Shown piece after piece: positions 1-49,423 of a stretch of 49,423 bases of DNA. The translations under genes and the position numbers were made by a program. The stretch is from Candidatus Zixiibacteriota bacterium (GTDB lineage: Bacteria > Zixibacteria > MSB-5A5 > UM-FILTER-46-8). Positions within the stretch are counted from its first letter, which is position 1. Each line of letters starts with the position of its first letter. The notes under the pieces were generated by a model that had not been told where the DNA came from, ran no database searches, and saw only the letters and a list, made by a program, of their open reading frames with translations. The DNA lies in assembly GCA_014730345.1 (NCBI GenBank), contig WJIJ01000067.1, positions 1 through 49,423 of the forward strand, read 5' to 3'.

Positions 1-3000
1 ATTGGATATAATCTCGGGCTGATTTGAGTATAACTCGCTTGCGCGCACACCCTTGAGGTTTTTAATAATACCCTGTGTGGTGTTCTCAGCGGCGTCGTTC
101 CATTGCTCCAGGATAAAATCGTCATCTACCCGTTTCCAGGTGTATGTGGGCATTGGTATGCTCATGAATTGAGCTTTGAAACGTTCTTCGCTTTCCCTGA
201 GGGCGACTTCGGCCAGTTTTTCCTCGGTTATATCCTGGGCGGCGCCGTAGATGCGCATTACTTTACGAGACCTTTTTCCGATAATAGGTTTGCCGTATAC
301 TCTCAACCACCTGAGTTCACCGTCTTTTCTATAAATCCGCAATTCGGTTATGTTGGACTCTCCGGCCATTAACTGCTCAATTCCCTGCTCAATAAGATTT
401 ATATCGTTGGGATGTACAGTGGGGGATTTCCAATCATCCATCCGGGATAGCTCTTCAAAATTGTAGCCGGTGATTTCGTCAAATCCCTCGGTAATCCACC
501 TGTTAGTGAAGTTACCCTGTTCATCGATATCGAACGCGTAAGCATAATGGGATGTAAGTTCGGAGACGGCTTTGTACCTTGCTTCGGAGATACGCAGAGC
601 TTCGATAGCTTCGTTTAACTCGGTAATGTTGCGTATAACCATTATAAAATGGACGTGGTTATCGATTTCGATTGTTTCCGCCGAAATCTGGACATCGAGA
701 AGTTCACCGTTTTTACTGCGGAATTCAGTGTAAAGATTATCTACTCTTCGGTTTTCCTGGATTCTTTTTTGGAATTTTTCCCTGTAATTTTCATGGACCC
801 ACAGGTCGAGTTCGTTGATAGAGTGGTTTATGATTTCCGCTTTAGAAAATCCGGTGTTTTCATAAAAACTATCGCTGGCTTCGATAATCAGGTATTCCGG
901 GTAGGTTAAAAGCAATACCGCGTCGGGGCTGGATTTAAAAGCTTTGGCGAATTTTTCCTCGCTTCGCAGGCGGGCGAATTCTTCTTTCTTGCGCAAAGTT
1001 ATATCTTCATCAGTTCCTATCAAGCGAACCGGTATCCCTTCATTGTTCAGCACCCTCTTTCCCCGGGTTTCGAACCACCGGACCGTGCCGTCTTTGTGCA
1101 TCATACGATGGACGATTGTATAGCTGTCGGTAAGGCCGTTGATATGGTCCTGGGCGGCCTGCATGACTTCTTCTTTGTCGTCGGGGTGAATATAACCGCT
1201 CCAGATCTCGATGTCGTTAGGCATTTCATGGTCCTGGTATCCCAGCCTGGATTTGATGTTAGGGTCCAGGTAAAACTCTCCGGACTGGAGATTCCAGTCC
1301 CAAACCCCTACCTTCGCGGCCACGGTAGCCATTTCGTAGCGATTGCGGCTTGTTGTCAATTCGTTTTCGGTTTCCTTAAGCTCGGTTATATCCGTAAAAG
1401 TCGCATAGATCATGAAGGGCTTGTTTTCGCCGGGGCGATAGTGCGGAATACAGTCGACGGCAATCCATACATGTTTGTTCTTTTGAGGATTATATACTCC
1501 CATGGTAACGCCTTTAACCGATTCGCCGGTTTTGAGAGTAACAGCGATGGGATGTTCTTCGGGGGGAAATTTCGCGCCATCTTCATGTATGGTATCCCAC
1601 TCCTCGTTTTCGTTGGATAAGCTTTCTATTTCTTCGAACGAACGTCCGAGGATTTCCAGCGCTGAGGGGTTAGCCGAAAGCAGATGTCCTTCGGGATCGA
1701 GATACATTGCGCCGGGAGACATTGTCTCAAAGAGCGTGCGGTGTTTAAACTCGCTTTCCTCAAGCGCTTTTTCGGTTTTTCTGCGGTCGGTGATATCGTG
1801 GTACTGGGAGGTCAGGTATTTGGGTTTGCCTTCCGGGTCATAAACTACCGATGAGGTTACCAATGTCCAGATGAAGTCCCCGTTTTTGTTTTTATAGCGT
1901 TTCTCAAAACGGGCGTTTTTGATTTCGCCGCCGGTGAGTTGTTTGAATATGGCAAGTCCGGGTTCAACATCGCCTTCATCGGTGATATTAAGGAAATGTT
2001 TACCGGTGAGTTCATCTTCTGAATATCCGAGCATCTCACAGAAATGTGGATTTACTTTCACAAACCGGCCATCCAATCCGACAATAGCCATGCCCACCGA
2101 AGAGAATTCAAAGGTTCCCCTGAATCTCCTTTCGCTTTCGGCGAGTTTTTCAGCAGTCAATTTGACATTGGTAACATCGAGGATTATGCCCCGGATACCC
2201 GCTGGTTTTCCGTCTTTTAGTATACGGTTCGAATATGAAATAACCTTGAATGTTGAGCCGTCCTTTCGAACAGCAGTATATTCATTGCCTTTCGATTCGA
2301 TACCGCTCAGAATACTCTGGGCGTTTGTTTTAATTTTGGAGGTATCTTCAGGTATAAACAGCTCGAATGCCTTCAGTCCTTTATCGAAGTTCTCCCTGGT
2401 GTAACCGAACATATCAAATGCCGATTGGTTGGCGAATAAAAGATTTCCTTCCAAATCCATTTCAAACACGCATCCGGGGAGTAAATCAGCGAGTTCACGG
2501 AACCTTTTTTCGCTTTCTTTAATTACCTGTTCGCTGTTATGCTTTTCGGTAATGTCGGTAACGATTACTCCCAAGCCCTCTCCGACTTTGAATACGCGCA
2601 GGGCAAGGTATAGATCACCCCTTGCGGTAGTGTAATGTTTCGCTTCCAGCGAAGCCGGTTTACCGGTGCGAAGTACGTTCTCGTAAATCTCCATCCTGCC
2701 ATCGGGGGTCGGTTCAGGGCTAAGTTCCATAAGGTGAGTTCCAAGTACATCCTCTTTTTGAGCATTGAGATAACTGAGAGCTTTGGGGTTTATATCTATG
2801 ATTTTCAGGTCATTGTTGAAGAGGAAAAAACCATCGGTAGCAGAGTCCCTGAACTTGGTAATCATCTCCCGGCTTTCGTTTAATATCATTTCGGTATGTT
2901 TTTGCGCGGTAACATCGCGGACCGTTCCCACGATAGCTCTCGGCGCGCCTTCGGCGTCCCGAATGACAGAAAACCTGTCGCTGAACCAGAGATATTCGCC

Positions 3001-3681
3001 GTTGGAATGCCTCAGGCGGTACTCCAGGGAAAAACCCGTCTCGGGATTCCCGGCAGTTGATAATACCTTTTCTATATAAGATTTAATCTTTGGGATGTCA
3101 TCCGGGTGGTAGTAGGAATATGTATCATTCGAAGAAATGGATTTGATTTCTTCATGTGGATAACCGAGGGCTTTTTCCAACGCGGGGCTGAGGTAGTCAT
3201 AGCGGGAAGTCTCGAGATTAAGGCGGTATAAGATATCCTTTGAATTATTGATAATTTCGGCGAGTTTCAATTCCCTGTCGCGGAGGAAATTTTCGAGAGC
3301 CTGATGCTCGGAGATGTCGATGTTCAGGATAACGGCGCCCGCAAAATCACCGTTTACCGATGATGCTAACATGAAAAAATCTGCCTTTGAACCGGAGTAT
3401 TCTACCTTAAACCTGGTGTGGAATTCCTCTTTTTCCCCCGATAAAATTTCCCTGATTCCCTGTTGCACCTCTTTAATTTTGGTTGAAGGGATGTTTATGG
3501 TTTCTGAGATATCGAAGAAATTCGAGCCTATATCGCCTAATGCGGCCAGGGATTGAAGCTCCCCGGCATGTTTTTGCCACAATTGATTGACGGCAATAAT
3601 AACACCATTATGATCGAGGAGGGCGGCGCGGGCTGGAAATGAGCTAAACTCTGGGCTGGGGCTGGTATCATTTTTATGCAT
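1..3681 (-). CDS. Multi-PAS sensory protein, 10 PAS domains, C-terminus off window (partial)
   Basis: The frame is open from an ATG at 3681 to the left edge (1227 codons visible). An in-frame TAA lies four codons upstream of that ATG, so the start is well fixed. About ten PAS units repeat every 120-130 residues, each opening with a SExxF/SExRY-like helix and nine closing with a D[IV]T-type linker near residues 124, 255, 376, 503, 630, 763, 892, 1017 and 1153. The tenth is cut by the edge. Typical PAS core phrases such as NPHFCEMLGYSEDEL and DPNIKSRLGYHDHEMP are present. No signal peptide or membrane segment is seen, so the sensor part is probably cytosolic. PAS arrays of this kind usually end in HisKA/HATPase_c or GGDEF output domains; the output is not visible here, so calling it a histidine kinase is inference. 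Promoter and inverted repeat sit just upstream. Confidence 0.93.
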   Translation of the reverse strand, partial: MHKNDTSPSPEFSSFPARAALLDHNGVIIAVNQLWQKHAGELQSLAALGDIGSNFFDISETINIPSTKIKEVQQGIREILSGEKEEFHTRFKVEYSGSKADFFMLASSVNGDFAGAVILNIDISEHQALENFLRDRELKLAEIINNSKDILYRLNLETSRYDYLSPALEKALGYPHEEIKSISSNDTYSYYHPDDIPKIKSYIEKVLSTAGNPETGFSLEYRLRHSNGEYLWFSDRFSVIRDAEGAPRAIVGTVRDVTAQKHTEMILNESREMITKFRDSATDGFFLFNNDLKIIDINPKALSYLNAQKEDVLGTHLMELSPEPTPDGRMEIYENVLRTGKPASLEAKHYTTARGDLYLALRVFKVGEGLGVIVTDITEKHNSEQVIKESEKRFRELADLLPGCVFEMDLEGNLLFANQSAFDMFGYTRENFDKGLKAFELFIPEDTSKIKTNAQSILSGIESKGNEYTAVRKDGSTFKVISYSNRILKDGKPAGIRGIILDVTNVKLTAEKLAESERRFRGTFEFSSVGMAIVGLDGRFVKVNPHFCEMLGYSEDELTGKHFLNITDEGDVEPGLAIFKQLTGGEIKNARFEKRYKNKNGDFIWTLVTSSVVYDPEGKPKYLTSQYHDITDRRKTEKALEESEFKHRTLFETMSPGAMYLDPEGHLLSANPSALEILGRSFEEIESLSNENEEWDTIHEDGAKFPPEEHPIAVTLKTGESVKGVTMGVYNPQKNKHVWIAVDCIPHYRPGENKPFMIYATFTDITELKETENELTTSRNRYEMATVAAKVGVWDWNLQSGEFYLDPNIKSRLGYQDHEMPNDIEIWSGYIHPDDKEEVMQAAQDHINGLTDSYTIVHRMMHKDGTVRWFETRGKRVLNNEGIPVRLIGTDEDITLRKKEEFARLRSEEKFAKAFKSSPDAVLLLTYPEYLIIEASDSFYENTGFSKAEIINHSINELDLWVHENYREKFQKRIQENRRVDNLYTEFRSKNGELLDVQISAETIEIDNHVHFIMVIRNITELNEAIEALRISEARYKAVSELTSHYAYAFDIDEQGNFTNRWITEGFDEITGYNFEELSRMDDWKSPTVHPNDINLIEQGIEQLMAGESNITELRIYRKDGELRWLRVYGKPIIGKRSRKVMRIYGAAQDITEEKLAEVALRESEERFKAQFMSIPMPTYTWKRVDDDFILEQWNDAAENTTQGIIKNLKGVRASELYSNQPEIISN

Positions 3682-3728
3682 AAGAGACTCTTAAAACCGG
3701 AGATGAAAGGACCAAATCGTAATACTTC

Positions 3729-3755
3729 TTAATATACTTATATTTAGTATATTAA
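3729..3755. promoter_or_regulatory. Perfect 10-bp inverted repeat over the -10/start region of the PAS gene
   Basis: TTAATATACT (3729-3738) and AGTATATTAA (3746-3755) are exact reverse complements separated by 7 bp. The repeat covers the -10 box and the expected transcription start of the minus-strand PAS gene. Its place suggests an operator for a dimeric repressor. Because the DNA is AT-rich and no poly-U follows, a terminator is less likely. Confidence 0.55.
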
Positions 3756-3774
3756 AGGGATAAATAAAAATCAA
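3746..3774 (-). promoter_or_regulatory. Sigma70-like promoter of the multi-PAS gene
   Basis: On the minus strand TTGATT (-35, 3774-3769) is followed by a 17-bp spacer and TATACT (-10, 3751-3746). Transcription would begin near 3739, leaving a leader of about 58 nt before the ATG at 3681. Hexamer match is 4/6 and 5/6 with ideal spacing. Confidence 0.6.
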
Positions 3775-4074
3775 GTTTTTGCTCTAAGAAAATGCATGGA
3801 AGGCGGTTATAAACAAATATCGGAATCGGGGCTTTAAGGAGTGAGATGCGGTAAAGGAAGTACGAATTTTATACGTATTAGGTACCTGAATGCTGGTCAA
3901 GAATTCAACAATAATTTTTAAAAAACTTTAAAAATATATATAATTTTTATAACGACGCTGATTGATTAAATTTGACTACTCCCTAACCGATAAATCAAAT
4001 GAAGTTGATATAATGGAATAAGGAATTTTCAGTTCGGAAATAAATAAACGAAATATATCCCAAAGGGAGGAGCA
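3775..4074. other. AT-rich intergenic region with possible -10 boxes for the 4075 gene
   Basis: This divergent spacer holds no convincing gene. Two TATAAT hexamers read rightward, at 3939-3944 and 4009-4014. Neither has a good -35 at 16-18 bp. A TTGACT at 3972-3977 is too far from the second. The second TATAAT would give a leader of about 55 nt before the ATG at 4075 and is the better candidate. Confidence 0.35.
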
Positions 4075-5703
4075 ATGGTAAAACGTGTGATGATAGTAGC
4101 CCTGAGTGTGATTATACTCGGAGGAGCACAGGTATTCGGCGCGTCGCCGGGTGACACCATCGGAACGACCTACTATGACCTTCAGAGTGAAAATTTAGCC
4201 GCGACCCGTATATGCGTAGATACATCCGGCGGAGTTCATTTCGCCTGGATCCATACCGCGGCGAGTTCATCCGGAGACCGTCATATTTATTACAATTTCA
4301 TTGATAACGGCGGATTTGTCTCGTGGTCATCGGGTACGCAGATAAGCACCAGCGCGGGAGCGGGGTTCCCTGACCTGGGGGTATTCCCGAACGGCACCGG
4401 CGCGGTGGTGTACCATAATACTAATAACAACAATTGCAATTTCGGAAAGGACAGCGGCCAGGGATTTGGTCTCTTTTCAATAATCGATATACCGGATGAG
4501 GTTCCTGGAGAAGCCACGGCGTATTGGCCAAAGGTTTCGCGGGATTCTTCAGGCACATGGCATGCGGTAGCGACGAGTTATGCCATGAGTACGGAATTGC
4601 CGTTTATTTATACTTATTCGACGAATGATGGAGCCAATTGGGCTTCGCCGGTTCTCGTGGATACGGTGGTAAATATGACCCCGTTCCCGGTTTCCTCGAG
4701 GGTCAGCACCAAGACGGCGATTGTCTGGGGGCGTCCGATCGATATTTCCAGCCCGGATTACTATGATTCGGACCTTTATTATGTGCAGTCGGCTGACGGC
4801 AGTACATGGGATTACAATACCAAGGTTAATGTAACCAATTACAGCGGGGCTGATACTCTGCGTGTATTTACAGATATCGATGCCGCATACGATTATAATG
4901 ACAACTTGCATATTGTATGGAGCGCGGTGGTTTATTACGCTGGAAGCGGAGACGCGATGAATGATTCATCGGCGTTGTTCCACTGGTCATCGGCGACCGG
5001 AATCGATACGATCGCGACGGCTTTCGAGAATAGCGCCCCTTCCCTTTATGATCTGAACATAGCGAAAGTTAATATCGGGGTGGATGTAAATAACAATCTC
5101 TTCGCGGTATGGACCCGATTTACCAATTCGGACAAATCCGCGGGAGGCTACTCGAACGGTGATATATATTATGCATATTCGACGGATGCCGGCAACACCT
5201 GGTCCACTCCGGAGAACCTGACCGACAGCCAGAGCGATGGTTGCACGGCCGGAAACTGTGACAGTGATCACTGGCCCGCGCTTGCGGAAACGGTCGACCA
5301 GTATCTGCATATTCTTTACATCCACGATACGGATGCCGGTTCAATTGTGCAGGGAGAAGGCAGTGAAGCGATAAGCCAGGTGATGTATTACAAGCATGAG
5401 AACCCGCTGTGGGTTGGAATTGATGATAAGCAACAACCCCGGGAATACGAGCTTACTCTTTCCAATTATCCGAATCCGTTTAATAGTGTTACTGTGTTTG
5501 AATTCCCGCCGGTGGAGGAAGGCGAGTTGACTGTTTACAACCTCCTCGGTGAGAAGGTAGCTGAAATAGAAGTGGCTAACAGTTCAAGGATAGAATGGGA
5601 CGGCCGGAATATCTCTGGCAGGGAGCTTGCCAGCGGCGTTTACTTCGCCAGGCTTCATGCGGGAGATAACACCTTGACCCGCAGGATATTAATGTTGAAG
5701 TAG
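4075..5703 (+). CDS. Secreted Asp-box (BNR, sialidase-like) protein with T9SS type A sorting domain
   Basis: The 542-residue product has a GGGAGG SD 6 nt before the ATG and a signal peptide ending near VFGAS (residue ~24). The body is rich in beta strands and carries Asp-box loops: STNDGANW near residue 182 (Asn in the usual Asp place) and STDAGNTW near 370. A motif GCTAGNCDSDHW near 390 is shared with three paralogs at 42293-48009. The tail opens with NYPNPFN near 464, continues with VYNLLGEKV and ASGVYF, and ends in basic RRILMLK, as expected for T9SS cargo that is cleaved and anchored at the surface. Asp boxes mark a beta-propeller fold, but I cannot find the arginine triad of true sialidases, so enzymatic activity is unproven. 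It is monocistronic, with a strong terminator 25 bp downstream. Confidence 0.93.
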   Translation: MVKRVMIVALSVIILGGAQVFGASPGDTIGTTYYDLQSENLAATRICVDTSGGVHFAWIHTAASSSGDRHIYYNFIDNGGFVSWSSGTQISTSAGAGFPDLGVFPNGTGAVVYHNTNNNNCNFGKDSGQGFGLFSIIDIPDEVPGEATAYWPKVSRDSSGTWHAVATSYAMSTELPFIYTYSTNDGANWASPVLVDTVVNMTPFPVSSRVSTKTAIVWGRPIDISSPDYYDSDLYYVQSADGSTWDYNTKVNVTNYSGADTLRVFTDIDAAYDYNDNLHIVWSAVVYYAGSGDAMNDSSALFHWSSATGIDTIATAFENSAPSLYDLNIAKVNIGVDVNNNLFAVWTRFTNSDKSAGGYSNGDIYYAYSTDAGNTWSTPENLTDSQSDGCTAGNCDSDHWPALAETVDQYLHILYIHDTDAGSIVQGEGSEAISQVMYYKHENPLWVGIDDKQQPREYELTLSNYPNPFNSVTVFEFPPVEEGELTVYNLLGEKVAEIEVANSSRIEWDGRNISGRELASGVYFARLHAGDNTLTRRILMLK

Positions 5704-5728
5704 AAATTTGTAGTTATATTTATGAACA

Positions 5729-5758
5729 GCCCGGGGTTTTAGCGCCCCGGGCTTTTTT
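5729..5758 (+). terminator. Rho-independent terminator after the 4075 gene
   Basis: GCCCGGGG (5729-5736) pairs perfectly with CCCCGGGC (5745-5752) across an 8-nt loop and is followed by six T residues (5753-5758). It isolates the 4075 gene from the operon at 6159. Confidence 0.92.
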
Positions 5759-6158
5759 ATTTGGATTTTTGGAACCCCGATTTTGTTAATTTTGTTTCTT
5801 TTATTGAGTGTGCGTATCGGTAAAACGCTCTAACGAACCTGGAATGTTAAGCCGATAAATAAAGTTGAAGCCTGCCGTAAACACTTTGTAAAGCCCATCC
5901 GAAAAACATATCCGGTTAGAAAGTAAGTTTGTTTTGTTGATAAGGTTAAAGAGGATAAAAGTCCGGAGAACAGCGAGGTTTTTGTAAAATAAAATATGTT
6001 AAAAAACCCTTGACTTTTGTTCGCCTTAAATCCATTATACCTTATTAATTGGGAAAGGATGGGAGTGAACAAAGCAGTAAAAAAGGTCTGCCGTATTAAA
6101 ATTGATAAAGTATCCGAAAATAAGATAATAATATAGAATCCTTCAAAGGAGGTTAGCC
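5759..6158. other. Leader/promoter region of the TonB receptor operon, no gene seen
   Basis: The stretch is AT-rich and has no credible coding region; an 80-codon minus-strand frame here lacks an SD and family features. A TTGACT (6010-6015) is followed by TATACC at 6036-6041 with a 20-bp spacer, longer than ideal, so it is only a weak promoter candidate. A strong SD (AAAGGAGG) lies just before the ATG at 6159. Confidence 0.35.
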
Positions 6159-9100
6159 ATGAGGGTCCCTATAGGGATTGAAGGAAAATTCGCCTCGTTG
6201 GTCGCAGTATTAATTGTTGTGCTCTTTACGGGAACAGCCTTGGCATCAACGACCGGACAGATAACCGGTACGGTAACTGATAGGCAGACAGGAGAACCTC
6301 TGCCTGGTGTAACTGTTCTTATAAAGGGAACAAGTATCGGCGCGGCGACCGATTTCGATGGTTTCTATCGAATTCAGAACGTAGCGCCGGGAACTTACGA
6401 ACTGGCGATTTCGCTGGTTGGATACGCGCCGACAACGGTCAGCGATGTTAAGGTAAGTATCGACAAGGTTACTACTGTGGATGTGAAGCTCATTTCTGAA
6501 GCAGTACAGTTTGAGGAAGTTAAGGTTGTGGCTAAGAGACCCCCGATCGAGAGCCGGGTGACATCAAATGAAGATGCCATAGGCGCTGATGAGATAGGGG
6601 TTATCCCGGTAAAGGATACCAAGGGAATTCTGGCCACGCAGGTAGGTTTTGTTAAACGCGGAACGCAGTTGCATGCCCGCGGTGGCCGTGCCGGCGAAGT
6701 AGTTTTCCGGGTTGACGGCGTTGATACCAATGACCCGCTTGGAGTTAATTCGCCTCGTACGGCGGATATACGAACAGGTGTCGGCAACGACGCGTCCGGA
6801 CGTGAATTCGCCAAAGCGGAATCACCTTTTTTAAGTATGGATGTGTCCTCCAATGATATTTCGGAGATATCCATCATTAAAGCGGGTTGGCCCGCGGAGT
6901 ACGGCAATTTGCAGTCGGGTTTGGTAAACCTTGCAACCAAAGAAGGTGACGCGAGATTTACCAGTGGATATCTTGAATACACCACGGATGATTTCGGCTC
7001 GCCGTCATTGAATAAGTATTCATTTAATTCCGACCGTTTTGACGCGTCGATTTCCGGACCGGTTCCGCTTGTTCAGGATGTTCTTTTCCCGAAACTGGGT
7101 CTCGAATTTCCGGGCGAGAGTTTCGCGTATTACGCATCATTCTCGGTTGATAAAACCGATACCTACACGGCATATTCGGATTTCGCGCCCAGCCAGCTGG
7201 ACACTTACTGGGGCCGGGAAGAACGGTTATGGGATGTTTTCCGCGTCGATTTTCCCATGCGTCAATCGAATTCTTATAAAACAAGCATTAAGCTGACTTA
7301 TAAGCTCGATGCCGCGCGGAAGGTAAACTTAAGTTATAAAAAAGATTGGAGCGAATATATAGATTGGGACTGGGATTGGCGTTATACTCCGCATACAGCT
7401 CCCCGGCAGGAGACCTGGTCTGAGTTGTGGCAGGTTTACTTTACCGATAAACCTGGTTGGATTAAGAATACATTCTATGAATTCCAGGTATCGAAGTATA
7501 CTATCGCCGCGACCCGTAAACCGGGTGGCAATGTACCCGGCGATTTCCTGTTTTTCGATGAATGGGAATTTTACGAGGATGAGAATAACAACGGTCAATG
7601 GGACGACGATGAGCCGTATATCGACAGCAACGGCAATGGCCAGTATGATTTCGGTGAACCCTTCACCGATCTAAATGGCAATGGCACCTGGGACTCCGCT
7701 GAGGAAATTACCCAGGACACAAACGGCAACGGCGAGTTCGATTATGAGAGACGCCGTGTTCAGCTTCCCGATGATCCCGAACCGTGGCAGGACGGAGATA
7801 TAAACCTTGGTGAACCGTTCCTGGATATGAACCAGAACGGTGTGTATGATGGTAACGATGTGGATATCTGGACCTCCGCCGATGACCTTAACGGCAATGG
7901 TAAATATGACGGGCCCAATGATGATTGGACACCTGGGATACCGTACCGTGATTTAAACAAAAACGGGGAATATGACGCTCCCGACGGATTCTACCAGTAT
8001 GGAGAACCGTTTGTCGACGAGAACGGCAACGGCAAGTGGGACGGCACAGACCTGTTTTTCGATTATGGCGGTTATGACGGCCGTGCTACTTACAGCCATC
8101 GGCGCTCGGATATCTATACTATAAAGCTGGACGTAACCAGTGCTCCGTCTGAACACCATGATTTGAAAACCGGTGTGGAATATAAATTCATTAAATTGCG
8201 TATGGCGGACCTTCGATATCCGTTCAGCCGCTATATCGGTCAATCACCTGATCCCAATGAGCCCTGGAATGACAGGGGATCGTTCCGTGATTTCTACTGG
8301 AGAACACCCAAGCAGGGCGCGTTTTATATTCAGGATAATATAAGTTACGGCGAGTTGTACATAAACCTCGGTTTCCGCTGGGATTATTTCTACCAGGCGC
8401 AGGAAGTTTTCAGTATATCTGACGAGGAAGCTCCCTATTACGCGATTGAGGATATTAAGGATACCCAGAACAAGTTTTCGCCGAGATTGGGCGTGTCTTA
8501 TCCGATTTCGGAGAAGGCCAAGGTTTACTTTAACTATGGTCACGCATACCAGTTGCCCGAGTATTATCGTTTCTACGCGCGGGCAACCCAGAACATCACT
8601 GCCGGCGGCGGTGGAGCGCGCGGTATTGTAGGAAACGTAAATCTTGACTTTGAGAAAACGGTTCAGTACGAATTGGGTGTCGAATACCTTATAGACAATG
8701 CCCATAAACTGAAAATCTCCGGTTTCTATAAAGACCAGTACGGTCTTATCAATGTTGTTGAGGGGCAGGGCGTGCTTGCGGCTGATAGATATACCAACCT
8801 CGACTATGCCCGTTCGAGGGGTTTTGAGCTCGAGTTAACCAAGTCTATAGCCGATTACCTGACCTGGGGAGCCAAGTATGAGTATTCCTGGGCATTCGGT
8901 AAATCATCTTCCGGAACCTCGGATTATTACCTGCGCTTTACCACCGGCCAGATTCCGCTTAAGGAATCCGCGCTGGATTGGGATATCCGTCACCAGGTTA
9001 ATATCGACGCTACCCTCAGTATAAGGAAGGACGATCACCCGGTAGTAGCAGGTATCAAACTTCCTGATGCCTGGGGCGCCAGCATAATCTGGCAGTTTAA

Positions 9101-9443
9101 CTCCGGTTATCCTTACTCGCCTTCCAGCCAGCATCCGGGTATTGTAGTAATAGGTAATGTTACTCCGCCCCAGAATACCGAAAGGCAGAAGCCTTACTCC
9201 AACGTTGACTTGCGCCTTTATAAGGATTTCGCGGTCAGCGGTCTGGATTTCACCTATAGTCTCTGGATTACGAATCTGTTTAACAAGAAGAACCAGTTCA
9301 GGGTCTATGGCGATACCGGCAGAGCGGATACTTCCCAGTTAACTTCCGATCGTCGAATCGTTACCGGAATTGATCATGATAAAGATCCCGCGAACTGGGG
9401 TCCGGGCAGGAATATTAAAATGGCTTTGGCTGTTAAGTTTTAA
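6159..9443 (+). CDS. SusC/CirA-like TonB-dependent receptor with an inserted array of calcium-type loops
   Basis: The 1094-residue outer-membrane protein has a strong SD and a signal peptide cut near TALAS (residue ~29). Residues ~33-115 form a carboxypeptidase-regulatory-like domain (GQITGTVTDRQTGEPLPGV, later DGFYRIQNVAPGTYEL), typical of SusC-type receptors. A plug domain follows (~118-260; QLHARGGRAGEVVFRVDGVD). The rest is beta-barrel and ends in the aromatic ALAVKF. Residues 474-631 are unusual: eight copies of D-x-N-x-N-G-x-[WYF], the calcium-loop pattern of thrombospondin type 3 and dockerin repeats, inserted in the barrel region, probably in an extracellular loop. The receptor would import a ligand using TonB energy; the ligand is unknown. 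It heads a four-gene operon, which argues for a dedicated surface complex rather than a siderophore receptor. Confidence 0.94.
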   Translation: MRVPIGIEGKFASLVAVLIVVLFTGTALASTTGQITGTVTDRQTGEPLPGVTVLIKGTSIGAATDFDGFYRIQNVAPGTYELAISLVGYAPTTVSDVKVSIDKVTTVDVKLISEAVQFEEVKVVAKRPPIESRVTSNEDAIGADEIGVIPVKDTKGILATQVGFVKRGTQLHARGGRAGEVVFRVDGVDTNDPLGVNSPRTADIRTGVGNDASGREFAKAESPFLSMDVSSNDISEISIIKAGWPAEYGNLQSGLVNLATKEGDARFTSGYLEYTTDDFGSPSLNKYSFNSDRFDASISGPVPLVQDVLFPKLGLEFPGESFAYYASFSVDKTDTYTAYSDFAPSQLDTYWGREERLWDVFRVDFPMRQSNSYKTSIKLTYKLDAARKVNLSYKKDWSEYIDWDWDWRYTPHTAPRQETWSELWQVYFTDKPGWIKNTFYEFQVSKYTIAATRKPGGNVPGDFLFFDEWEFYEDENNNGQWDDDEPYIDSNGNGQYDFGEPFTDLNGNGTWDSAEEITQDTNGNGEFDYERRRVQLPDDPEPWQDGDINLGEPFLDMNQNGVYDGNDVDIWTSADDLNGNGKYDGPNDDWTPGIPYRDLNKNGEYDAPDGFYQYGEPFVDENGNGKWDGTDLFFDYGGYDGRATYSHRRSDIYTIKLDVTSAPSEHHDLKTGVEYKFIKLRMADLRYPFSRYIGQSPDPNEPWNDRGSFRDFYWRTPKQGAFYIQDNISYGELYINLGFRWDYFYQAQEVFSISDEEAPYYAIEDIKDTQNKFSPRLGVSYPISEKAKVYFNYGHAYQLPEYYRFYARATQNITAGGGGARGIVGNVNLDFEKTVQYELGVEYLIDNAHKLKISGFYKDQYGLINVVEGQGVLAADRYTNLDYARSRGFELELTKSIADYLTWGAKYEYSWAFGKSSSGTSDYYLRFTTGQIPLKESALDWDIRHQVNIDATLSIRKDDHPVVAGIKLPDAWGASIIWQFNSGYPYSPSSQHPGIVVIGNVTPPQNTERQKPYSNVDLRLYKDFAVSGLDFTYSLWITNLFNKKNQFRVYGDTGRADTSQLTSDRRIVTGIDHDKDPANWGPGRNIKMALAVKF
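7578..8052 (+). repeat. Eight calcium-type D-x-N-x-N-G loops inside the TonB-dependent receptor
   Basis: Residues 474-631 of the receptor contain DENNNGQW, DSNGNGQY, DLNGNGTW, DTNGNGEF, DMNQNGVY, DLNGNGKY, DLNKNGEY and DENGNGKW, mixed with GEPF and GIPY phrases. The unit resembles thrombospondin type 3 or dockerin-like calcium-binding loops. It is a protein-level repeat; the DNA copies are diverged. Confidence 0.85.
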
Positions 9444-9446
9444 AAT

Positions 9447-9480
9447 GAGAGCCGAATACCGGCTCTCTTAACTAAGAGAG
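9447..9480 (+). promoter_or_regulatory. Two overlapping, mutually exclusive hairpins between receptor and partner gene
   Basis: GAGAGCCG (9447-9454) pairs with CGGCTCTC (9460-9467). CTCTCTTA (9463-9470) can instead pair with TAAGAGAG (9473-9480). The shared segment means only one can form. No U-run follows either, so this looks like an RNA stability, processing or attenuation element that could set the ratio of receptor to downstream products. Confidence 0.5.
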
Positions 9481-9499
9481 GTTTCAAGGGAGTTTTCTC

Positions 9500-12241
9500 A
9501 TGAACAAATTTAAGAGGATAAATTATAAATTCGGCTTCTTGGTTTTACCGTTTTTGCTTCTCGCGTTTATGATTATGACCTCTGACGGTCTTGGTAGAAC
9601 CATGCCTAAGAAGAAGGAATTCCGGCTGAACAAGCCGATGGTGGGAACGCCGAATGTAACTAACGCAACCCACCGGATTTCGAATATATGGTTTACCATT
9701 ACAAACTGGGGCTTTTTGGGGAGCGCCCAGTCCACAGATATTATCGATTGTGAAACAGGCGAAGTCGCCCCGTCATGCTGGTTCCCTGCGGGTTCGGACC
9801 TGGAATACCTTTTCCAGGGAGCAATCTGGGTGGGAGCTATAGTCGAAGGCGACACACTGGTTTCATGCGGTACTGACGGCTGGTGGGATACCCACGAGTA
9901 TTTTCCGGATGAATCCGGTGATTCCACCGGTGAGATCTGGTTAGGCTCTGTGCGGCCTTCAACGGCATATCCCCGCGTAACCGATAATAACTGTTATGAA
10001 TATCAGATACCGGAATCGCTCTCGATATCCGAGGAAGATTTCATAGCTTATTATACTGACACGAACACGGTTGTCGCCGAGGTAGATCCTATCGACGCGA
10101 GACCGTTGAGGCCCCTGGGTCTCCAGGTGGAGCAGAAGAGTTATTCCTGGTCTTATGAATACGCCGAGGATTTCATTCTTTTCGACTTCAAGTTGACCAA
10201 TATCGGGGAGAACGCGTTATCTGATATGTGGATGGCATTCCATATCGATGCTGACGTTCACCATACTTCCGTAGGTTCTCCGGGAGCGCAGGACGATATC
10301 ACCGGCTTTCTGGAGAAATCACAGCCAATCGAGGGTGTTGACAGTCTCGATATTAACACTGCGTACATTATGGACAACGATGGCGACCCTGGAGACGGCG
10401 ATGTTTGGGACAACCGATCAGTGCGCGGTTTGACCGGCACCCGTGTTGTACGTTTGCCCGAGGGCGTGGACAGCCTTGGTTTTAACTGGTGGATTTCGAA
10501 TGTGAATTCCCAGTTGGACTGGGGTCCGCAATGGCTTTCCAATTACATAGGACGTTTCCCGGGCGGTGGTTTAGGCACACCCGGCGGTGATGCTACGCGT
10601 TATTACATCCTTTCGAATTTCGAGTTTGACTATGACCAGGTTTTCGCGGCGATAGATTGGACGGCGGAAGATGATCCGCCGGGAGGAAAAACATGGTTGG
10701 CTCCTCTGGGTGAGGATCTGGCCACAGATTTAGCGAATGGGTATGATACCCGGTATACATATTCATTCGGGCCATTCCCGACTATCGACCCGGGCGATTC
10801 GGTTCTTCTAACGGTAGCTTATGTTGCCGGCGCGGATCTTCATGTCAATCCGCTTGATTACTCGGAAACACTCGAAAATAACGAAACTAACAGGACCGCG
10901 ATTGAATCATTTATAGGCAGGTTGGATTTCAGCGATTTCGCCTTGAACGCCACCTGGGCTGACTGGGTATATGACAACCCGGGAGTGGATACTGACGGCG
11001 ATGGCAACTTCGGTGATTGCGGTCAGTGGGAATTCGATGGAACAGGGGATTCTACCTGCGCATTGTGGGTGAAGGGCGATGGAGTACCTGATTTCAGCGG
11101 TCCTCCGCCTCCGCCTTCGCCGCGTCCGCTGAACTTCTCTACGGAAGTAAATTCTGTTACCCTTTCCTGGAATTCCACGGTATCCGAGTATACTGAGGAT
11201 ACTTTTGGTAATGGATTTGATTTCGAGGGTTATAATGTTTACAGGTCGAGGTCTCAAAGGCTCGATGAGTTTACCTTATTGGGATCTTACGACCGTATAG
11301 ACTATGACAGTTTCTATTATGACCCGTTAAGAGGCAGGATGGTTCTCGGTAAATCAAGGCCGCTGACTCTCAAGGAACTGAAGGAGAGATACGGAAGCAA
11401 AGTTACTTCCGGCCAGATAGGCCAGAACGTACCGTTCATTGTAGAGAACAAACCGCCTTATGAGCCGTTGCATTGCCCGATGGACCACGGATTCAAGGTA
11501 TACCGTCCCCATGGCAACAACACCGGGCTTTACGAGGACTATACAATAGTCAATAAGATACTCGATGGCGTTATCGGGCCAGACGGCGAGGTTATAGAAG
11601 CTGACACCACATGGTTGACGTTCGATTTTAAGAACGACGCGAACCATATATTTGACAGTACTGTGGTAAATGGCGATACATTGTCCGATGGTACGGCTGT
11701 TGACAAACATTACTACAGCTACAAGATTACCGGTTCGCTTTCCAGTATTCCTTATTACTATTCTGTAACTTCCCTGGATTATGGTGATCCCCGTACAAAG
11801 CTTGCTCCGCTGGAGAGTTCGAAGGGAATCAACATGACCTCGATTTACGCGATCAACGATTTCGAAAAGGTAGAGGCTAACCAGGTTTATGTCTATCCCA
11901 ACCCGTACATAGATGACGGCCGTTACCGGACGGAGGGCTGGGAGGATATTAACCAGGATCCCCAGTACTCCAAGAGGATATATTTTGCCAACTTGCCTCC
12001 GGGTGACGTTACAATCAGGATATTTACCTTAGATGGCGACCTTGTTGATAGAATAAACGTAACCTCGAATCCAGTGGATGATAATTCGCAAACCGAAAAC
12101 CAGCTTGTAGAGGTCGATCAACCGATCGTAAGCTGGGATCTAATCTCCCGAAACACGCAATCGATCGTATCCGGAATATACCTGTTCAGCGTAGAATCGG
12201 ATTTCGGGCGGCAGATTGGCAAATTCGTGGTTATTAAGTAG
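9500..12241 (+). CDS. Large secreted receptor-partner protein with FnIII-like segment and variant sorting domain
   Basis: The 913-residue product starts at an ATG 7 nt after GGGAG, 56 bp past the receptor gene. A hydrophobic segment at ~12-28 (FLVLPFLLLAFMIM) is a likely signal peptide. The N-terminal ~530 residues have no family I recognise; they are rich in Trp, Tyr and acidic residues and include phrases such as FNWWISNVNSQ. A proline linker (GPPPPPSPRPL, ~535) leads to a FnIII-like segment with NVYRSRS. The end (from ~796) has VYVYPNPYID instead of NYPNPFN, then RIFTLDGDLV, SGIYLFSV and the final KFVVIK. This is a divergent form of the T9SS C-terminal domain. In many FCB genomes such a protein follows a SusC-like receptor and precedes a PorV/PorQ gene; I infer it is the surface-exposed partner of the receptor. 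Biochemical role unknown. Confidence 0.88.
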   Translation: MNKFKRINYKFGFLVLPFLLLAFMIMTSDGLGRTMPKKKEFRLNKPMVGTPNVTNATHRISNIWFTITNWGFLGSAQSTDIIDCETGEVAPSCWFPAGSDLEYLFQGAIWVGAIVEGDTLVSCGTDGWWDTHEYFPDESGDSTGEIWLGSVRPSTAYPRVTDNNCYEYQIPESLSISEEDFIAYYTDTNTVVAEVDPIDARPLRPLGLQVEQKSYSWSYEYAEDFILFDFKLTNIGENALSDMWMAFHIDADVHHTSVGSPGAQDDITGFLEKSQPIEGVDSLDINTAYIMDNDGDPGDGDVWDNRSVRGLTGTRVVRLPEGVDSLGFNWWISNVNSQLDWGPQWLSNYIGRFPGGGLGTPGGDATRYYILSNFEFDYDQVFAAIDWTAEDDPPGGKTWLAPLGEDLATDLANGYDTRYTYSFGPFPTIDPGDSVLLTVAYVAGADLHVNPLDYSETLENNETNRTAIESFIGRLDFSDFALNATWADWVYDNPGVDTDGDGNFGDCGQWEFDGTGDSTCALWVKGDGVPDFSGPPPPPSPRPLNFSTEVNSVTLSWNSTVSEYTEDTFGNGFDFEGYNVYRSRSQRLDEFTLLGSYDRIDYDSFYYDPLRGRMVLGKSRPLTLKELKERYGSKVTSGQIGQNVPFIVENKPPYEPLHCPMDHGFKVYRPHGNNTGLYEDYTIVNKILDGVIGPDGEVIEADTTWLTFDFKNDANHIFDSTVVNGDTLSDGTAVDKHYYSYKITGSLSSIPYYYSVTSLDYGDPRTKLAPLESSKGINMTSIYAINDFEKVEANQVYVYPNPYIDDGRYRTEGWEDINQDPQYSKRIYFANLPPGDVTIRIFTLDGDLVDRINVTSNPVDDNSQTENQLVEVDQPIVSWDLISRNTQSIVSGIYLFSVESDFGRQIGKFVVIK

Positions 12242-12282
12242 TTGGGATGAATATAATGTTTAAAGATAATAAGGAGAAAATT

Positions 12283-13236
12283 ATGAGACAGGCAGCGGTA
12301 ATAGCCATCGCCGTGCTTCTTCTCCCAACGCTTGCGTTCGGGCAGGCCAAGGTGGGAACCGCCGGCGCTCAATTTCTGGAGATTGGCGTATCCGCGCGCG
12401 GCATGGCTCTGGGAAACGCGATAGTGGCAAATGTAGACGATGCGTCGGCGGTTTATTATAATCCGGCTGCCATCGGCGAGTTTGACAGATATAAAGCGAT
12501 GTTTACCCACATATCTTATGTAGCGGATATAAACTACGAATTTGCCGCTTTGACCATGCCGGTCAATGCCTTAATGGGCAATGTAGGGATAGCGTTTTAC
12601 ATGTTGTCCACTGATGACATGCCGGTAACGTCCTTTAAGAATCCTACCGGAGCAGGCGCGCCGACATTCCAGGCAAAGGATTACGCGTTAGCGTTTACTT
12701 ATGCCGCGCCATGGACGGAGCATTTCAGCCTGGGGGTTACTGTAAAGTATATCGCCGAGCTGTATCATGATTACAAGGCGGAAGGCTGGGCGGCTGATGT
12801 GGGGACTTATTACAACACCGGATTCCGTAATCTGCGGATATGCATGTTGTTATCGAACTTCGGTCCGGATTTAAAATTTATTGAGGAAAAATATCCATTA
12901 CCCCAGGATTTCAAATTCGGCGTATCCATAGATGTGCTCCAGGGACCAACCCACAGGTTGATATTCCTGGGACAGATGGCCCACCCAAATGATAATCTCG
13001 AAAAGTACGCGACCGGTTTCGAGTACTGGTTTAACGACTTCGTGGCCCTCAGAGTAGGAAGAAATTATAATGTCGATTATGTATCGTCCAATGATTTCAT
13101 GAAATTTGAGGGTATGTCTTTTGGCGCCGGGTTGAAGATGGATGTTTCTAATTTCACCATGGGAGTCGATTATGGTTACCAGGATTTTGGTTTCCTGGAC
13201 GACACCCATAGGTTCTCGTTGAGCTTGGAATTTTAA
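12283..13236 (+). CDS. PorV/PorQ-family outer-membrane beta-barrel protein
   Basis: I start the gene at 12283, not at the in-frame ATG at 12247, because AAGGAG lies 6 nt before it and the resulting 317-residue protein begins directly with a clean signal peptide (MRQAAVIAIAVLLLPTLAFG, cleaved before QAKVG). The mature N-terminus reads AGAQFLEIGVSARGMALGNA followed by DDASAVYYNPAAI, the hallmark of the PorV/PorQ (UPF0164, FadL-like) family. The remainder alternates strands and ends in FSLSLEF, an aromatic barrel terminus. In Bacteroidota, PorV carries cargo bearing T9SS C-terminal domains from the translocon to the attachment complex. Members encoded next to TonB receptors, as here, are more likely dedicated paralogs; which role this one has cannot be told from sequence. 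It lies 41 bp after the 913-residue gene, in the same operon. Confidence 0.92.
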   Translation: MRQAAVIAIAVLLLPTLAFGQAKVGTAGAQFLEIGVSARGMALGNAIVANVDDASAVYYNPAAIGEFDRYKAMFTHISYVADINYEFAALTMPVNALMGNVGIAFYMLSTDDMPVTSFKNPTGAGAPTFQAKDYALAFTYAAPWTEHFSLGVTVKYIAELYHDYKAEGWAADVGTYYNTGFRNLRICMLLSNFGPDLKFIEEKYPLPQDFKFGVSIDVLQGPTHRLIFLGQMAHPNDNLEKYATGFEYWFNDFVALRVGRNYNVDYVSSNDFMKFEGMSFGAGLKMDVSNFTMGVDYGYQDFGFLDDTHRFSLSLEF

Positions 13237-13260
13237 TAGGTTTACCGGAGGTCAAACACA

Positions 13261-15039
13261 ATGCACATAAAGAAAAAGCTCTGGGCTTTACCATTTATCA
13301 TAGTAACAACCGCGCTTGTGATGATAGGGTGTTCGGAGTTGGAATTAAGCGGTACGGCGCCGGATAATATAAGGCCGGAAGTTACCTTTTCCAACGTGCC
13401 AAACGATTCATCGTATTATTCTTCCAACCCGGAGGTAAACTGGTTCGGAAACGATGTAGACGGGCAGATTATTCAGTATCATTACAAAGTGATATTGAAG
13501 GACAGCCTTGCGGTTGCTTTGCAGGAATTCCTGGGTTCGTTCAGCACTCCGGATTCGTCCTGGATATCCGTGGAAACGGAATCAGACACTGTGGCGCTGT
13601 ATGCTTCACCGGAACCGGATGAGTACCTCGAGCAGTACATATTCCTCTGCGCCGAGGATGATGACGGCGCGTATTCCGATTTAGCTTACAAACTTTTCGC
13701 CAGGAACAACCATGCTCCCGACACCCACATCGAGGTAATTGAATCGGATACTATAGCCGGTTATGTATATTACAGTTATCCGTACTTAACCGATTATTAC
13801 GATGGCTTAAGACTGCAGTGGGAAGGTTCGGACTCCCTGGACTTCCCCGACGAACAGCCCGATTTCGAATTCCATTGGACATTGTATGGTCCCTTTGATG
13901 ATGAGCCATATATCGGTTTGGATTCATCGACATTCGATACGACAATGATCTATACGGCTTACGATTCGACATCGAACCAGACAGTAACCTGGGAGTCCTA
14001 TGATTCCACAAATCTCGATGTCTGGGTAGATGACGAGGATGTAACCCTCTATAATTTGCGTACCGGTTATTATGTGTTCCGGGTATTATCCAAGGATGAC
14101 GCTGAAGTGGTCGACCAAACCCCGCTGGATACGCTGACGGGTGAATACGAGTCGATTAAAATAATCCGGTTCGTGGAGCCTTTCTGGGTTACCGGTGAGG
14201 ATGCCGAGGAACTTCTGGTACTCGACTTTTCAAGGTACCGCAACTTCCCCGGTGAAAACGAAGAAGAAGATTCAAATTACGTGTTTTACAGGAAGGTGAT
14301 ACAATCGGCGGGAATCGACACATTGACCGAGGTACGCTGGGTACATAACGACAGTTCGGCAACGGTGGAACGGGCGACGTTGATTGAGCACCCGTTGATA
14401 CTGGTGCTGAATGACGACTGGTTCGAGCCAATACCTCAAAATATAAGTATATGGTTCCAAAAGTATCTTGGAGTCGGCGGGCAGATGATGGTAACAGGCC
14501 GTTACTGTTTCCGTGTCGGCGCCCGTACAAACTACATGGATTCCTTGTATTATGGTGAGGCTGGAGTTGGAACCGGTGTTGTAGCCGGCAATAACCAGCA
14601 GGGCTACCTCGCGCGCGACTATTTCAACCTCTACTATAGTATATTCCCCGGCTGGAACTTCCAGAATAATCTCAACCATGAGATGACCGGGGCTACCAGT
14701 GTTTACAGCGGATTACCCAATGTAAGTTTCGACACCACTAAGGTTCAGCAGGTTGTGGGGACGTTCTATACGGTGAACACCAATTACCTGCCGGCGGTGG
14801 AGAAATTGGTAAGGAATGCGGAGTCGCAGACTCTCTACGAGTTTAAATCGTTCCAACCGGAGTTTTCCGACTTCGATGGCTTCCCGGTGGCGAATTATTA
14901 CGCGCCGCGGATAATGATTGGCGAGAATATGCGTACCGCGTTCAAGACATCGTACTTTGCTTTCCCTCTTTATTATGCGGAGGAAAGCCAGGCGATAGAT
15001 GTTCTCACAACGATGTTTGGCATATACGGAATACAATAG
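13261..15039 (+). CDS. Lipoprotein with Ig-like N-terminus and GATase-like C-terminal domain
   Basis: The 592-residue product has a GGAGG SD and lies 24 bp after the PorV-like gene. The start MHIKKKLW, a hydrophobic stretch and MIGC with Cys24 form a lipobox, so it is probably lipid-anchored to the outer membrane; Ser follows the Cys. Residues ~35-150 look like Ig/FnIII strands (EVNWFGNDVDGQIIQYHYKV). Residues ~317-410 read as a Rossmann/GATase1-like unit (LLVLDFSRY, a FYRKVIQSAG helix, LILVLNDDWF, WFQKYLGVGGQMMVTGR), similar in pattern to ThuA-like and DUF4350-like domains, but I see no Cys-His catalytic pair. It is the last gene of the 6159 operon and is followed at once by a terminator. 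By analogy with SusC/SusD pairs it may be the substrate-binding or structural lipoprotein of the receptor; that is inference. Confidence 0.88.
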   Translation: MHIKKKLWALPFIIVTTALVMIGCSELELSGTAPDNIRPEVTFSNVPNDSSYYSSNPEVNWFGNDVDGQIIQYHYKVILKDSLAVALQEFLGSFSTPDSSWISVETESDTVALYASPEPDEYLEQYIFLCAEDDDGAYSDLAYKLFARNNHAPDTHIEVIESDTIAGYVYYSYPYLTDYYDGLRLQWEGSDSLDFPDEQPDFEFHWTLYGPFDDEPYIGLDSSTFDTTMIYTAYDSTSNQTVTWESYDSTNLDVWVDDEDVTLYNLRTGYYVFRVLSKDDAEVVDQTPLDTLTGEYESIKIIRFVEPFWVTGEDAEELLVLDFSRYRNFPGENEEEDSNYVFYRKVIQSAGIDTLTEVRWVHNDSSATVERATLIEHPLILVLNDDWFEPIPQNISIWFQKYLGVGGQMMVTGRYCFRVGARTNYMDSLYYGEAGVGTGVVAGNNQQGYLARDYFNLYYSIFPGWNFQNNLNHEMTGATSVYSGLPNVSFDTTKVQQVVGTFYTVNTNYLPAVEKLVRNAESQTLYEFKSFQPEFSDFDGFPVANYYAPRIMIGENMRTAFKTSYFAFPLYYAEESQAIDVLTTMFGIYGIQ

Positions 15040-15065
15040 CGATATAGCGCAAACGCTTTTAACAA

Positions 15066-15092
15066 GGGATCGGCCCGGCCGGTCCCTTTTTT
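15066..15092 (+). terminator. Rho-independent terminator of the 6159-15039 operon
   Basis: GGGATCGGC (15066-15074) pairs with GCCGGTCCC (15078-15086), including one T-G wobble, across a 3-nt loop, followed by six T (15087-15092). It overlaps the stop of the convergent gene ending at 15091. Read leftward it lacks a good U-tract, so it serves mainly the plus strand. Confidence 0.82.
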
Positions 15093-17385
15093 AATGGCGC
15101 TGTTTGATATTTCTTATGATTTCGAGATTTTCCAAAGCGGGGGCGAAAGCGGAATCGATCTGCAATGCCTTGTTGAAAAGGGATTCCGCCCTGTCGAGAT
15201 TCCCGGATTTGGCATTAACCAGGGCGAGATTATAAACGGCAATTATATTCGTGGGTTCGATACCGACGGCGCGGCTGAGGTATTCAACGGCGTTGGTATA
15301 ATCCTTTTTAAAATCGTAAATGAGCCCGGCGTTTATATAAGCCTGGGTGAATAATGAATCCCTTTTTACCACCTCATTCAATAAATCAAGAGCTGTATCG
15401 AAGTTTTTCCTGTCTATCTCAATAGCGGCTAAATTATACATAGCCATTGTCCGGGTTTTTTCGGGCGCCGAGGAATAGGGCAGGTCTTCAGAATATATCT
15501 TCCCAAGGTTATAGTCGGAAACGAGGTTTTTACTATCGCTCTCGATAATCTGCCGGTAGTAAAATCCGGCAGAATCCGTACGGCCGGTTTGCTGGAAGAT
15601 TTTACCAAGGGCGAGTTGAATATTTATGTCATCGGGAAACTGCCGGCAGTATCTCCGGGCGTGCTGGAGAGCGGCGGTTGTGTCTCCGCGGTTCATGTAT
15701 ATCTGGACGATATTCAATGCCGCGGGTACCATGTTTGGTTTTACTATCATGGATTTTTCAGCGTAATCCAGGGCTTGGTCGTGATTCCCACGCAGTAATT
15801 CAATGGTGGAAAGATTAAGATACGCCCGCGCTTCGCCGGGATGGAATTTCAGCTCCCTTTTATAATAGAATACCGCGCTGTCATAATCGCCATTGTAAAA
15901 ATGAATATTTCCGAGGTTAAGGTTGGCCTGGGCCACCTCGCTATCGTTTCCGGCCGCGTCATGGTAGTATTCCCGGGCATCCTCCCAATTGCCGCCTCGG
16001 AGATAAATATTCCCGAGGTTGTAGTAAGCCTGGGCATAGTTGTCTTTATCGATACCGGTGAAGTTTGTTATAGAAATAACGAATGCTAAAATCCCCAGCG
16101 CGATAGCGATTATTAATTTTGCCGGGAAATTCCGGCTTTCAATTCCGGAATATATTTTATAGAGACCATACCCGGCAAAGATGGACAAATAGGGGATAAA
16201 AGGCAGGCGGAAACGTGAGGTTACAAAAAAGAGTATCATGGTCAGCCAAAGGGACACTGTAATCATCCACAGCAAGAGGGTGTTTTTATCCCTAAAACCG
16301 GTAATAATGTTGCCGATTACCGCGAGCCCGAGTATAAAAGCGAAGGGGATAAAAGAAACCCGGGAAATGGACGCGAATCTTTTCGAGAAATAGAGATTCT
16401 GGTTGTTTGAGATTTCGAAATTGTTTATTGACAGATAAGCTTTTTTGAGGGCTAAGCCAACTGCATCGATGGGATTTACCGCCCAATAAGATAAGCCTTT
16501 AGAATAATAAAAGCTCGAAACTTCCGATGGTTTCATATCCTGCCTGCCGGTTTCTTTCTCGGCGAGGTATTCGCAGTCCTCATATTCCCAGCTTGCCCCG
16601 AATTCGGGCATGTTGGCGGTCATACCATCGGCGGCTTTATTGTTGCCGATATAGAAGTTTATTCCTCCCTGCGATGCTATCAGCACCGTGTCGTTGCCAA
16701 GGAAGTAATTAACGGCGGTTACAGGCAGAATCGGGATCACTGAAACAGCTATGAATACAACGGTTTTGGGTATGTTTTTGGTTTTGAAATAGACAAAGAT
16801 TATGACGGGTACACAAAATAAAAGGATGTTCGCGCGGGTAACGGCCGCTAAGCCGAGGGCGAATCCAGCTATTGCAATGGTAAAGATTTTAGAATTATCC
16901 TCAACGCCCCGCAAAATCAAATAAACGGCTACAATAGTGAAAAAGGAGAAGAGGGTGTCCACTAAGAGCTTTCCCTCGAAATACAATGGCGGGAAATAGA
17001 GGATATACAATAAGCTCGCGATGATCGCGGCGGTCAGGTTAAAATAGCGGTATGAAATGGCAAAAATAAAAACTACTATGGCTATTCCGAGTAGATGCCC
17101 GGCGAGGGACGCGATGAAAAGATTAATATCAAAAATGATATATATAATCCCGAGGAAAAATGGATATGCCGGCGCCCGGAAGAACGGGCCGTTGATAACC
17201 AACTCCCTGTTAGCGATATCAACTGCCAAAAGGTGGTGGTAGAGGGCGTCGATGCTGGGATTATAGAAAAACGGACTGTTTGAAGATGATTGCACCAGGT
17301 AAACAATCCGAATTATCAGCGCGGCCGCCGTTAAACCCGTCGCCCAGATGATATGGGGTTTTAAAAAATGCTCGCGTATTCCCAT
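15091..17385 (-). CDS. GT39/ArnT-like polytopic glycosyltransferase fused to C-terminal TPRs
   Basis: The 764-residue protein has ~10 predicted membrane helices in its first ~445 residues, starting with WATGLTAAALIIRIVYLV. The first outer loop carries NPSIDALYHH, matching the catalytic Asp loop of the PMT/ArnT (GT39, GT83) fold, and GPFFRAPAYPFFLG follows as in this family. Residues ~448-755 contain about eight TPRs (for example AYYNLGNIYLRGGNWEDA and AYINAGLIYDFKKDYTNA). Such enzymes move sugars from polyprenyl-phosphate carriers to acceptors on the outer side of the inner membrane. The membrane-PMT-plus-TPR order recalls eukaryotic TMTC O-mannosyltransferases. Acceptor unknown; a gene cluster of exported proteins makes protein glycosylation plausible. 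The start has no SD, but a canonical promoter places transcription start at or next to the ATG, so translation is probably leaderless. Confidence 0.9.
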   Translation of the reverse strand: MGIREHFLKPHIIWATGLTAAALIIRIVYLVQSSSNSPFFYNPSIDALYHHLLAVDIANRELVINGPFFRAPAYPFFLGIIYIIFDINLFIASLAGHLLGIAIVVFIFAISYRYFNLTAAIIASLLYILYFPPLYFEGKLLVDTLFSFFTIVAVYLILRGVEDNSKIFTIAIAGFALGLAAVTRANILLFCVPVIIFVYFKTKNIPKTVVFIAVSVIPILPVTAVNYFLGNDTVLIASQGGINFYIGNNKAADGMTANMPEFGASWEYEDCEYLAEKETGRQDMKPSEVSSFYYSKGLSYWAVNPIDAVGLALKKAYLSINNFEISNNQNLYFSKRFASISRVSFIPFAFILGLAVIGNIITGFRDKNTLLLWMITVSLWLTMILFFVTSRFRLPFIPYLSIFAGYGLYKIYSGIESRNFPAKLIIAIALGILAFVISITNFTGIDKDNYAQAYYNLGNIYLRGGNWEDAREYYHDAAGNDSEVAQANLNLGNIHFYNGDYDSAVFYYKRELKFHPGEARAYLNLSTIELLRGNHDQALDYAEKSMIVKPNMVPAALNIVQIYMNRGDTTAALQHARRYCRQFPDDINIQLALGKIFQQTGRTDSAGFYYRQIIESDSKNLVSDYNLGKIYSEDLPYSSAPEKTRTMAMYNLAAIEIDRKNFDTALDLLNEVVKRDSLFTQAYINAGLIYDFKKDYTNAVEYLSRAVGIEPTNIIAVYNLALVNAKSGNLDRAESLFNKALQIDSAFAPALENLEIIRNIKQRH

Positions 17386-17391
17386 GCGGCG

Positions 17392-17421
17392 AATATATCA
17401 GGATGATATAGCTTTTGTCAA
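17392..17421 (-). promoter_or_regulatory. Canonical sigma70 promoter giving a leaderless mRNA for the GT39-TPR gene
   Basis: On the minus strand TTGACA (17421-17416) is followed by an 18-bp spacer and TATATT (17397-17392). Only 6 bp separate the -10 from the ATG at 17385, so transcription should start at the A of the start codon or one base away. No SD precedes this ATG, in contrast with nearly all other genes here. The promoter lies in the 52-bp gap after the carboxypeptidase gene, making the GT gene a separate transcription unit. Confidence 0.7.
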
Positions 17422-17437
17422 CTGCTGATGCGGGTTA

Positions 17438-19279
17438 CTATTTAATAAGGGAGACGCGGCCGGTTCGGTATTGATCACCGTACTTCAATCGGTAGAAGTA
17501 CAACCCGGATGTAAAACCATCCGCTTTCCATATAACTGAATGGTTTCCTCGTTCATGGAATCCTTGCATGAGTGTGGTCACGAGTTGGCCGCGGATGTTG
17601 AATATATCCAGTTTGATATTTTTCGGCGATGGGAGACAGCAATTAAAATTTGTGGACGCGTTAAAAGGGTTCGGATAAGCGTTAACCGTAACTTCCAAAT
17701 TTTCAGGAAGTCCGGGATCGTCAACCGAAGTGGCAATTAAGGCGGGGATGTAGTCAACGCCGTAATTTTGGGGAAAGTTGCTGTCACGGTAGTAACCGAT
17801 AAGGTTATCATTTCCGGAGATTTCAATTAAGCCATTGTTGGGATGATTATCCGGGTCGTTGATGACAGAAAGATGATCAAGGCTTAAAAATATGCCCGTG
17901 GATTGTCCTGTTTCCCGCATGCTGATCAATTCGCTGTCGCCGGAAAACTCCGCCGACACCCGGCAGTTGAATCTCTCCCAGCCATTCGGGTCATGGTTTT
18001 CATCAAAATCGATTACGATCATATGAACTTCATCGCCAACCCGGACGGTATCGATTTCTTGGCCGTAGGAATCGCAGAATTTAGCCGGGAAGAGATATTC
18101 GTCGATAGCTTTTATATAATCTTCACCCTCATCCATTAAATCCTCGATGGTGTGGTAGTTCCCGCTGCCCCGGCGGGACCATGAATGTTCATTGGATAAT
18201 CCCATCAAACCGTGTTGGGTATACAACGCCAGTATTATTATCCCCCGGGCATAGCCGTGGTCGAGGTCACGCCAATCGTTCCAGTGTTGATGAGGGTTCC
18301 AGCGTTCAAGGCTCTTTAAAAATGTTTCTTCATCTTCATAGTACTGCGGGTCGGAGAAGCTTTCGGAGATGCGGTATCCGAAATCATACAGGTCAGGGGC
18401 GGCATGGAAATCGTCCAGAAAATGAACTTCATTTCCGGCGTAAATCCATTCATCGATAGCCCTGTGGACCGCCTCAACTTCCGGTTCTTCACCGGTATAG
18501 GTGGAATCATAGCACCAGTTGCGGTTTAGGTTTATTCCATTCGCGTTATGACGGCTAAAACCCTCTGCGGCTCCATCGACATTGATTACCGGAACTATCT
18601 TGAATACAGTTTTATCAAGGAGTTTCTCGCCTCCGGGAGCGCCCCAGCCGATAAGGTGTTTCATCATCGCTTTCAGCATGAAACTTGGCGGAGTTTCCAT
18701 GGGATGTTGCCGTGATGTCAGCCAGGCGCATTTTTTGCCATAAGGATAGGCGGCGTTCGGGTCCTCGATGGTAACCAAGGGAATATCTCTGCCGTTGACG
18801 CTCTGTCCGATGATTTCATAACTGAAATACGGCGACGCGGAAAGCGAATCGAGGTCATTGAAAAGGTCGGTATATGTGTAGGGGAATGTTAAGGCAATCC
18901 GGGCGCTGTCTTCATCGAATGTATGCCGGAAGTACATATCATTGTTAGACATCCAGGTATCGTGGATCCTGAACCAGTTTTCATTGTCGTAAGACCCGAC
19001 CGGTTTGTGATTCTGGTTCATCCATCCATCACGATTGGTAATGCAGAAAGTAACCGTCTGACCGGACGCGTTACGGTCGATTTTAAAATAATACCAGCCA
19101 TAGAGGTCGCCATGCTGGTCGTCGAGGCGCAGGGTCAGGTTTATATGGTTCGTGTCCACAGTGCTGGCCGACTGCAGGCTGGCGCATTCGAAATCATAGG
19201 AGATATCATCGGCGGTAACCTGGGCAAAGGATGGCGAGTAGATGAGTAATGTTAGAAAAAGGGCGTTGAATAATTTCAT
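17438..19279 (-). CDS. Secreted M14-family zinc carboxypeptidase with T9SS sorting domain
   Basis: I use the ATG at 19279 (613 residues), since GGAG lies 6 nt before it; an ATG four codons upstream has no SD. The signal peptide ends near PSFAQ. An N-terminal beta domain (~20-135) precedes the peptidase. Zinc ligands are His192 and Glu195 (RQHPMETP) and His292 (DDFHAAPD). NLNRNW near 250 supplies the substrate-binding Asn-Arg pair and Glu364 (LSNEHSW) fits the general base. The RQHPxET form is closer to the cytosolic-carboxypeptidase-like (CCP/M14-like) branch than to carboxypeptidase A. It would remove C-terminal residues from peptides outside the cell. From ~534 the tail NAYPNPFNAS, FNIRGQLV, SGLYFYRL and GRVSLIK is a sorting domain. 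All catalytic residues are present, so activity is likely; the specificity is not predictable. Confidence 0.92.
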   Translation of the reverse strand: MKLFNALFLTLLIYSPSFAQVTADDISYDFECASLQSASTVDTNHINLTLRLDDQHGDLYGWYYFKIDRNASGQTVTFCITNRDGWMNQNHKPVGSYDNENWFRIHDTWMSNNDMYFRHTFDEDSARIALTFPYTYTDLFNDLDSLSASPYFSYEIIGQSVNGRDIPLVTIEDPNAAYPYGKKCAWLTSRQHPMETPPSFMLKAMMKHLIGWGAPGGEKLLDKTVFKIVPVINVDGAAEGFSRHNANGINLNRNWCYDSTYTGEEPEVEAVHRAIDEWIYAGNEVHFLDDFHAAPDLYDFGYRISESFSDPQYYEDEETFLKSLERWNPHQHWNDWRDLDHGYARGIIILALYTQHGLMGLSNEHSWSRRGSGNYHTIEDLMDEGEDYIKAIDEYLFPAKFCDSYGQEIDTVRVGDEVHMIVIDFDENHDPNGWERFNCRVSAEFSGDSELISMRETGQSTGIFLSLDHLSVINDPDNHPNNGLIEISGNDNLIGYYRDSNFPQNYGVDYIPALIATSVDDPGLPENLEVTVNAYPNPFNASTNFNCCLPSPKNIKLDIFNIRGQLVTTLMQGFHERGNHSVIWKADGFTSGLYFYRLKYGDQYRTGRVSLIK

Positions 19280-19391
19280 GTAATACTCCATCTAACTATC
19301 TATAATATACAGGAAATTCCCCTATTGTCAATAGCGATGCCGCAAGAGAATGAAGTGTAGTGATTTATAAAGTAAACGGGAGACATAAAAA

Positions 19392-21506
19392 CTATTTCAA
19401 AAGAAGCATAGCCGACGACTTGGTGTTTTGATCCGAGGAAAGCCGGAAGTAATATACACCGCTGGGCAGTCCGGAGGCATTCCATTGAATTGAGTATGCG
19501 CCGCGGTTTTGGTATCCGGTATGGAGATTTACGATATGCTGACCGAGGAGGTTGTAGATATCGATACGGACATTAGATTTTTCAGGTATCGAGTATTGGA
19601 TGCTGGTGGATGAGTTGAATGGATTGGGGTAGTTCTGGATAGTAAGGAAATCTCCGGGAGGGGGAGGCTCATCATCGGGGACAACTGTTTGTATAGAATC
19701 GCCGCCGCCATAAGCGCCCATATCGGAACGTTCTCCTCCCAACCCCATACTGCAGTCGAACAGGGTATCCCTCATTAAGGGGTCGCCTATATCGATGCAA
19801 GGGGAGTCATAAGGATCGCCGCACTCGACAGCCATAAGGTGAAAGTCACTGTTTTCCGGGTCCCTGAATAACGGTTCTATATCGATAATACCTGTCCCCG
19901 GATACCCGCCCTGTACATTGCAATATAAGACCGAATCGTCGGATTCATGGAGGACAAGCTGAAGGCCGTCATTGGACGAATTACCGTAAATGATGCAATT
20001 TTTGATTTTTGAATCTGAGCTTCGGGAATAGATTCCCCCGCCCCTTTCGGCAGAAGAGTTACCGTAGATAACATTGTTGATTATTATGCCGTCGCTGGCG
20101 AACAGGCGAATGCCCCCGCCGTCACGGCTGGCGTTGTTGTTGTAGATCAGGTTATTAAACAGCCGAAAGGAGGTGGAATTATCGTAGACCCCGCCGCCAT
20201 CGCGGGAGTAGTTTTCGTATATGCGGTTGAAGACAATTGTCGGCAGGGCGTTCTCGGTAACATAGATACCGCCGCCGAATGTATATGTGCGGTTGTTATA
20301 AATCTCGTTATTGTAGATAAAGGCATTCGAGTTGGATTTGCAGAAGATACCGCCGCCGGAACCGGAGCCCCTGCATATATTTCCACGGAAAGTATTCCCT
20401 TCTATAACCGGCCAGCCGATGACATGTCCGCAGTACATACCCCCTCCGCCATAAGTAACGTTTTCATTATTTTCGATTAAATTATCGCGAATGATAGGAC
20501 TGCATGTCGTGGCGATTCCTCCTCCGTAGAGGTGACCGCTGTTGTTATGTATATGGTTTTCTATAATCTGCATTTCGGAATATACTCCGCACCAGATGCC
20601 CCCGCCGTCCGCCTGGAGAGTCCTGTTGGAATCAATGGTGTTTTCGTAAACATAAGCGCTCGAATGCTCATAGCAATATATTCCCCCGCCGAATAACTCA
20701 GCGGTGTTTCCGGTTACCTGGTTATCGATGATATCGGGGCGGGAATAATTAACGCAGGCAATTCCGCCGCCGTTGGCTGAAGCTGTGTTGCCGCGGATGT
20801 AATTGGCGGTTATAACCGGATCGGCGTTGTATGTATATATTGCCCCGCCGTTGTTAAACGATGAATTATCCTCTATGTTGTTGTTCTCAATAATTGCTTC
20901 CGATTCAACGCAACCGATAGCGCCGCCTGTTTGAGCTAAGTTGGAATCAAACTGGTTGCCGGCGGCATAAGCTTGTGAGGAATATATATAAACCGCTCCC
21001 CCGCTCTGGCTGGCGATATTGTTTTTAAAGGTGTTGTTGATTATTGTGAGGTCGCATTCGGTTGCCAGAGCGCCGCCATTGTAAGCAGTATTTGATTTGA
21101 AGAGGTTGTTTTTTATTACCGGTGTGCTTTCATACTGGCATCCTATCGCTCCCCCATTTTCCGCCGAACCGTTTCTTAAGGTGAAACCGGTGACCATAGC
21201 AGTGCTGTCCTCGCCGTTTTCGAAAGCGATAATCCTGCCGTTATTGCTGCCGTCTAAAACGGTGATGGAAATATAGGAAGTATCGCCGGTAGTTAAATAC
21301 TGAGATGCAAGTACCACATTTTTCCCATTGAAATTAAGATGTTCTTCGTATATTCCGGGTTGGACAAGCACCGTATCTCCGTGTGACGCGGAGTTGATGC
21401 CGGTTTGGATATTACTGTAATCGTCGGGGATATTTATTATAACCGCGTTGGCGCTGAGAAATGAAAGGAACAGAATCGAGAGCGCCGGGATTATGATATT
21501 CTTCAT
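19392..21506 (-). CDS. Secreted right-handed beta-helix protein (GGGI repeats) with T9SS sorting domain, copy 1
   Basis: I start at 21506 (704 residues), where the signal peptide begins (MKNIIIPALSILFLSFLSAN); a longer frame starts at 21548 with a non-signal-like extension. After IINIPDDYSNIQ, a pectate-lyase-like N-cap with GDTVLVQPGIYEE, come about 15 units of 21-24 residues built on GG[AG][IVM] plus N-rich turns, such as NGGAIYT, FGGGIYC and DGGGIWC. This is the pattern of parallel beta-helices and of chlamydial Pmp passenger domains. Before the tail lies SPCIDIGDP and SDMGAYGG, the choice-of-anchor Q type end-cap. The C-terminus has QNYPNPFNSS, IYNLLGQHIV and SAMLLLK. Likely cell-surface or released; adhesion or polysaccharide lyase activity are both possible, and I see no lyase catalytic motif. 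Paralog of the gene at 21665. Confidence 0.92.
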   Translation of the reverse strand: MKNIIIPALSILFLSFLSANAVIINIPDDYSNIQTGINSASHGDTVLVQPGIYEEHLNFNGKNVVLASQYLTTGDTSYISITVLDGSNNGRIIAFENGEDSTAMVTGFTLRNGSAENGGAIGCQYESTPVIKNNLFKSNTAYNGGALATECDLTIINNTFKNNIASQSGGAVYIYSSQAYAAGNQFDSNLAQTGGAIGCVESEAIIENNNIEDNSSFNNGGAIYTYNADPVITANYIRGNTASANGGGIACVNYSRPDIIDNQVTGNTAELFGGGIYCYEHSSAYVYENTIDSNRTLQADGGGIWCGVYSEMQIIENHIHNNSGHLYGGGIATTCSPIIRDNLIENNENVTYGGGGMYCGHVIGWPVIEGNTFRGNICRGSGSGGGIFCKSNSNAFIYNNEIYNNRTYTFGGGIYVTENALPTIVFNRIYENYSRDGGGVYDNSTSFRLFNNLIYNNNASRDGGGIRLFASDGIIINNVIYGNSSAERGGGIYSRSSDSKIKNCIIYGNSSNDGLQLVLHESDDSVLYCNVQGGYPGTGIIDIEPLFRDPENSDFHLMAVECGDPYDSPCIDIGDPLMRDTLFDCSMGLGGERSDMGAYGGGDSIQTVVPDDEPPPPGDFLTIQNYPNPFNSSTSIQYSIPEKSNVRIDIYNLLGQHIVNLHTGYQNRGAYSIQWNASGLPSGVYYFRLSSDQNTKSSAMLLLK

Positions 21507-21664
21507 TTGATAATCTTCAAGGATTTTAGCGAGGCTACTACATACCATTCATGAATAAGTGAAAGCCAACGATATCTTCGCAATTGTTCACAAATAATAT
21601 AATCGATTATCAAATTTTCACAAGATATATTTTGAGGATAAAGCTGATAAGCCAGTAGAGAAGC

Positions 21665-23773
21665 CTATTTTAATAAGACCATAGACCTGGAATTTACTAT
21701 ACCGTCAGCTGATATCGAATAATAGTAAACACCACTGGCATAAGATGATGCATCCCAATTAATGGAGTATATCCCCGCATCCTGGGGACCGGCGAACAGG
21801 TTTTCAATATGCTGTCCGGAAATGTTGAAAATATCGATACGCACTTCCGATTTGCCGGGAATTTGATACCGAATATTGGTTGATGAGTTGAATGGATTGG
21901 GATAGTTTTGCATTAAATGAAATCCGTCAACAGGTTTATCGCTATAATCCGGTATGAAAGTTTGGGTCGTTTCACCGCCGCCGTAAGCGCCCATATCGCT
22001 TCGTTCACTTCCTAATCCCATACTGCAATCGAGCAGGGTGTCGATAATATGGGGCGCGCCCATATCGATGCAGGGGGAGTCGTATGGGTCGCCGCAGTAG
22101 ATAGCCATAAGGTGAAAATCGGCATTATCGGGGTCACGGAAATAAGGTTCTTGGTCGATATTGCCGATTCCCTGGTATCCACCCTGCACATTGTTATAAA
22201 CCGCTGAGTCATCGGATTCGTGCAAAACCAATTGTAGACCATCTGTTGATACATTTTCGTAAATAATACAATTTTTAATTTTAGAGTCGGAACTGCGCGA
22301 GTAAATACCGCCTCCTCTTTCCTCGGCGGAGTTTCCGTAAATAACATTATTAACCATTAAACCATCGCTGGCGAAAAGACGTATCCCGCCGCCATCGCGG
22401 CTCGCGGAGTTATCATATATCAGGTTGTTCAATAGCCGGAAGCTGGTGGAGTTGTCATATACGCCCCCGCCGTCCATCGATGTATTGTTGTATACTCGGT
22501 TGAATACAATAGTAGGTAACGAATTCTCGGTAATATAGATACCGCCCCCGAATGTATTCGTCTGGTTGTCATATATTTCATTATTATATATGAAAGGGTT
22601 TGAATTAGATTTACAAAAAATACCACCGCCCTCAGCGGAGTTTCTGCAAATGTTACCCCGGAAGATGTTTCCTTCAATTATCGGAAAACCTATCACGTGG
22701 CCGCAATACATTCCGCCTCCGCCGTTATTAACATTTTCATTGTACTCGATTATATTATCGCGGATGGTGGGACTGCATATAGTGGCAATCCCGCCACCAT
22801 AAAGGTTTCCACTATTGTAAGCGACAGTGTTTTCGATAATTTGCAGGTCGGAACCCCTGCCGCACCATATACCACCGCCGTCGACCTGCAGCGTCCTGTT
22901 GGAGTCAACCGTGTTATTAAAAACATAGGCGCTGGAGTTGTTGTAACAATAGATGCCGCCGCCGTACAACTCGGCGGTATTATTGTGAATTACATTGTCA
23001 GTTATGGATGGCTGAGAAGAAGTAATCCCGCTTATTCCTCCGCCATTCGCGCCGGAAATATTATTAGCAATATAGTTTCCCGTGATTGCGGGGCTGGAGT
23101 TGTCCATGAAAATTCCTCCGCCGTTACCGGAGGCATTATTGTTGGTTATATCGTTGTTTTCTATCGTAGCGTCAGATTGCATACAGCTTATACCGCCTCC
23201 TAAATTCGAGGAGTTTGAATCCATGAGATTCTGGGAAATATAAGCTTCCGAATTAAAAAGATATATTGCTCCGCCGCCCTGGGCAGAGCTGTTTCGTTTG
23301 AGAGTATTATTAATGATCCTGGCGTCGGTGTTCAATGCTATAGCTCCTCCGAAGGGCGAGGTATTCAGCAACATTATATTATTGCGTATCACCGGGTTAC
23401 TTTCCAGACGACAGCCGATAGCGCCGCCGAAATCGCCTACCCCATTGGTGATAGTAAATCCGCAGATTACGGCAGTTGTGTCCTCGCCGTTTTCGAAAGT
23501 GACTACCCTGCCGTTCTGCCCGCCGTCTATTATGGTAGAGGAGATATAAGATGTATCATTAGTAGTAAAATATAGGGACCCGAGCTTTATATTTTTGCCA
23601 TTGAAATTTAAAAGCTCTTGATAGGCGCCTGGTTGGACTAAAACGGTATCGCCGTTATTGCTTGCGTCGATACCGAGTTGTATCTGGTTATAATCAGCAG
23701 GGATGTTGATTATATCGGAGTGGGCCCTTGGTGAGAGCGAAATCATGAGGATGAGTAATAATACGCGGCGCAT
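21665..23773 (-). CDS. Secreted right-handed beta-helix protein (GGGI repeats) with T9SS sorting domain, copy 2
   Basis: The 702-residue product is a close tandem paralog of the gene at 19392, co-linear from the N-cap (IINIPADYNQIQ, GDTVLVQPGAYQE) through the GGGI repeats (GGGIWCGRGSD, GGGMYCGHVIG) to the end-cap (SPCIDMGAP, SDMGAYGG) and the sorting domain (QNYPNPFNSS, IFNISGQHIE, SMVLLK). The signal peptide is MRRVLLLILMISLSPRAHS. Several stretches in the second half are nearly identical between the copies, for example around IEGNxFRGNICR and SDSKIKNCIIY, whereas the N-terminal thirds differ more. It is the upstream gene of the pair, 158 bp before its partner, and both may share a transcript. 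An AAAGGCAGG purine run precedes the ATG. Function as for copy 1: surface beta-helix, role unknown. Confidence 0.92.
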   Translation of the reverse strand: MRRVLLLILMISLSPRAHSDIINIPADYNQIQLGIDASNNGDTVLVQPGAYQELLNFNGKNIKLGSLYFTTNDTSYISSTIIDGGQNGRVVTFENGEDTTAVICGFTITNGVGDFGGAIGCRLESNPVIRNNIMLLNTSPFGGAIALNTDARIINNTLKRNSSAQGGGAIYLFNSEAYISQNLMDSNSSNLGGGISCMQSDATIENNDITNNNASGNGGGIFMDNSSPAITGNYIANNISGANGGGISGITSSQPSITDNVIHNNTAELYGGGIYCYNNSSAYVFNNTVDSNRTLQVDGGGIWCGRGSDLQIIENTVAYNSGNLYGGGIATICSPTIRDNIIEYNENVNNGGGGMYCGHVIGFPIIEGNIFRGNICRNSAEGGGIFCKSNSNPFIYNNEIYDNQTNTFGGGIYITENSLPTIVFNRVYNNTSMDGGGVYDNSTSFRLLNNLIYDNSASRDGGGIRLFASDGLMVNNVIYGNSAEERGGGIYSRSSDSKIKNCIIYENVSTDGLQLVLHESDDSAVYNNVQGGYQGIGNIDQEPYFRDPDNADFHLMAIYCGDPYDSPCIDMGAPHIIDTLLDCSMGLGSERSDMGAYGGGETTQTFIPDYSDKPVDGFHLMQNYPNPFNSSTNIRYQIPGKSEVRIDIFNISGQHIENLFAGPQDAGIYSINWDASSYASGVYYYSISADGIVNSRSMVLLK

Positions 23774-24504
23774 TTAAAACCTGCCTTTCTCGAAAAATCA
23801 TACGGCTATTTATAAACCAGTTTGATTTTGGTTTCTAATACCACCCAGCCCTTAGTAGTCCAAAGCAGAAAAAAGCTATAATGATTATCGTTGTTCCAGC
23901 CCGAAGCAGATCAAAGCAGGTATTTATTCCTGGTGCGATTCCAAATCGCTTTAAACGACACACTTCTTAAGTAGCAAAGTGCTATCAAGCTGTAAAATAA
24001 TAATATATTCGAAAAAAGCAAGCATTATTATTTCTGGGAAGCAACTTGGGGTTTGGATTTTGCACCTGCTTTTACTATTTGTGAAAACGGTTTCATATTT
24101 TGAAAATGAAACCGAAGCAAGGAATTTGAATTTATTCATTCCTTTTGGAAAGGCCCGGTTTAAGTTGCTGGGGCAGTATAAAAACGGCTAAAAACAGGCT
24201 AAAAATGGGATTTCAAATTTACAAACATAATAAACTTCAAAACCGGCATTTCCTTTGCGTTTCAAGGGGTTTGAAAAGATATGGAAAACCCAATTAAATC
24301 TTGACAAATAGGGGAATTATATTATTTTATTATATCTGGATAGTAGGAAGATGTGTTCTCATCAATTACATATGATCCGGAATTAAAGCAAGCGTAAATT
24401 AGTGTTGCGTTTGCTAAGTTTTTGAAACTAATCGAGTAATGCAACTGTTACAATTACGGTAAGGAAAACAGGTCATTTTATTTAATTCTATCATGGAGGT
24501 TATA
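23774..24504. other. Long divergent intergenic region (about 730 bp), no gene seen
   Basis: The region separates the minus-strand beta-helix gene from the plus-strand protease genes. Two overlapping frames of 62 and 70 codons near 23951-24191 have no SD or recognisable features. A small hairpin GCGATT-CCA-AATCGC lies at 23935-23949. On the minus strand TTGGAC, 17 bp, TATTAG is a weak promoter candidate for the beta-helix gene. The plus-strand promoter at 24301 is listed separately; its ~165-nt leader includes a weak stem (GCAAGCG with CGTTTGC), but I recognise no riboswitch class. Confidence 0.5.
24301..24328 (+). promoter_or_regulatory. Probable sigma70 promoter of the tandem S8 protease genes
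   Basis: A perfect TTGACA (24301-24306) is followed after 16 bp by TATTTT (24323-24328) in a very AT-rich stretch with other possible -10 registers. Transcription would start near 24335, giving a leader of about 170 nt before the ATG at 24505. Confidence 0.5.
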
Positions 24505-27500
24505 ATGTACTTATCTTTGCGCAAGACAACTATCATTCTGCTTGGTCTTTTATTCGCGTTTTCGGCAAGCGCCGTCTATGCCGAAGTTTTAACCAGCGCG
24601 GAAGGCTATCAGTACTTCTCGGACAGGATGATTGTTTGCACCACCAAAGATTCTCCAAAACTGAACACCGGTGAATTGGCTACGGCTGGTTTCACTACCG
24701 GTGTACAATCAATCGATAATCTCTGCGCTCAATATGGCGTAGAACGCGTTGAACCCTATTATAAAGGCAAGCTGAAAAGAGCGGTGCATCTGAAAGAGCT
24801 GATGTCCCGTACTTATGTTTTCTTTATAAATGAGACGAAAAGTGTTCACGAAGCGCGGGTGGCATTCAGCGCGGATACCAATGTTGAACACACCGATTTA
24901 TGGGATATCCCGGTTCCTTTTTACACACCCAACGATCCACGGTTAAACCAGCAGTGGTTCCTGGGCCAGATCAACGCTTATGATGCGTGGGATATAATCC
25001 GCGGCCAGCAATCAGAATTCGGGATTATTGGTATAAGTGATACAGGCGTTTATTATGAACATCCCGATCTCGAGCCCAATATGTGGATCAACGGTCCTGA
25101 GGACATTAATGGTAACGGTACTTATGAACCGTACGATGAAAGCAGCGGGGGCGACTGGAACTACGAGGATGACGATGATAACGGTTATGAAGATGACGTA
25201 GTTGGTTTTGACTTCGGCTGGGGCGACCCGGATCCGAAAGAAGACAGTCCCACTCATGGAACACATGTTGCGGGATGCGCTTCGGAAGCTACCGATAATG
25301 ACGAAGGCGGTGCCGGAATAGGTTTCTCCGGAAAGATAATCGCGGCTAAGGGAGCTCGCAACGGCCAGTTGACCGCGGTTTATGCCGCGATAATTTACTC
25401 GGCAGAGAATGGAGCCCACGTTTGTAACTGCAGTTGGGGCAGTAACTATTACAGCAATACCAACCAGCAGATTATCCGCAACTCTTTCCTCGATGGATGT
25501 CTGGTTATAGCGGCGGCCGGTAACGACGGCGTTTCCACCAGGCACTATCCGGCGGCTTACGACAGCTGTCTTTCAGTGGCGGCTACCACCAGGAACGATG
25601 TCAGGGCAAGTTTCACCAACTATGGTGACTGGGTTGACATCTCCGCCCCGGGCGTGGACATATATTCAACCTGGGCTACCGGTTCTTACCAGTCCCTGCA
25701 GGGAACCTCGATGGCTTCCCCGGTGGTATCCGGCGTAGCCAGCCTGGTTATTTCGCAGAATCACCTGCGCACTCCTCAGCAGATATGGGATATCTTGAAA
25801 TCTTCCGCCGACAGTCTTTCGCTTTATAACGCCAATCCGAATTATATCGGTCAGCTTGGAACCGGGCGTGTAGACGCTTACGCGGCTCTGGCGGCGGGTA
25901 CCATGCCCAATATCCAGTACGTCGAAATGGATATCAGCATCCTTAACGACGACGGCGATGGGATCCTGAACCCGGGCGAAAATATTGAAATGGTAATTAC
26001 ACTCCAGAACATCTGGGCGGACGCTACCAATGTACAGGGTACATTAACCGGTCCGAGCTATATGACCGTAACTGACGGCGAAGCTACTTTTGGCAACATC
26101 CCCAGCGGGGGAGAGGCCGATAACTCAGCCGACCCGTTTGATGTCGAAATCGCCCTGGATGCTCCGGTCGAAATCGCGGATATGAATCTGCATATTACCG
26201 CTGAGGGCGATTACGAAGTCGATTTGACCATACCGCTGGAAATCGCGTTGAACCAGTTGAATTTCCCGATGAGTGTTGACGGAAATATCGAAGGAAGCTT
26301 TGGCTTTGATGACTTCGATGGCAACGGGGTTGAAGAAATCGTCTTCGGAACCTCCGATGACGAAGTACATATTATTGATTCCGATGGCACCGAATTACCG
26401 GGTTGGCCGGTTGTTGTGGACGGCGATGTAGTTGGTGGAGTAGCCATTGGGCAGGTTGATTATGCCGGTACCAGGGACGTGGTTGTTGCCACCAAGACCG
26501 GTAATATTTATGCTATTAACTCTTTGGGAAGCGTTTTCCAGGGATTCCCTGTAAACGCCGGCCAGAGTTATTACAGCACTCCGACGCTCGCCGACATAAA
26601 TGGTGACAACACCCACGAGATAATCTGTACGGCTTTCGGCGACGGTAAGCTTTACGTGTTGAAGTCCGATGGAAGCGACCTGGACGGATTCCCGGTAGAA
26701 ACCGGCAACCGTTTTTATGGAAGTGCGGCGGTTGGTGATATAGACAACGACGGCAGTCCGGAAATCATTGCCGGCGTTCTTGATGGAAACCTGCAGGCAT
26801 GGAACCATGATGGTACTGTAGTATCTGGTTTCCCTGTAAATCTGCAGGACGCTATCTGGGTAGCCCCGGCGCTTGGCGATATCGATAACGACGGCGACCT
26901 GGAAATCGCGATTGGCACCCAGGGAGGCAATCTTTACGCGGTCCATCACGACGGTTCGATAGTAAGCGGATTCCCGGCGGCTCTCAGCGGCACCATTAAA
27001 TCGGATCCTTCTGTTGCCCAGGTTGTTGGCGATGACGGCCTTGAAATTTTCGTAGGCACTAACGACCATTTCCTTTATGGCGTCAAGGGCGACGGTAGTA
27101 TTATGACCGGATTCCCTGTCGATTGTAACAACTCGATAACCTCTTCTCCTTCGATTGCCGATCTCGACGGTGACGGTGAGAACGAGGTGTTCGTTTCCGC
27201 TACCGACGGCGTTATTTACGGTTTCAATCCTGACGGTTCCGCGGTGAGGAATTTCCCGGTTCCGACATACGGTACGCTCACCAATTCCTCGGTTGCTATC
27301 GGTAATTTCGATGGCGATGGCGACCTTGAACTGGCAGTAGGATTACGCCAGAGCTTTGACAACGTATTCGTTGTCGATTACAAGGAAACAGCATCGTTCT
27401 CGGGATCTGACTGGCGTATGTTCGGGCATGATATAACCCGCACCCATCGCTGGCATGAATGGCAGACGGATATCGACGATGAAGGTCCCGACGCCCTGCC

Positions 27501-27780
27501 TAAGGCGTTCGAACTTTCCCAGAACTATCCCAATCCGTTCAACCCCTCAACCAAGATAATGTACAGCCTGCCTTCGGACTCCAAGGTTAAGATGGTTGTT
27601 TACAACCTGATGGGTAGAGAAGTGGCTACCCTGGTTGATAAGCACCAGAAGGCCGGCAGTCATGAGGTGGCCTGGGATGGCAGAAACGCGGGCGGTCAGA
27701 AAGTAGCCAGCGGAATTTACTTCTATAAGCTGGATACAGATGACCAATCAGCAGTGAAGAAAATGCTTCTGATGAAGTAA
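24505..27780 (+). CDS. Secreted subtilisin-like (S8) protease with FG-GAP repeats and T9SS sorting domain, copy 1
   Basis: The ATG at 24505 (1091 residues) has GGAGG 5 nt upstream and begins a signal peptide (MYLSLRKTTIILLGLLFAFS); an ATG four codons earlier overlaps that SD and is less likely. Residues ~30-145 resemble an I9-like propeptide. The S8 domain carries the triad Asp179 (GISDTGV), His251 (THGTHVAG) and Ser402 (QGTSMASP). A calcium-type loop DINGNGTY and an acidic DDDDNGYEDD lie between Asp and His. From ~590, after an Ig-like segment (NPGENIEMVITL), come six or more FG-GAP/VCBS units of the form GDIDNDGSPEIIAG plus NHDGTVVSGFPV, predicted to form a calcium-rich beta-propeller. The tail has QNYPNPFNPS, VYNLMGREVA and KKMLLMK. 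Intact triad, so probably an active extracellular endopeptidase. Tandem paralog of the gene at 27891. Confidence 0.94.
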   Translation: MYLSLRKTTIILLGLLFAFSASAVYAEVLTSAEGYQYFSDRMIVCTTKDSPKLNTGELATAGFTTGVQSIDNLCAQYGVERVEPYYKGKLKRAVHLKELMSRTYVFFINETKSVHEARVAFSADTNVEHTDLWDIPVPFYTPNDPRLNQQWFLGQINAYDAWDIIRGQQSEFGIIGISDTGVYYEHPDLEPNMWINGPEDINGNGTYEPYDESSGGDWNYEDDDDNGYEDDVVGFDFGWGDPDPKEDSPTHGTHVAGCASEATDNDEGGAGIGFSGKIIAAKGARNGQLTAVYAAIIYSAENGAHVCNCSWGSNYYSNTNQQIIRNSFLDGCLVIAAAGNDGVSTRHYPAAYDSCLSVAATTRNDVRASFTNYGDWVDISAPGVDIYSTWATGSYQSLQGTSMASPVVSGVASLVISQNHLRTPQQIWDILKSSADSLSLYNANPNYIGQLGTGRVDAYAALAAGTMPNIQYVEMDISILNDDGDGILNPGENIEMVITLQNIWADATNVQGTLTGPSYMTVTDGEATFGNIPSGGEADNSADPFDVEIALDAPVEIADMNLHITAEGDYEVDLTIPLEIALNQLNFPMSVDGNIEGSFGFDDFDGNGVEEIVFGTSDDEVHIIDSDGTELPGWPVVVDGDVVGGVAIGQVDYAGTRDVVVATKTGNIYAINSLGSVFQGFPVNAGQSYYSTPTLADINGDNTHEIICTAFGDGKLYVLKSDGSDLDGFPVETGNRFYGSAAVGDIDNDGSPEIIAGVLDGNLQAWNHDGTVVSGFPVNLQDAIWVAPALGDIDNDGDLEIAIGTQGGNLYAVHHDGSIVSGFPAALSGTIKSDPSVAQVVGDDGLEIFVGTNDHFLYGVKGDGSIMTGFPVDCNNSITSSPSIADLDGDGENEVFVSATDGVIYGFNPDGSAVRNFPVPTYGTLTNSSVAIGNFDGDGDLELAVGLRQSFDNVFVVDYKETASFSGSDWRMFGHDITRTHRWHEWQTDIDDEGPDALPKAFELSQNYPNPFNPSTKIMYSLPSDSKVKMVVYNLMGREVATLVDKHQKAGSHEVAWDGRNAGGQKVASGIYFYKLDTDDQSAVKKMLLMK

Positions 27781-27801
27781 TTCTAATATAATGTTGCACT
27801 T

Positions 27802-27822
27802 CCCCCGGCATTGCGCCGGGGG
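27802..27822 (+). other. Intercistronic GC hairpin between the two S8 protease genes
   Basis: CCCCCGGC (27802-27809) pairs perfectly with GCCGGGGG (27815-27822) across ATTGC. The bases after it (ATATGCTC) give no U-tract, so it is a poor intrinsic terminator; partial termination or 3'-end protection of the upstream message is more likely. Confidence 0.6.
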
Positions 27823-27890
27823 ATATGCTCTAAGACAAGAATGAAATATCCCTTCCGGCGGCTATTCCGTAAAAACTCAGGAGAATTGCT

Positions 27891-30800
27891 ATGCGCAATT
27901 GTAAAAGTTTTTTTAGTATTTTAACAACCTCTGTGACCTTATTCCTTTTGTTTTCCTCAAGTTCTTTCGCTTCGGATGTTATTGTAACCTCCAATGGCGA
28001 TAAGATTGTCTACAATGAGATAGTTGTCTCGTTGAATGTGGGCGAGGAGCTTATCCAGACCACCGGCGATTTCAGCGCTGGATTCACTACCGGTTATGGT
28101 TCGCTGGACCTGCTTTGCCAGAAATATGGCGTGGTGGAAATAAAACCGTATTATCCGGGTGTGTTGAAGAACTTAAAGCATACGAAAGCGGTTGTAGAGC
28201 GTATGTTCATCCTGGTTACCGACGGAAGGGACGGAATTGAGCAGGCAATCGAGGAAATTAACCGTGAAAGCTACCTCGAGTATGCCGAACCGAATTATGT
28301 TTACGACCTTATTTACGAACCGAACGATCCTGACCGTAACCGCCAATGGTATCTCGACCAGATGGACTTATACGAAGCCTGGGATTTCGTGAGGGGAGAT
28401 ACGACCCGTAGCGTGATAATCGGGATAGTGGATACCGGAATTTACTGGTACCATCCCGATATCGAAGACAATATGTGGATAAATACTCCCGAGGATATTA
28501 ACGGAAACGGTCAGTTCGATAACTATCCTGAAGACCAGGGCGGCGATTTGAATTACGATGATGATGATGGAAACGGTTACGAGGACGATGTTCTCGGGTT
28601 TGATTTCTCCATGGGCGACCCCAATCCCGAGGAATGGTCGCCGATACATGGGACAATGGTTGCGGGATGCGCTTCGGCGGTTACCGATAACGCGGAGGGA
28701 ATAGCGGGATGCGGTTTCTCGGCGCGTTTGATAGCCTGCAAATGCCAGCGTGACGGTTCGCAGGGCATAAATTCCGGCTATGTTGGTATGATCTACTGCG
28801 GTGAAATGGGCGCGAAGGTCGTGAACTGCAGTTGGGGAAGCAACAGCGGCGGCGGCGGCGGACAGAATATCTGCACCGCGCTTTACGAGGACGGGGTTTT
28901 GGTTGTCGCCGGAGCCGGCAATGAAAACAATGATTTGAGATTTTATCCGGCGGCCTATGACAGCGTATTATCGGTGGCGGCTACCGGAAGAAATGATGTG
29001 CGGGCAGGTTTTACCACCTATGGAGAGTGGGTGGATATTTCCGCTCCCGGCGTTGAGATCTGGACCACATCCGGTCCGAGCGGTTATGAATCAACCCAGG
29101 GAACTTCGTTCTCCTCGCCGAATACGGCGGGTTGTTCGGCCCTGTTGAGAACCTTTCGTCCCGATTTCGGTCCGGGCGAAACTATCGACAGATTGAAAGA
29201 AACGGCCGATCCCATAGACCATCTAAACCCCGGTTTTGAAGGTTTGCTGGGAACGGGCCGTGTGAATATCTATGCCGCCATAGCCAGCGAATTTTCTCCG
29301 AATATACGATATTTCGACCACAGTATTACTATTACCGATGATGACGGCGATGGAATTTTAAACCCGGGCGAGACCGCCCAGGTGGTGGTAACCCTGAAAA
29401 ATTACTGGGCAGACGCGTTCAATGTCCAGGCAACGCTTACCGGCGACGAATCAATACAGATCATTGATGGAGATGCCAATTTCGGCGATATAGCCCATCA
29501 AGATGAAGGGGATAACAGCGGCAACCCATTTGTTATTTACGTTAACAATGATGCCACACCCCGTTTTGCTGATATGGATTTAAGCATAACGGCTGATAAT
29601 GATTATTCAACAATGGAGGCTTTTCAGATCGAAACATCGTTGTTCCAGCTGAACTTCCCGTTGACAGTCGATGGAAATATCGAGGGCGATATCGGTTTTG
29701 AAGAGATAGATGGAGATCCCGAACAGGAAATTATTTTCGGCACTTCTGATGATTTACTATATGCCATAAACGCTGACGGAAGCAACGTTCCGGGATTTCC
29801 GATCCAGCTCGATGGAGACATTGCCAGCGGCGTGGCTGTGGGGCAGGCTGATATGGCCGGAGCCAAGGAAATAGCGGTTACTACCAAGAACGGCAAGATA
29901 TATTTCTGTAACGCCGTGGGGAGTATAGTTACCACTATAACTGCCGGTGGGAGTTATTACAGCGCTCCGACCTTTACCGACATTAACGGCGACGAGAACG
30001 CCGATATAGTGGCTACCGCATTCGGCGACGGCATGCTTTATGTCTATGATTTCAATGGCAATCCGCTTCCCGGCTTTCCCGTTGACAGCGGTGACCGTTT
30101 TTACGGAAGCGCGGCGGTCGGCGATTTTGATAACGACGGAAGTGTTGAGATTGTAGCCGGAGCGCTTGACGGCAAATTGCATGCTTTCAATCATGACGGC
30201 ACCGTGGTTGCCGGTTTCCCTGTGCAACTCGATGGCGCTATTTGGGCTTCTCCCGCCATGGGCGATGTTGACGGGGATGATAATATGGATATAATCGCCG
30301 GTACCCAGAATAACATGGTTTACGCGCTGGCAAGCGATGGAAGCATTCTCAGTGGTTTCCCGGTAGATATAGGTTCTACAATCAAAAGCGACCCCGCTCT
30401 CGGCGAGATAGACGGCAATGCCGGGCTTGAGATATTCGTAGGTAATAATGGCCATCAGCTGTGGGGTATCAAGGGAGACGGAAGTTCGGTTACCGGATTC
30501 CCGGTAGAAGTGGGGAATTCGATAACTTCATCACCCATACTCGTTGACATGGACGGGGATTCCCAAAAGGAAATAATTGTCGCCGCTACCGATGGAATTC
30601 TCTATGGGTTCGAGCAGGACGGTTCTTCATTGCAGAATTTCCCGATTCCCATGTATGGCGTTATGACTACCGCGTCGGTTGCCGCCGGAAATCTCGATGA
30701 TGATAATGACATCGAGCTGGCGGTAGGATTGCGACAGGGAGATGATAATCTCATTGTCGTCGATTATAAATACGAATCATACCTGTCGGGAATCGATTGG

Positions 30801-31166
30801 CGGATGGCCGGTCATGATATCGCGCGCACAAACCGTTGGTTCGACTGGGTTACCGGTATACCTGATGATGGAAATATCGAATTACCGGTAAATTACAGCC
30901 TTTCGCAGAACTATCCCAATCCGTTCAATCCGCGGACCTCGATTATGTACAGCATACCTGCCGGCGGTGATGTACGGCTGTCCATTTTCAATATTCTTGG
31001 ACAGGAGATTACTACTCTTGTGGATGGTTTCCAAACCGCTGGTTATTATGAAATTAAGTGGGATGGCAAAAATAATTCTGGGCAAAAGGTTGCCAGCGGC
31101 TTATATTTCTATAAATTGGAATCAGGGGAGTATAAAGCGGTTAAGAAAATGTTGTTAATGAAATAG
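27891..31166 (+). CDS. Secreted subtilisin-like (S8) protease with FG-GAP repeats and T9SS sorting domain, copy 2
   Basis: The 1091-residue paralog of the preceding gene has AGGAG 7 nt before its ATG and a signal peptide ending near SSFAS. The triad is intact: Asp181 (GIVDTGI), His253 (IHGTMVAG) and Ser406 (QGTSFSSP). The architecture matches copy 1: propeptide, S8 domain with DINGNGQF loop, Ig-like segment (NPGETAQVVVTL), FG-GAP propeller (GDFDNDGSVEIVAG and similar) and tail (QNYPNPFNPR, IFNILGQEIT, KKMLLMK). Differences from copy 1 cluster in the loops next to the triad: GTMVAG replaces GTHVAG, and a GGGGGQN insert follows NCSWGSNS. This suggests the pair diverged in substrate choice rather than losing activity. 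The gene follows by 110 bp with a hairpin between, so the two are probably partly co-transcribed. Role inferred: extracellular protein digestion. Confidence 0.94.
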   Translation: MRNCKSFFSILTTSVTLFLLFSSSSFASDVIVTSNGDKIVYNEIVVSLNVGEELIQTTGDFSAGFTTGYGSLDLLCQKYGVVEIKPYYPGVLKNLKHTKAVVERMFILVTDGRDGIEQAIEEINRESYLEYAEPNYVYDLIYEPNDPDRNRQWYLDQMDLYEAWDFVRGDTTRSVIIGIVDTGIYWYHPDIEDNMWINTPEDINGNGQFDNYPEDQGGDLNYDDDDGNGYEDDVLGFDFSMGDPNPEEWSPIHGTMVAGCASAVTDNAEGIAGCGFSARLIACKCQRDGSQGINSGYVGMIYCGEMGAKVVNCSWGSNSGGGGGQNICTALYEDGVLVVAGAGNENNDLRFYPAAYDSVLSVAATGRNDVRAGFTTYGEWVDISAPGVEIWTTSGPSGYESTQGTSFSSPNTAGCSALLRTFRPDFGPGETIDRLKETADPIDHLNPGFEGLLGTGRVNIYAAIASEFSPNIRYFDHSITITDDDGDGILNPGETAQVVVTLKNYWADAFNVQATLTGDESIQIIDGDANFGDIAHQDEGDNSGNPFVIYVNNDATPRFADMDLSITADNDYSTMEAFQIETSLFQLNFPLTVDGNIEGDIGFEEIDGDPEQEIIFGTSDDLLYAINADGSNVPGFPIQLDGDIASGVAVGQADMAGAKEIAVTTKNGKIYFCNAVGSIVTTITAGGSYYSAPTFTDINGDENADIVATAFGDGMLYVYDFNGNPLPGFPVDSGDRFYGSAAVGDFDNDGSVEIVAGALDGKLHAFNHDGTVVAGFPVQLDGAIWASPAMGDVDGDDNMDIIAGTQNNMVYALASDGSILSGFPVDIGSTIKSDPALGEIDGNAGLEIFVGNNGHQLWGIKGDGSSVTGFPVEVGNSITSSPILVDMDGDSQKEIIVAATDGILYGFEQDGSSLQNFPIPMYGVMTTASVAAGNLDDDNDIELAVGLRQGDDNLIVVDYKYESYLSGIDWRMAGHDIARTNRWFDWVTGIPDDGNIELPVNYSLSQNYPNPFNPRTSIMYSIPAGGDVRLSIFNILGQEITTLVDGFQTAGYYEIKWDGKNNSGQKVASGLYFYKLESGEYKAVKKMLLMK

Positions 31167-31278
31167 ATTAAATAATTGAGGAGGATAAACTGATTTCTTT
31201 ATGAAGGAGGTGAAGCCGAGGACAGGAAAAACTTGTAAACTATTAACATTGTTCAATAAGTAAGGAGTAAATCACAAG

Positions 31279-33177
31279 ATGAAAAAGCTATTAGTATTGT
31301 TCGTGGCGCTGGCTCTTATCTCGAGCGTATCGTATGCGGCCAGCAACAAGGGCGCTGTCGGTTCCATCCCGGTAACCTTCGATAACGGCGGACCGGATGA
31401 TTTCGGTTATTACTGGGAAGATAACGACGGCGGCGGAACTGTTCCTTTTGAGTGGGTTGACATTACCACCATTGGAACGGAAGTTGAAGGACTTGGCGAT
31501 GATAATAACGTTGGCCCCATCCCTCTCGGTTTCAATTTCCCGTACTACTGGTACGATGTAAACCGTCTGTGGATCGGTTCGAACGGTTATATCTCGTTCT
31601 CATCGAACGCCAACTTCGCCCATCCGTTCTCCAACATTCCGTACCGCGGAATGCCCAACGACCTTCTCTGCCCGTTGACCGGTGATTTGGATCCCAGCCG
31701 CGGCGATCCCCATGTTTATTACTGGAGCAACAACACAGATTCGTTTGTCGTTTCCTGGCATGATGTGGGAGAATTCGGTTACATCGACAGTCTGCATACA
31801 TTCCAGCTTGTTCTGGACGCCAACGACAGTTCGATCACTTTCTATTATGGCGAACAGCAGGGTAACTTCCTTGATTCCAATGGCGAAAACAAAAACGTCA
31901 TCGGCATGGAAAATGTTACCGGTAACGTGGGTCTGCAGTACCTCCGTGACAACACCCCCAGCTCCCACATGTTCCATGAGGATCTCGCTTTGAGATTCTG
32001 GCCGGAGCCGGATACCAGTTTTGAAGCTCATGACGTTGGTGTCTGGAGCATCTTTAACGAGAACAACGGCGCCAAGATTCACGCGGTTGGTTATGAAACA
32101 GTGCTTCTGTGCCTGGTCAAAAATTATGGTACCGAACCGGAAACCGATTTTGACGTAATCGTAACCGTAAAGGATCCGGACGGCACCACCGTTGTTGAGG
32201 ATACCGTAACTGTAACCGAACCCATCCCGGGCGGCGGATTCCAGTGGATTGATACGTTTGAAAGTTTCACTCCAGACATGGCCGGCGAATACCGCGTAGA
32301 CTGCAAAACCCGCCTTTCGGGTGATGAAGTGCGCAGTAATGACGCTAAAAGAGCCGAGCTTCGCGCCGTACCTTTCCAGGATGGTATGCCTGTTGACGTG
32401 AGATACGACGACGGTCAGGCCGATAACGGCCGCTCCTGGAACGGTGACTTCAGCGGATTCGGCAACGAGTTCGAGTTGCCTGATGAGTATCTGCCGATGC
32501 AGGTCCACAACGTACAGTTCGACGTATGGGCCGCCACCATGCCCGGCAACGCTCACGTGTGGGTAATGGACGATGACGGAACCGGCAACCCCGGTGAAAT
32601 CCTCGCCGCCGATACGGTGAACGTAAATACTGCCGGTCAGATGACAGTCGATTTCAGCAGTGCCAATATCACCATTACCGAAGGTAAGGCATTCGCTATT
32701 GTTATTGCTGAAAACCAGTCTACATTCAGCCAGAGTATGGATGAGTCAGCTACCGCTCCGTTCTCCTATCGCGGATGGGAGTACACCGGCGGATTGGCCG
32801 CGGACCGTGATCGTGAAACTTCCGATGTCATGATCTGGATCAACGCGACCGTTTCGCCGACTTCGGTTGACGATCCGAAGGACGACGAAATCCTGCCGGC
32901 GCAGGTTTCCATCTCCCAGAACTATCCGAACCCGTTTAACCCGAGCACAACTATCGACTATACTTTGCCCAGCGCGTCCAAGGTTAATATCGAGGTATTC
33001 AACCTCGTAGGACAGAAGGTAAAGACCCTGGTCGATGCCAATGTTCAGTCCGGCGTTCACAGCGTAACCTGGGACGGTACAAATGATAACGGTTCCAAGG
33101 TTTCTTCGGGTGTCTATTTCTACAGACTCAGCGCCGATGATGAAACCATCGTAAAGAGAATGACTTTGATGAAGTAA
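31279..33177 (+). CDS. Secreted protein with N-terminal beta domain, CARDB-like segment, YDDG module and sorting domain
   Basis: The 632-residue product starts 11 nt after AGGAG, with signal peptide MKKLLVLFVALALISSVSYA. Residues ~22-245 form a beta-rich domain I cannot name (PIPLGFNFPYYWYDVN, WIGSNGYISFS, FVVSWHDVGEF), with a pattern recalling nidogen-like or GEVED-type domains. Residues ~250-365 look CARDB/Ig-like (VLLCLVKNYGTEPETDFDVI). Residues ~373-530 hold the YDDG module seen again in the next three genes (RYDDGQADNG, NAHVWVMDDD, NPGEILAADTV). The tail has QNYPNPFNPS, VFNLVGQKVK and KRMTLMK. It is 112 bp past the protease gene and ends in a strong terminator, so it may be the last gene of the protease transcript or have its own promoter. 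No catalytic motif is visible; role unknown, probably a surface structural or binding protein. Confidence 0.9.
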   Translation: MKKLLVLFVALALISSVSYAASNKGAVGSIPVTFDNGGPDDFGYYWEDNDGGGTVPFEWVDITTIGTEVEGLGDDNNVGPIPLGFNFPYYWYDVNRLWIGSNGYISFSSNANFAHPFSNIPYRGMPNDLLCPLTGDLDPSRGDPHVYYWSNNTDSFVVSWHDVGEFGYIDSLHTFQLVLDANDSSITFYYGEQQGNFLDSNGENKNVIGMENVTGNVGLQYLRDNTPSSHMFHEDLALRFWPEPDTSFEAHDVGVWSIFNENNGAKIHAVGYETVLLCLVKNYGTEPETDFDVIVTVKDPDGTTVVEDTVTVTEPIPGGGFQWIDTFESFTPDMAGEYRVDCKTRLSGDEVRSNDAKRAELRAVPFQDGMPVDVRYDDGQADNGRSWNGDFSGFGNEFELPDEYLPMQVHNVQFDVWAATMPGNAHVWVMDDDGTGNPGEILAADTVNVNTAGQMTVDFSSANITITEGKAFAIVIAENQSTFSQSMDESATAPFSYRGWEYTGGLAADRDRETSDVMIWINATVSPTSVDDPKDDEILPAQVSISQNYPNPFNPSTTIDYTLPSASKVNIEVFNLVGQKVKTLVDANVQSGVHSVTWDGTNDNGSKVSSGVYFYRLSADDETIVKRMTLMK

Positions 33178-33190
33178 TTTTCTGAATCAA

Positions 33191-33228
33191 AAAGCCTCCC
33201 GAATAATATTGTTCGGGAGGCTTTATTT
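33191..33228 (+). terminator. Rho-independent terminator after the 31279 gene
   Basis: AAAGCCTCCCGAA (33191-33203) pairs perfectly with TTCGGGAGGCTTT (33212-33224) across an 8-nt loop, followed by ATTTATT. The A-tract on the left lets it work in both directions, but only the plus-strand gene needs it. Confidence 0.88.
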
Positions 33229-33544
33229 ATTGGGAAAACCGGGAATAAAGTATTTGAATTTTTTGTGGGATTTGAGAATAATTTCCTTGCGAAAATGAAA
33301 TTGTATATTGCATATTATGCTAATATAATGTATAATTTGGAGCAAAATGTATAGTGATATCTGTTATATATTAGTAAGGTATCGATTTCGCGCCCTGATA
33401 CCGATTATAGAATAGAGGAACACAGGATATTGCTTCTTTAGATTATGCAGTATACGATTAAAAGCCATTAAGGAGTGATGCCGTAATCTGAGAAAAAAAT
33501 TAGAAAATTGTAACAGCAGTAAATTCAATAATAGGAGCAAAGTA
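33229..33544. other. Promoter and long leader of the YDDG operon, no gene seen
   Basis: Past the terminator the DNA is AT-rich and holds the promoter at 33308. The ~200-nt leader contains a small stem, GGTATC with GATACC around GATTTCGCGCCCT near 33379-33402, and AGGAG 7 nt before the ATG at 33545. I cannot match the leader to any riboswitch class. Confidence 0.5.
33308..33336 (+). promoter_or_regulatory. Sigma70 promoter of the three-gene YDDG operon
   Basis: TTGCAT (33308-33313), a 17-bp spacer and a perfect TATAAT (33331-33336) predict a start near 33343 and a ~200-nt untranslated leader. Confidence 0.65.
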
Positions 33545-35212
33545 ATGAAGAAATGCATGATGATTTTGGCTTTGGCAGGGTTGTTACTCTGGGGTTCATC
33601 AGCTTTTGCCGCTGGCGAAGTTGTGGAGCTAAAACCGGTAGTACAGAAGGCAGGCAACCATTTCCTCCAGTACGAAGAACCGTTTGAAACCTTGGAAGAT
33701 ATGATTGCTTATGATACCGCGCCGACCTACTATTTTCCTACTTATACAGAAGTTGGAACGATGTGGGCCGTCCAGTTTACTCCCGCCCAGGCCTGTAGTC
33801 TGAAGTACCTGCAAATTTCATCTTACAATGGCGCGGGTTCTGCAGATATCCATGTCTGGGATGATTTCGGTTCATTCCCGGGCGACGATCTGATCACCCC
33901 GTTCACCAGGACTCTCTTCGGTCAGCTTCAGTATCAACGCATTAATCTGCCGGACCCGGTCGAAATCGGTGATTTCGATTTCCATGCCGGATTTGAGTAC
34001 ACCCGTGTTCCTCCCCCGTTCTCTACCACTGATGGTGACGGCGTAACCGAGGACCGCAGTAAGGTGTATTTCCCGGATGATGACTGGTATTATCTTGATA
34101 ACGACCTTAACATCCGGGCTTTTGTAACTTATTATGGCGAAGACGTAACTCCGCCGCAAATTATCCACGAAGCGCATATCGACATGGGATTCACCCAGGG
34201 TAATCCTCCGACGGTCCTGGCGGTGATTTCCGATGACTCTGGCGTTGATAATGCCTACGTGTATTATAACGATGGAAGCGGTTGGGAATCGATTGCCATG
34301 ACTAATACCGGCGGCAACAATTATGAAGCGGATTTACCGCTTTTCGATGCCGGTGACCAGATCAGCTATTATATTCAGGCGACTGATAACTCCCCGAACG
34401 CGAACACCGGTTATTATCCGGCCGGCGGTTCTTCAAACCCGATAGTTTTCGACGTGGTCGAAGGCGCGGGAATTGCTTATGATGACGGCGCCGCCGACGG
34501 TTGGTGGATTGTCGCCGATCAGTGGGATGAGAACGCTTTTGCCGTTCGTTGCACCCCTTCGGAATATCCGGCTACCGTTAAGATGGCACGCGCTTATGTC
34601 AACGGCGCTGATGAATTCAAGTTTTCCATCAATGATTATACCGGCGGTCAGCCCGGAAGTATCATCGCCGGTCCGTGGCAGACCTCTGCCACCAACGCTC
34701 CCGGTTGGGCAAACTTCGAAATTCCTGAAGGTGATCAACCTGTTATAACCTCCGGACATTTCTGCGTTGTATTTCATTGGCTGGAATCCACTCCGGCGGA
34801 CCCGGGCGTGGGCGGCGACTCCAGCGATCCGGATAACCGTTCGTTCTATCGCAGTGGAACCTGGACCTCGGTCAGTTCCGATGACTTCATGCTTCGCGCG
34901 GTCGTCCTGCTTCCGACCGGAGTTGACGAAGAACTCGGCGGAGTTCCGAGTACTTTCGCTCTCGAGCAGAACTATCCGAACCCGTTCAACGCTACTACCA
35001 GCATTAATTACAGCGTAGCGGAACGTTCCGATGTAAACTTGAGTGTGTATAACCTTGCCGGACAGATGGTTGAAACCCTGGTTGATGACGTTCGCGAAGC
35101 CGGTAACTATAAAGCTACCTGGCATGCTGACAATTTCGCCAGCGGTATCTATTTCTACAAACTGGCAGTTGGCGACAAGGTATTTACCAAGAAAATGAAC
35201 CTCCTGAAATAA
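33545..35212 (+). CDS. Secreted two-module YDDG protein with Ig-like linker and T9SS sorting domain, copy 1
   Basis: The 555-residue product has AGGAG before the ATG and signal peptide MKKCMMILALAGLLLWGSSA. Module A (~57-155) reads YDTAPTYYF, AVQFTPAQACSLKYL, DIHVWDDFGSFPGDDLI and FHAGFEY. Residues ~200-305 form an Ig-like linker (SYYIQATDNSP). Module B (~312-455) repeats the same plan: YDDGAADGWW, AVRCTPSEYPATVKM, GGQPGSIIAGPW and FCVVFHW. The two modules appear to be an internal duplication. The tail has QNYPNPFNAT, VYNLAGQMVE and KKMNLLK. First gene of an operon with two paralogs. Each module looks like a jelly-roll beta-sandwich, the sort of fold used for carbohydrate or surface binding, but no residue pattern proves a ligand. 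I know no named family with certainty. Confidence 0.9.
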   Translation: MKKCMMILALAGLLLWGSSAFAAGEVVELKPVVQKAGNHFLQYEEPFETLEDMIAYDTAPTYYFPTYTEVGTMWAVQFTPAQACSLKYLQISSYNGAGSADIHVWDDFGSFPGDDLITPFTRTLFGQLQYQRINLPDPVEIGDFDFHAGFEYTRVPPPFSTTDGDGVTEDRSKVYFPDDDWYYLDNDLNIRAFVTYYGEDVTPPQIIHEAHIDMGFTQGNPPTVLAVISDDSGVDNAYVYYNDGSGWESIAMTNTGGNNYEADLPLFDAGDQISYYIQATDNSPNANTGYYPAGGSSNPIVFDVVEGAGIAYDDGAADGWWIVADQWDENAFAVRCTPSEYPATVKMARAYVNGADEFKFSINDYTGGQPGSIIAGPWQTSATNAPGWANFEIPEGDQPVITSGHFCVVFHWLESTPADPGVGGDSSDPDNRSFYRSGTWTSVSSDDFMLRAVVLLPTGVDEELGGVPSTFALEQNYPNPFNATTSINYSVAERSDVNLSVYNLAGQMVETLVDDVREAGNYKATWHADNFASGIYFYKLAVGDKVFTKKMNLLK

Positions 35213-35249
35213 TATAAGGAGTTTAGAATACGCGAGGAGAGGAGTCACA

Positions 35250-36929
35250 ATGAGGAAAAGGTACTTAAAATATACTTTAACGGCGTTCATGTGTGTATTT
35301 TGCGCATGGGTTCTATCGGCGCATGGAGCAGTGCATGTAGCTGAGCATGTTGCCCAGCCGATAACCAAAACAATAGATAAGTATGAAACACCTTTCGATA
35401 CCCAGGATTATATGATAGCCTATGATTCTGCGCCCGCTCTATGGTATCCCGGATACACAGAGGAAGGGGCTCAGTTTGCCGTCAGGTTCACTCCTGAACA
35501 GGCATGTTCCCTGAAGTATTTCCATGTCGCGAGTTTCGGTGATGCTCTTGGGGAAATTGAGTTTCACATTTGGGACAGTAATGAAGGCTTGCCCGGGGAT
35601 GACATTGTGACTCCTTTCGAAGATTCAATCGATGGAAATGTCAGTTTCCAGCGGATTGATCTGTCCAGCGCGATTGATATGGGAACCAGCGATTTCTTTA
35701 TCGGCTGTAAGATTCTCAATACCGATTCTCCCACGCCAACATCCGACCAGGATGGTTCGACCACCAATCGGAGCATGGTAAAACTTTCATCGGGAAATTG
35801 GTTCGCGTTGGATAACGATTTCAATATCAGGGCCTGCGTCGCCTACTATGGCGAAGATACCGTGGGCCCTCAAATTTTGCATGACCCGATTGAAATGGAT
35901 TTCACCCAGGGTTCGGCGGTAGCGGCGACAGCCGAAGTAACCGATAACTCAGGGGTAAGCAGTGTGACCATGTTTTATGATAACGGCGGTGGATATACCT
36001 CAGTGGCTATGTCTAACACCACCGGCGATACATACTCGGTAAATCTGCCGGATTTGACCGCGGGTGATACCGTGAACTATTATATCAGGGCGGTGGATAA
36101 TTCTTCCAGTAACAATGCCCGTACATACCCCGCCGGAGGGGCATCCGACCCGTTAACCTATGTAGTGATAGCCGGAGCAGACCTTGGTTATGATGATGGT
36201 TCCGCCGAGGGATGGTGGATAGTCGGTGAATCGTACCGCGATAACGCGTTCGCGGTTAAGTGCACACCTTCGGATTATCCGGCGACGATTACGATGGTCA
36301 GGGCATACGTGGATGACACAACCGAATTTGAATTCGGATTGACCCGTGTTCTGGGCGATGATGAACTCGAATTCGTTTCCGGTCTGAGCGGCTCAGCAAC
36401 CGCGGGCTCGGTACCCGGATGGGTGAATGTTTCCCTGCCGACACCTTCGATTATAGAAGAAAACTTCTTCTATGTGGTGTTCCACTGGGATTCTAACGAA
36501 CCTTATAGACCGGCTGTTGGCGGCGATGATGATTCGCCCGACAGCAATTCTTACTGGCGTACAGATTCGACCTGGACCCAGACCACCGAACTGGACCTCA
36601 TGCTCAGGGCGGTCGTGGAATTGCCGACTCCCACGGGAGTTGAGGAATATGGCGCTCCGATACCGGAGGATTACAGTTTAGAACAGAATTTCCCGAATCC
36701 GTTTAACTCTTCGACATATATACCTTTCAATGTTGTCGAAGATTCGGAAGTAGAAATCAAAGTTTATAATTTGGCCGGTCAACTGATTGACAACCTTTAC
36801 GAAGGTCAATGCAAACCCGGTCATCATGTTGTTAAGTGGAATGCCGATAGCTATGCAAGCGGCGTGTATTTTTATAGACTGTCGGTTGGCGACAAAGTTT
36901 TCGCGAGGAAAATGAACCTCCTGAAATAA
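35250..36929 (+). CDS. Secreted two-module YDDG protein with Ig-like linker and T9SS sorting domain, copy 2
   Basis: The 559-residue paralog follows copy 1 by 37 bp. Its start region GGAGAGGAGTCACA-ATG is almost the same as that of copy 3, so the duplicated unit included the ribosome-binding site. The signal peptide contains FMCVFCAWVLSAHGA. Module A has YDSAPALWYPGY, AVRFTPEQACSLKYF and GLPGDDIVTPF; module B has YDDGSAEGWW, AVKCTPSDYPATITM and YVVFHW. The Ig-like linker (DTVNYYIRAVDNSS) is kept. In module B the GGQPG turn of copy 1 is replaced by a DDELEFV loop, so that surface has diverged. The tail has QNFPNPFNSS, with Phe in place of Tyr, then VYNLAGQLID and RKMNLLK. Middle gene of the operon; function unknown, predicted surface-anchored. 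Confidence 0.9.
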   Translation: MRKRYLKYTLTAFMCVFCAWVLSAHGAVHVAEHVAQPITKTIDKYETPFDTQDYMIAYDSAPALWYPGYTEEGAQFAVRFTPEQACSLKYFHVASFGDALGEIEFHIWDSNEGLPGDDIVTPFEDSIDGNVSFQRIDLSSAIDMGTSDFFIGCKILNTDSPTPTSDQDGSTTNRSMVKLSSGNWFALDNDFNIRACVAYYGEDTVGPQILHDPIEMDFTQGSAVAATAEVTDNSGVSSVTMFYDNGGGYTSVAMSNTTGDTYSVNLPDLTAGDTVNYYIRAVDNSSSNNARTYPAGGASDPLTYVVIAGADLGYDDGSAEGWWIVGESYRDNAFAVKCTPSDYPATITMVRAYVDDTTEFEFGLTRVLGDDELEFVSGLSGSATAGSVPGWVNVSLPTPSIIEENFFYVVFHWDSNEPYRPAVGGDDDSPDSNSYWRTDSTWTQTTELDLMLRAVVELPTPTGVEEYGAPIPEDYSLEQNFPNPFNSSTYIPFNVVEDSEVEIKVYNLAGQLIDNLYEGQCKPGHHVVKWNADSYASGVYFYRLSVGDKVFARKMNLLK

Positions 36930-36963
36930 TCGGGGGTTCATCAGAGTTAGGAGAGGAGTCACG

Positions 36964-39240
36964 ATGAGAAAGAAAATAGTAATATTAGCAATTGGTTTGC
37001 TATTCGTGTTGGGGACTCAGGCGTTTGCCGCTTCCAGCGAAATCGTCGAAATCAGACCGACGGTCCAGCTGATAAAGAACGCTTATGCCCCGCAGGAAGA
37101 GCCAATGGATATACAGGAGGATTTTATAGCGTACGACAGTCCTCCAGTGTATTATTTCCCGGGATACACAGATATCGGAACTTCTTTTTCGGTACGTTTC
37201 ACTCCGGTACAGGCGTGTTCGCTGGTATACCTGGAGATTGTAACCTATAGCGGAGACGGAAACGCGAAAATTCATATATGGTCTGACGATTCCGGAAATC
37301 CGGGGCAGGATCTGGTTACTCCCTTTAACAGGGTTTTAAACGGCAACCTCCAGTATCAGCGGGTTAATTTCGACGCGATTGATATAGGCAATAATGAGTT
37401 CCACGCGGGAATAGAATATACCCGTAATCCTCCGCCATATATCACCACCGATGGCGATGGAGTGACCGAAAACCGCAGTAAGGTTAAATTCCCGGAGGGC
37501 GCGTGGCAGGTTCTTGAAAATGACCTCAATATTCGCGCCTACGTGATCTACTACGGCGATGATAATATCGCCCCCACTGTCACCCACAGCCCGCTTATCC
37601 GGGGTTTCAGCCAGGGCGACTCCATACAGGATTTATCCGGCGAGAATACCATATTTTATCGCGATTTGATCACCGCCGATGTTTTCGATGCTTCGGGAAC
37701 AACCGATTTTGATATATACTACGATACCGGCGGCGGTTATCAGAATGAGGATTTCTTCTTCGATACCGATGACAGCACTTACAAGTACCTTTTCGAGAAT
37801 TATCCTGTCGGCACCAACGTCAGCTATTACCTGAAAGCTGTTGACAGCAGTGGCAACGCAGGTTACGCGCCCGCGGACAGCTCTGCTTCTCCGTATACCT
37901 TCGAGGTTACACTTGGCGCCGGTCTGTACTACGATGATGGTGAGGTCGATGGGTGGTGGATTGTCGATGATTCCGGGGACAGCAACGCGTTCGCGGTACG
38001 CGGTTCACCGGCGAGATTTCCCGCGATAATACGCACTCTATCCGCCTATGTAAACAGTACCGATTCATTCGAATTCGCAGTTTATGGATATTCGGCGGGA
38101 AGACCGACTAATGAGATACTCGGCGGCCCGTGGAGGACGGCGGCGGCAAGCGCCCCCGGTTGGACCAATCTCGAATTAAGCGCCGGCCAGAGGGTAACCA
38201 TTGATTCAACGGTCGCTAATTTCTGCGTGGCATTCCGCTGGCTTTCCGGCCAGTCCACTGCCCCGGCGGTTGGCGGCGATAATGACAGCCCGAACGGCAA
38301 TTCATTCTGGAAAACTGATTCGATATGGGTTTCCGACCCGACCAATGATTTAATGCTTCGCAGTACAGTGGTTTACCCGCCTATCTTCCCCCAGACTATC
38401 GCTCCGACTGATGGAGAAGAGATATCTGATTTGAACGTGGATCTCATCTGGGAGAATTTATACTCTGCCGATTCCTACTATATTCAGGTGGACAACGATA
38501 ATTTATTCGGCAGTCCCGCGGCCCAGGTCTCAACCGGCGATACCCTTTACGATATCAGTTCCAGCCTTGCTGACGGCAGTTGGTACTGGCGCATAAGGGG
38601 ATACAATACCTATGCTGGATGGGGCGGTTATGGTTCAGCCCATTCGTTCACGGTTACCCCGCCTCAGCTTGTTTCTCCCGCGGATGGTTCCAACGTAACG
38701 ACCACCCCGGTGGAACTGGTCTGGAACATGAGCTTGAACGCCGATTCGTTCCTGGTACAGATGGATTCTTCCGGATTCGAAGGCGACAGCATTTATTACG
38801 AAACCGTTACCACCGACACGACTGTTGATGTAACCGCGCAGGTGGTTGCCAACACGGAATTCTCATGGCGTGCGCGCGCGTACAGCTCTGTTGGTTCCGG
38901 TGCATATTCGGAAACCTGGACATTTACTTATACCGGCTCACCCACGGGAGTTGATAACCCCCGGGATGGAATACCCAATGATTACGCTTTGAACCAGGCG
39001 TATCCGAATCCGTTTAACGCGGTAACGATGCTGAATTACGCGATTCCTGAAAACCAGCATGTAACGCTCAAGATTTATAACCTGTTTGGGCAATTAGTTG
39101 ATGTTCCTGTAGATGAATATCAGACAGCCGGTTATAAGTCAGTTACCTGGGACGCTTCCAATTACGCCAGCGGTATCTATTTTTATAAATTGGAAGCCGG
39201 CGATTACGTAAGTACCAAGAAAATGAGTTTACTCAAATAA
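36964..39240 (+). CDS. Secreted YDDG protein with two added FnIII-like domains and T9SS sorting domain, copy 3
   Basis: The 758-residue paralog is 34 bp after copy 2 and has the same GGAGAGGAGTCAC start region. The signal peptide is MRKKIVILAIGLLFVLGTQAFA. Module A has YDSPPVYYFPGYT, SVRFTPVQACSLVYL and GNPGQDLVTPF; module B has YYDDGEVDGWW, AVRGSPARFPAII and FCVAFRW. Unlike the other copies it gains ~180 residues (~478-658) of two FnIII-like units: TIAPTDGEEISDLNVDL and LVSPADGSNVTTTPVELVW, each followed by a WYWRIRGYN- or FSWRARAYS-type strand. These probably lengthen the stalk before the sorting domain (QAYPNPFNAV, IYNLFGQLVD, KKMSLLK). Last gene of the operon, with a terminator 29 bp downstream. 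Function unknown. Confidence 0.9.
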   Translation: MRKKIVILAIGLLFVLGTQAFAASSEIVEIRPTVQLIKNAYAPQEEPMDIQEDFIAYDSPPVYYFPGYTDIGTSFSVRFTPVQACSLVYLEIVTYSGDGNAKIHIWSDDSGNPGQDLVTPFNRVLNGNLQYQRVNFDAIDIGNNEFHAGIEYTRNPPPYITTDGDGVTENRSKVKFPEGAWQVLENDLNIRAYVIYYGDDNIAPTVTHSPLIRGFSQGDSIQDLSGENTIFYRDLITADVFDASGTTDFDIYYDTGGGYQNEDFFFDTDDSTYKYLFENYPVGTNVSYYLKAVDSSGNAGYAPADSSASPYTFEVTLGAGLYYDDGEVDGWWIVDDSGDSNAFAVRGSPARFPAIIRTLSAYVNSTDSFEFAVYGYSAGRPTNEILGGPWRTAAASAPGWTNLELSAGQRVTIDSTVANFCVAFRWLSGQSTAPAVGGDNDSPNGNSFWKTDSIWVSDPTNDLMLRSTVVYPPIFPQTIAPTDGEEISDLNVDLIWENLYSADSYYIQVDNDNLFGSPAAQVSTGDTLYDISSSLADGSWYWRIRGYNTYAGWGGYGSAHSFTVTPPQLVSPADGSNVTTTPVELVWNMSLNADSFLVQMDSSGFEGDSIYYETVTTDTTVDVTAQVVANTEFSWRARAYSSVGSGAYSETWTFTYTGSPTGVDNPRDGIPNDYALNQAYPNPFNAVTMLNYAIPENQHVTLKIYNLFGQLVDVPVDEYQTAGYKSVTWDASNYASGIYFYKLEAGDYVSTKKMSLLK

Positions 39241-39268
39241 AGCACCTTTTCATTTTTATTCCTTGCAG

Positions 39269-39296
39269 AAAGCCCGCCGTAAATGGCGGGCTTTTT
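39269..39296 (+). terminator. Rho-independent terminator of the YDDG operon
   Basis: AAAGCCCGCC (39269-39278) pairs with GGCGGGCTTT (39285-39294) across GTAAAT, with the U-tract running through 39292-39296. Confidence 0.92.
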
Positions 39297-39338
39297 GTTT
39301 GGATAAGGTTAGTAAAGTATTAATTAATAAATTCCTCC

Positions 39339-39367
39339 TTGATAAAACCGGGGTAATGTATTATATT
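39339..39367 (+). promoter_or_regulatory. Sigma70 promoter of the second M14 carboxypeptidase gene
   Basis: TTGATA (39339-39344), a 17-bp spacer and TATATT (39362-39367) predict a start near 39374 and a ~69-nt leader. The -10 is identical to that of the GT39-TPR gene. Confidence 0.65.
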
Positions 39368-39442
39368 AAATTACCCATAAATTCTTCGTTTTATTAATTT
39401 TTCGATGTTTAATCAGATTCATAATTTAAAGAAAGGAAGCCT

Positions 39443-42067
39443 ATGAGGTTGCGCAGTAGTAGTTCAACAGTATGGAGGGGTTTGTTCCTTGGCCTGTTCG
39501 CTTTGGTGGTTTTATGCGGTACACAGGCCTTAGCGGCGGATAGTGATGTTCATCAAAGGGTAAGGGTAATTGTTGATGGCAAGGATGATGTGCGCAAGCT
39601 GATGTCCGAAGGGCGTTTCGTCGATTGCGGCGCTTCGTATAATTTTGAGGAAGGTTATGTTCAGCTCGAACTCAGCAAGCAGGAACGCGAACTCGTTAAG
39701 AGCCTTGGCTATGATTACATAGTTGATGTTCCCGATTTGGAAAGTTTTTACGCTTCCCGCAGTGAAGGTTTGACCATGGGCGGTTTTCGAACTTTCAGCG
39801 AAGTTGTCGCCAAGATGGATTCACTACATAACCAGTATCCGGCTTTAACCAGGATAGAAAATATTGGTACTACCCATAACGGCAATACCGTTTGGGCCAT
39901 GAAAGTATCGGATAATGTGAACATGCAGGAAGACGAACCGGAGGTCCTCTATACAGGTTTGACTCACGCCCGTGAACCAATCGGTATGGAGATATGTCTC
40001 GATTTCGTTGAATGGCTTTTGGATAATTACGGTTCTGACCCGGACGCCACTCTAATTGTTAATGAACGCCAGGTTTGGATAATTCCGGTTGTCAATCCCG
40101 ACGGTTATCTTTATAACCAGCAGACCAATCCCAACGGCGGCGGGATGTGGCGCAAGAACCGCCGCAATAACGGCGGAAACTATGGCGTTGATATCAACCG
40201 CAACTACACATACATGTGGGGATATGACAACAACGGTTCATCGCCGTACTCTTCCAGCGAGACCTACCGCGGTCCTTCGGCTGGTTCCGAGCCGGAAACT
40301 CAGGCCGTGATGGACTTCTGCGAAGACCATGAGTTCGTTTTAGCCCTTCATTATCATAGCTATGGAGAATATTTCATCTATCCTTTCGGCTATGACCAGA
40401 TCCAGACTCCGGACCACGCCCTTTTCGTAGCTATAGCCGACAGCTCGGTTTCCTTCCACGGCTACGACCCGGGACAGGCGTGGCAGTTGCTTTACGCGGT
40501 CAATGGCGACGCGGTCGACTATTCCTACGGCGAGCAGACCACTAAAGACAAGATTTTCGGTTTTACCCCGGAAGTCGGTGACTCCTGGCAGGGATTCTGG
40601 CCGTCCTCAGGCGATATACCGGGCCTGGTGGCAGAGAACCATCCCGTAAACAAACTCTTCGCTTTGATAGCCGATAATCCGTACAGCATGGTCGCTCCCT
40701 ACGCGCCGGTTATCGATCCCATGGGAACCGATCCGGACGGCAATTACACGGTAAGCTGGCAGGTAGTATCCGGCGACCAGAACCCCGATAAGTTCGAGTT
40801 GCAGGAGCTTTCCGGCGTCGCTCTCGGCACCGATGGCGCCGAAGACGGAACCGATAATTGGCAAATGCAGAATTTCACCCGCAGTTCATCTCGACGCTAT
40901 GCCGGAAACTACAGCTTTTATTCCGGAACCGGCAATAACTATTCCGCTATAATGACTTCCGCGACTCCGGTTACAGTGGAAAGCGGAATGAGCTTCAGTT
41001 TCCGTCTCTGGTACGATACCGAATCCAACTATGATTATGGTTATGTTGAAATCTCCACCGACGGCAATACCTGGGATCGTCTGGAGAGGTTTGATGGAAG
41101 CTCCGGCGGCTGGGTTTACAAGAGTTACAGCCTGAACTCATACATCGGGGAGCAGGTCTATTTCCGCTTCCGTTATTCAACCGACGTATATATCTATGAT
41201 GAAGGTTTCTACGTCGATGAAATCTACCCGGTACAGACCTACGCTTCAATCGTTACTCTCGATGACAATATCCAGACTAACAGCTATGACATCTACGGCC
41301 AGGCTCCGGGGGTTTATGAATACCGTGTCCGCGGTCATAACCAGAATGGCTGGGGACCGTGGAGCGCAACCGAGGATATCGAGGTTACCGGAAGCGGCGG
41401 ACCGGTTGTCGATATCGACATGATACCGAACAATCCGCCGGTTAATGTGCCGCGCGGCGGTTATTTCCTCTTCACCGGTATTCTCGAGAACACCACCCAG
41501 CAGTACCAGTTGACCGATGTCTGGATCATGCTCCAACTGCCGGGAGGCGCCCAATTCGGACCGCTCCAGCAGTTCAATAATGTCTGGTTGTCGCCGGGTC
41601 AGAATATGACCGTCAACAATGTACGCCAGGATATCCCGGGCTACGCCCCGCTGGGAACCTATGACTATATATCCTATTGCGGCGATTACCCGTCCACCAA
41701 GGTCGACTCGGCTTCGTTCCCGTTCACGGTAACGTCGGCTATGGGCGGCGATGCCAATGAATGGACGCTTTACGGATGGAACCTCGACGATGCCGTTAAA
41801 CCGGCTAAGACCGAGTTGTTCGCCAACTACCCGAATCCGTTTAACGCCAACACTACTATAGGATTCGACCTGGCCAACGACAGCGAAGTCAGGCTTGAGG
41901 TCTACAACCTTCTCGGGCAGAACATCGCCACGCTGTTTGACGGCAGGATGACAGCCGGGCATCACAGTGTAAACTGGGACGCGTCGACAGTATCCAGCGG
42001 CGTTTATTTCTATAAACTGACCGTTGGAGACGAAGTGATGACCAGGAAGATGAACCTGTTGAAGTAA
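39443..42067 (+). CDS. Secreted M14 carboxypeptidase (carboxypeptidase T/A-like) with MAM-like domain and T9SS sorting domain
   Basis: The 874-residue product has AAAGGAAG before the ATG and a signal peptide ending near TQALAAD. A propeptide-like region runs to ~120. The peptidase (~125-415) has zinc ligands His175 and Glu178 (LTHAREP) and His305 (HYHSYG), the Asn-Arg pair in VDINRNY near 250, and the general base Glu377 (GFTPEVGD). THAREP and this spacing place it in the carboxypeptidase A/T branch, unlike the M14 protein at 17438. Residues ~455-605 resemble the MAM-like domain of immune inhibitor A proteases (GAEDGTDNWQ, SFRLWYDTESNYDYGYVEIS, FYVDEIYP). FnIII- and CARDB-like segments follow. 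The tail ANYPNPFNAN, VYNLLGQNIA and RKMNLLK closely matches the sorting domains of the three genes upstream. Catalytic residues are complete; likely an active extracellular exopeptidase. Confidence 0.94.
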   Translation: MRLRSSSSTVWRGLFLGLFALVVLCGTQALAADSDVHQRVRVIVDGKDDVRKLMSEGRFVDCGASYNFEEGYVQLELSKQERELVKSLGYDYIVDVPDLESFYASRSEGLTMGGFRTFSEVVAKMDSLHNQYPALTRIENIGTTHNGNTVWAMKVSDNVNMQEDEPEVLYTGLTHAREPIGMEICLDFVEWLLDNYGSDPDATLIVNERQVWIIPVVNPDGYLYNQQTNPNGGGMWRKNRRNNGGNYGVDINRNYTYMWGYDNNGSSPYSSSETYRGPSAGSEPETQAVMDFCEDHEFVLALHYHSYGEYFIYPFGYDQIQTPDHALFVAIADSSVSFHGYDPGQAWQLLYAVNGDAVDYSYGEQTTKDKIFGFTPEVGDSWQGFWPSSGDIPGLVAENHPVNKLFALIADNPYSMVAPYAPVIDPMGTDPDGNYTVSWQVVSGDQNPDKFELQELSGVALGTDGAEDGTDNWQMQNFTRSSSRRYAGNYSFYSGTGNNYSAIMTSATPVTVESGMSFSFRLWYDTESNYDYGYVEISTDGNTWDRLERFDGSSGGWVYKSYSLNSYIGEQVYFRFRYSTDVYIYDEGFYVDEIYPVQTYASIVTLDDNIQTNSYDIYGQAPGVYEYRVRGHNQNGWGPWSATEDIEVTGSGGPVVDIDMIPNNPPVNVPRGGYFLFTGILENTTQQYQLTDVWIMLQLPGGAQFGPLQQFNNVWLSPGQNMTVNNVRQDIPGYAPLGTYDYISYCGDYPSTKVDSASFPFTVTSAMGGDANEWTLYGWNLDDAVKPAKTELFANYPNPFNANTTIGFDLANDSEVRLEVYNLLGQNIATLFDGRMTAGHHSVNWDASTVSSGVYFYKLTVGDEVMTRKMNLLK

Positions 42068-42076
42068 GGAAATATT

Positions 42077-42141
42077 CCCGGCGCACGAGGATGTACGCCG
42101 GGTACAATATACCGTGTTGCCGGGTCTCCGCACCCGGCAAC
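42077..42141. terminator. Two GC hairpins after the carboxypeptidase gene; possible bidirectional terminator
   Basis: CCCGGCG (42077-42083) pairs with CGCCGGG (42096-42102). A stronger stem, GTTGCCGGGT (42116-42125) with ACCCGGCAAC (42132-42141), has a 6-nt loop and is followed by TTTCATTCT, a weak U-tract. They lie at a convergent junction and could end transcription from both sides. Confidence 0.5.
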
Positions 42142-42202
42142 TTTCATTCTCGCGCGGTCGATCTGCTTGCATGAGCCGCGGCGGGATCGCGCGGCAACAT
42201 GG

Positions 42203-42241
42203 ATTCCCGTTTTCAATAGCTTTTAGCTATTTCACGGGAAT
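42203..42241. repeat. Nested palindrome, REP-like
   Basis: ATTCCCGT (42203-42210) pairs with ACGGGAAT (42234-42241), and inside it AATAGCT (42215-42221) pairs with AGCTATT (42225-42231). The ATTCCCG...CGGGAATGAC wording resembles dispersed palindromic repeats known from many bacterial genomes. One copy is seen here, so repeat status is inferred. Confidence 0.45.
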
Positions 42242-42292
42242 GACTTGGGGAAATTCGGTCTGCTTCGAAGACGCGACCGCACCTACTAAAGT

Positions 42293-44059
42293 TTACTTCA
42301 TCAACACCATACGTTTCGTCTTGCTCGCGCCACCGGCGGTTAGTGTATAGAAATATATGCCGGAAGAGAATTCGTCCGCATCCCAATTTACCGTATGCTC
42401 CCCGGCAGTCAGATTGCTATTAACTAATTCATCCACCTTCTCGCCGAGCAGGTTATAAACCTCCAAATGGACATCGGCTTCATTCTCGAGAGCGAAATTG
42501 ATGTTGGTAGACGCATTAAACGGGTTCGGGTAGTTCTGGGATAACTCGAATACGCCGGGGATATTTTCATCATCATCCACCGAAGTTACCGGGTTCGGAT
42601 ACGCGAGATAGCGCACCGGGTTTTCCGTCCATGCTCCCTCATCCTGCGGAATGCCGCCGGCGTCTTTATCCTCGATGTAAAGGATATGCAGGTTCTCATC
42701 CACAACCTCCGCTAACGACGACCAGTGGTCGCTCTCGCAATCGCCGGGGAAACATCCCTCGGTGTTGGTGTTGGTCAAATTTTCGGGCGCGGTCCAGGTT
42801 ACGCCGTTGTCAATCGAGTATGACATGTACAATTCGCCGTTGGAAAAACCGCCGGCGGAAACATCGATATCATCGAAATGGGTCCAGAGGGCGTAGAGTA
42901 CTCCCGACGCCGAACAGGAGATTGAAACCTTGGATGCCGAACGGTTCCAGGCTCCGGGGAATGATGGATGCCAGGCGTCGAAGACCATGGTGATACCCGT
43001 TTCTTCCGACCAGTGGTAGACGAAACACGCGTCGGTGGTGATAGTTCCTTCATCGGCCCAGTAGCCGGACGCATTCCATATAATATGCAAATTCCCATCG
43101 GGATCGTAGATTCCATCGACTTCGGTGTAAGCGCGAATCGTATCTTCATACTGGTAGTTGGTGATATTCACAGCCTGGTTTTCATAATCCCAGGTTCCGC
43201 CGTCCGGTGATTCGATATAGATGACATCGTTATTATACTGGTTGGGTTCTCCGCCATCGTCGATAGGCTTGGTATAGATAAGCGCTACCTTGTCATCAAC
43301 CCGCGACGCTGTAGGAGAGCCGGAAATATCCATAATATCAATAGGATCATAAAGCGCCAGGTCGGTCCAATTAGCTCCGCCATCCTCGGAATAAGTATGG
43401 CCGATATCCTGGGAATCACCGGCATTTGGCACGTACTCGGTATTGGTTACATGAATTCGCCTCTGGTTATCGTAAGCGATATAAGGCCAGACAAGCGGTC
43501 CTTCGCCGGGAAATTCGCTGGGAACCGAGTACGATGTGAACAGGCCGAACCCGCAGGCGGCATCGACTGCGATATAGCAATGATAATTCTCCAGACTGCT
43601 GAAATCATGATAAGCGATTACAGCTTTACCTTCCGCGTCTGAAACCAAATTAACATATCCATCACGGGGACCGATAGAAGCCGCGGTGCCTTCCGACCAA
43701 CCCAGGTTGCCGTCATTATCCATAAAATTGTAATAAGCGAGACGGTCTCCGGATTGGGACAACAGGTTCATCCAGGCCATGTGAATACCGCAATCATGCA
43801 CGGCAACACGGTGCCCGGCAGAACCGTTGGTCTGATAATCATACCACGTAGTGCCGACCATTTCGCCGGGAGAAGTAACATCTCCGCCGCGGTATGGATA
43901 AGCGGGTTTGTCAGTATTGTACAGGTTGTTATCGAGCGGTAATTTTTCTTTTGCGGCCGCTTGCTCGATAGGCACCCTCTTGATTTCCGCGATGGATTGC
44001 GATGTTAAAAACGCGACGAGGGAAACAGCCAGCATGATTAGTAATAGCTTTTTAGCCAT
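42293..44059 (-). CDS. Secreted Asp-box (BNR, sialidase-like) protein with T9SS sorting domain, paralog A
   Basis: The 588-residue product has GGAGG 7 nt before the ATG and a signal peptide ending near SQSIAE. A short conserved N-terminal stretch (RVPIEQAA, YRGGDVTSPGEMVGTTW) precedes the propeller. Asp boxes are perfect: SEDGGANW near 223 and SIDNGVTW near 410. Paired cysteines appear in HDCGIHMAW and DAACGFGLF, and the family signature GCFPGDCESDHW lies near 435. Just before the sorting domain is an extra LAYPNPVTSV, then the true QNYPNPFNAS near 510, VYNLLGEKVD, SGIYFYTL and KRMVLMK. Closest relative is the gene at 46243, with one 107-bp block identical at DNA level. A sialidase-like propeller fold is well supported; glycosidase activity is not. 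Third and last of three co-oriented paralogs, ~200 bp after the second. Confidence 0.92.
   Translation of the reverse strand: MAKKLLLIMLAVSLVAFLTSQSIAEIKRVPIEQAAAKEKLPLDNNLYNTDKPAYPYRGGDVTSPGEMVGTTWYDYQTNGSAGHRVAVHDCGIHMAWMNLLSQSGDRLAYYNFMDNDGNLGWSEGTAASIGPRDGYVNLVSDAEGKAVIAYHDFSSLENYHCYIAVDAACGFGLFTSYSVPSEFPGEGPLVWPYIAYDNQRRIHVTNTEYVPNAGDSQDIGHTYSEDGGANWTDLALYDPIDIMDISGSPTASRVDDKVALIYTKPIDDGGEPNQYNNDVIYIESPDGGTWDYENQAVNITNYQYEDTIRAYTEVDGIYDPDGNLHIIWNASGYWADEGTITTDACFVYHWSEETGITMVFDAWHPSFPGAWNRSASKVSISCSASGVLYALWTHFDDIDVSAGGFSNGELYMSYSIDNGVTWTAPENLTNTNTEGCFPGDCESDHWSSLAEVVDENLHILYIEDKDAGGIPQDEGAWTENPVRYLAYPNPVTSVDDDENIPGVFELSQNYPNPFNASTNINFALENEADVHLEVYNLLGEKVDELVNSNLTAGEHTVNWDADEFSSGIYFYTLTAGGASKTKRMVLMK
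42546..42652. repeat. 107-bp identical block, copy 1 (partner 46496-46602)
   Basis: Every base matches 46496-46602; the flanking bases differ at 42545 and 42653. The block codes for the segment from the end of the propeller to the start of the sorting domain in two Asp-box paralogs. Confidence 0.9.
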
Positions 44060-44093
44060 AAAGAAACCTCCGGGATTGGATTATGTAATTGTT

Positions 44094-44154
44094 ATTATAT
44101 TCATGAAATTAGTGTTGGGTTTCTACTGTCACTTCGTTGGTTTCTGAACCCAAC
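44094..44154 (-). promoter_or_regulatory. Possible -10 box and upstream inverted repeat of Asp-box paralog A
   Basis: On the minus strand TATAAT (44099-44094) lies 34 bp before the ATG at 44059, without a clear -35. Upstream, GTTGGGTT (44114-44121) and AACCCAAC (44147-44154) form an 8-bp inverted repeat with a competing inner GTTGG/CCAAC option. The wording resembles a GTAGGTTGGGTT...AACCCAAC palindrome that I recall from intergenic regions of many bacteria. It could be a dispersed repeat or an attenuator-like structure. Confidence 0.4.
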
Positions 44155-44258
44155 CTACTACTCTAACGCCTTCTATTAAAGGTTCAATATTAACATATTC
44201 TACCTGGCACAAATTATTCAATAAAGTGTCAGGACGTTTGCACCCGACTCCATTAATA

Positions 44259-46016
44259 TTACTTCAACAACACCATCCGCCGGGTTTTGCTTACACCTTC
44301 TGTTTTCAATCTATAAAAATAGACTCCGGTTGAATTCCCACCAGCTTCCCAGTTCACACCGTATTCTCCGGCGTTTAAATATTCATCAATCAATGTTTCC
44401 ACCTTTTCGCCGAGGAGGTTATAAACCTCCAGGCGTGTATGTCCATTCTCCGCGAGGGTAAAACTGATGTTCGTCGACGCATTGAACGGATTAGGATAGT
44501 TCTGATTCAAGGCAAATCCGGTTGGAACATCGATTTCCTCATCAACTCCAACAGGCAACAGCTCTGATGTTGAAACAGCGAGGTAACGCACCGGGTTTTC
44601 GGTCTCTGTACCTTCAGCTCCCGTTACTGAACCGGCATCCTTGTCTTCCGGGTAGATAATATACATAGAGTCATCGGATACCTCCGTTAATGATGACCAA
44701 TGGTCATTGTTACAATCTCCGGGCTGGCAGCCGGGTGTGGGAGTATTAGTCAGGTTAACCGGCGGTATCCATGACGCGCCACCGTCCGAGGATGCAGAAG
44801 CGTATAATTCACCGTTCGACCATCCTCCGGAGGAAACATCAACGCTGTCGAAATGGGTCCAGAGGACATATAGATTATTTAAGCTGTCCACCGATATAGA
44901 CATTTTAGCCGCGGAACGGCACCACTTACCGGGAAAAGAAGGATGCCAAGCGTTATATATCATCGTAGTTCCCGTTTCCTCCGACCAATGGAATAGAAAA
45001 CAGGCATCGATTGTTATGGTGCCTTCATCCGCCCAGTACCCGGGAGCATTCCATACAATATGCAGATTATCATCGAAATCATAAATGGCATCCACATCGG
45101 TATAGGCGCGGATTGTATCTTCGTATTGATAATTTGTAACATTGACAGGTGAATCATAATCCCAGGTAACACCGTCCGGGGATTCAATATACGCAATATC
45201 GTTGTTATACTGGTTCGGGTCTTCATAATCAATCGGATCAGTATAAACAATAGCAACCTTGCCGCTGATTCGCGATGATGTTATTATCGAGGATATATCC
45301 ATCAATGTATCATATATAACCAAATCCCCCCAACTTGAACCGCCATCTGATGAGTAGGTATGGGTTACTTTTTTTAAAGCTCCGGCTTCGGGTTCATTTT
45401 CGGTGCTGATAATATGAATCCGGTCGGTGTTGTCAACTGTTAAGTAAGACCAGAAAAATCCTGATTCACCTGGCAATGAATCCGGTGGGTCATACAATGT
45501 AAAATTTCCCGCGCCGCACGACTCATCCACCGACAATCTAACCAGCGAATTACTGGAATTGTGATATACAATCGCCGGTCGGCCGTCCTCGGTAACGTCC
45601 AAATGGCAATATCCCGCTCCCTGTTCAACCGACACCGGAGTCCCTTCCTGCCAGCTTAGATTGCCATCGGGGTCGATAAAATTGTAATAAATCCAGCGGT
45701 TGCCAATCCATTGGCCGACTCCGTTCATCCATGCCATGTGGGTGCCGCATTCATGTTTATATATCCTGTTCCCGGTGGAGCCGTTACTTTGGTATTCATA
45801 CGATGTAGTTCCCACCTGAATACCCGGAGATTCTTCGAGGTAATCGTCAATTGATATATCCAGGGTTTTCTGTTTGTTGAAATGAAGGTTTTCGCCATTA
45901 CCGAATTCAATACGTTGAGCTTCATCGATAGATATTTTAGCTACCCCCGCGTAAGCACTGACGCATAGCAGTAGTGGGATAAGAATTCCAGCTAATAGTA
46001 CCTTTTTAATTTTCAT
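44259..46016 (-). CDS. Secreted Asp-box (BNR, sialidase-like) protein with T9SS sorting domain, paralog B
   Basis: The 585-residue product has a weak GAGG 4 nt before the ATG and a signal peptide ending near VSAYAG. The N-terminal segment differs from paralogs A and C (ISIDEAQRIEF, DDYLEESPGIQVGTTSYEY). The propeller keeps perfect Asp boxes SSDGGSSW (~220) and SSDGGASW (~407), the cysteine pairs HECGTHMAW and DESCGAGNF, and the signature GCQPGDCNNDHW. The extra YPNPV found in A and C is absent; the linker reads LAVSTSELLPVGVDEE. The tail has QNYPNPFNAS, VYNLLGEKVE, STGVYFYRL and RRMVLLK. It is the most divergent of the three, though it lies between the two closest relatives, so the cluster is older than the A/C similarity. 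Role as for the family: extracellular propeller, substrate unknown. Confidence 0.92.
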   Translation of the reverse strand: MKIKKVLLAGILIPLLLCVSAYAGVAKISIDEAQRIEFGNGENLHFNKQKTLDISIDDYLEESPGIQVGTTSYEYQSNGSTGNRIYKHECGTHMAWMNGVGQWIGNRWIYYNFIDPDGNLSWQEGTPVSVEQGAGYCHLDVTEDGRPAIVYHNSSNSLVRLSVDESCGAGNFTLYDPPDSLPGESGFFWSYLTVDNTDRIHIISTENEPEAGALKKVTHTYSSDGGSSWGDLVIYDTLMDISSIITSSRISGKVAIVYTDPIDYEDPNQYNNDIAYIESPDGVTWDYDSPVNVTNYQYEDTIRAYTDVDAIYDFDDNLHIVWNAPGYWADEGTITIDACFLFHWSEETGTTMIYNAWHPSFPGKWCRSAAKMSISVDSLNNLYVLWTHFDSVDVSSGGWSNGELYASASSDGGASWIPPVNLTNTPTPGCQPGDCNNDHWSSLTEVSDDSMYIIYPEDKDAGSVTGAEGTETENPVRYLAVSTSELLPVGVDEEIDVPTGFALNQNYPNPFNASTNISFTLAENGHTRLEVYNLLGEKVETLIDEYLNAGEYGVNWEAGGNSTGVYFYRLKTEGVSKTRRMVLLK

Positions 46017-46110
46017 ACATCCTCATGTTCCTCGACTCCTTACAATCCCAAGGGGACTATTGTCAATGACTGCGGATTCATAAACATATCTCTTACTATT
46101 TACATGCTTC

Positions 46111-46231
46111 TTTTCCCTCGATAAACAGAGGAAAACTAAATCCGTCCCGGCGGATTCAAGAACATGCTTCCCTCGGGAAGTTTTATAACAATCAGCCAGC
46201 AGGTCGGGTCCTCCGCCGAGGCGGAGAACCC
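46111..46231. repeat. Cluster of four small palindromes between Asp-box genes
   Basis: Four stems are packed here: TTTTCCCTC with GAGGAAAA (46111-46135, one bulge), AATCCG with CGGATT (46139-46156), CTTCC with GGAAG (46167-46180, followed by TTTTAT) and GGGT-CTCCGCC with GGCGGAG-ACCC (46206-46231). No coding content is supported. The last lies 11 bp after the stop of the gene at 46243 and could mark its mRNA 3' end. The density looks REP/BIME-like. Confidence 0.5.
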
Positions 46232-46242
46232 GGACCTTCATA

Positions 46243-48009
46243 TTATTTCAACAACACCATACGTTTAGTATCGCTGATACCATCCGCGGTCAGTTTATAG
46301 AAATAAACGCCGGATGCATACTGCGACGCGTCCCAGCTTACTGTATGCTCGCCGGCAGTCAGGTTGCCGTTAACCAACTCATCAACTTTCGCGCCGAGCA
46401 GATTGAATACTTCCACTTTAACATCAGCGGTATTTTTAAGAGCGAAGCTGATATTCGTAGAAGCGTTAAACGGATTGGGGTAGTTCTGGGATAATTCGAA
46501 TACGCCGGGGATATTTTCATCATCATCCACCGAAGTTACCGGGTTCGGATACGCGAGATAGCGCACCGGGTTTTCCGTCCATGCTCCCTCATCCTGCGGA
46601 ATACCGCCGGCGTCTTTATCTTCGATATAGAGGATGTGCAAATTCTCATCGACAATTTCCGCTAACGATGACCAATGATCGCTCTCGCAATCGCCGGGGA
46701 AACATCCCTCGGTGTTCGATTCGGTCATATTCACCGGATCCATCCAGGTAACGCCGTTATCGACGGAATAGGACATATAGAGCTCACCGTTGGAGAAACC
46801 GCCGGCGGAAACATCGATATCATCAAAATGTGTCCACACAACATAAAGGATACCGGACTGCGAAACGCCTATCGACATCTTAGACGCCGAACGGTTCCAC
46901 GCTCCGGGGAAGGACATGAACCATGCGTTGTACACCATGGTTGTGCCCGTTTCTTCTGACCAGTGGTACAGGAAGCAGGCGTCGGTTGTAATCGTGCCTT
47001 CATCAGCCCAATAGCCGGGAGTGTTCCATACGATATGCAGGTTGCCGTTGTTATCGTATACCCCATCAATATCGGTGTAAGCGCGTATCGTATCTTGATA
47101 CTGATAGTTGGTTATATTTACTGCCTGGTTTTGATAATCCCAGGTTACTCCATCGGGCGATTCGATGTATACTATATCGTTGTTAAACTGGTTGGGCTCA
47201 CTTCCATCGTCAATCGGTTTACAATACATGATGGCGACTTTATCATCTACATGGGAGGCTGTAATCGTTCCGCAGATATCCATAATTTCCATTGGGTCAT
47301 AAAGAGATAAGTCGGTCCAGTTTTGGCCTCCATCATCGGAGTAAGTATGTCCGATGGACATAGGGTCACCGGGATTGGCCATCCATTCGGTATTGGCAAT
47401 CTGGTAGCGTCCCTGGTTGTCATGGGCGATATAGGGCCAGATAAATCTGCCCTGTCCGGGGAATTCGCTGGGGATGGCATGGAGGGTGAACAGTCCGAAA
47501 CCGCAGGCGGCATCAACGCCGACAAAGCAGTTATATGTCGGTTCGCTCTGGGAATCATGGTATGCAACCAGAGCGTTGCCGTCGGAATCGACATCCATAG
47601 TTACATAACCATCACGGGGACCTGTGGAAACGGCGGTGCCTTCAGACCAGCCGAGGTTGCCTTCGGGATCCATAAAATTATAATAGGCGAAGCGGTCGCC
47701 GCCCTGGGCAATCATATTCATCCAGGACATGTGAACTCCGCAATCATGCACCGCCACCCGCGAACCACTGGAGCCGTTGGTCTGGTAATCGTACCAGGTG
47801 GTGCCCACCATTTCGCCGGGAGAGGTTACATCGCCGCCACGGTACGGATAGCCGGGCTTGTCGATTTTATCCAGGTCGGAATCGAGGGGAATTTTTTCGA
47901 TAGACGCGGCTTTTTCGATAGAAACTTTGGTTACTTCCGCGTTAACATTAGCGGTCAGGAACACAATGAGAGAAAGAGCCAAGAACAACAGGGGTAACTT
48001 TTTAAACAT
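46243..48009 (-). CDS. Secreted Asp-box (BNR, sialidase-like) protein with T9SS sorting domain, paralog C
   Basis: The 588-residue product has CCCGGAGG 7 nt before the ATG, the same start region as paralog A, and signal peptide MFKKLPLLFLALSLIVFLTA. It aligns end to end with A without gaps: TKVSIEKAA, YRGGDVTSPGEMVGTTW, HDCGVHMSW, DAACGFGLF, Asp boxes SDDGGQNW (~223) and SVDNGVTW (~410), GCFPGDCESDHW, the extra LAYPNPVTSV and the sorting domain QNYPNPFNAS, VFNLLGAKVD, KRMVLLK. Differences cluster in the propeller loops. First of three co-oriented paralogs; a weak promoter is seen upstream. The fold is a sialidase-like propeller; no Arg triad could be assigned, so a binding rather than catalytic role is equally possible. 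Confidence 0.92.
   Translation of the reverse strand: MFKKLPLLFLALSLIVFLTANVNAEVTKVSIEKAASIEKIPLDSDLDKIDKPGYPYRGGDVTSPGEMVGTTWYDYQTNGSSGSRVAVHDCGVHMSWMNMIAQGGDRFAYYNFMDPEGNLGWSEGTAVSTGPRDGYVTMDVDSDGNALVAYHDSQSEPTYNCFVGVDAACGFGLFTLHAIPSEFPGQGRFIWPYIAHDNQGRYQIANTEWMANPGDPMSIGHTYSDDGGQNWTDLSLYDPMEIMDICGTITASHVDDKVAIMYCKPIDDGSEPNQFNNDIVYIESPDGVTWDYQNQAVNITNYQYQDTIRAYTDIDGVYDNNGNLHIVWNTPGYWADEGTITTDACFLYHWSEETGTTMVYNAWFMSFPGAWNRSASKMSIGVSQSGILYVVWTHFDDIDVSAGGFSNGELYMSYSVDNGVTWMDPVNMTESNTEGCFPGDCESDHWSSLAEIVDENLHILYIEDKDAGGIPQDEGAWTENPVRYLAYPNPVTSVDDDENIPGVFELSQNYPNPFNASTNISFALKNTADVKVEVFNLLGAKVDELVNGNLTAGEHTVSWDASQYASGVYFYKLTADGISDTKRMVLLK
46496..46602. repeat. 107-bp identical block, copy 2 (partner 42546-42652)
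   Basis: The block is identical to 42546-42652 in the same orientation, about 3.95 kb apart, inside genes that otherwise show many substitutions. It fits a gene-conversion tract or a recent duplication. Confidence 0.9.
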
Positions 48010-48082
48010 AAGAAAACCTCCGGGATGTTAGTTTATAAATACTGTTTGATATTTTTTCGTCTTCATACACGACGCCCAATTG

Positions 48083-48109
48083 AATATAACAAATTTTAAA
48101 TAATTTCAA
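48083..48109 (-). promoter_or_regulatory. Possible promoter of Asp-box paralog C
   Basis: On the minus strand TTGAAA (48109-48104) and TATATT (48088-48083) are separated by 15 bp, shorter than ideal. Transcription would start near 48076, leaving ~67 nt before the ATG at 48009. Confidence 0.4.
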
Positions 48110-48442
48110 AGCAATAAACACAACTCCGCGTCCTCCAATTAATTAGCAGATGCCCGGAAAACGGTGTTCCAATTAAAATATAATTCCGTTTACAATACCG
48201 GTTTTATATGCTAAAACCCCCTGAACGGGCATTCAGCTAAAGTTCCGGGCTAAGCAACCGAATATTATAACGTTATGAACTTTTCCATCACCGTAATAAT
48301 CATCGCCGCAATCCAGATATTGGTGGGCGTACTTATTGGGGCATACTTGCACAGGATGTCTAAAGATTACCCGGTTATCGAGTCTGATAATAACCTCCGG
48401 GACCAGCTTCCGGAGAAAAGGAAACTCACCATCAGGTCGGTA
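48110..48442. other. Intergenic region downstream of the 48443 gene
   Basis: AT-rich near 48110-48200. A hairpin CTCCGG (48395-48400) with CCGGAG (48410-48415) lies just past the stop of the minus-strand gene but is followed by GTTATTATC, a poor terminator tail. Part of the region lies in the small plus-strand frame listed below. Confidence 0.4.
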
Positions 48443-48550
48443 TCATTTGACCAGCACGGCGCGGGTAATTCCGCTGACTCCGAGACCGTGGAGGCGGACA
48501 AAGTAAATGCCCGAAGCGATTCCTCCGGCATCCCAATCGATAAACCCTGA
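48275..48550 (+). CDS. Possible small membrane protein (doubtful)
   Basis: The 91-codon frame begins with a convincing single membrane helix (ITVIIIAAIQILVGVLIGAY) followed by a charged segment (HRMSKDYPVIES, LPEKRKL), a layout common for small anchored proteins. Against it: there is no SD before the ATG, the last ~36 codons run antisense through the sorting domain of the 48443 gene, and a hairpin lies inside. A real but shorter ancestor or a chance frame are both possible. No family recognised. Confidence 0.22.
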   Translation: MNFSITVIIIAAIQILVGVLIGAYLHRMSKDYPVIESDNNLRDQLPEKRKLTIRSVSFDQHGAGNSADSETVEADKVNARSDSSGIPIDKP

Positions 48551-49423
48551 GCCGCTGGAATAGCTGTCGTAGATGCGGTCCACGCGGCGTCCCATAATAT
48601 CATAAACATCGGCATGTAACTTACCCTCGGGAAAACCGCGGTATTCTATTTTCGTTGAGCTGTTGAACGGATTTGGATAGTTCCGCACAAGCACATAATT
48701 ATCGGGAACAACCCGATTATCATCGCCGATACCGGTCATCTCTGAAATAAGCGGATTAAGGCACATGAAACCGAGATACGCCGTGCACCATGACTGATCC
48801 ATATCGGCGGTGTCTGTAAACTCCGCGGGGATACCGCCGTCCTCGTCGGTATCCTGAACGAGCAGGGTATCGGTGAGAAACGCGTGGTTATAATAGTAAG
48901 TCGAGTCGCCGGTAGCCTTAAAAACTGTCCAGTGGCCGATTGCGTACCACGCGTTATGGGCAATATGCCAGTCACCCAGCGTATCGATTACATCAAGATA
49001 CTGCCCGTTATCCAGCATCCATTGGTAATAATTCTCGGGATGGGCTTGGAAATATGAATTCGCCAATCCCCAAACAAGCGCGCCGCCGGACATGGCCCAT
49101 ACTTCCCGGTTCAATCTGACGGATGGGGCGACCTCTATCCAATCTTTTATGGCGGCGGACATTGTATCCGCGTAAGTAATATAATCCTGGTTGCCAACAT
49201 CGAGGCCGTACTGGTAGAGGCATCCCAGCGCCCACGCGTAGCACATAATATTGGTAGTCCCTAAAGTAAGGTAGTGATTGACCATGTAATCAGCGACCGA
49301 ATCAGCGTAAACCCGGAAAGTATCCGAACCGTAAACATCGCGGTAAATCATCTCCGCGAGCAAACCCCAGCCGCCGACATAGTAACGGTAATAACCGTTG
49401 CTGGGATTGGAACCGCCTTCTTC
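48443..49423 (-). CDS. Secreted alpha-helical (alpha/alpha-toroid-like) protein with T9SS sorting domain (N-terminus off window)
   Basis: The frame is open to the right edge; 326 residues are visible and the true start lies outside. The visible body (~240 residues) is built of amphipathic helices rich in Tyr and Trp, such as VADYMVNHYLTLGTTNIMCY, WALGCLYQYGLDVG and WYAIGHWTVFKATGDSTYYY. A loop DTDEDGGIPAEF resembles the DGG turn between helix pairs of alpha/alpha-toroid proteins (prenyltransferase/squalene-cyclase-like repeats, and some glycoside hydrolases and lyases). The tail has RNYPNPFNSS, VYDIMGRRVD, SGIYFVRL and TRAVLVK, a complete sorting domain ending at the TGA. Secreted by inference from the sorting domain. 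Substrate cannot be named; comparison of the missing half would decide between polysaccharide lyase, hydrolase and non-enzymatic roles. Confidence 0.85.
   Translation of the reverse strand, partial: EEGGSNPSNGYYRYYVGGWGLLAEMIYRDVYGSDTFRVYADSVADYMVNHYLTLGTTNIMCYAWALGCLYQYGLDVGNQDYITYADTMSAAIKDWIEVAPSVRLNREVWAMSGGALVWGLANSYFQAHPENYYQWMLDNGQYLDVIDTLGDWHIAHNAWYAIGHWTVFKATGDSTYYYNHAFLTDTLLVQDTDEDGGIPAEFTDTADMDQSWCTAYLGFMCLNPLISEMTGIGDDNRVVPDNYVLVRNYPNPFNSSTKIEYRGFPEGKLHADVYDIMGRRVDRIYDSYSSGSGFIDWDAGGIASGIYFVRLHGLGVSGITRAVLVK

Follow-up and report, generated by a model that had tools for sequence, protein, structure and literature searches.

The PorZ-PorQ and PorU-PorV subcomplexes of the type IX secretion system (T9SS) are consistent with a 1:1 ratio (PMC5562754), and the C-terminal domain (CTD) of PorZ is uncleaved (PMC8545088). 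Type B CTDs have cognate PorP/SprF barrels encoded downstream (PMC12618676, PMC9143113). The FadL-family barrel BamG and the surface lipoprotein BamH are conserved in most FCB phyla (PMC12611786, PMC12578637). Here, we describe a four-gene module of Zixibacteria that encodes a TonB-dependent receptor (TBDR), a 913-residue protein with a variant CTD (P913), a PorV/PorQ-family barrel (PORV), and a lipoprotein (LIPO). The parts are ordinary, but their combination is unusual and strongly conserved. The module works most like the PorZ-PorQ or SprB-SprF pairs (PMC5562754, PMC12618676, PMC9143113), joined to a TonB receptor complex.

Organization of the locus

The window, of 49,423 nucleotides, makes up an entire contig in a 3.58-Mb genome of 204 contigs, assigned to Candidatus Zixiibacteriota bacterium. 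The module and its flanks contain the following features:

4075–5703, + strand: P542, a separate unit upstream, with a standard type A CTD (TIGR04183, 39 bits)
6102–6129, + strand: candidate promoter TTGATA-16-GATAAT, a consensus match only (10/12)
6159–9443, + strand: TBDR, 1094 aa, with an N-terminal CarboxypepD_reg domain and a TonB-receptor barrel
7578–8033, + strand: loop array of the form D-x-[DNS]-x-[DNS]-G, located in the barrel region of TBDR and predicted to bind Ca2+
9500–12241, + strand: P913, 913 aa, a predicted exported protein with a body of no assigned family and a variant T9SS CTD
11870–12238, + strand: variant C-terminal sorting domain of P913, with the motif VYPNPY, an insert of ~20 residues, and the ending QIGKFVVIK
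12283–13236, + strand: PORV, 317 aa from the ATG at 12283, a PorV/PorQ-family outer-membrane barrel
13261–15039, + strand: LIPO, 592 aa, a lipoprotein with a Cys24 lipobox
15064–15088, + strand: intrinsic terminator-like hairpin with a G+C-rich, 11-pair stem and a T-rich tail
15091–17385, − strand: PMT/TPR glycosyltransferase-like gene (Pfam PMT_2 and TPR), convergent and outside the unit

The four genes are co-oriented and separated by gaps of 56, 41, and 24 bp, as the first-pass annotation had described. The longest open reading frame of PORV spans 12247–13236; the 41-bp gap between P913 and PORV is nevertheless correct, since AAGGAG precedes the ATG at 12283, where the signal peptide begins. 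The terminator that the genes were said to share was found as the hairpin and T run at 15064–15088, and a second terminator-like hairpin at 5728–5753 closes P542, the gene upstream of TBDR. Bounded by these hairpins, the region 6159–15092 fits a single transcription unit. The ribosome-binding site AAAGGAGG lies ahead of the TBDR start codon. Elsewhere in the window, at 24493–33177, three large open reading frames (1095, 1091, and 632 aa) stand in a row on the + strand and carry standard T9SS tails.

TonB-dependent receptor

TBDR is a TonB-dependent receptor by its match to PF00593 (108.6 bits), which, like that to PF13715 (76.9 bits), is over the Pfam cut-off; the plug domain is matched weakly, at 14.6 bits. 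The earlier label "SusC-like" does not hold, as TBDR scores 75.7 bits against the SusC model TIGR04056 with its cut-off of 368, and a Pfam/NCBIfam search of the four module proteins gave no SusD-type match, LIPO included. What the module and SusCD loci have in common is an operon that pairs putative surface partners with a TonB receptor whose N terminus holds a CarboxypepD_reg domain. However, its class is not that of a SusCD-type uptake locus: besides the receptor score and the missing SusD partner, its large outer protein bears a T9SS tail in place of a lipid anchor, and the locus is core and mostly single-copy.

The TBDR sequence contains nine D-x-[DNS]-x-[DNS]-G motifs, compared with 0.4 in shuffled sequences. 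The predicted calcium-binding array is kept in every sampled module TBDR, with 5–14 motifs each, whereas receptors of the second module type, described below, have one. The conserved D-x-N-x-N-G loops suggest that the outer loops of the receptor are calcium-dependent.

P913 and its variant C-terminal domain

P913 has a hydrophobic N terminus, as read from the sequence, and no family match in Pfam/NCBIfam; in the P913 alignment, the one Pfam model matched is that of the T9SS tail, by two of 25 members. The motif VYPNPY is located at about residues 798–803. It is present in 39 of 47 aligned P913 tails, and its counterpart NYPNPF in 53 of 60 standard tails. Measured from immediately ahead of the motif to the C terminus, P913 tails usually have 107–124 residues and standard ones 84–97. 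The profiles of the two tail types are homologous (hhalign 99.3%). The proposal that a non-standard CTD is encoded beside a PorV-family barrel is supported.

Variant tails match the NCBIfam PorZ model in 14 of 21 cases (best E 1.6e-7), the type A model in 15 of 21 (best 1.3e-5), and PorU in 12 of 21 (best 1.4e-5). The variant CTD also matches the solved structure of PorU, 6za2 (E=0.0015). At the level of sequence, the P913 tail is no less similar to the tails of PorZ and PorU than to those of ordinary cargo. P913 scores 17.2 bits against the type A cargo model TIGR04183, below the cut-off of 23 bits; its N terminus and CTD kinship, together with SprA in the genome, make it a predicted T9SS cargo in the wide sense. 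P913 is not PorZ, a protein of two β-propellers and a CTD, as the match is confined to the CTD, there is no whole-protein match to NF052228 (cut-off 260), and a PorZ candidate is encoded on contig C56.

In the four genomes of the window family, scores of 83–150 bits against the tail profile are reached by P913 and a relative of the second module type, and the next match has 41 bits. The variant tail is thereby found in only two kinds of protein in these genomes, each beside a TBDR and a PORV-family gene. A short protein at L068:373-1947 combines a P913 body with a standard T9SS tail, which suggests that the two tail types are interchangeable. Another such short protein, at L069:3892-5493, is disrupted by a frame change or stop.

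The structures of P913 and LIPO were predicted from alignments that drew on sequences of the window and related loci. The AlphaFold2 model of P913, from nine sequences, has a pLDDT of 53. Foldseek matches of this low-confidence model are mostly β-supersandwich proteins, including GH116, sugar phosphorylases, and the YidC periplasmic domain. With whole-chain TM scores of about 0.2, a β-supersandwich fold of the P913 body is possible, as a lead only. Such a body would fit glycan binding by P913, if the weak model is right.

PORV, LIPO, and the T9SS of the source genome

The identification of a PorV relative in the module is well founded: PORV scores 201 bits against the PorV/PorQ family model NF033709 (cut-off 90), and its profile matches the solved PorV structure 6h3i (E=1.4e-22). 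Its scores are below the equivalog cut-offs for both PorQ (NF033711, 118.8 versus 220 bits) and PorV (NF033710, 66.6 versus 250 bits).

The source genome encodes the SprA translocon and PorU, both over cut-off, and dozens of standard T9SS tails. PorU is positioned directly 5' of PorV. The PorV candidate is this C37 protein adjoining PorU (193.7 bits to NF033710), and the PorQ candidate is a paralogue on C36 (185.6 bits to NF033711). A PorV2 candidate is located on C90, and the full-length PorZ candidate on C56 scores 203 bits (NF052228). All four candidates are under the curated equivalog cut-offs. Since they are separate genes elsewhere in the genome, and those on C37 and C36 score higher, PORV is neither the PorV nor the PorQ of this genome but an additional paralogue, one of about ten in the PorV family. 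The likely canonical PorV on C37 (L025:3529-6144) is 871 aa long; its family match is split, with a weak PorZ-like match in between, as if ~500 residues had been inserted.

LIPO has no family match in Pfam/NCBIfam. Its assignment as a lipoprotein stands, as the lipobox residue Cys24 is invariant in 34 aligned orthologues. A surface-export signal was sought, and at least two acidic residues follow the cysteine in 14 of 47 LIPO sequences. The structure model of LIPO has a pLDDT of 36, too low for use.

Conservation across Zixibacteria

We surveyed 133 Zixibacteria genomes, the same number for the phylum as for the class. P913 relatives are present in all 133, and one scan of genome contigs, among named genomes, found them only in Zixibacteria MAGs. 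PORV has a single dominant orthologue (E up to 1e-50) in 114 of the 133 genomes, nearly always once, and LIPO has an orthologue in 122. Of the 110 genomes that contain both genes, 107 have them side by side in the same orientation; in the three exceptions, the matches listed fall on different contigs. Of the sampled loci, 43 extend more than 1.4 kb beyond PORV on its upstream side, and 42 of these have TBDR there. At the remaining locus, L132, a 675-aa open reading frame takes the place of the receptor, and no receptor match was found there. The arrangement, kept across the phylum, is more than chance. The conservation of gene order, proposed for FCB genomes at large, is borne out within Zixibacteria, the range surveyed.

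The order TBDR-P913-PORV-LIPO is present in all four genomes of the window family and in loci of families f3, f4, f5, f15, f16, f17, and f19. P913 lies between TBDR and PORV in f1, f3, f4, f5, f16, f17, and f19 and at one f15 locus of the two sampled; it immediately precedes PORV in loci of f14 and f13, whose sequence ends or breaks off at that point. In total, about ten families have P913 inside the operon. P913 is absent from the operon in f6, f7, f8, and f9, in the one sampled locus each of f11 and f12, and at the other f15 locus; PORV therefore needs no adjacent partner. The families f6–f9 have several P913 paralogues per single PORV. The earlier claim that PORV is tied to one partner holds in so far as a variant-CTD partner is adjacent in about ten families, and fails for f6–f9, where P913 left the operon and multiplied elsewhere.

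The f6–f9 loci form one group on the PORV tree (SH-aLRT 88). The sampled P913 paralogues of f6, f7, and f9, commonly arranged in tandem, likewise group together (SH-aLRT 94). From these trees, the exit and multiplication most likely occurred once in the f6–f9 lineage, with further separate losses elsewhere. Tandem arrays of P913 paralogues are found at L087, L089, L091, L095, and L096, all in f6, f7, or f9. Next to the L089 array (f6) are paired M16 peptidase genes and one that encodes a vWA/CarboxypepD_reg protein.

The surroundings of the module are also partly preserved. Several families keep P542 as a neighbor, in the same position at L066, L072, L073, L077, L083, L088, L134, and L136. The convergent PMT/TPR gene is in the same place in many families. 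A lipoate-protein-ligase-like gene is located upstream of the receptor at L093:13409-14215 and L113:3114-3944, and in many families this position is occupied by a gene of comparable size with a similar N-terminal sequence. Together with the downstream PMT/TPR gene, the lipoate-ligase-like gene shows that the module occupies a conserved position on the chromosome.

A second module type contains a P913 relative beside another TBDR-PORV pair and lipoproteins. It is found at L019:1-10644 (C89 of the source genome) and L071 (G003:C1), and comprises a P913-like protein, a standard CTD protein, a lipoprotein, TBDR, and PORV, in a different order. The C89 module adds a second lipoprotein with NHL-type repeats; L071 is cut off at this point. 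Among the paralogues sampled, the C89-type PORV is closest to the window PORV, and the two group together (SH-aLRT 90).

Proposed mechanism and alternatives

We propose, at slightly better than an even chance, that P913 is exported by the T9SS and stays uncleaved on a dedicated PorV/PorQ-family barrel, encoded by the next gene, in a phylum-wide outer-membrane complex around the TonB receptor. All four proteins would be exported by Sec; TBDR and PORV would be inserted as barrels, and LIPO would be lipidated. By analogy with known homologues, the variant CTD may direct P913 across the outer membrane through SprA, and PORV may then capture this CTD and keep it uncleaved. The model for this capture is Porphyromonas, in which PorQ holds PorZ and PorV holds PorU. 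P913 and LIPO would constitute the outer part of the complex, assembled next to TBDR, and TBDR would presumably import a ligand. The gene identities and order, the variant CTD with its kinship to PorZ and PorU, and the presence of SprA and PorU are direct results on which the proposal draws. Against it speak the loci in which PORV has no P913 beside it, the several P913 paralogues per single PORV in f6–f9, and the match of the variant CTD to type A, by which the canonical PorV could deal with P913.

The module resembles the PorQ-PorZ and PorV-PorU pairs in combining a T9SS protein that has a PorZ/PorU-type tail with a PorV/PorQ-family barrel. It differs in that the P913 body matches neither the PorZ nor the PorU body, in that PORV is under both equivalog cut-offs while better PorV, PorQ, and PorZ candidates are encoded elsewhere, and in that the operon adds a TonB receptor and a lipoprotein. 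As in the type B pairs SprB-SprF and PG1035-PorP, a variant CTD gene is directly followed by a gene of a FadL-type barrel; however, the module CTD is a relative of type A and PorZ, and its barrel belongs to the PorV/PorQ family, not PorP.

It is conceivable, although we consider it unlikely, that PORV is a transient shuttle that takes P913 over from SprA, and that PorU then cleaves P913, which is attached to lipopolysaccharide or set free. The receptor would in that case be a regulatory neighbor and not a physical partner. Known PorV and SprF shuttles act in this way (PMC5562754, PMC12618676), and the many P913 paralogues per PORV in f6–f9 are in line with it. The type A match of the variant CTD is a further point for it. 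Against a shuttle, the fit of the variant CTD to PorZ and PorU tails is no worse than that to type A, and the adjacency of TBDR and PORV persists where P913 has left, which makes their link independent of P913.

Less probable still is that the linkage reflects a conserved chromosome position, with the outer-membrane location as the only thing that the proteins of the module have in common, and no joint complex. Neighbors of no obvious relation, the lipoate ligase and the convergent PMT/TPR gene, also stay in place in many families; however, they vary, or have larger gaps or the opposite orientation, whereas TBDR, PORV, and LIPO remain close and co-oriented.

The least probable reading is that PORV and LIPO form a BamG/BamH-like outer-membrane biogenesis pair that aids the assembly of complex outer-membrane proteins, TBDR and P913 being its clients or accessories: like that pair they are a FadL-type barrel and a lipoprotein found phylum-wide, PORV-LIPO is mostly single-copy, and PORV just reaches the FadL model Toluene_X (29.7 bits), but profile searches of solved structures do not support it, as the PORV profile fits PorV and no BamG at E up to 1 in a library that includes the BtBAM outer-membrane chain taken to be BamG, the same chain is weakly matched by another FadL-like protein (C198, E=0.014), and the LIPO profile has no match to BamH at E up to 1, with the BamH entry in the library not separately confirmed. 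This C198 protein (L027:3420-4862, 480 aa) matches 9hiv_F, from the Bacteroides BAM structures, and is a possible BamG of Zixibacteria.

Implications

Conservation of the locus extends through an uncultured phylum, and the literature searched describes no such system in it; the search found no paper that joins Zixibacteria with "type IX secretion". If the proposed complex of P913, PORV, LIPO, and TBDR exists, T9SS surface display and TonB-dependent import, both hallmarks of the FCB group, would be joined in one dedicated complex. The rule of a variant CTD with a cognate barrel would then extend from PorP/SprF to the PorV/PorQ family, and one of the extra PorV-family paralogues of the source genome would have a use. 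The module would also offer a concrete test of whether the type of CTD decides which barrel holds a surface protein.

Follow-up and report, generated by a model that had tools for sequence, protein, structure and literature searches.

A TonB-dependent receptor encoded in the window (the whole stretch of 49,423 nucleotides of Candidatus Zixiibacteriota DNA that was analysed) carries, within a single predicted extracellular loop of its barrel, an array of eight EF-hand-type loops. The array receptor is real and conserved, and it joins known parts in a combination which was not found described in the open-licence papers searched. Taking together the sequence, its conservation, the modelled position of the loop and the operon, we infer that this loop, L4, is probably folded by calcium into a rigid surface domain that would serve as vestibule or lid and as a docking face, with calcium as a structural cofactor. 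The receptor is laid out as follows.

6159-9443, + strand: TonB-dependent receptor with the array, 1094 aa, PF00593 match
6261-6527, + strand: carboxypeptidase-D-regulatory-like domain at the receptor N-terminus, aa 35-123 (PF13715, 76.9 bits)
7470-7520, + strand: barrel strand 7, aa 438-454, heading outward (direction inferred from strand parity)
7521-8090, + strand: predicted extracellular loop L4, the putative calcium-loop array, aa 455-644, between strands 7 and 8
8091-8150, + strand: barrel strand 8, aa 645-664, then a turn of 2 residues

The 1094-aa protein is assigned to the TonB-dependent receptors by its family score and its predicted barrel and plug, with energised TonB transport as a putative function. 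It matches PF00593 (TonB_dep_Rec beta-barrel) at 108.6 bits (cut-off 27), while Pfam Plug alone scores 14.6 bits, under the cut-off of 23.9. An AlphaFold2 model of the whole receptor, built with 41 sequences, has a mean pLDDT of 79.2 and a pTM of 0.74; its barrel strands, counted from the DSSP list, number 22 and run from aa 269-276 to aa 1085-1093. The closest solved folds are FecA (Z 37.1) and BtuB (Z 36.6), and the VIA-align alignment to them spans aa 124-1094. As modelled, the receptor fold itself is ordinary, a 22-strand barrel with an internal plug. A SusC/RagA identity was rejected, as TIGR04056 gives 75.7 bits against a cut-off of 368.25, and the first-pass annotation's description of the receptor as SusC-like is, with FecA and BtuB as the nearest solved folds, not retained. 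The protein does resemble SusCD-type receptors with a surface lid in its barrel, its N-terminal regulatory-like domain and its likely surface partners, but it scores under the SusC/RagA cut-off and has PorV-family and T9SS-tailed genes where SusD would be; none of the three genes downstream of the receptor has a Pfam match to the SusD family.

The array consists of eight exact D-x-N-x-N-G-x-[WYF] motifs within aa 474-627, starting at residues 474, 489, 504, 520, 556, 576, 598 and 620 (window positions 7578, 7623, 7668, 7716, 7824, 7884, 7950 and 8016), precisely where the first-pass annotation had reported them (7578-8052). This count is far above what shuffling produces: 20,000 shuffles of the whole receptor gave a mean of 0.003 motifs and a maximum of 1, and 20,000 shuffles of the insert's own composition gave 0.008 on average and 2 at most. 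At the DNA level, the genome (3.58 Mb, 204 contigs) contains 22 copies of the motif's pattern, 8 of them in the window, and 7 copies of a reversed-control pattern. The first repeats step by 15 residues, as D-x-N-x-N-G-x-[WYF]-D-x-[GA]-E-P-[FY]-x. In EF-hand-type loops, side-chain ligands are numbered 1, 3, 5, 9 and 12, a backbone oxygen lies at position 7 and a hydrophobic residue at position 8. On this numbering the array unit reads as a 12-residue EF-hand-type loop, for which calcium is the putative metal; the units show the EF-hand loop pattern (D1, x3, x5, G6, x9, acidic 12), with position 12 varying in loops 4-7. The individual loops, and a further conserved segment between loops 4 and 5, are given below with their conservation among the aligned receptors.

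7578-7613, + strand: loop 1, DENNNGQWDDDE; positions 1, 3, 5, 9 and 12 identical in 41/41, D1 and E12 in 61/61
7623-7658, + strand: loop 2, DSNGNGQYDFGE; first position the least conserved among the loops
7668-7703, + strand: loop 3, DLNGNGTWDSAE; D1 and G6 in 61/61
7716-7751, + strand: loop 4, DTNGNGEFDYER; D1 in 61/61, position 12 mostly Arg and non-acidic
7779-7820, + strand: conserved segment E-x3-DGD-x3-GEPF, aa 541-554, a possible extra metal site
7824-7859, + strand: loop 5, DMNQNGVYDGND; D1 in 61/61
7884-7919, + strand: loop 6, DLNGNGKYDGPN; D1 in 61/61
7950-7985, + strand: loop 7, DLNKNGEYDAPD; N3 in 61/61, D1 in 60/61
8016-8051, + strand: loop 8, DENGNGKWDGTD; D1 and N3 in 61/61, D9 in 60/61

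In the segment at aa 541-554, E541, D545, G546, D547, G551 and E552 are present in all 61 orthologues, and in loop 1 positions 2, 4, 7 and 10 vary across the 41 aligned receptors. A set of loops free of circular seeding was obtained by taking every D-x4-G stretch in the array span, seeded on D1 and G6 only, which yielded 402 distinct loops. Among these, N or D occupies position 3 in 76%, position 5 in 77% and position 9 in 73%; entropy is 1.9, 1.8 and 2.0 bits at positions 3, 5 and 9, against 3.2-3.7 bits at positions 2, 4, 7 and 10, and in 150 control D-x4-G stretches from elsewhere in the same receptors it is 3.6-4.0 bits at all of those positions. Read from sequence, the combination of conserved positions 3, 5 and 9 with free positions 2, 4, 7 and 10 is the pattern of metal coordination, and the retention of coordinating positions among freely changing ones favours the calcium-type loops that had been proposed. 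Position 12 is non-acidic in most copies of loops 4-7, so that some loops may bind weakly. The array holds 41 acidic and 7 basic residues, for a net charge of about -34, and Asn at positions 3 and 5 is predicted to lower the charge of each loop. The alignment of the 61 orthologues has 100 columns that are identical in 60 or more of them; 24 of these columns fall in the array, and D, E or N occupies 16 of the 24. These 24 near-invariant columns contradict the reading of the array as a fast-evolving, low-complexity repeat devoid of specific function, as does the confidence of the predicted fold (below); loop number (4-12) and insert length (187-336 residues) do vary in the manner of such a repeat, and we consider that reading extremely improbable.

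The first-pass annotation had placed the array in the barrel region; the eight motifs stand, and their location is corrected from the barrel itself to the single loop that connects its strand 7 with strand 8. In the receptor model, the connections after odd strands are mostly longer than those after even strands, which are mostly turns of 2-8 residues (the exceptions: strand 18 is followed by 17 residues, and strand 2 by about 21 that include a short helix). In TonB-dependent receptors, short turns are periplasmic and long loops extracellular. The array follows strand 7, an odd strand, and is therefore assigned to extracellular loop L4. The structure prediction that had been called for thus has the array emerging from one extracellular loop (aa 455-644), and the AlphaFold2 model puts it outside the cell and not in the periplasm, the outcome that had been named as refuting the idea. 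Modelled in isolation, the array has nearly no secondary structure, with a mean pLDDT of 84.3 that reaches 93-97 over fragment residues 91-160; the pTM is 0.55, which leaves the packing of the loops against each other uncertain. Neither the whole-receptor model nor the isolated model contains a helix of at least 4 residues in the array. Confidently predicted coil is as expected of a coil held together by metal, the models themselves containing no metal.

The array was compared with solved structures and with described families. Foldseek of the isolated-array model matched no PDB chain, which left VIA-align without a target and does not by itself imply a new fold; with no match, there is no solved template showing metal in an array-like arrangement. 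Searches of PDB sequences gave nothing significant, either for the array by phmmer (best E 0.43) or for the array profile (best E 0.74, to the FrpC self-processing module). Pfam found no match to the window array at E 1, with one chance match at E 3.4, and among 41 array members it returned weak matches to GEVED (9), Dockerin_1 (5), DUF7282 (5) and others. Thrombospondin type 3 repeats place calcium loops in tandem within a structure that is largely coil, and the array resembles them in kind; their unit is DxDxDGxxDxxDxCP with disulphides. There is no cysteine in the array (aa 474-633), which is therefore not a classical string of these repeats, and this candidate was rejected on the cysteine-free insert and the absence of a TSP_3 Pfam match among the 41 members; Foldseek, which returned no chain of any kind, gave no hit to their calcium-wire fold. 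Dockerin type I shares DxNxDG-type loops with the array, and was rejected because the loop-helix pairs are absent from the model and the family score is weak: Dockerin_1 has no match in the window copy, and the five matching members out of 41 reach E 0.0018 at best. The lack of helices flanking the loops sets the array apart from both EF-hands and dockerins. The Dx[DN]xDG calcium-loop motif occurs, according to the part of Rigden et al. (2011; PMC3123361) that was available, in many folds with an extracellular bias and recurrent convergent use, and includes an irregular four-calcium insert in Tk-subtilisin. The array appears to share this loop chemistry, and the Tk-subtilisin insert resembles it in kind; the array differs in having Asn in place of Asp at position 5 and eight units in one barrel loop. 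Neither 'TonB' nor 'outer membrane' occurs in the available part of that text, and no TonB-receptor loop with an arm of some 190 residues made up of EF-type loops in succession was found in the open-licence PubMed Central papers searched.

The receptor is widespread in its phylum. It is matched at 1e-50 in 55 of 58 relatives, and its alignment is matched at 1e-30 in 132/132 genomes of the phylum; the match is strong in 128 of them, a figure that counts strong receptor matches, arrays having been read in 61 receptors. In the other four genomes (G022, G045, G052 and G112, 68-89% complete) the best match, at 190-276 bits, is in the range of paralogues. One genome (G025) is masked over the array, and three (G008, G101 and G114) yielded partial copies only. 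In G025, an apparent open frame of 24,498 aa (contig C6, 67500-74500; L238) results from a run of N, which accounts for 4,501 bases of the stretch. The 61 receptors are the window's own and 60 more: 40, one per genome, from the 58 relatives and 20 that cover further families. They were chosen by whole-receptor score and are full-length or nearly so, genomes with a fragment only or a weaker copy being mostly left out. Counted with the wider motif D-x-[ND]-x-[ND]-G-x-[WYFILMV], every one of the 61 carries 4-12 loops, and with the strict motif 3-9, although in one receptor (L108) one of the nine loops lies near the C-terminus, outside the array.

Beyond this group the array was not found, as the first-pass annotation anticipated in calling it unusual for the receptor class. 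The loop motif is absent from all ORFs longer than 250 aa in ten related loci (paralogues) of the same genome. No receptor with at least two loops was found among 43 named related loci, mostly from Bacteroidota, where the single ORF with two loops is a non-receptor. Matches in named genomes were all distant, at 26-45% identity. Of eight outside genomes, seven gave no match to the array profile; in the eighth (G132) the matches are weak and fall in two other ORFs. Its absence from paralogues and outside receptors marks the array as belonging to one orthologous receptor group. The receptor is best explained as vertically inherited and near-universal in the phylum, and the strong matches in 128 of 132 genomes suggest that its function at the surface is a core one and not the uptake of a niche nutrient.

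Downstream of the receptor lie three genes.

9500-12241, + strand: 913-aa partner protein; its C-terminal domain is weakly T9SS-type, and it carries one loop motif (DTDGDGNF)
12247-13236, + strand: PorV/PorQ-family outer-membrane protein (NF033709, 201 bits, cut-off 90)
13261-15039, + strand: 592-aa protein with a lipobox-like N-terminus and no Pfam family

The tail of the partner scores 16.7 bits with TIGR04183 (T9SS type A sorting; cut-off 23), and 3 of 8 orthologue tails score above the cut-off. A lipobox-like signal is found in 31 of 40 ORFs orthologous to the 592-aa protein. The PorV-family gene lies within 4.5 kb downstream in 39 of the 42 loci with at least 3.9 kb after the receptor, and the lipoprotein gene is present in 39 of the 42 loci whose downstream sequence reaches at least 4.7 kb. 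Three loci (L092, L100 and L103) have the room, yet the PorV-family gene was not found within 4.5 kb; in two of these (L100 in G049 and L103 in G032), the large partner occurs twice in tandem after the receptor and fills the space. Across the 61 loci, the gene adjoining the receptor is the partner in 36 and the PorV-family gene in 24, while in one (L094) the sequence ends too soon. The array had been suggested to hold the 913-residue partner. This is not supported, since the 24 loci with the PorV-family gene directly next to the receptor still have 4-8 loops, and the idea that the array serves the adjacent partner is weakened. A partner at a distance is conceivable: four loci (L095, L122, L123 and L124) have a gene resembling it some 5.7-6.1 kb beyond. 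The genome also encodes SprA, the T9SS translocon, and has 9 PorV-family matches. One of the nine follows an array-less receptor paralogue (C89, 8289-12026; L002 and L003), so that the pairing of receptor and PorV-family gene appears to be a wider theme in which the array is special to one member. The PorV-family neighbour makes a connection of TonB-dependent receptors with the type IX secretion apparatus open to testing. BamG is described in the available part of PMC12578637, where the word 'calcium' does not occur, as a FadL-type barrel and is compared with PorV; PMC2668756, as far as its text was available, concerns a subject other than the array receptor.

We propose that L4 would work as follows. 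Each unit (D1, N3, N5, G6, the backbone at 7, the aromatic at 8, D9 and often E or D at 12) would hold one Ca2+ without flanking helices. Because of its net charge of about -34, metal-free L4 should repel itself and be disordered, and in external Ca2+ the approximately eight loops, together with the E-x3-DGD segment, would turn it into a rigid domain, largely free of helices, at the mouth of the barrel. The folded domain would most likely be part of a substrate vestibule or lid and also a docking face for the PorV-family barrel, the lipoprotein and the T9SS-tailed partner that many families have. Calcium would be a constitutive structural cofactor and not a switch.

A precedent is provided by BtuB, the E. 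coli cobalamin receptor (1nqg, 1nqh and 3m8d), which is like the array receptor a 22-strand TonB-dependent barrel (Z 33-37). In BtuB, as described in the available part of PMC7360065, aspartates bind calcium near the substrate pocket outside the barrel, and cobalamin affinity falls about 1000-fold at sub-saturating calcium. By analogy, calcium in an external loop can matter strongly for substrate affinity in a TonB receptor. BtuB has two sites in a five-aspartate cage, whereas the array receptor lines up EF-type loops one after another in a single long loop. BtuB already shows that a TonB receptor can have calcium sites; a long arm of this kind was not found in the open-licence papers searched. 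The affinity effect in BtuB and the place of the array at the barrel mouth would also suit a gate, whose shape follows external Ca2+ and which opens or shuts the channel or lets a partner lid close. We regard such a switch as unlikely, given that many parallel loops with near-invariant ligands look structural, and that loops are kept in the 24 of 61 loci without an adjacent partner.

EF-hand-type loops can also bind other metals, as lanmodulin does with lanthanides, and the excess of acidic residues in the array could be taken to mean that the loops collect a metal for import (Ca2+, Mn2+ or a lanthanide), which would be either the substrate itself or a co-substrate in a chelate. The loops have only about three carboxylates each, with Asn at positions 3 and 5, sites that release metal to the plug would not be expected in such number, and a match to a metal-transport family is absent from all three operon neighbours; metal capture therefore seems highly unlikely. 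Similar strings of loops in other exported proteins (a 719-aa lipoprotein-like protein, a 557-aa pilin-like protein of G018 and the partner of G048, all described below) raise another alternative, in which the array is a cell-surface adhesin or an S-layer-like docking strip and the receptor merely its anchor. The barrel and N-terminal domain are, however, intact and conserved, so that transport or TonB coupling seems to be under selection, and we hold this alternative to be quite improbable. The calcium-folded vestibule and docking domain can also be extended, rather more speculatively, to a phylum-wide, calcium-built surface machine in which the L4 arm of the TonB receptor is the docking site for a PorV-family shuttle, for a lipoprotein and, where families have one, for a T9SS-tailed partner, an unlikely possibility. 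If it held, one complex would bring together TonB energy, attachment to the surface by T9SS and external calcium, and a further design would stand beside SusCD, BtuBG and the classical siderophore receptors.

Similar loops occur in other proteins of the window and beyond. The same motif had been noted in both S8 proteases, and both copies are real (DINGNGTY at 25102 and DINGNGQF at 28494). The two neighbouring S8 subtilases (24463-27777 and 27873-31163) share an Asp/Asn-rich stretch before the catalytic His, and the motifs sit in this stretch, between the catalytic Asp and His regions. Given that location, the likeness to the receptor array is one of motif, and kinship is not supported; the Tk-subtilisin insert motif, from what was available of Rigden et al. 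(PMC3123361), is similar to those of the S8 proteases. Three more proteins with T9SS type A sorting domains, TIGR04183 being above its cut-off, are encoded around the operon (4075-5703, 17441-19291 and 19395-21548). The partner's own DTDGDGNF motif lies at 10988-11011, and the G048 partner (L215) has one full loop motif with two similar stretches before it. Elsewhere in the same genome, the 719-aa lipoprotein-like protein (C46, 877-3033, - strand; L011) carries a second string of the same loops, set between ends that look Ig-like by eye. In G018 (C1:1406087; L213), the 557-aa protein has an N-terminus that by eye is PilX-like and four loops in a row. In G132 (Candidatus Neomarinimicrobiota), two non-receptor ORFs (L205 and L212) have one or two loops, several receptors share a contig with PorV-family genes, and the loop-bearing ORF on contig C4 stands directly after a receptor match.
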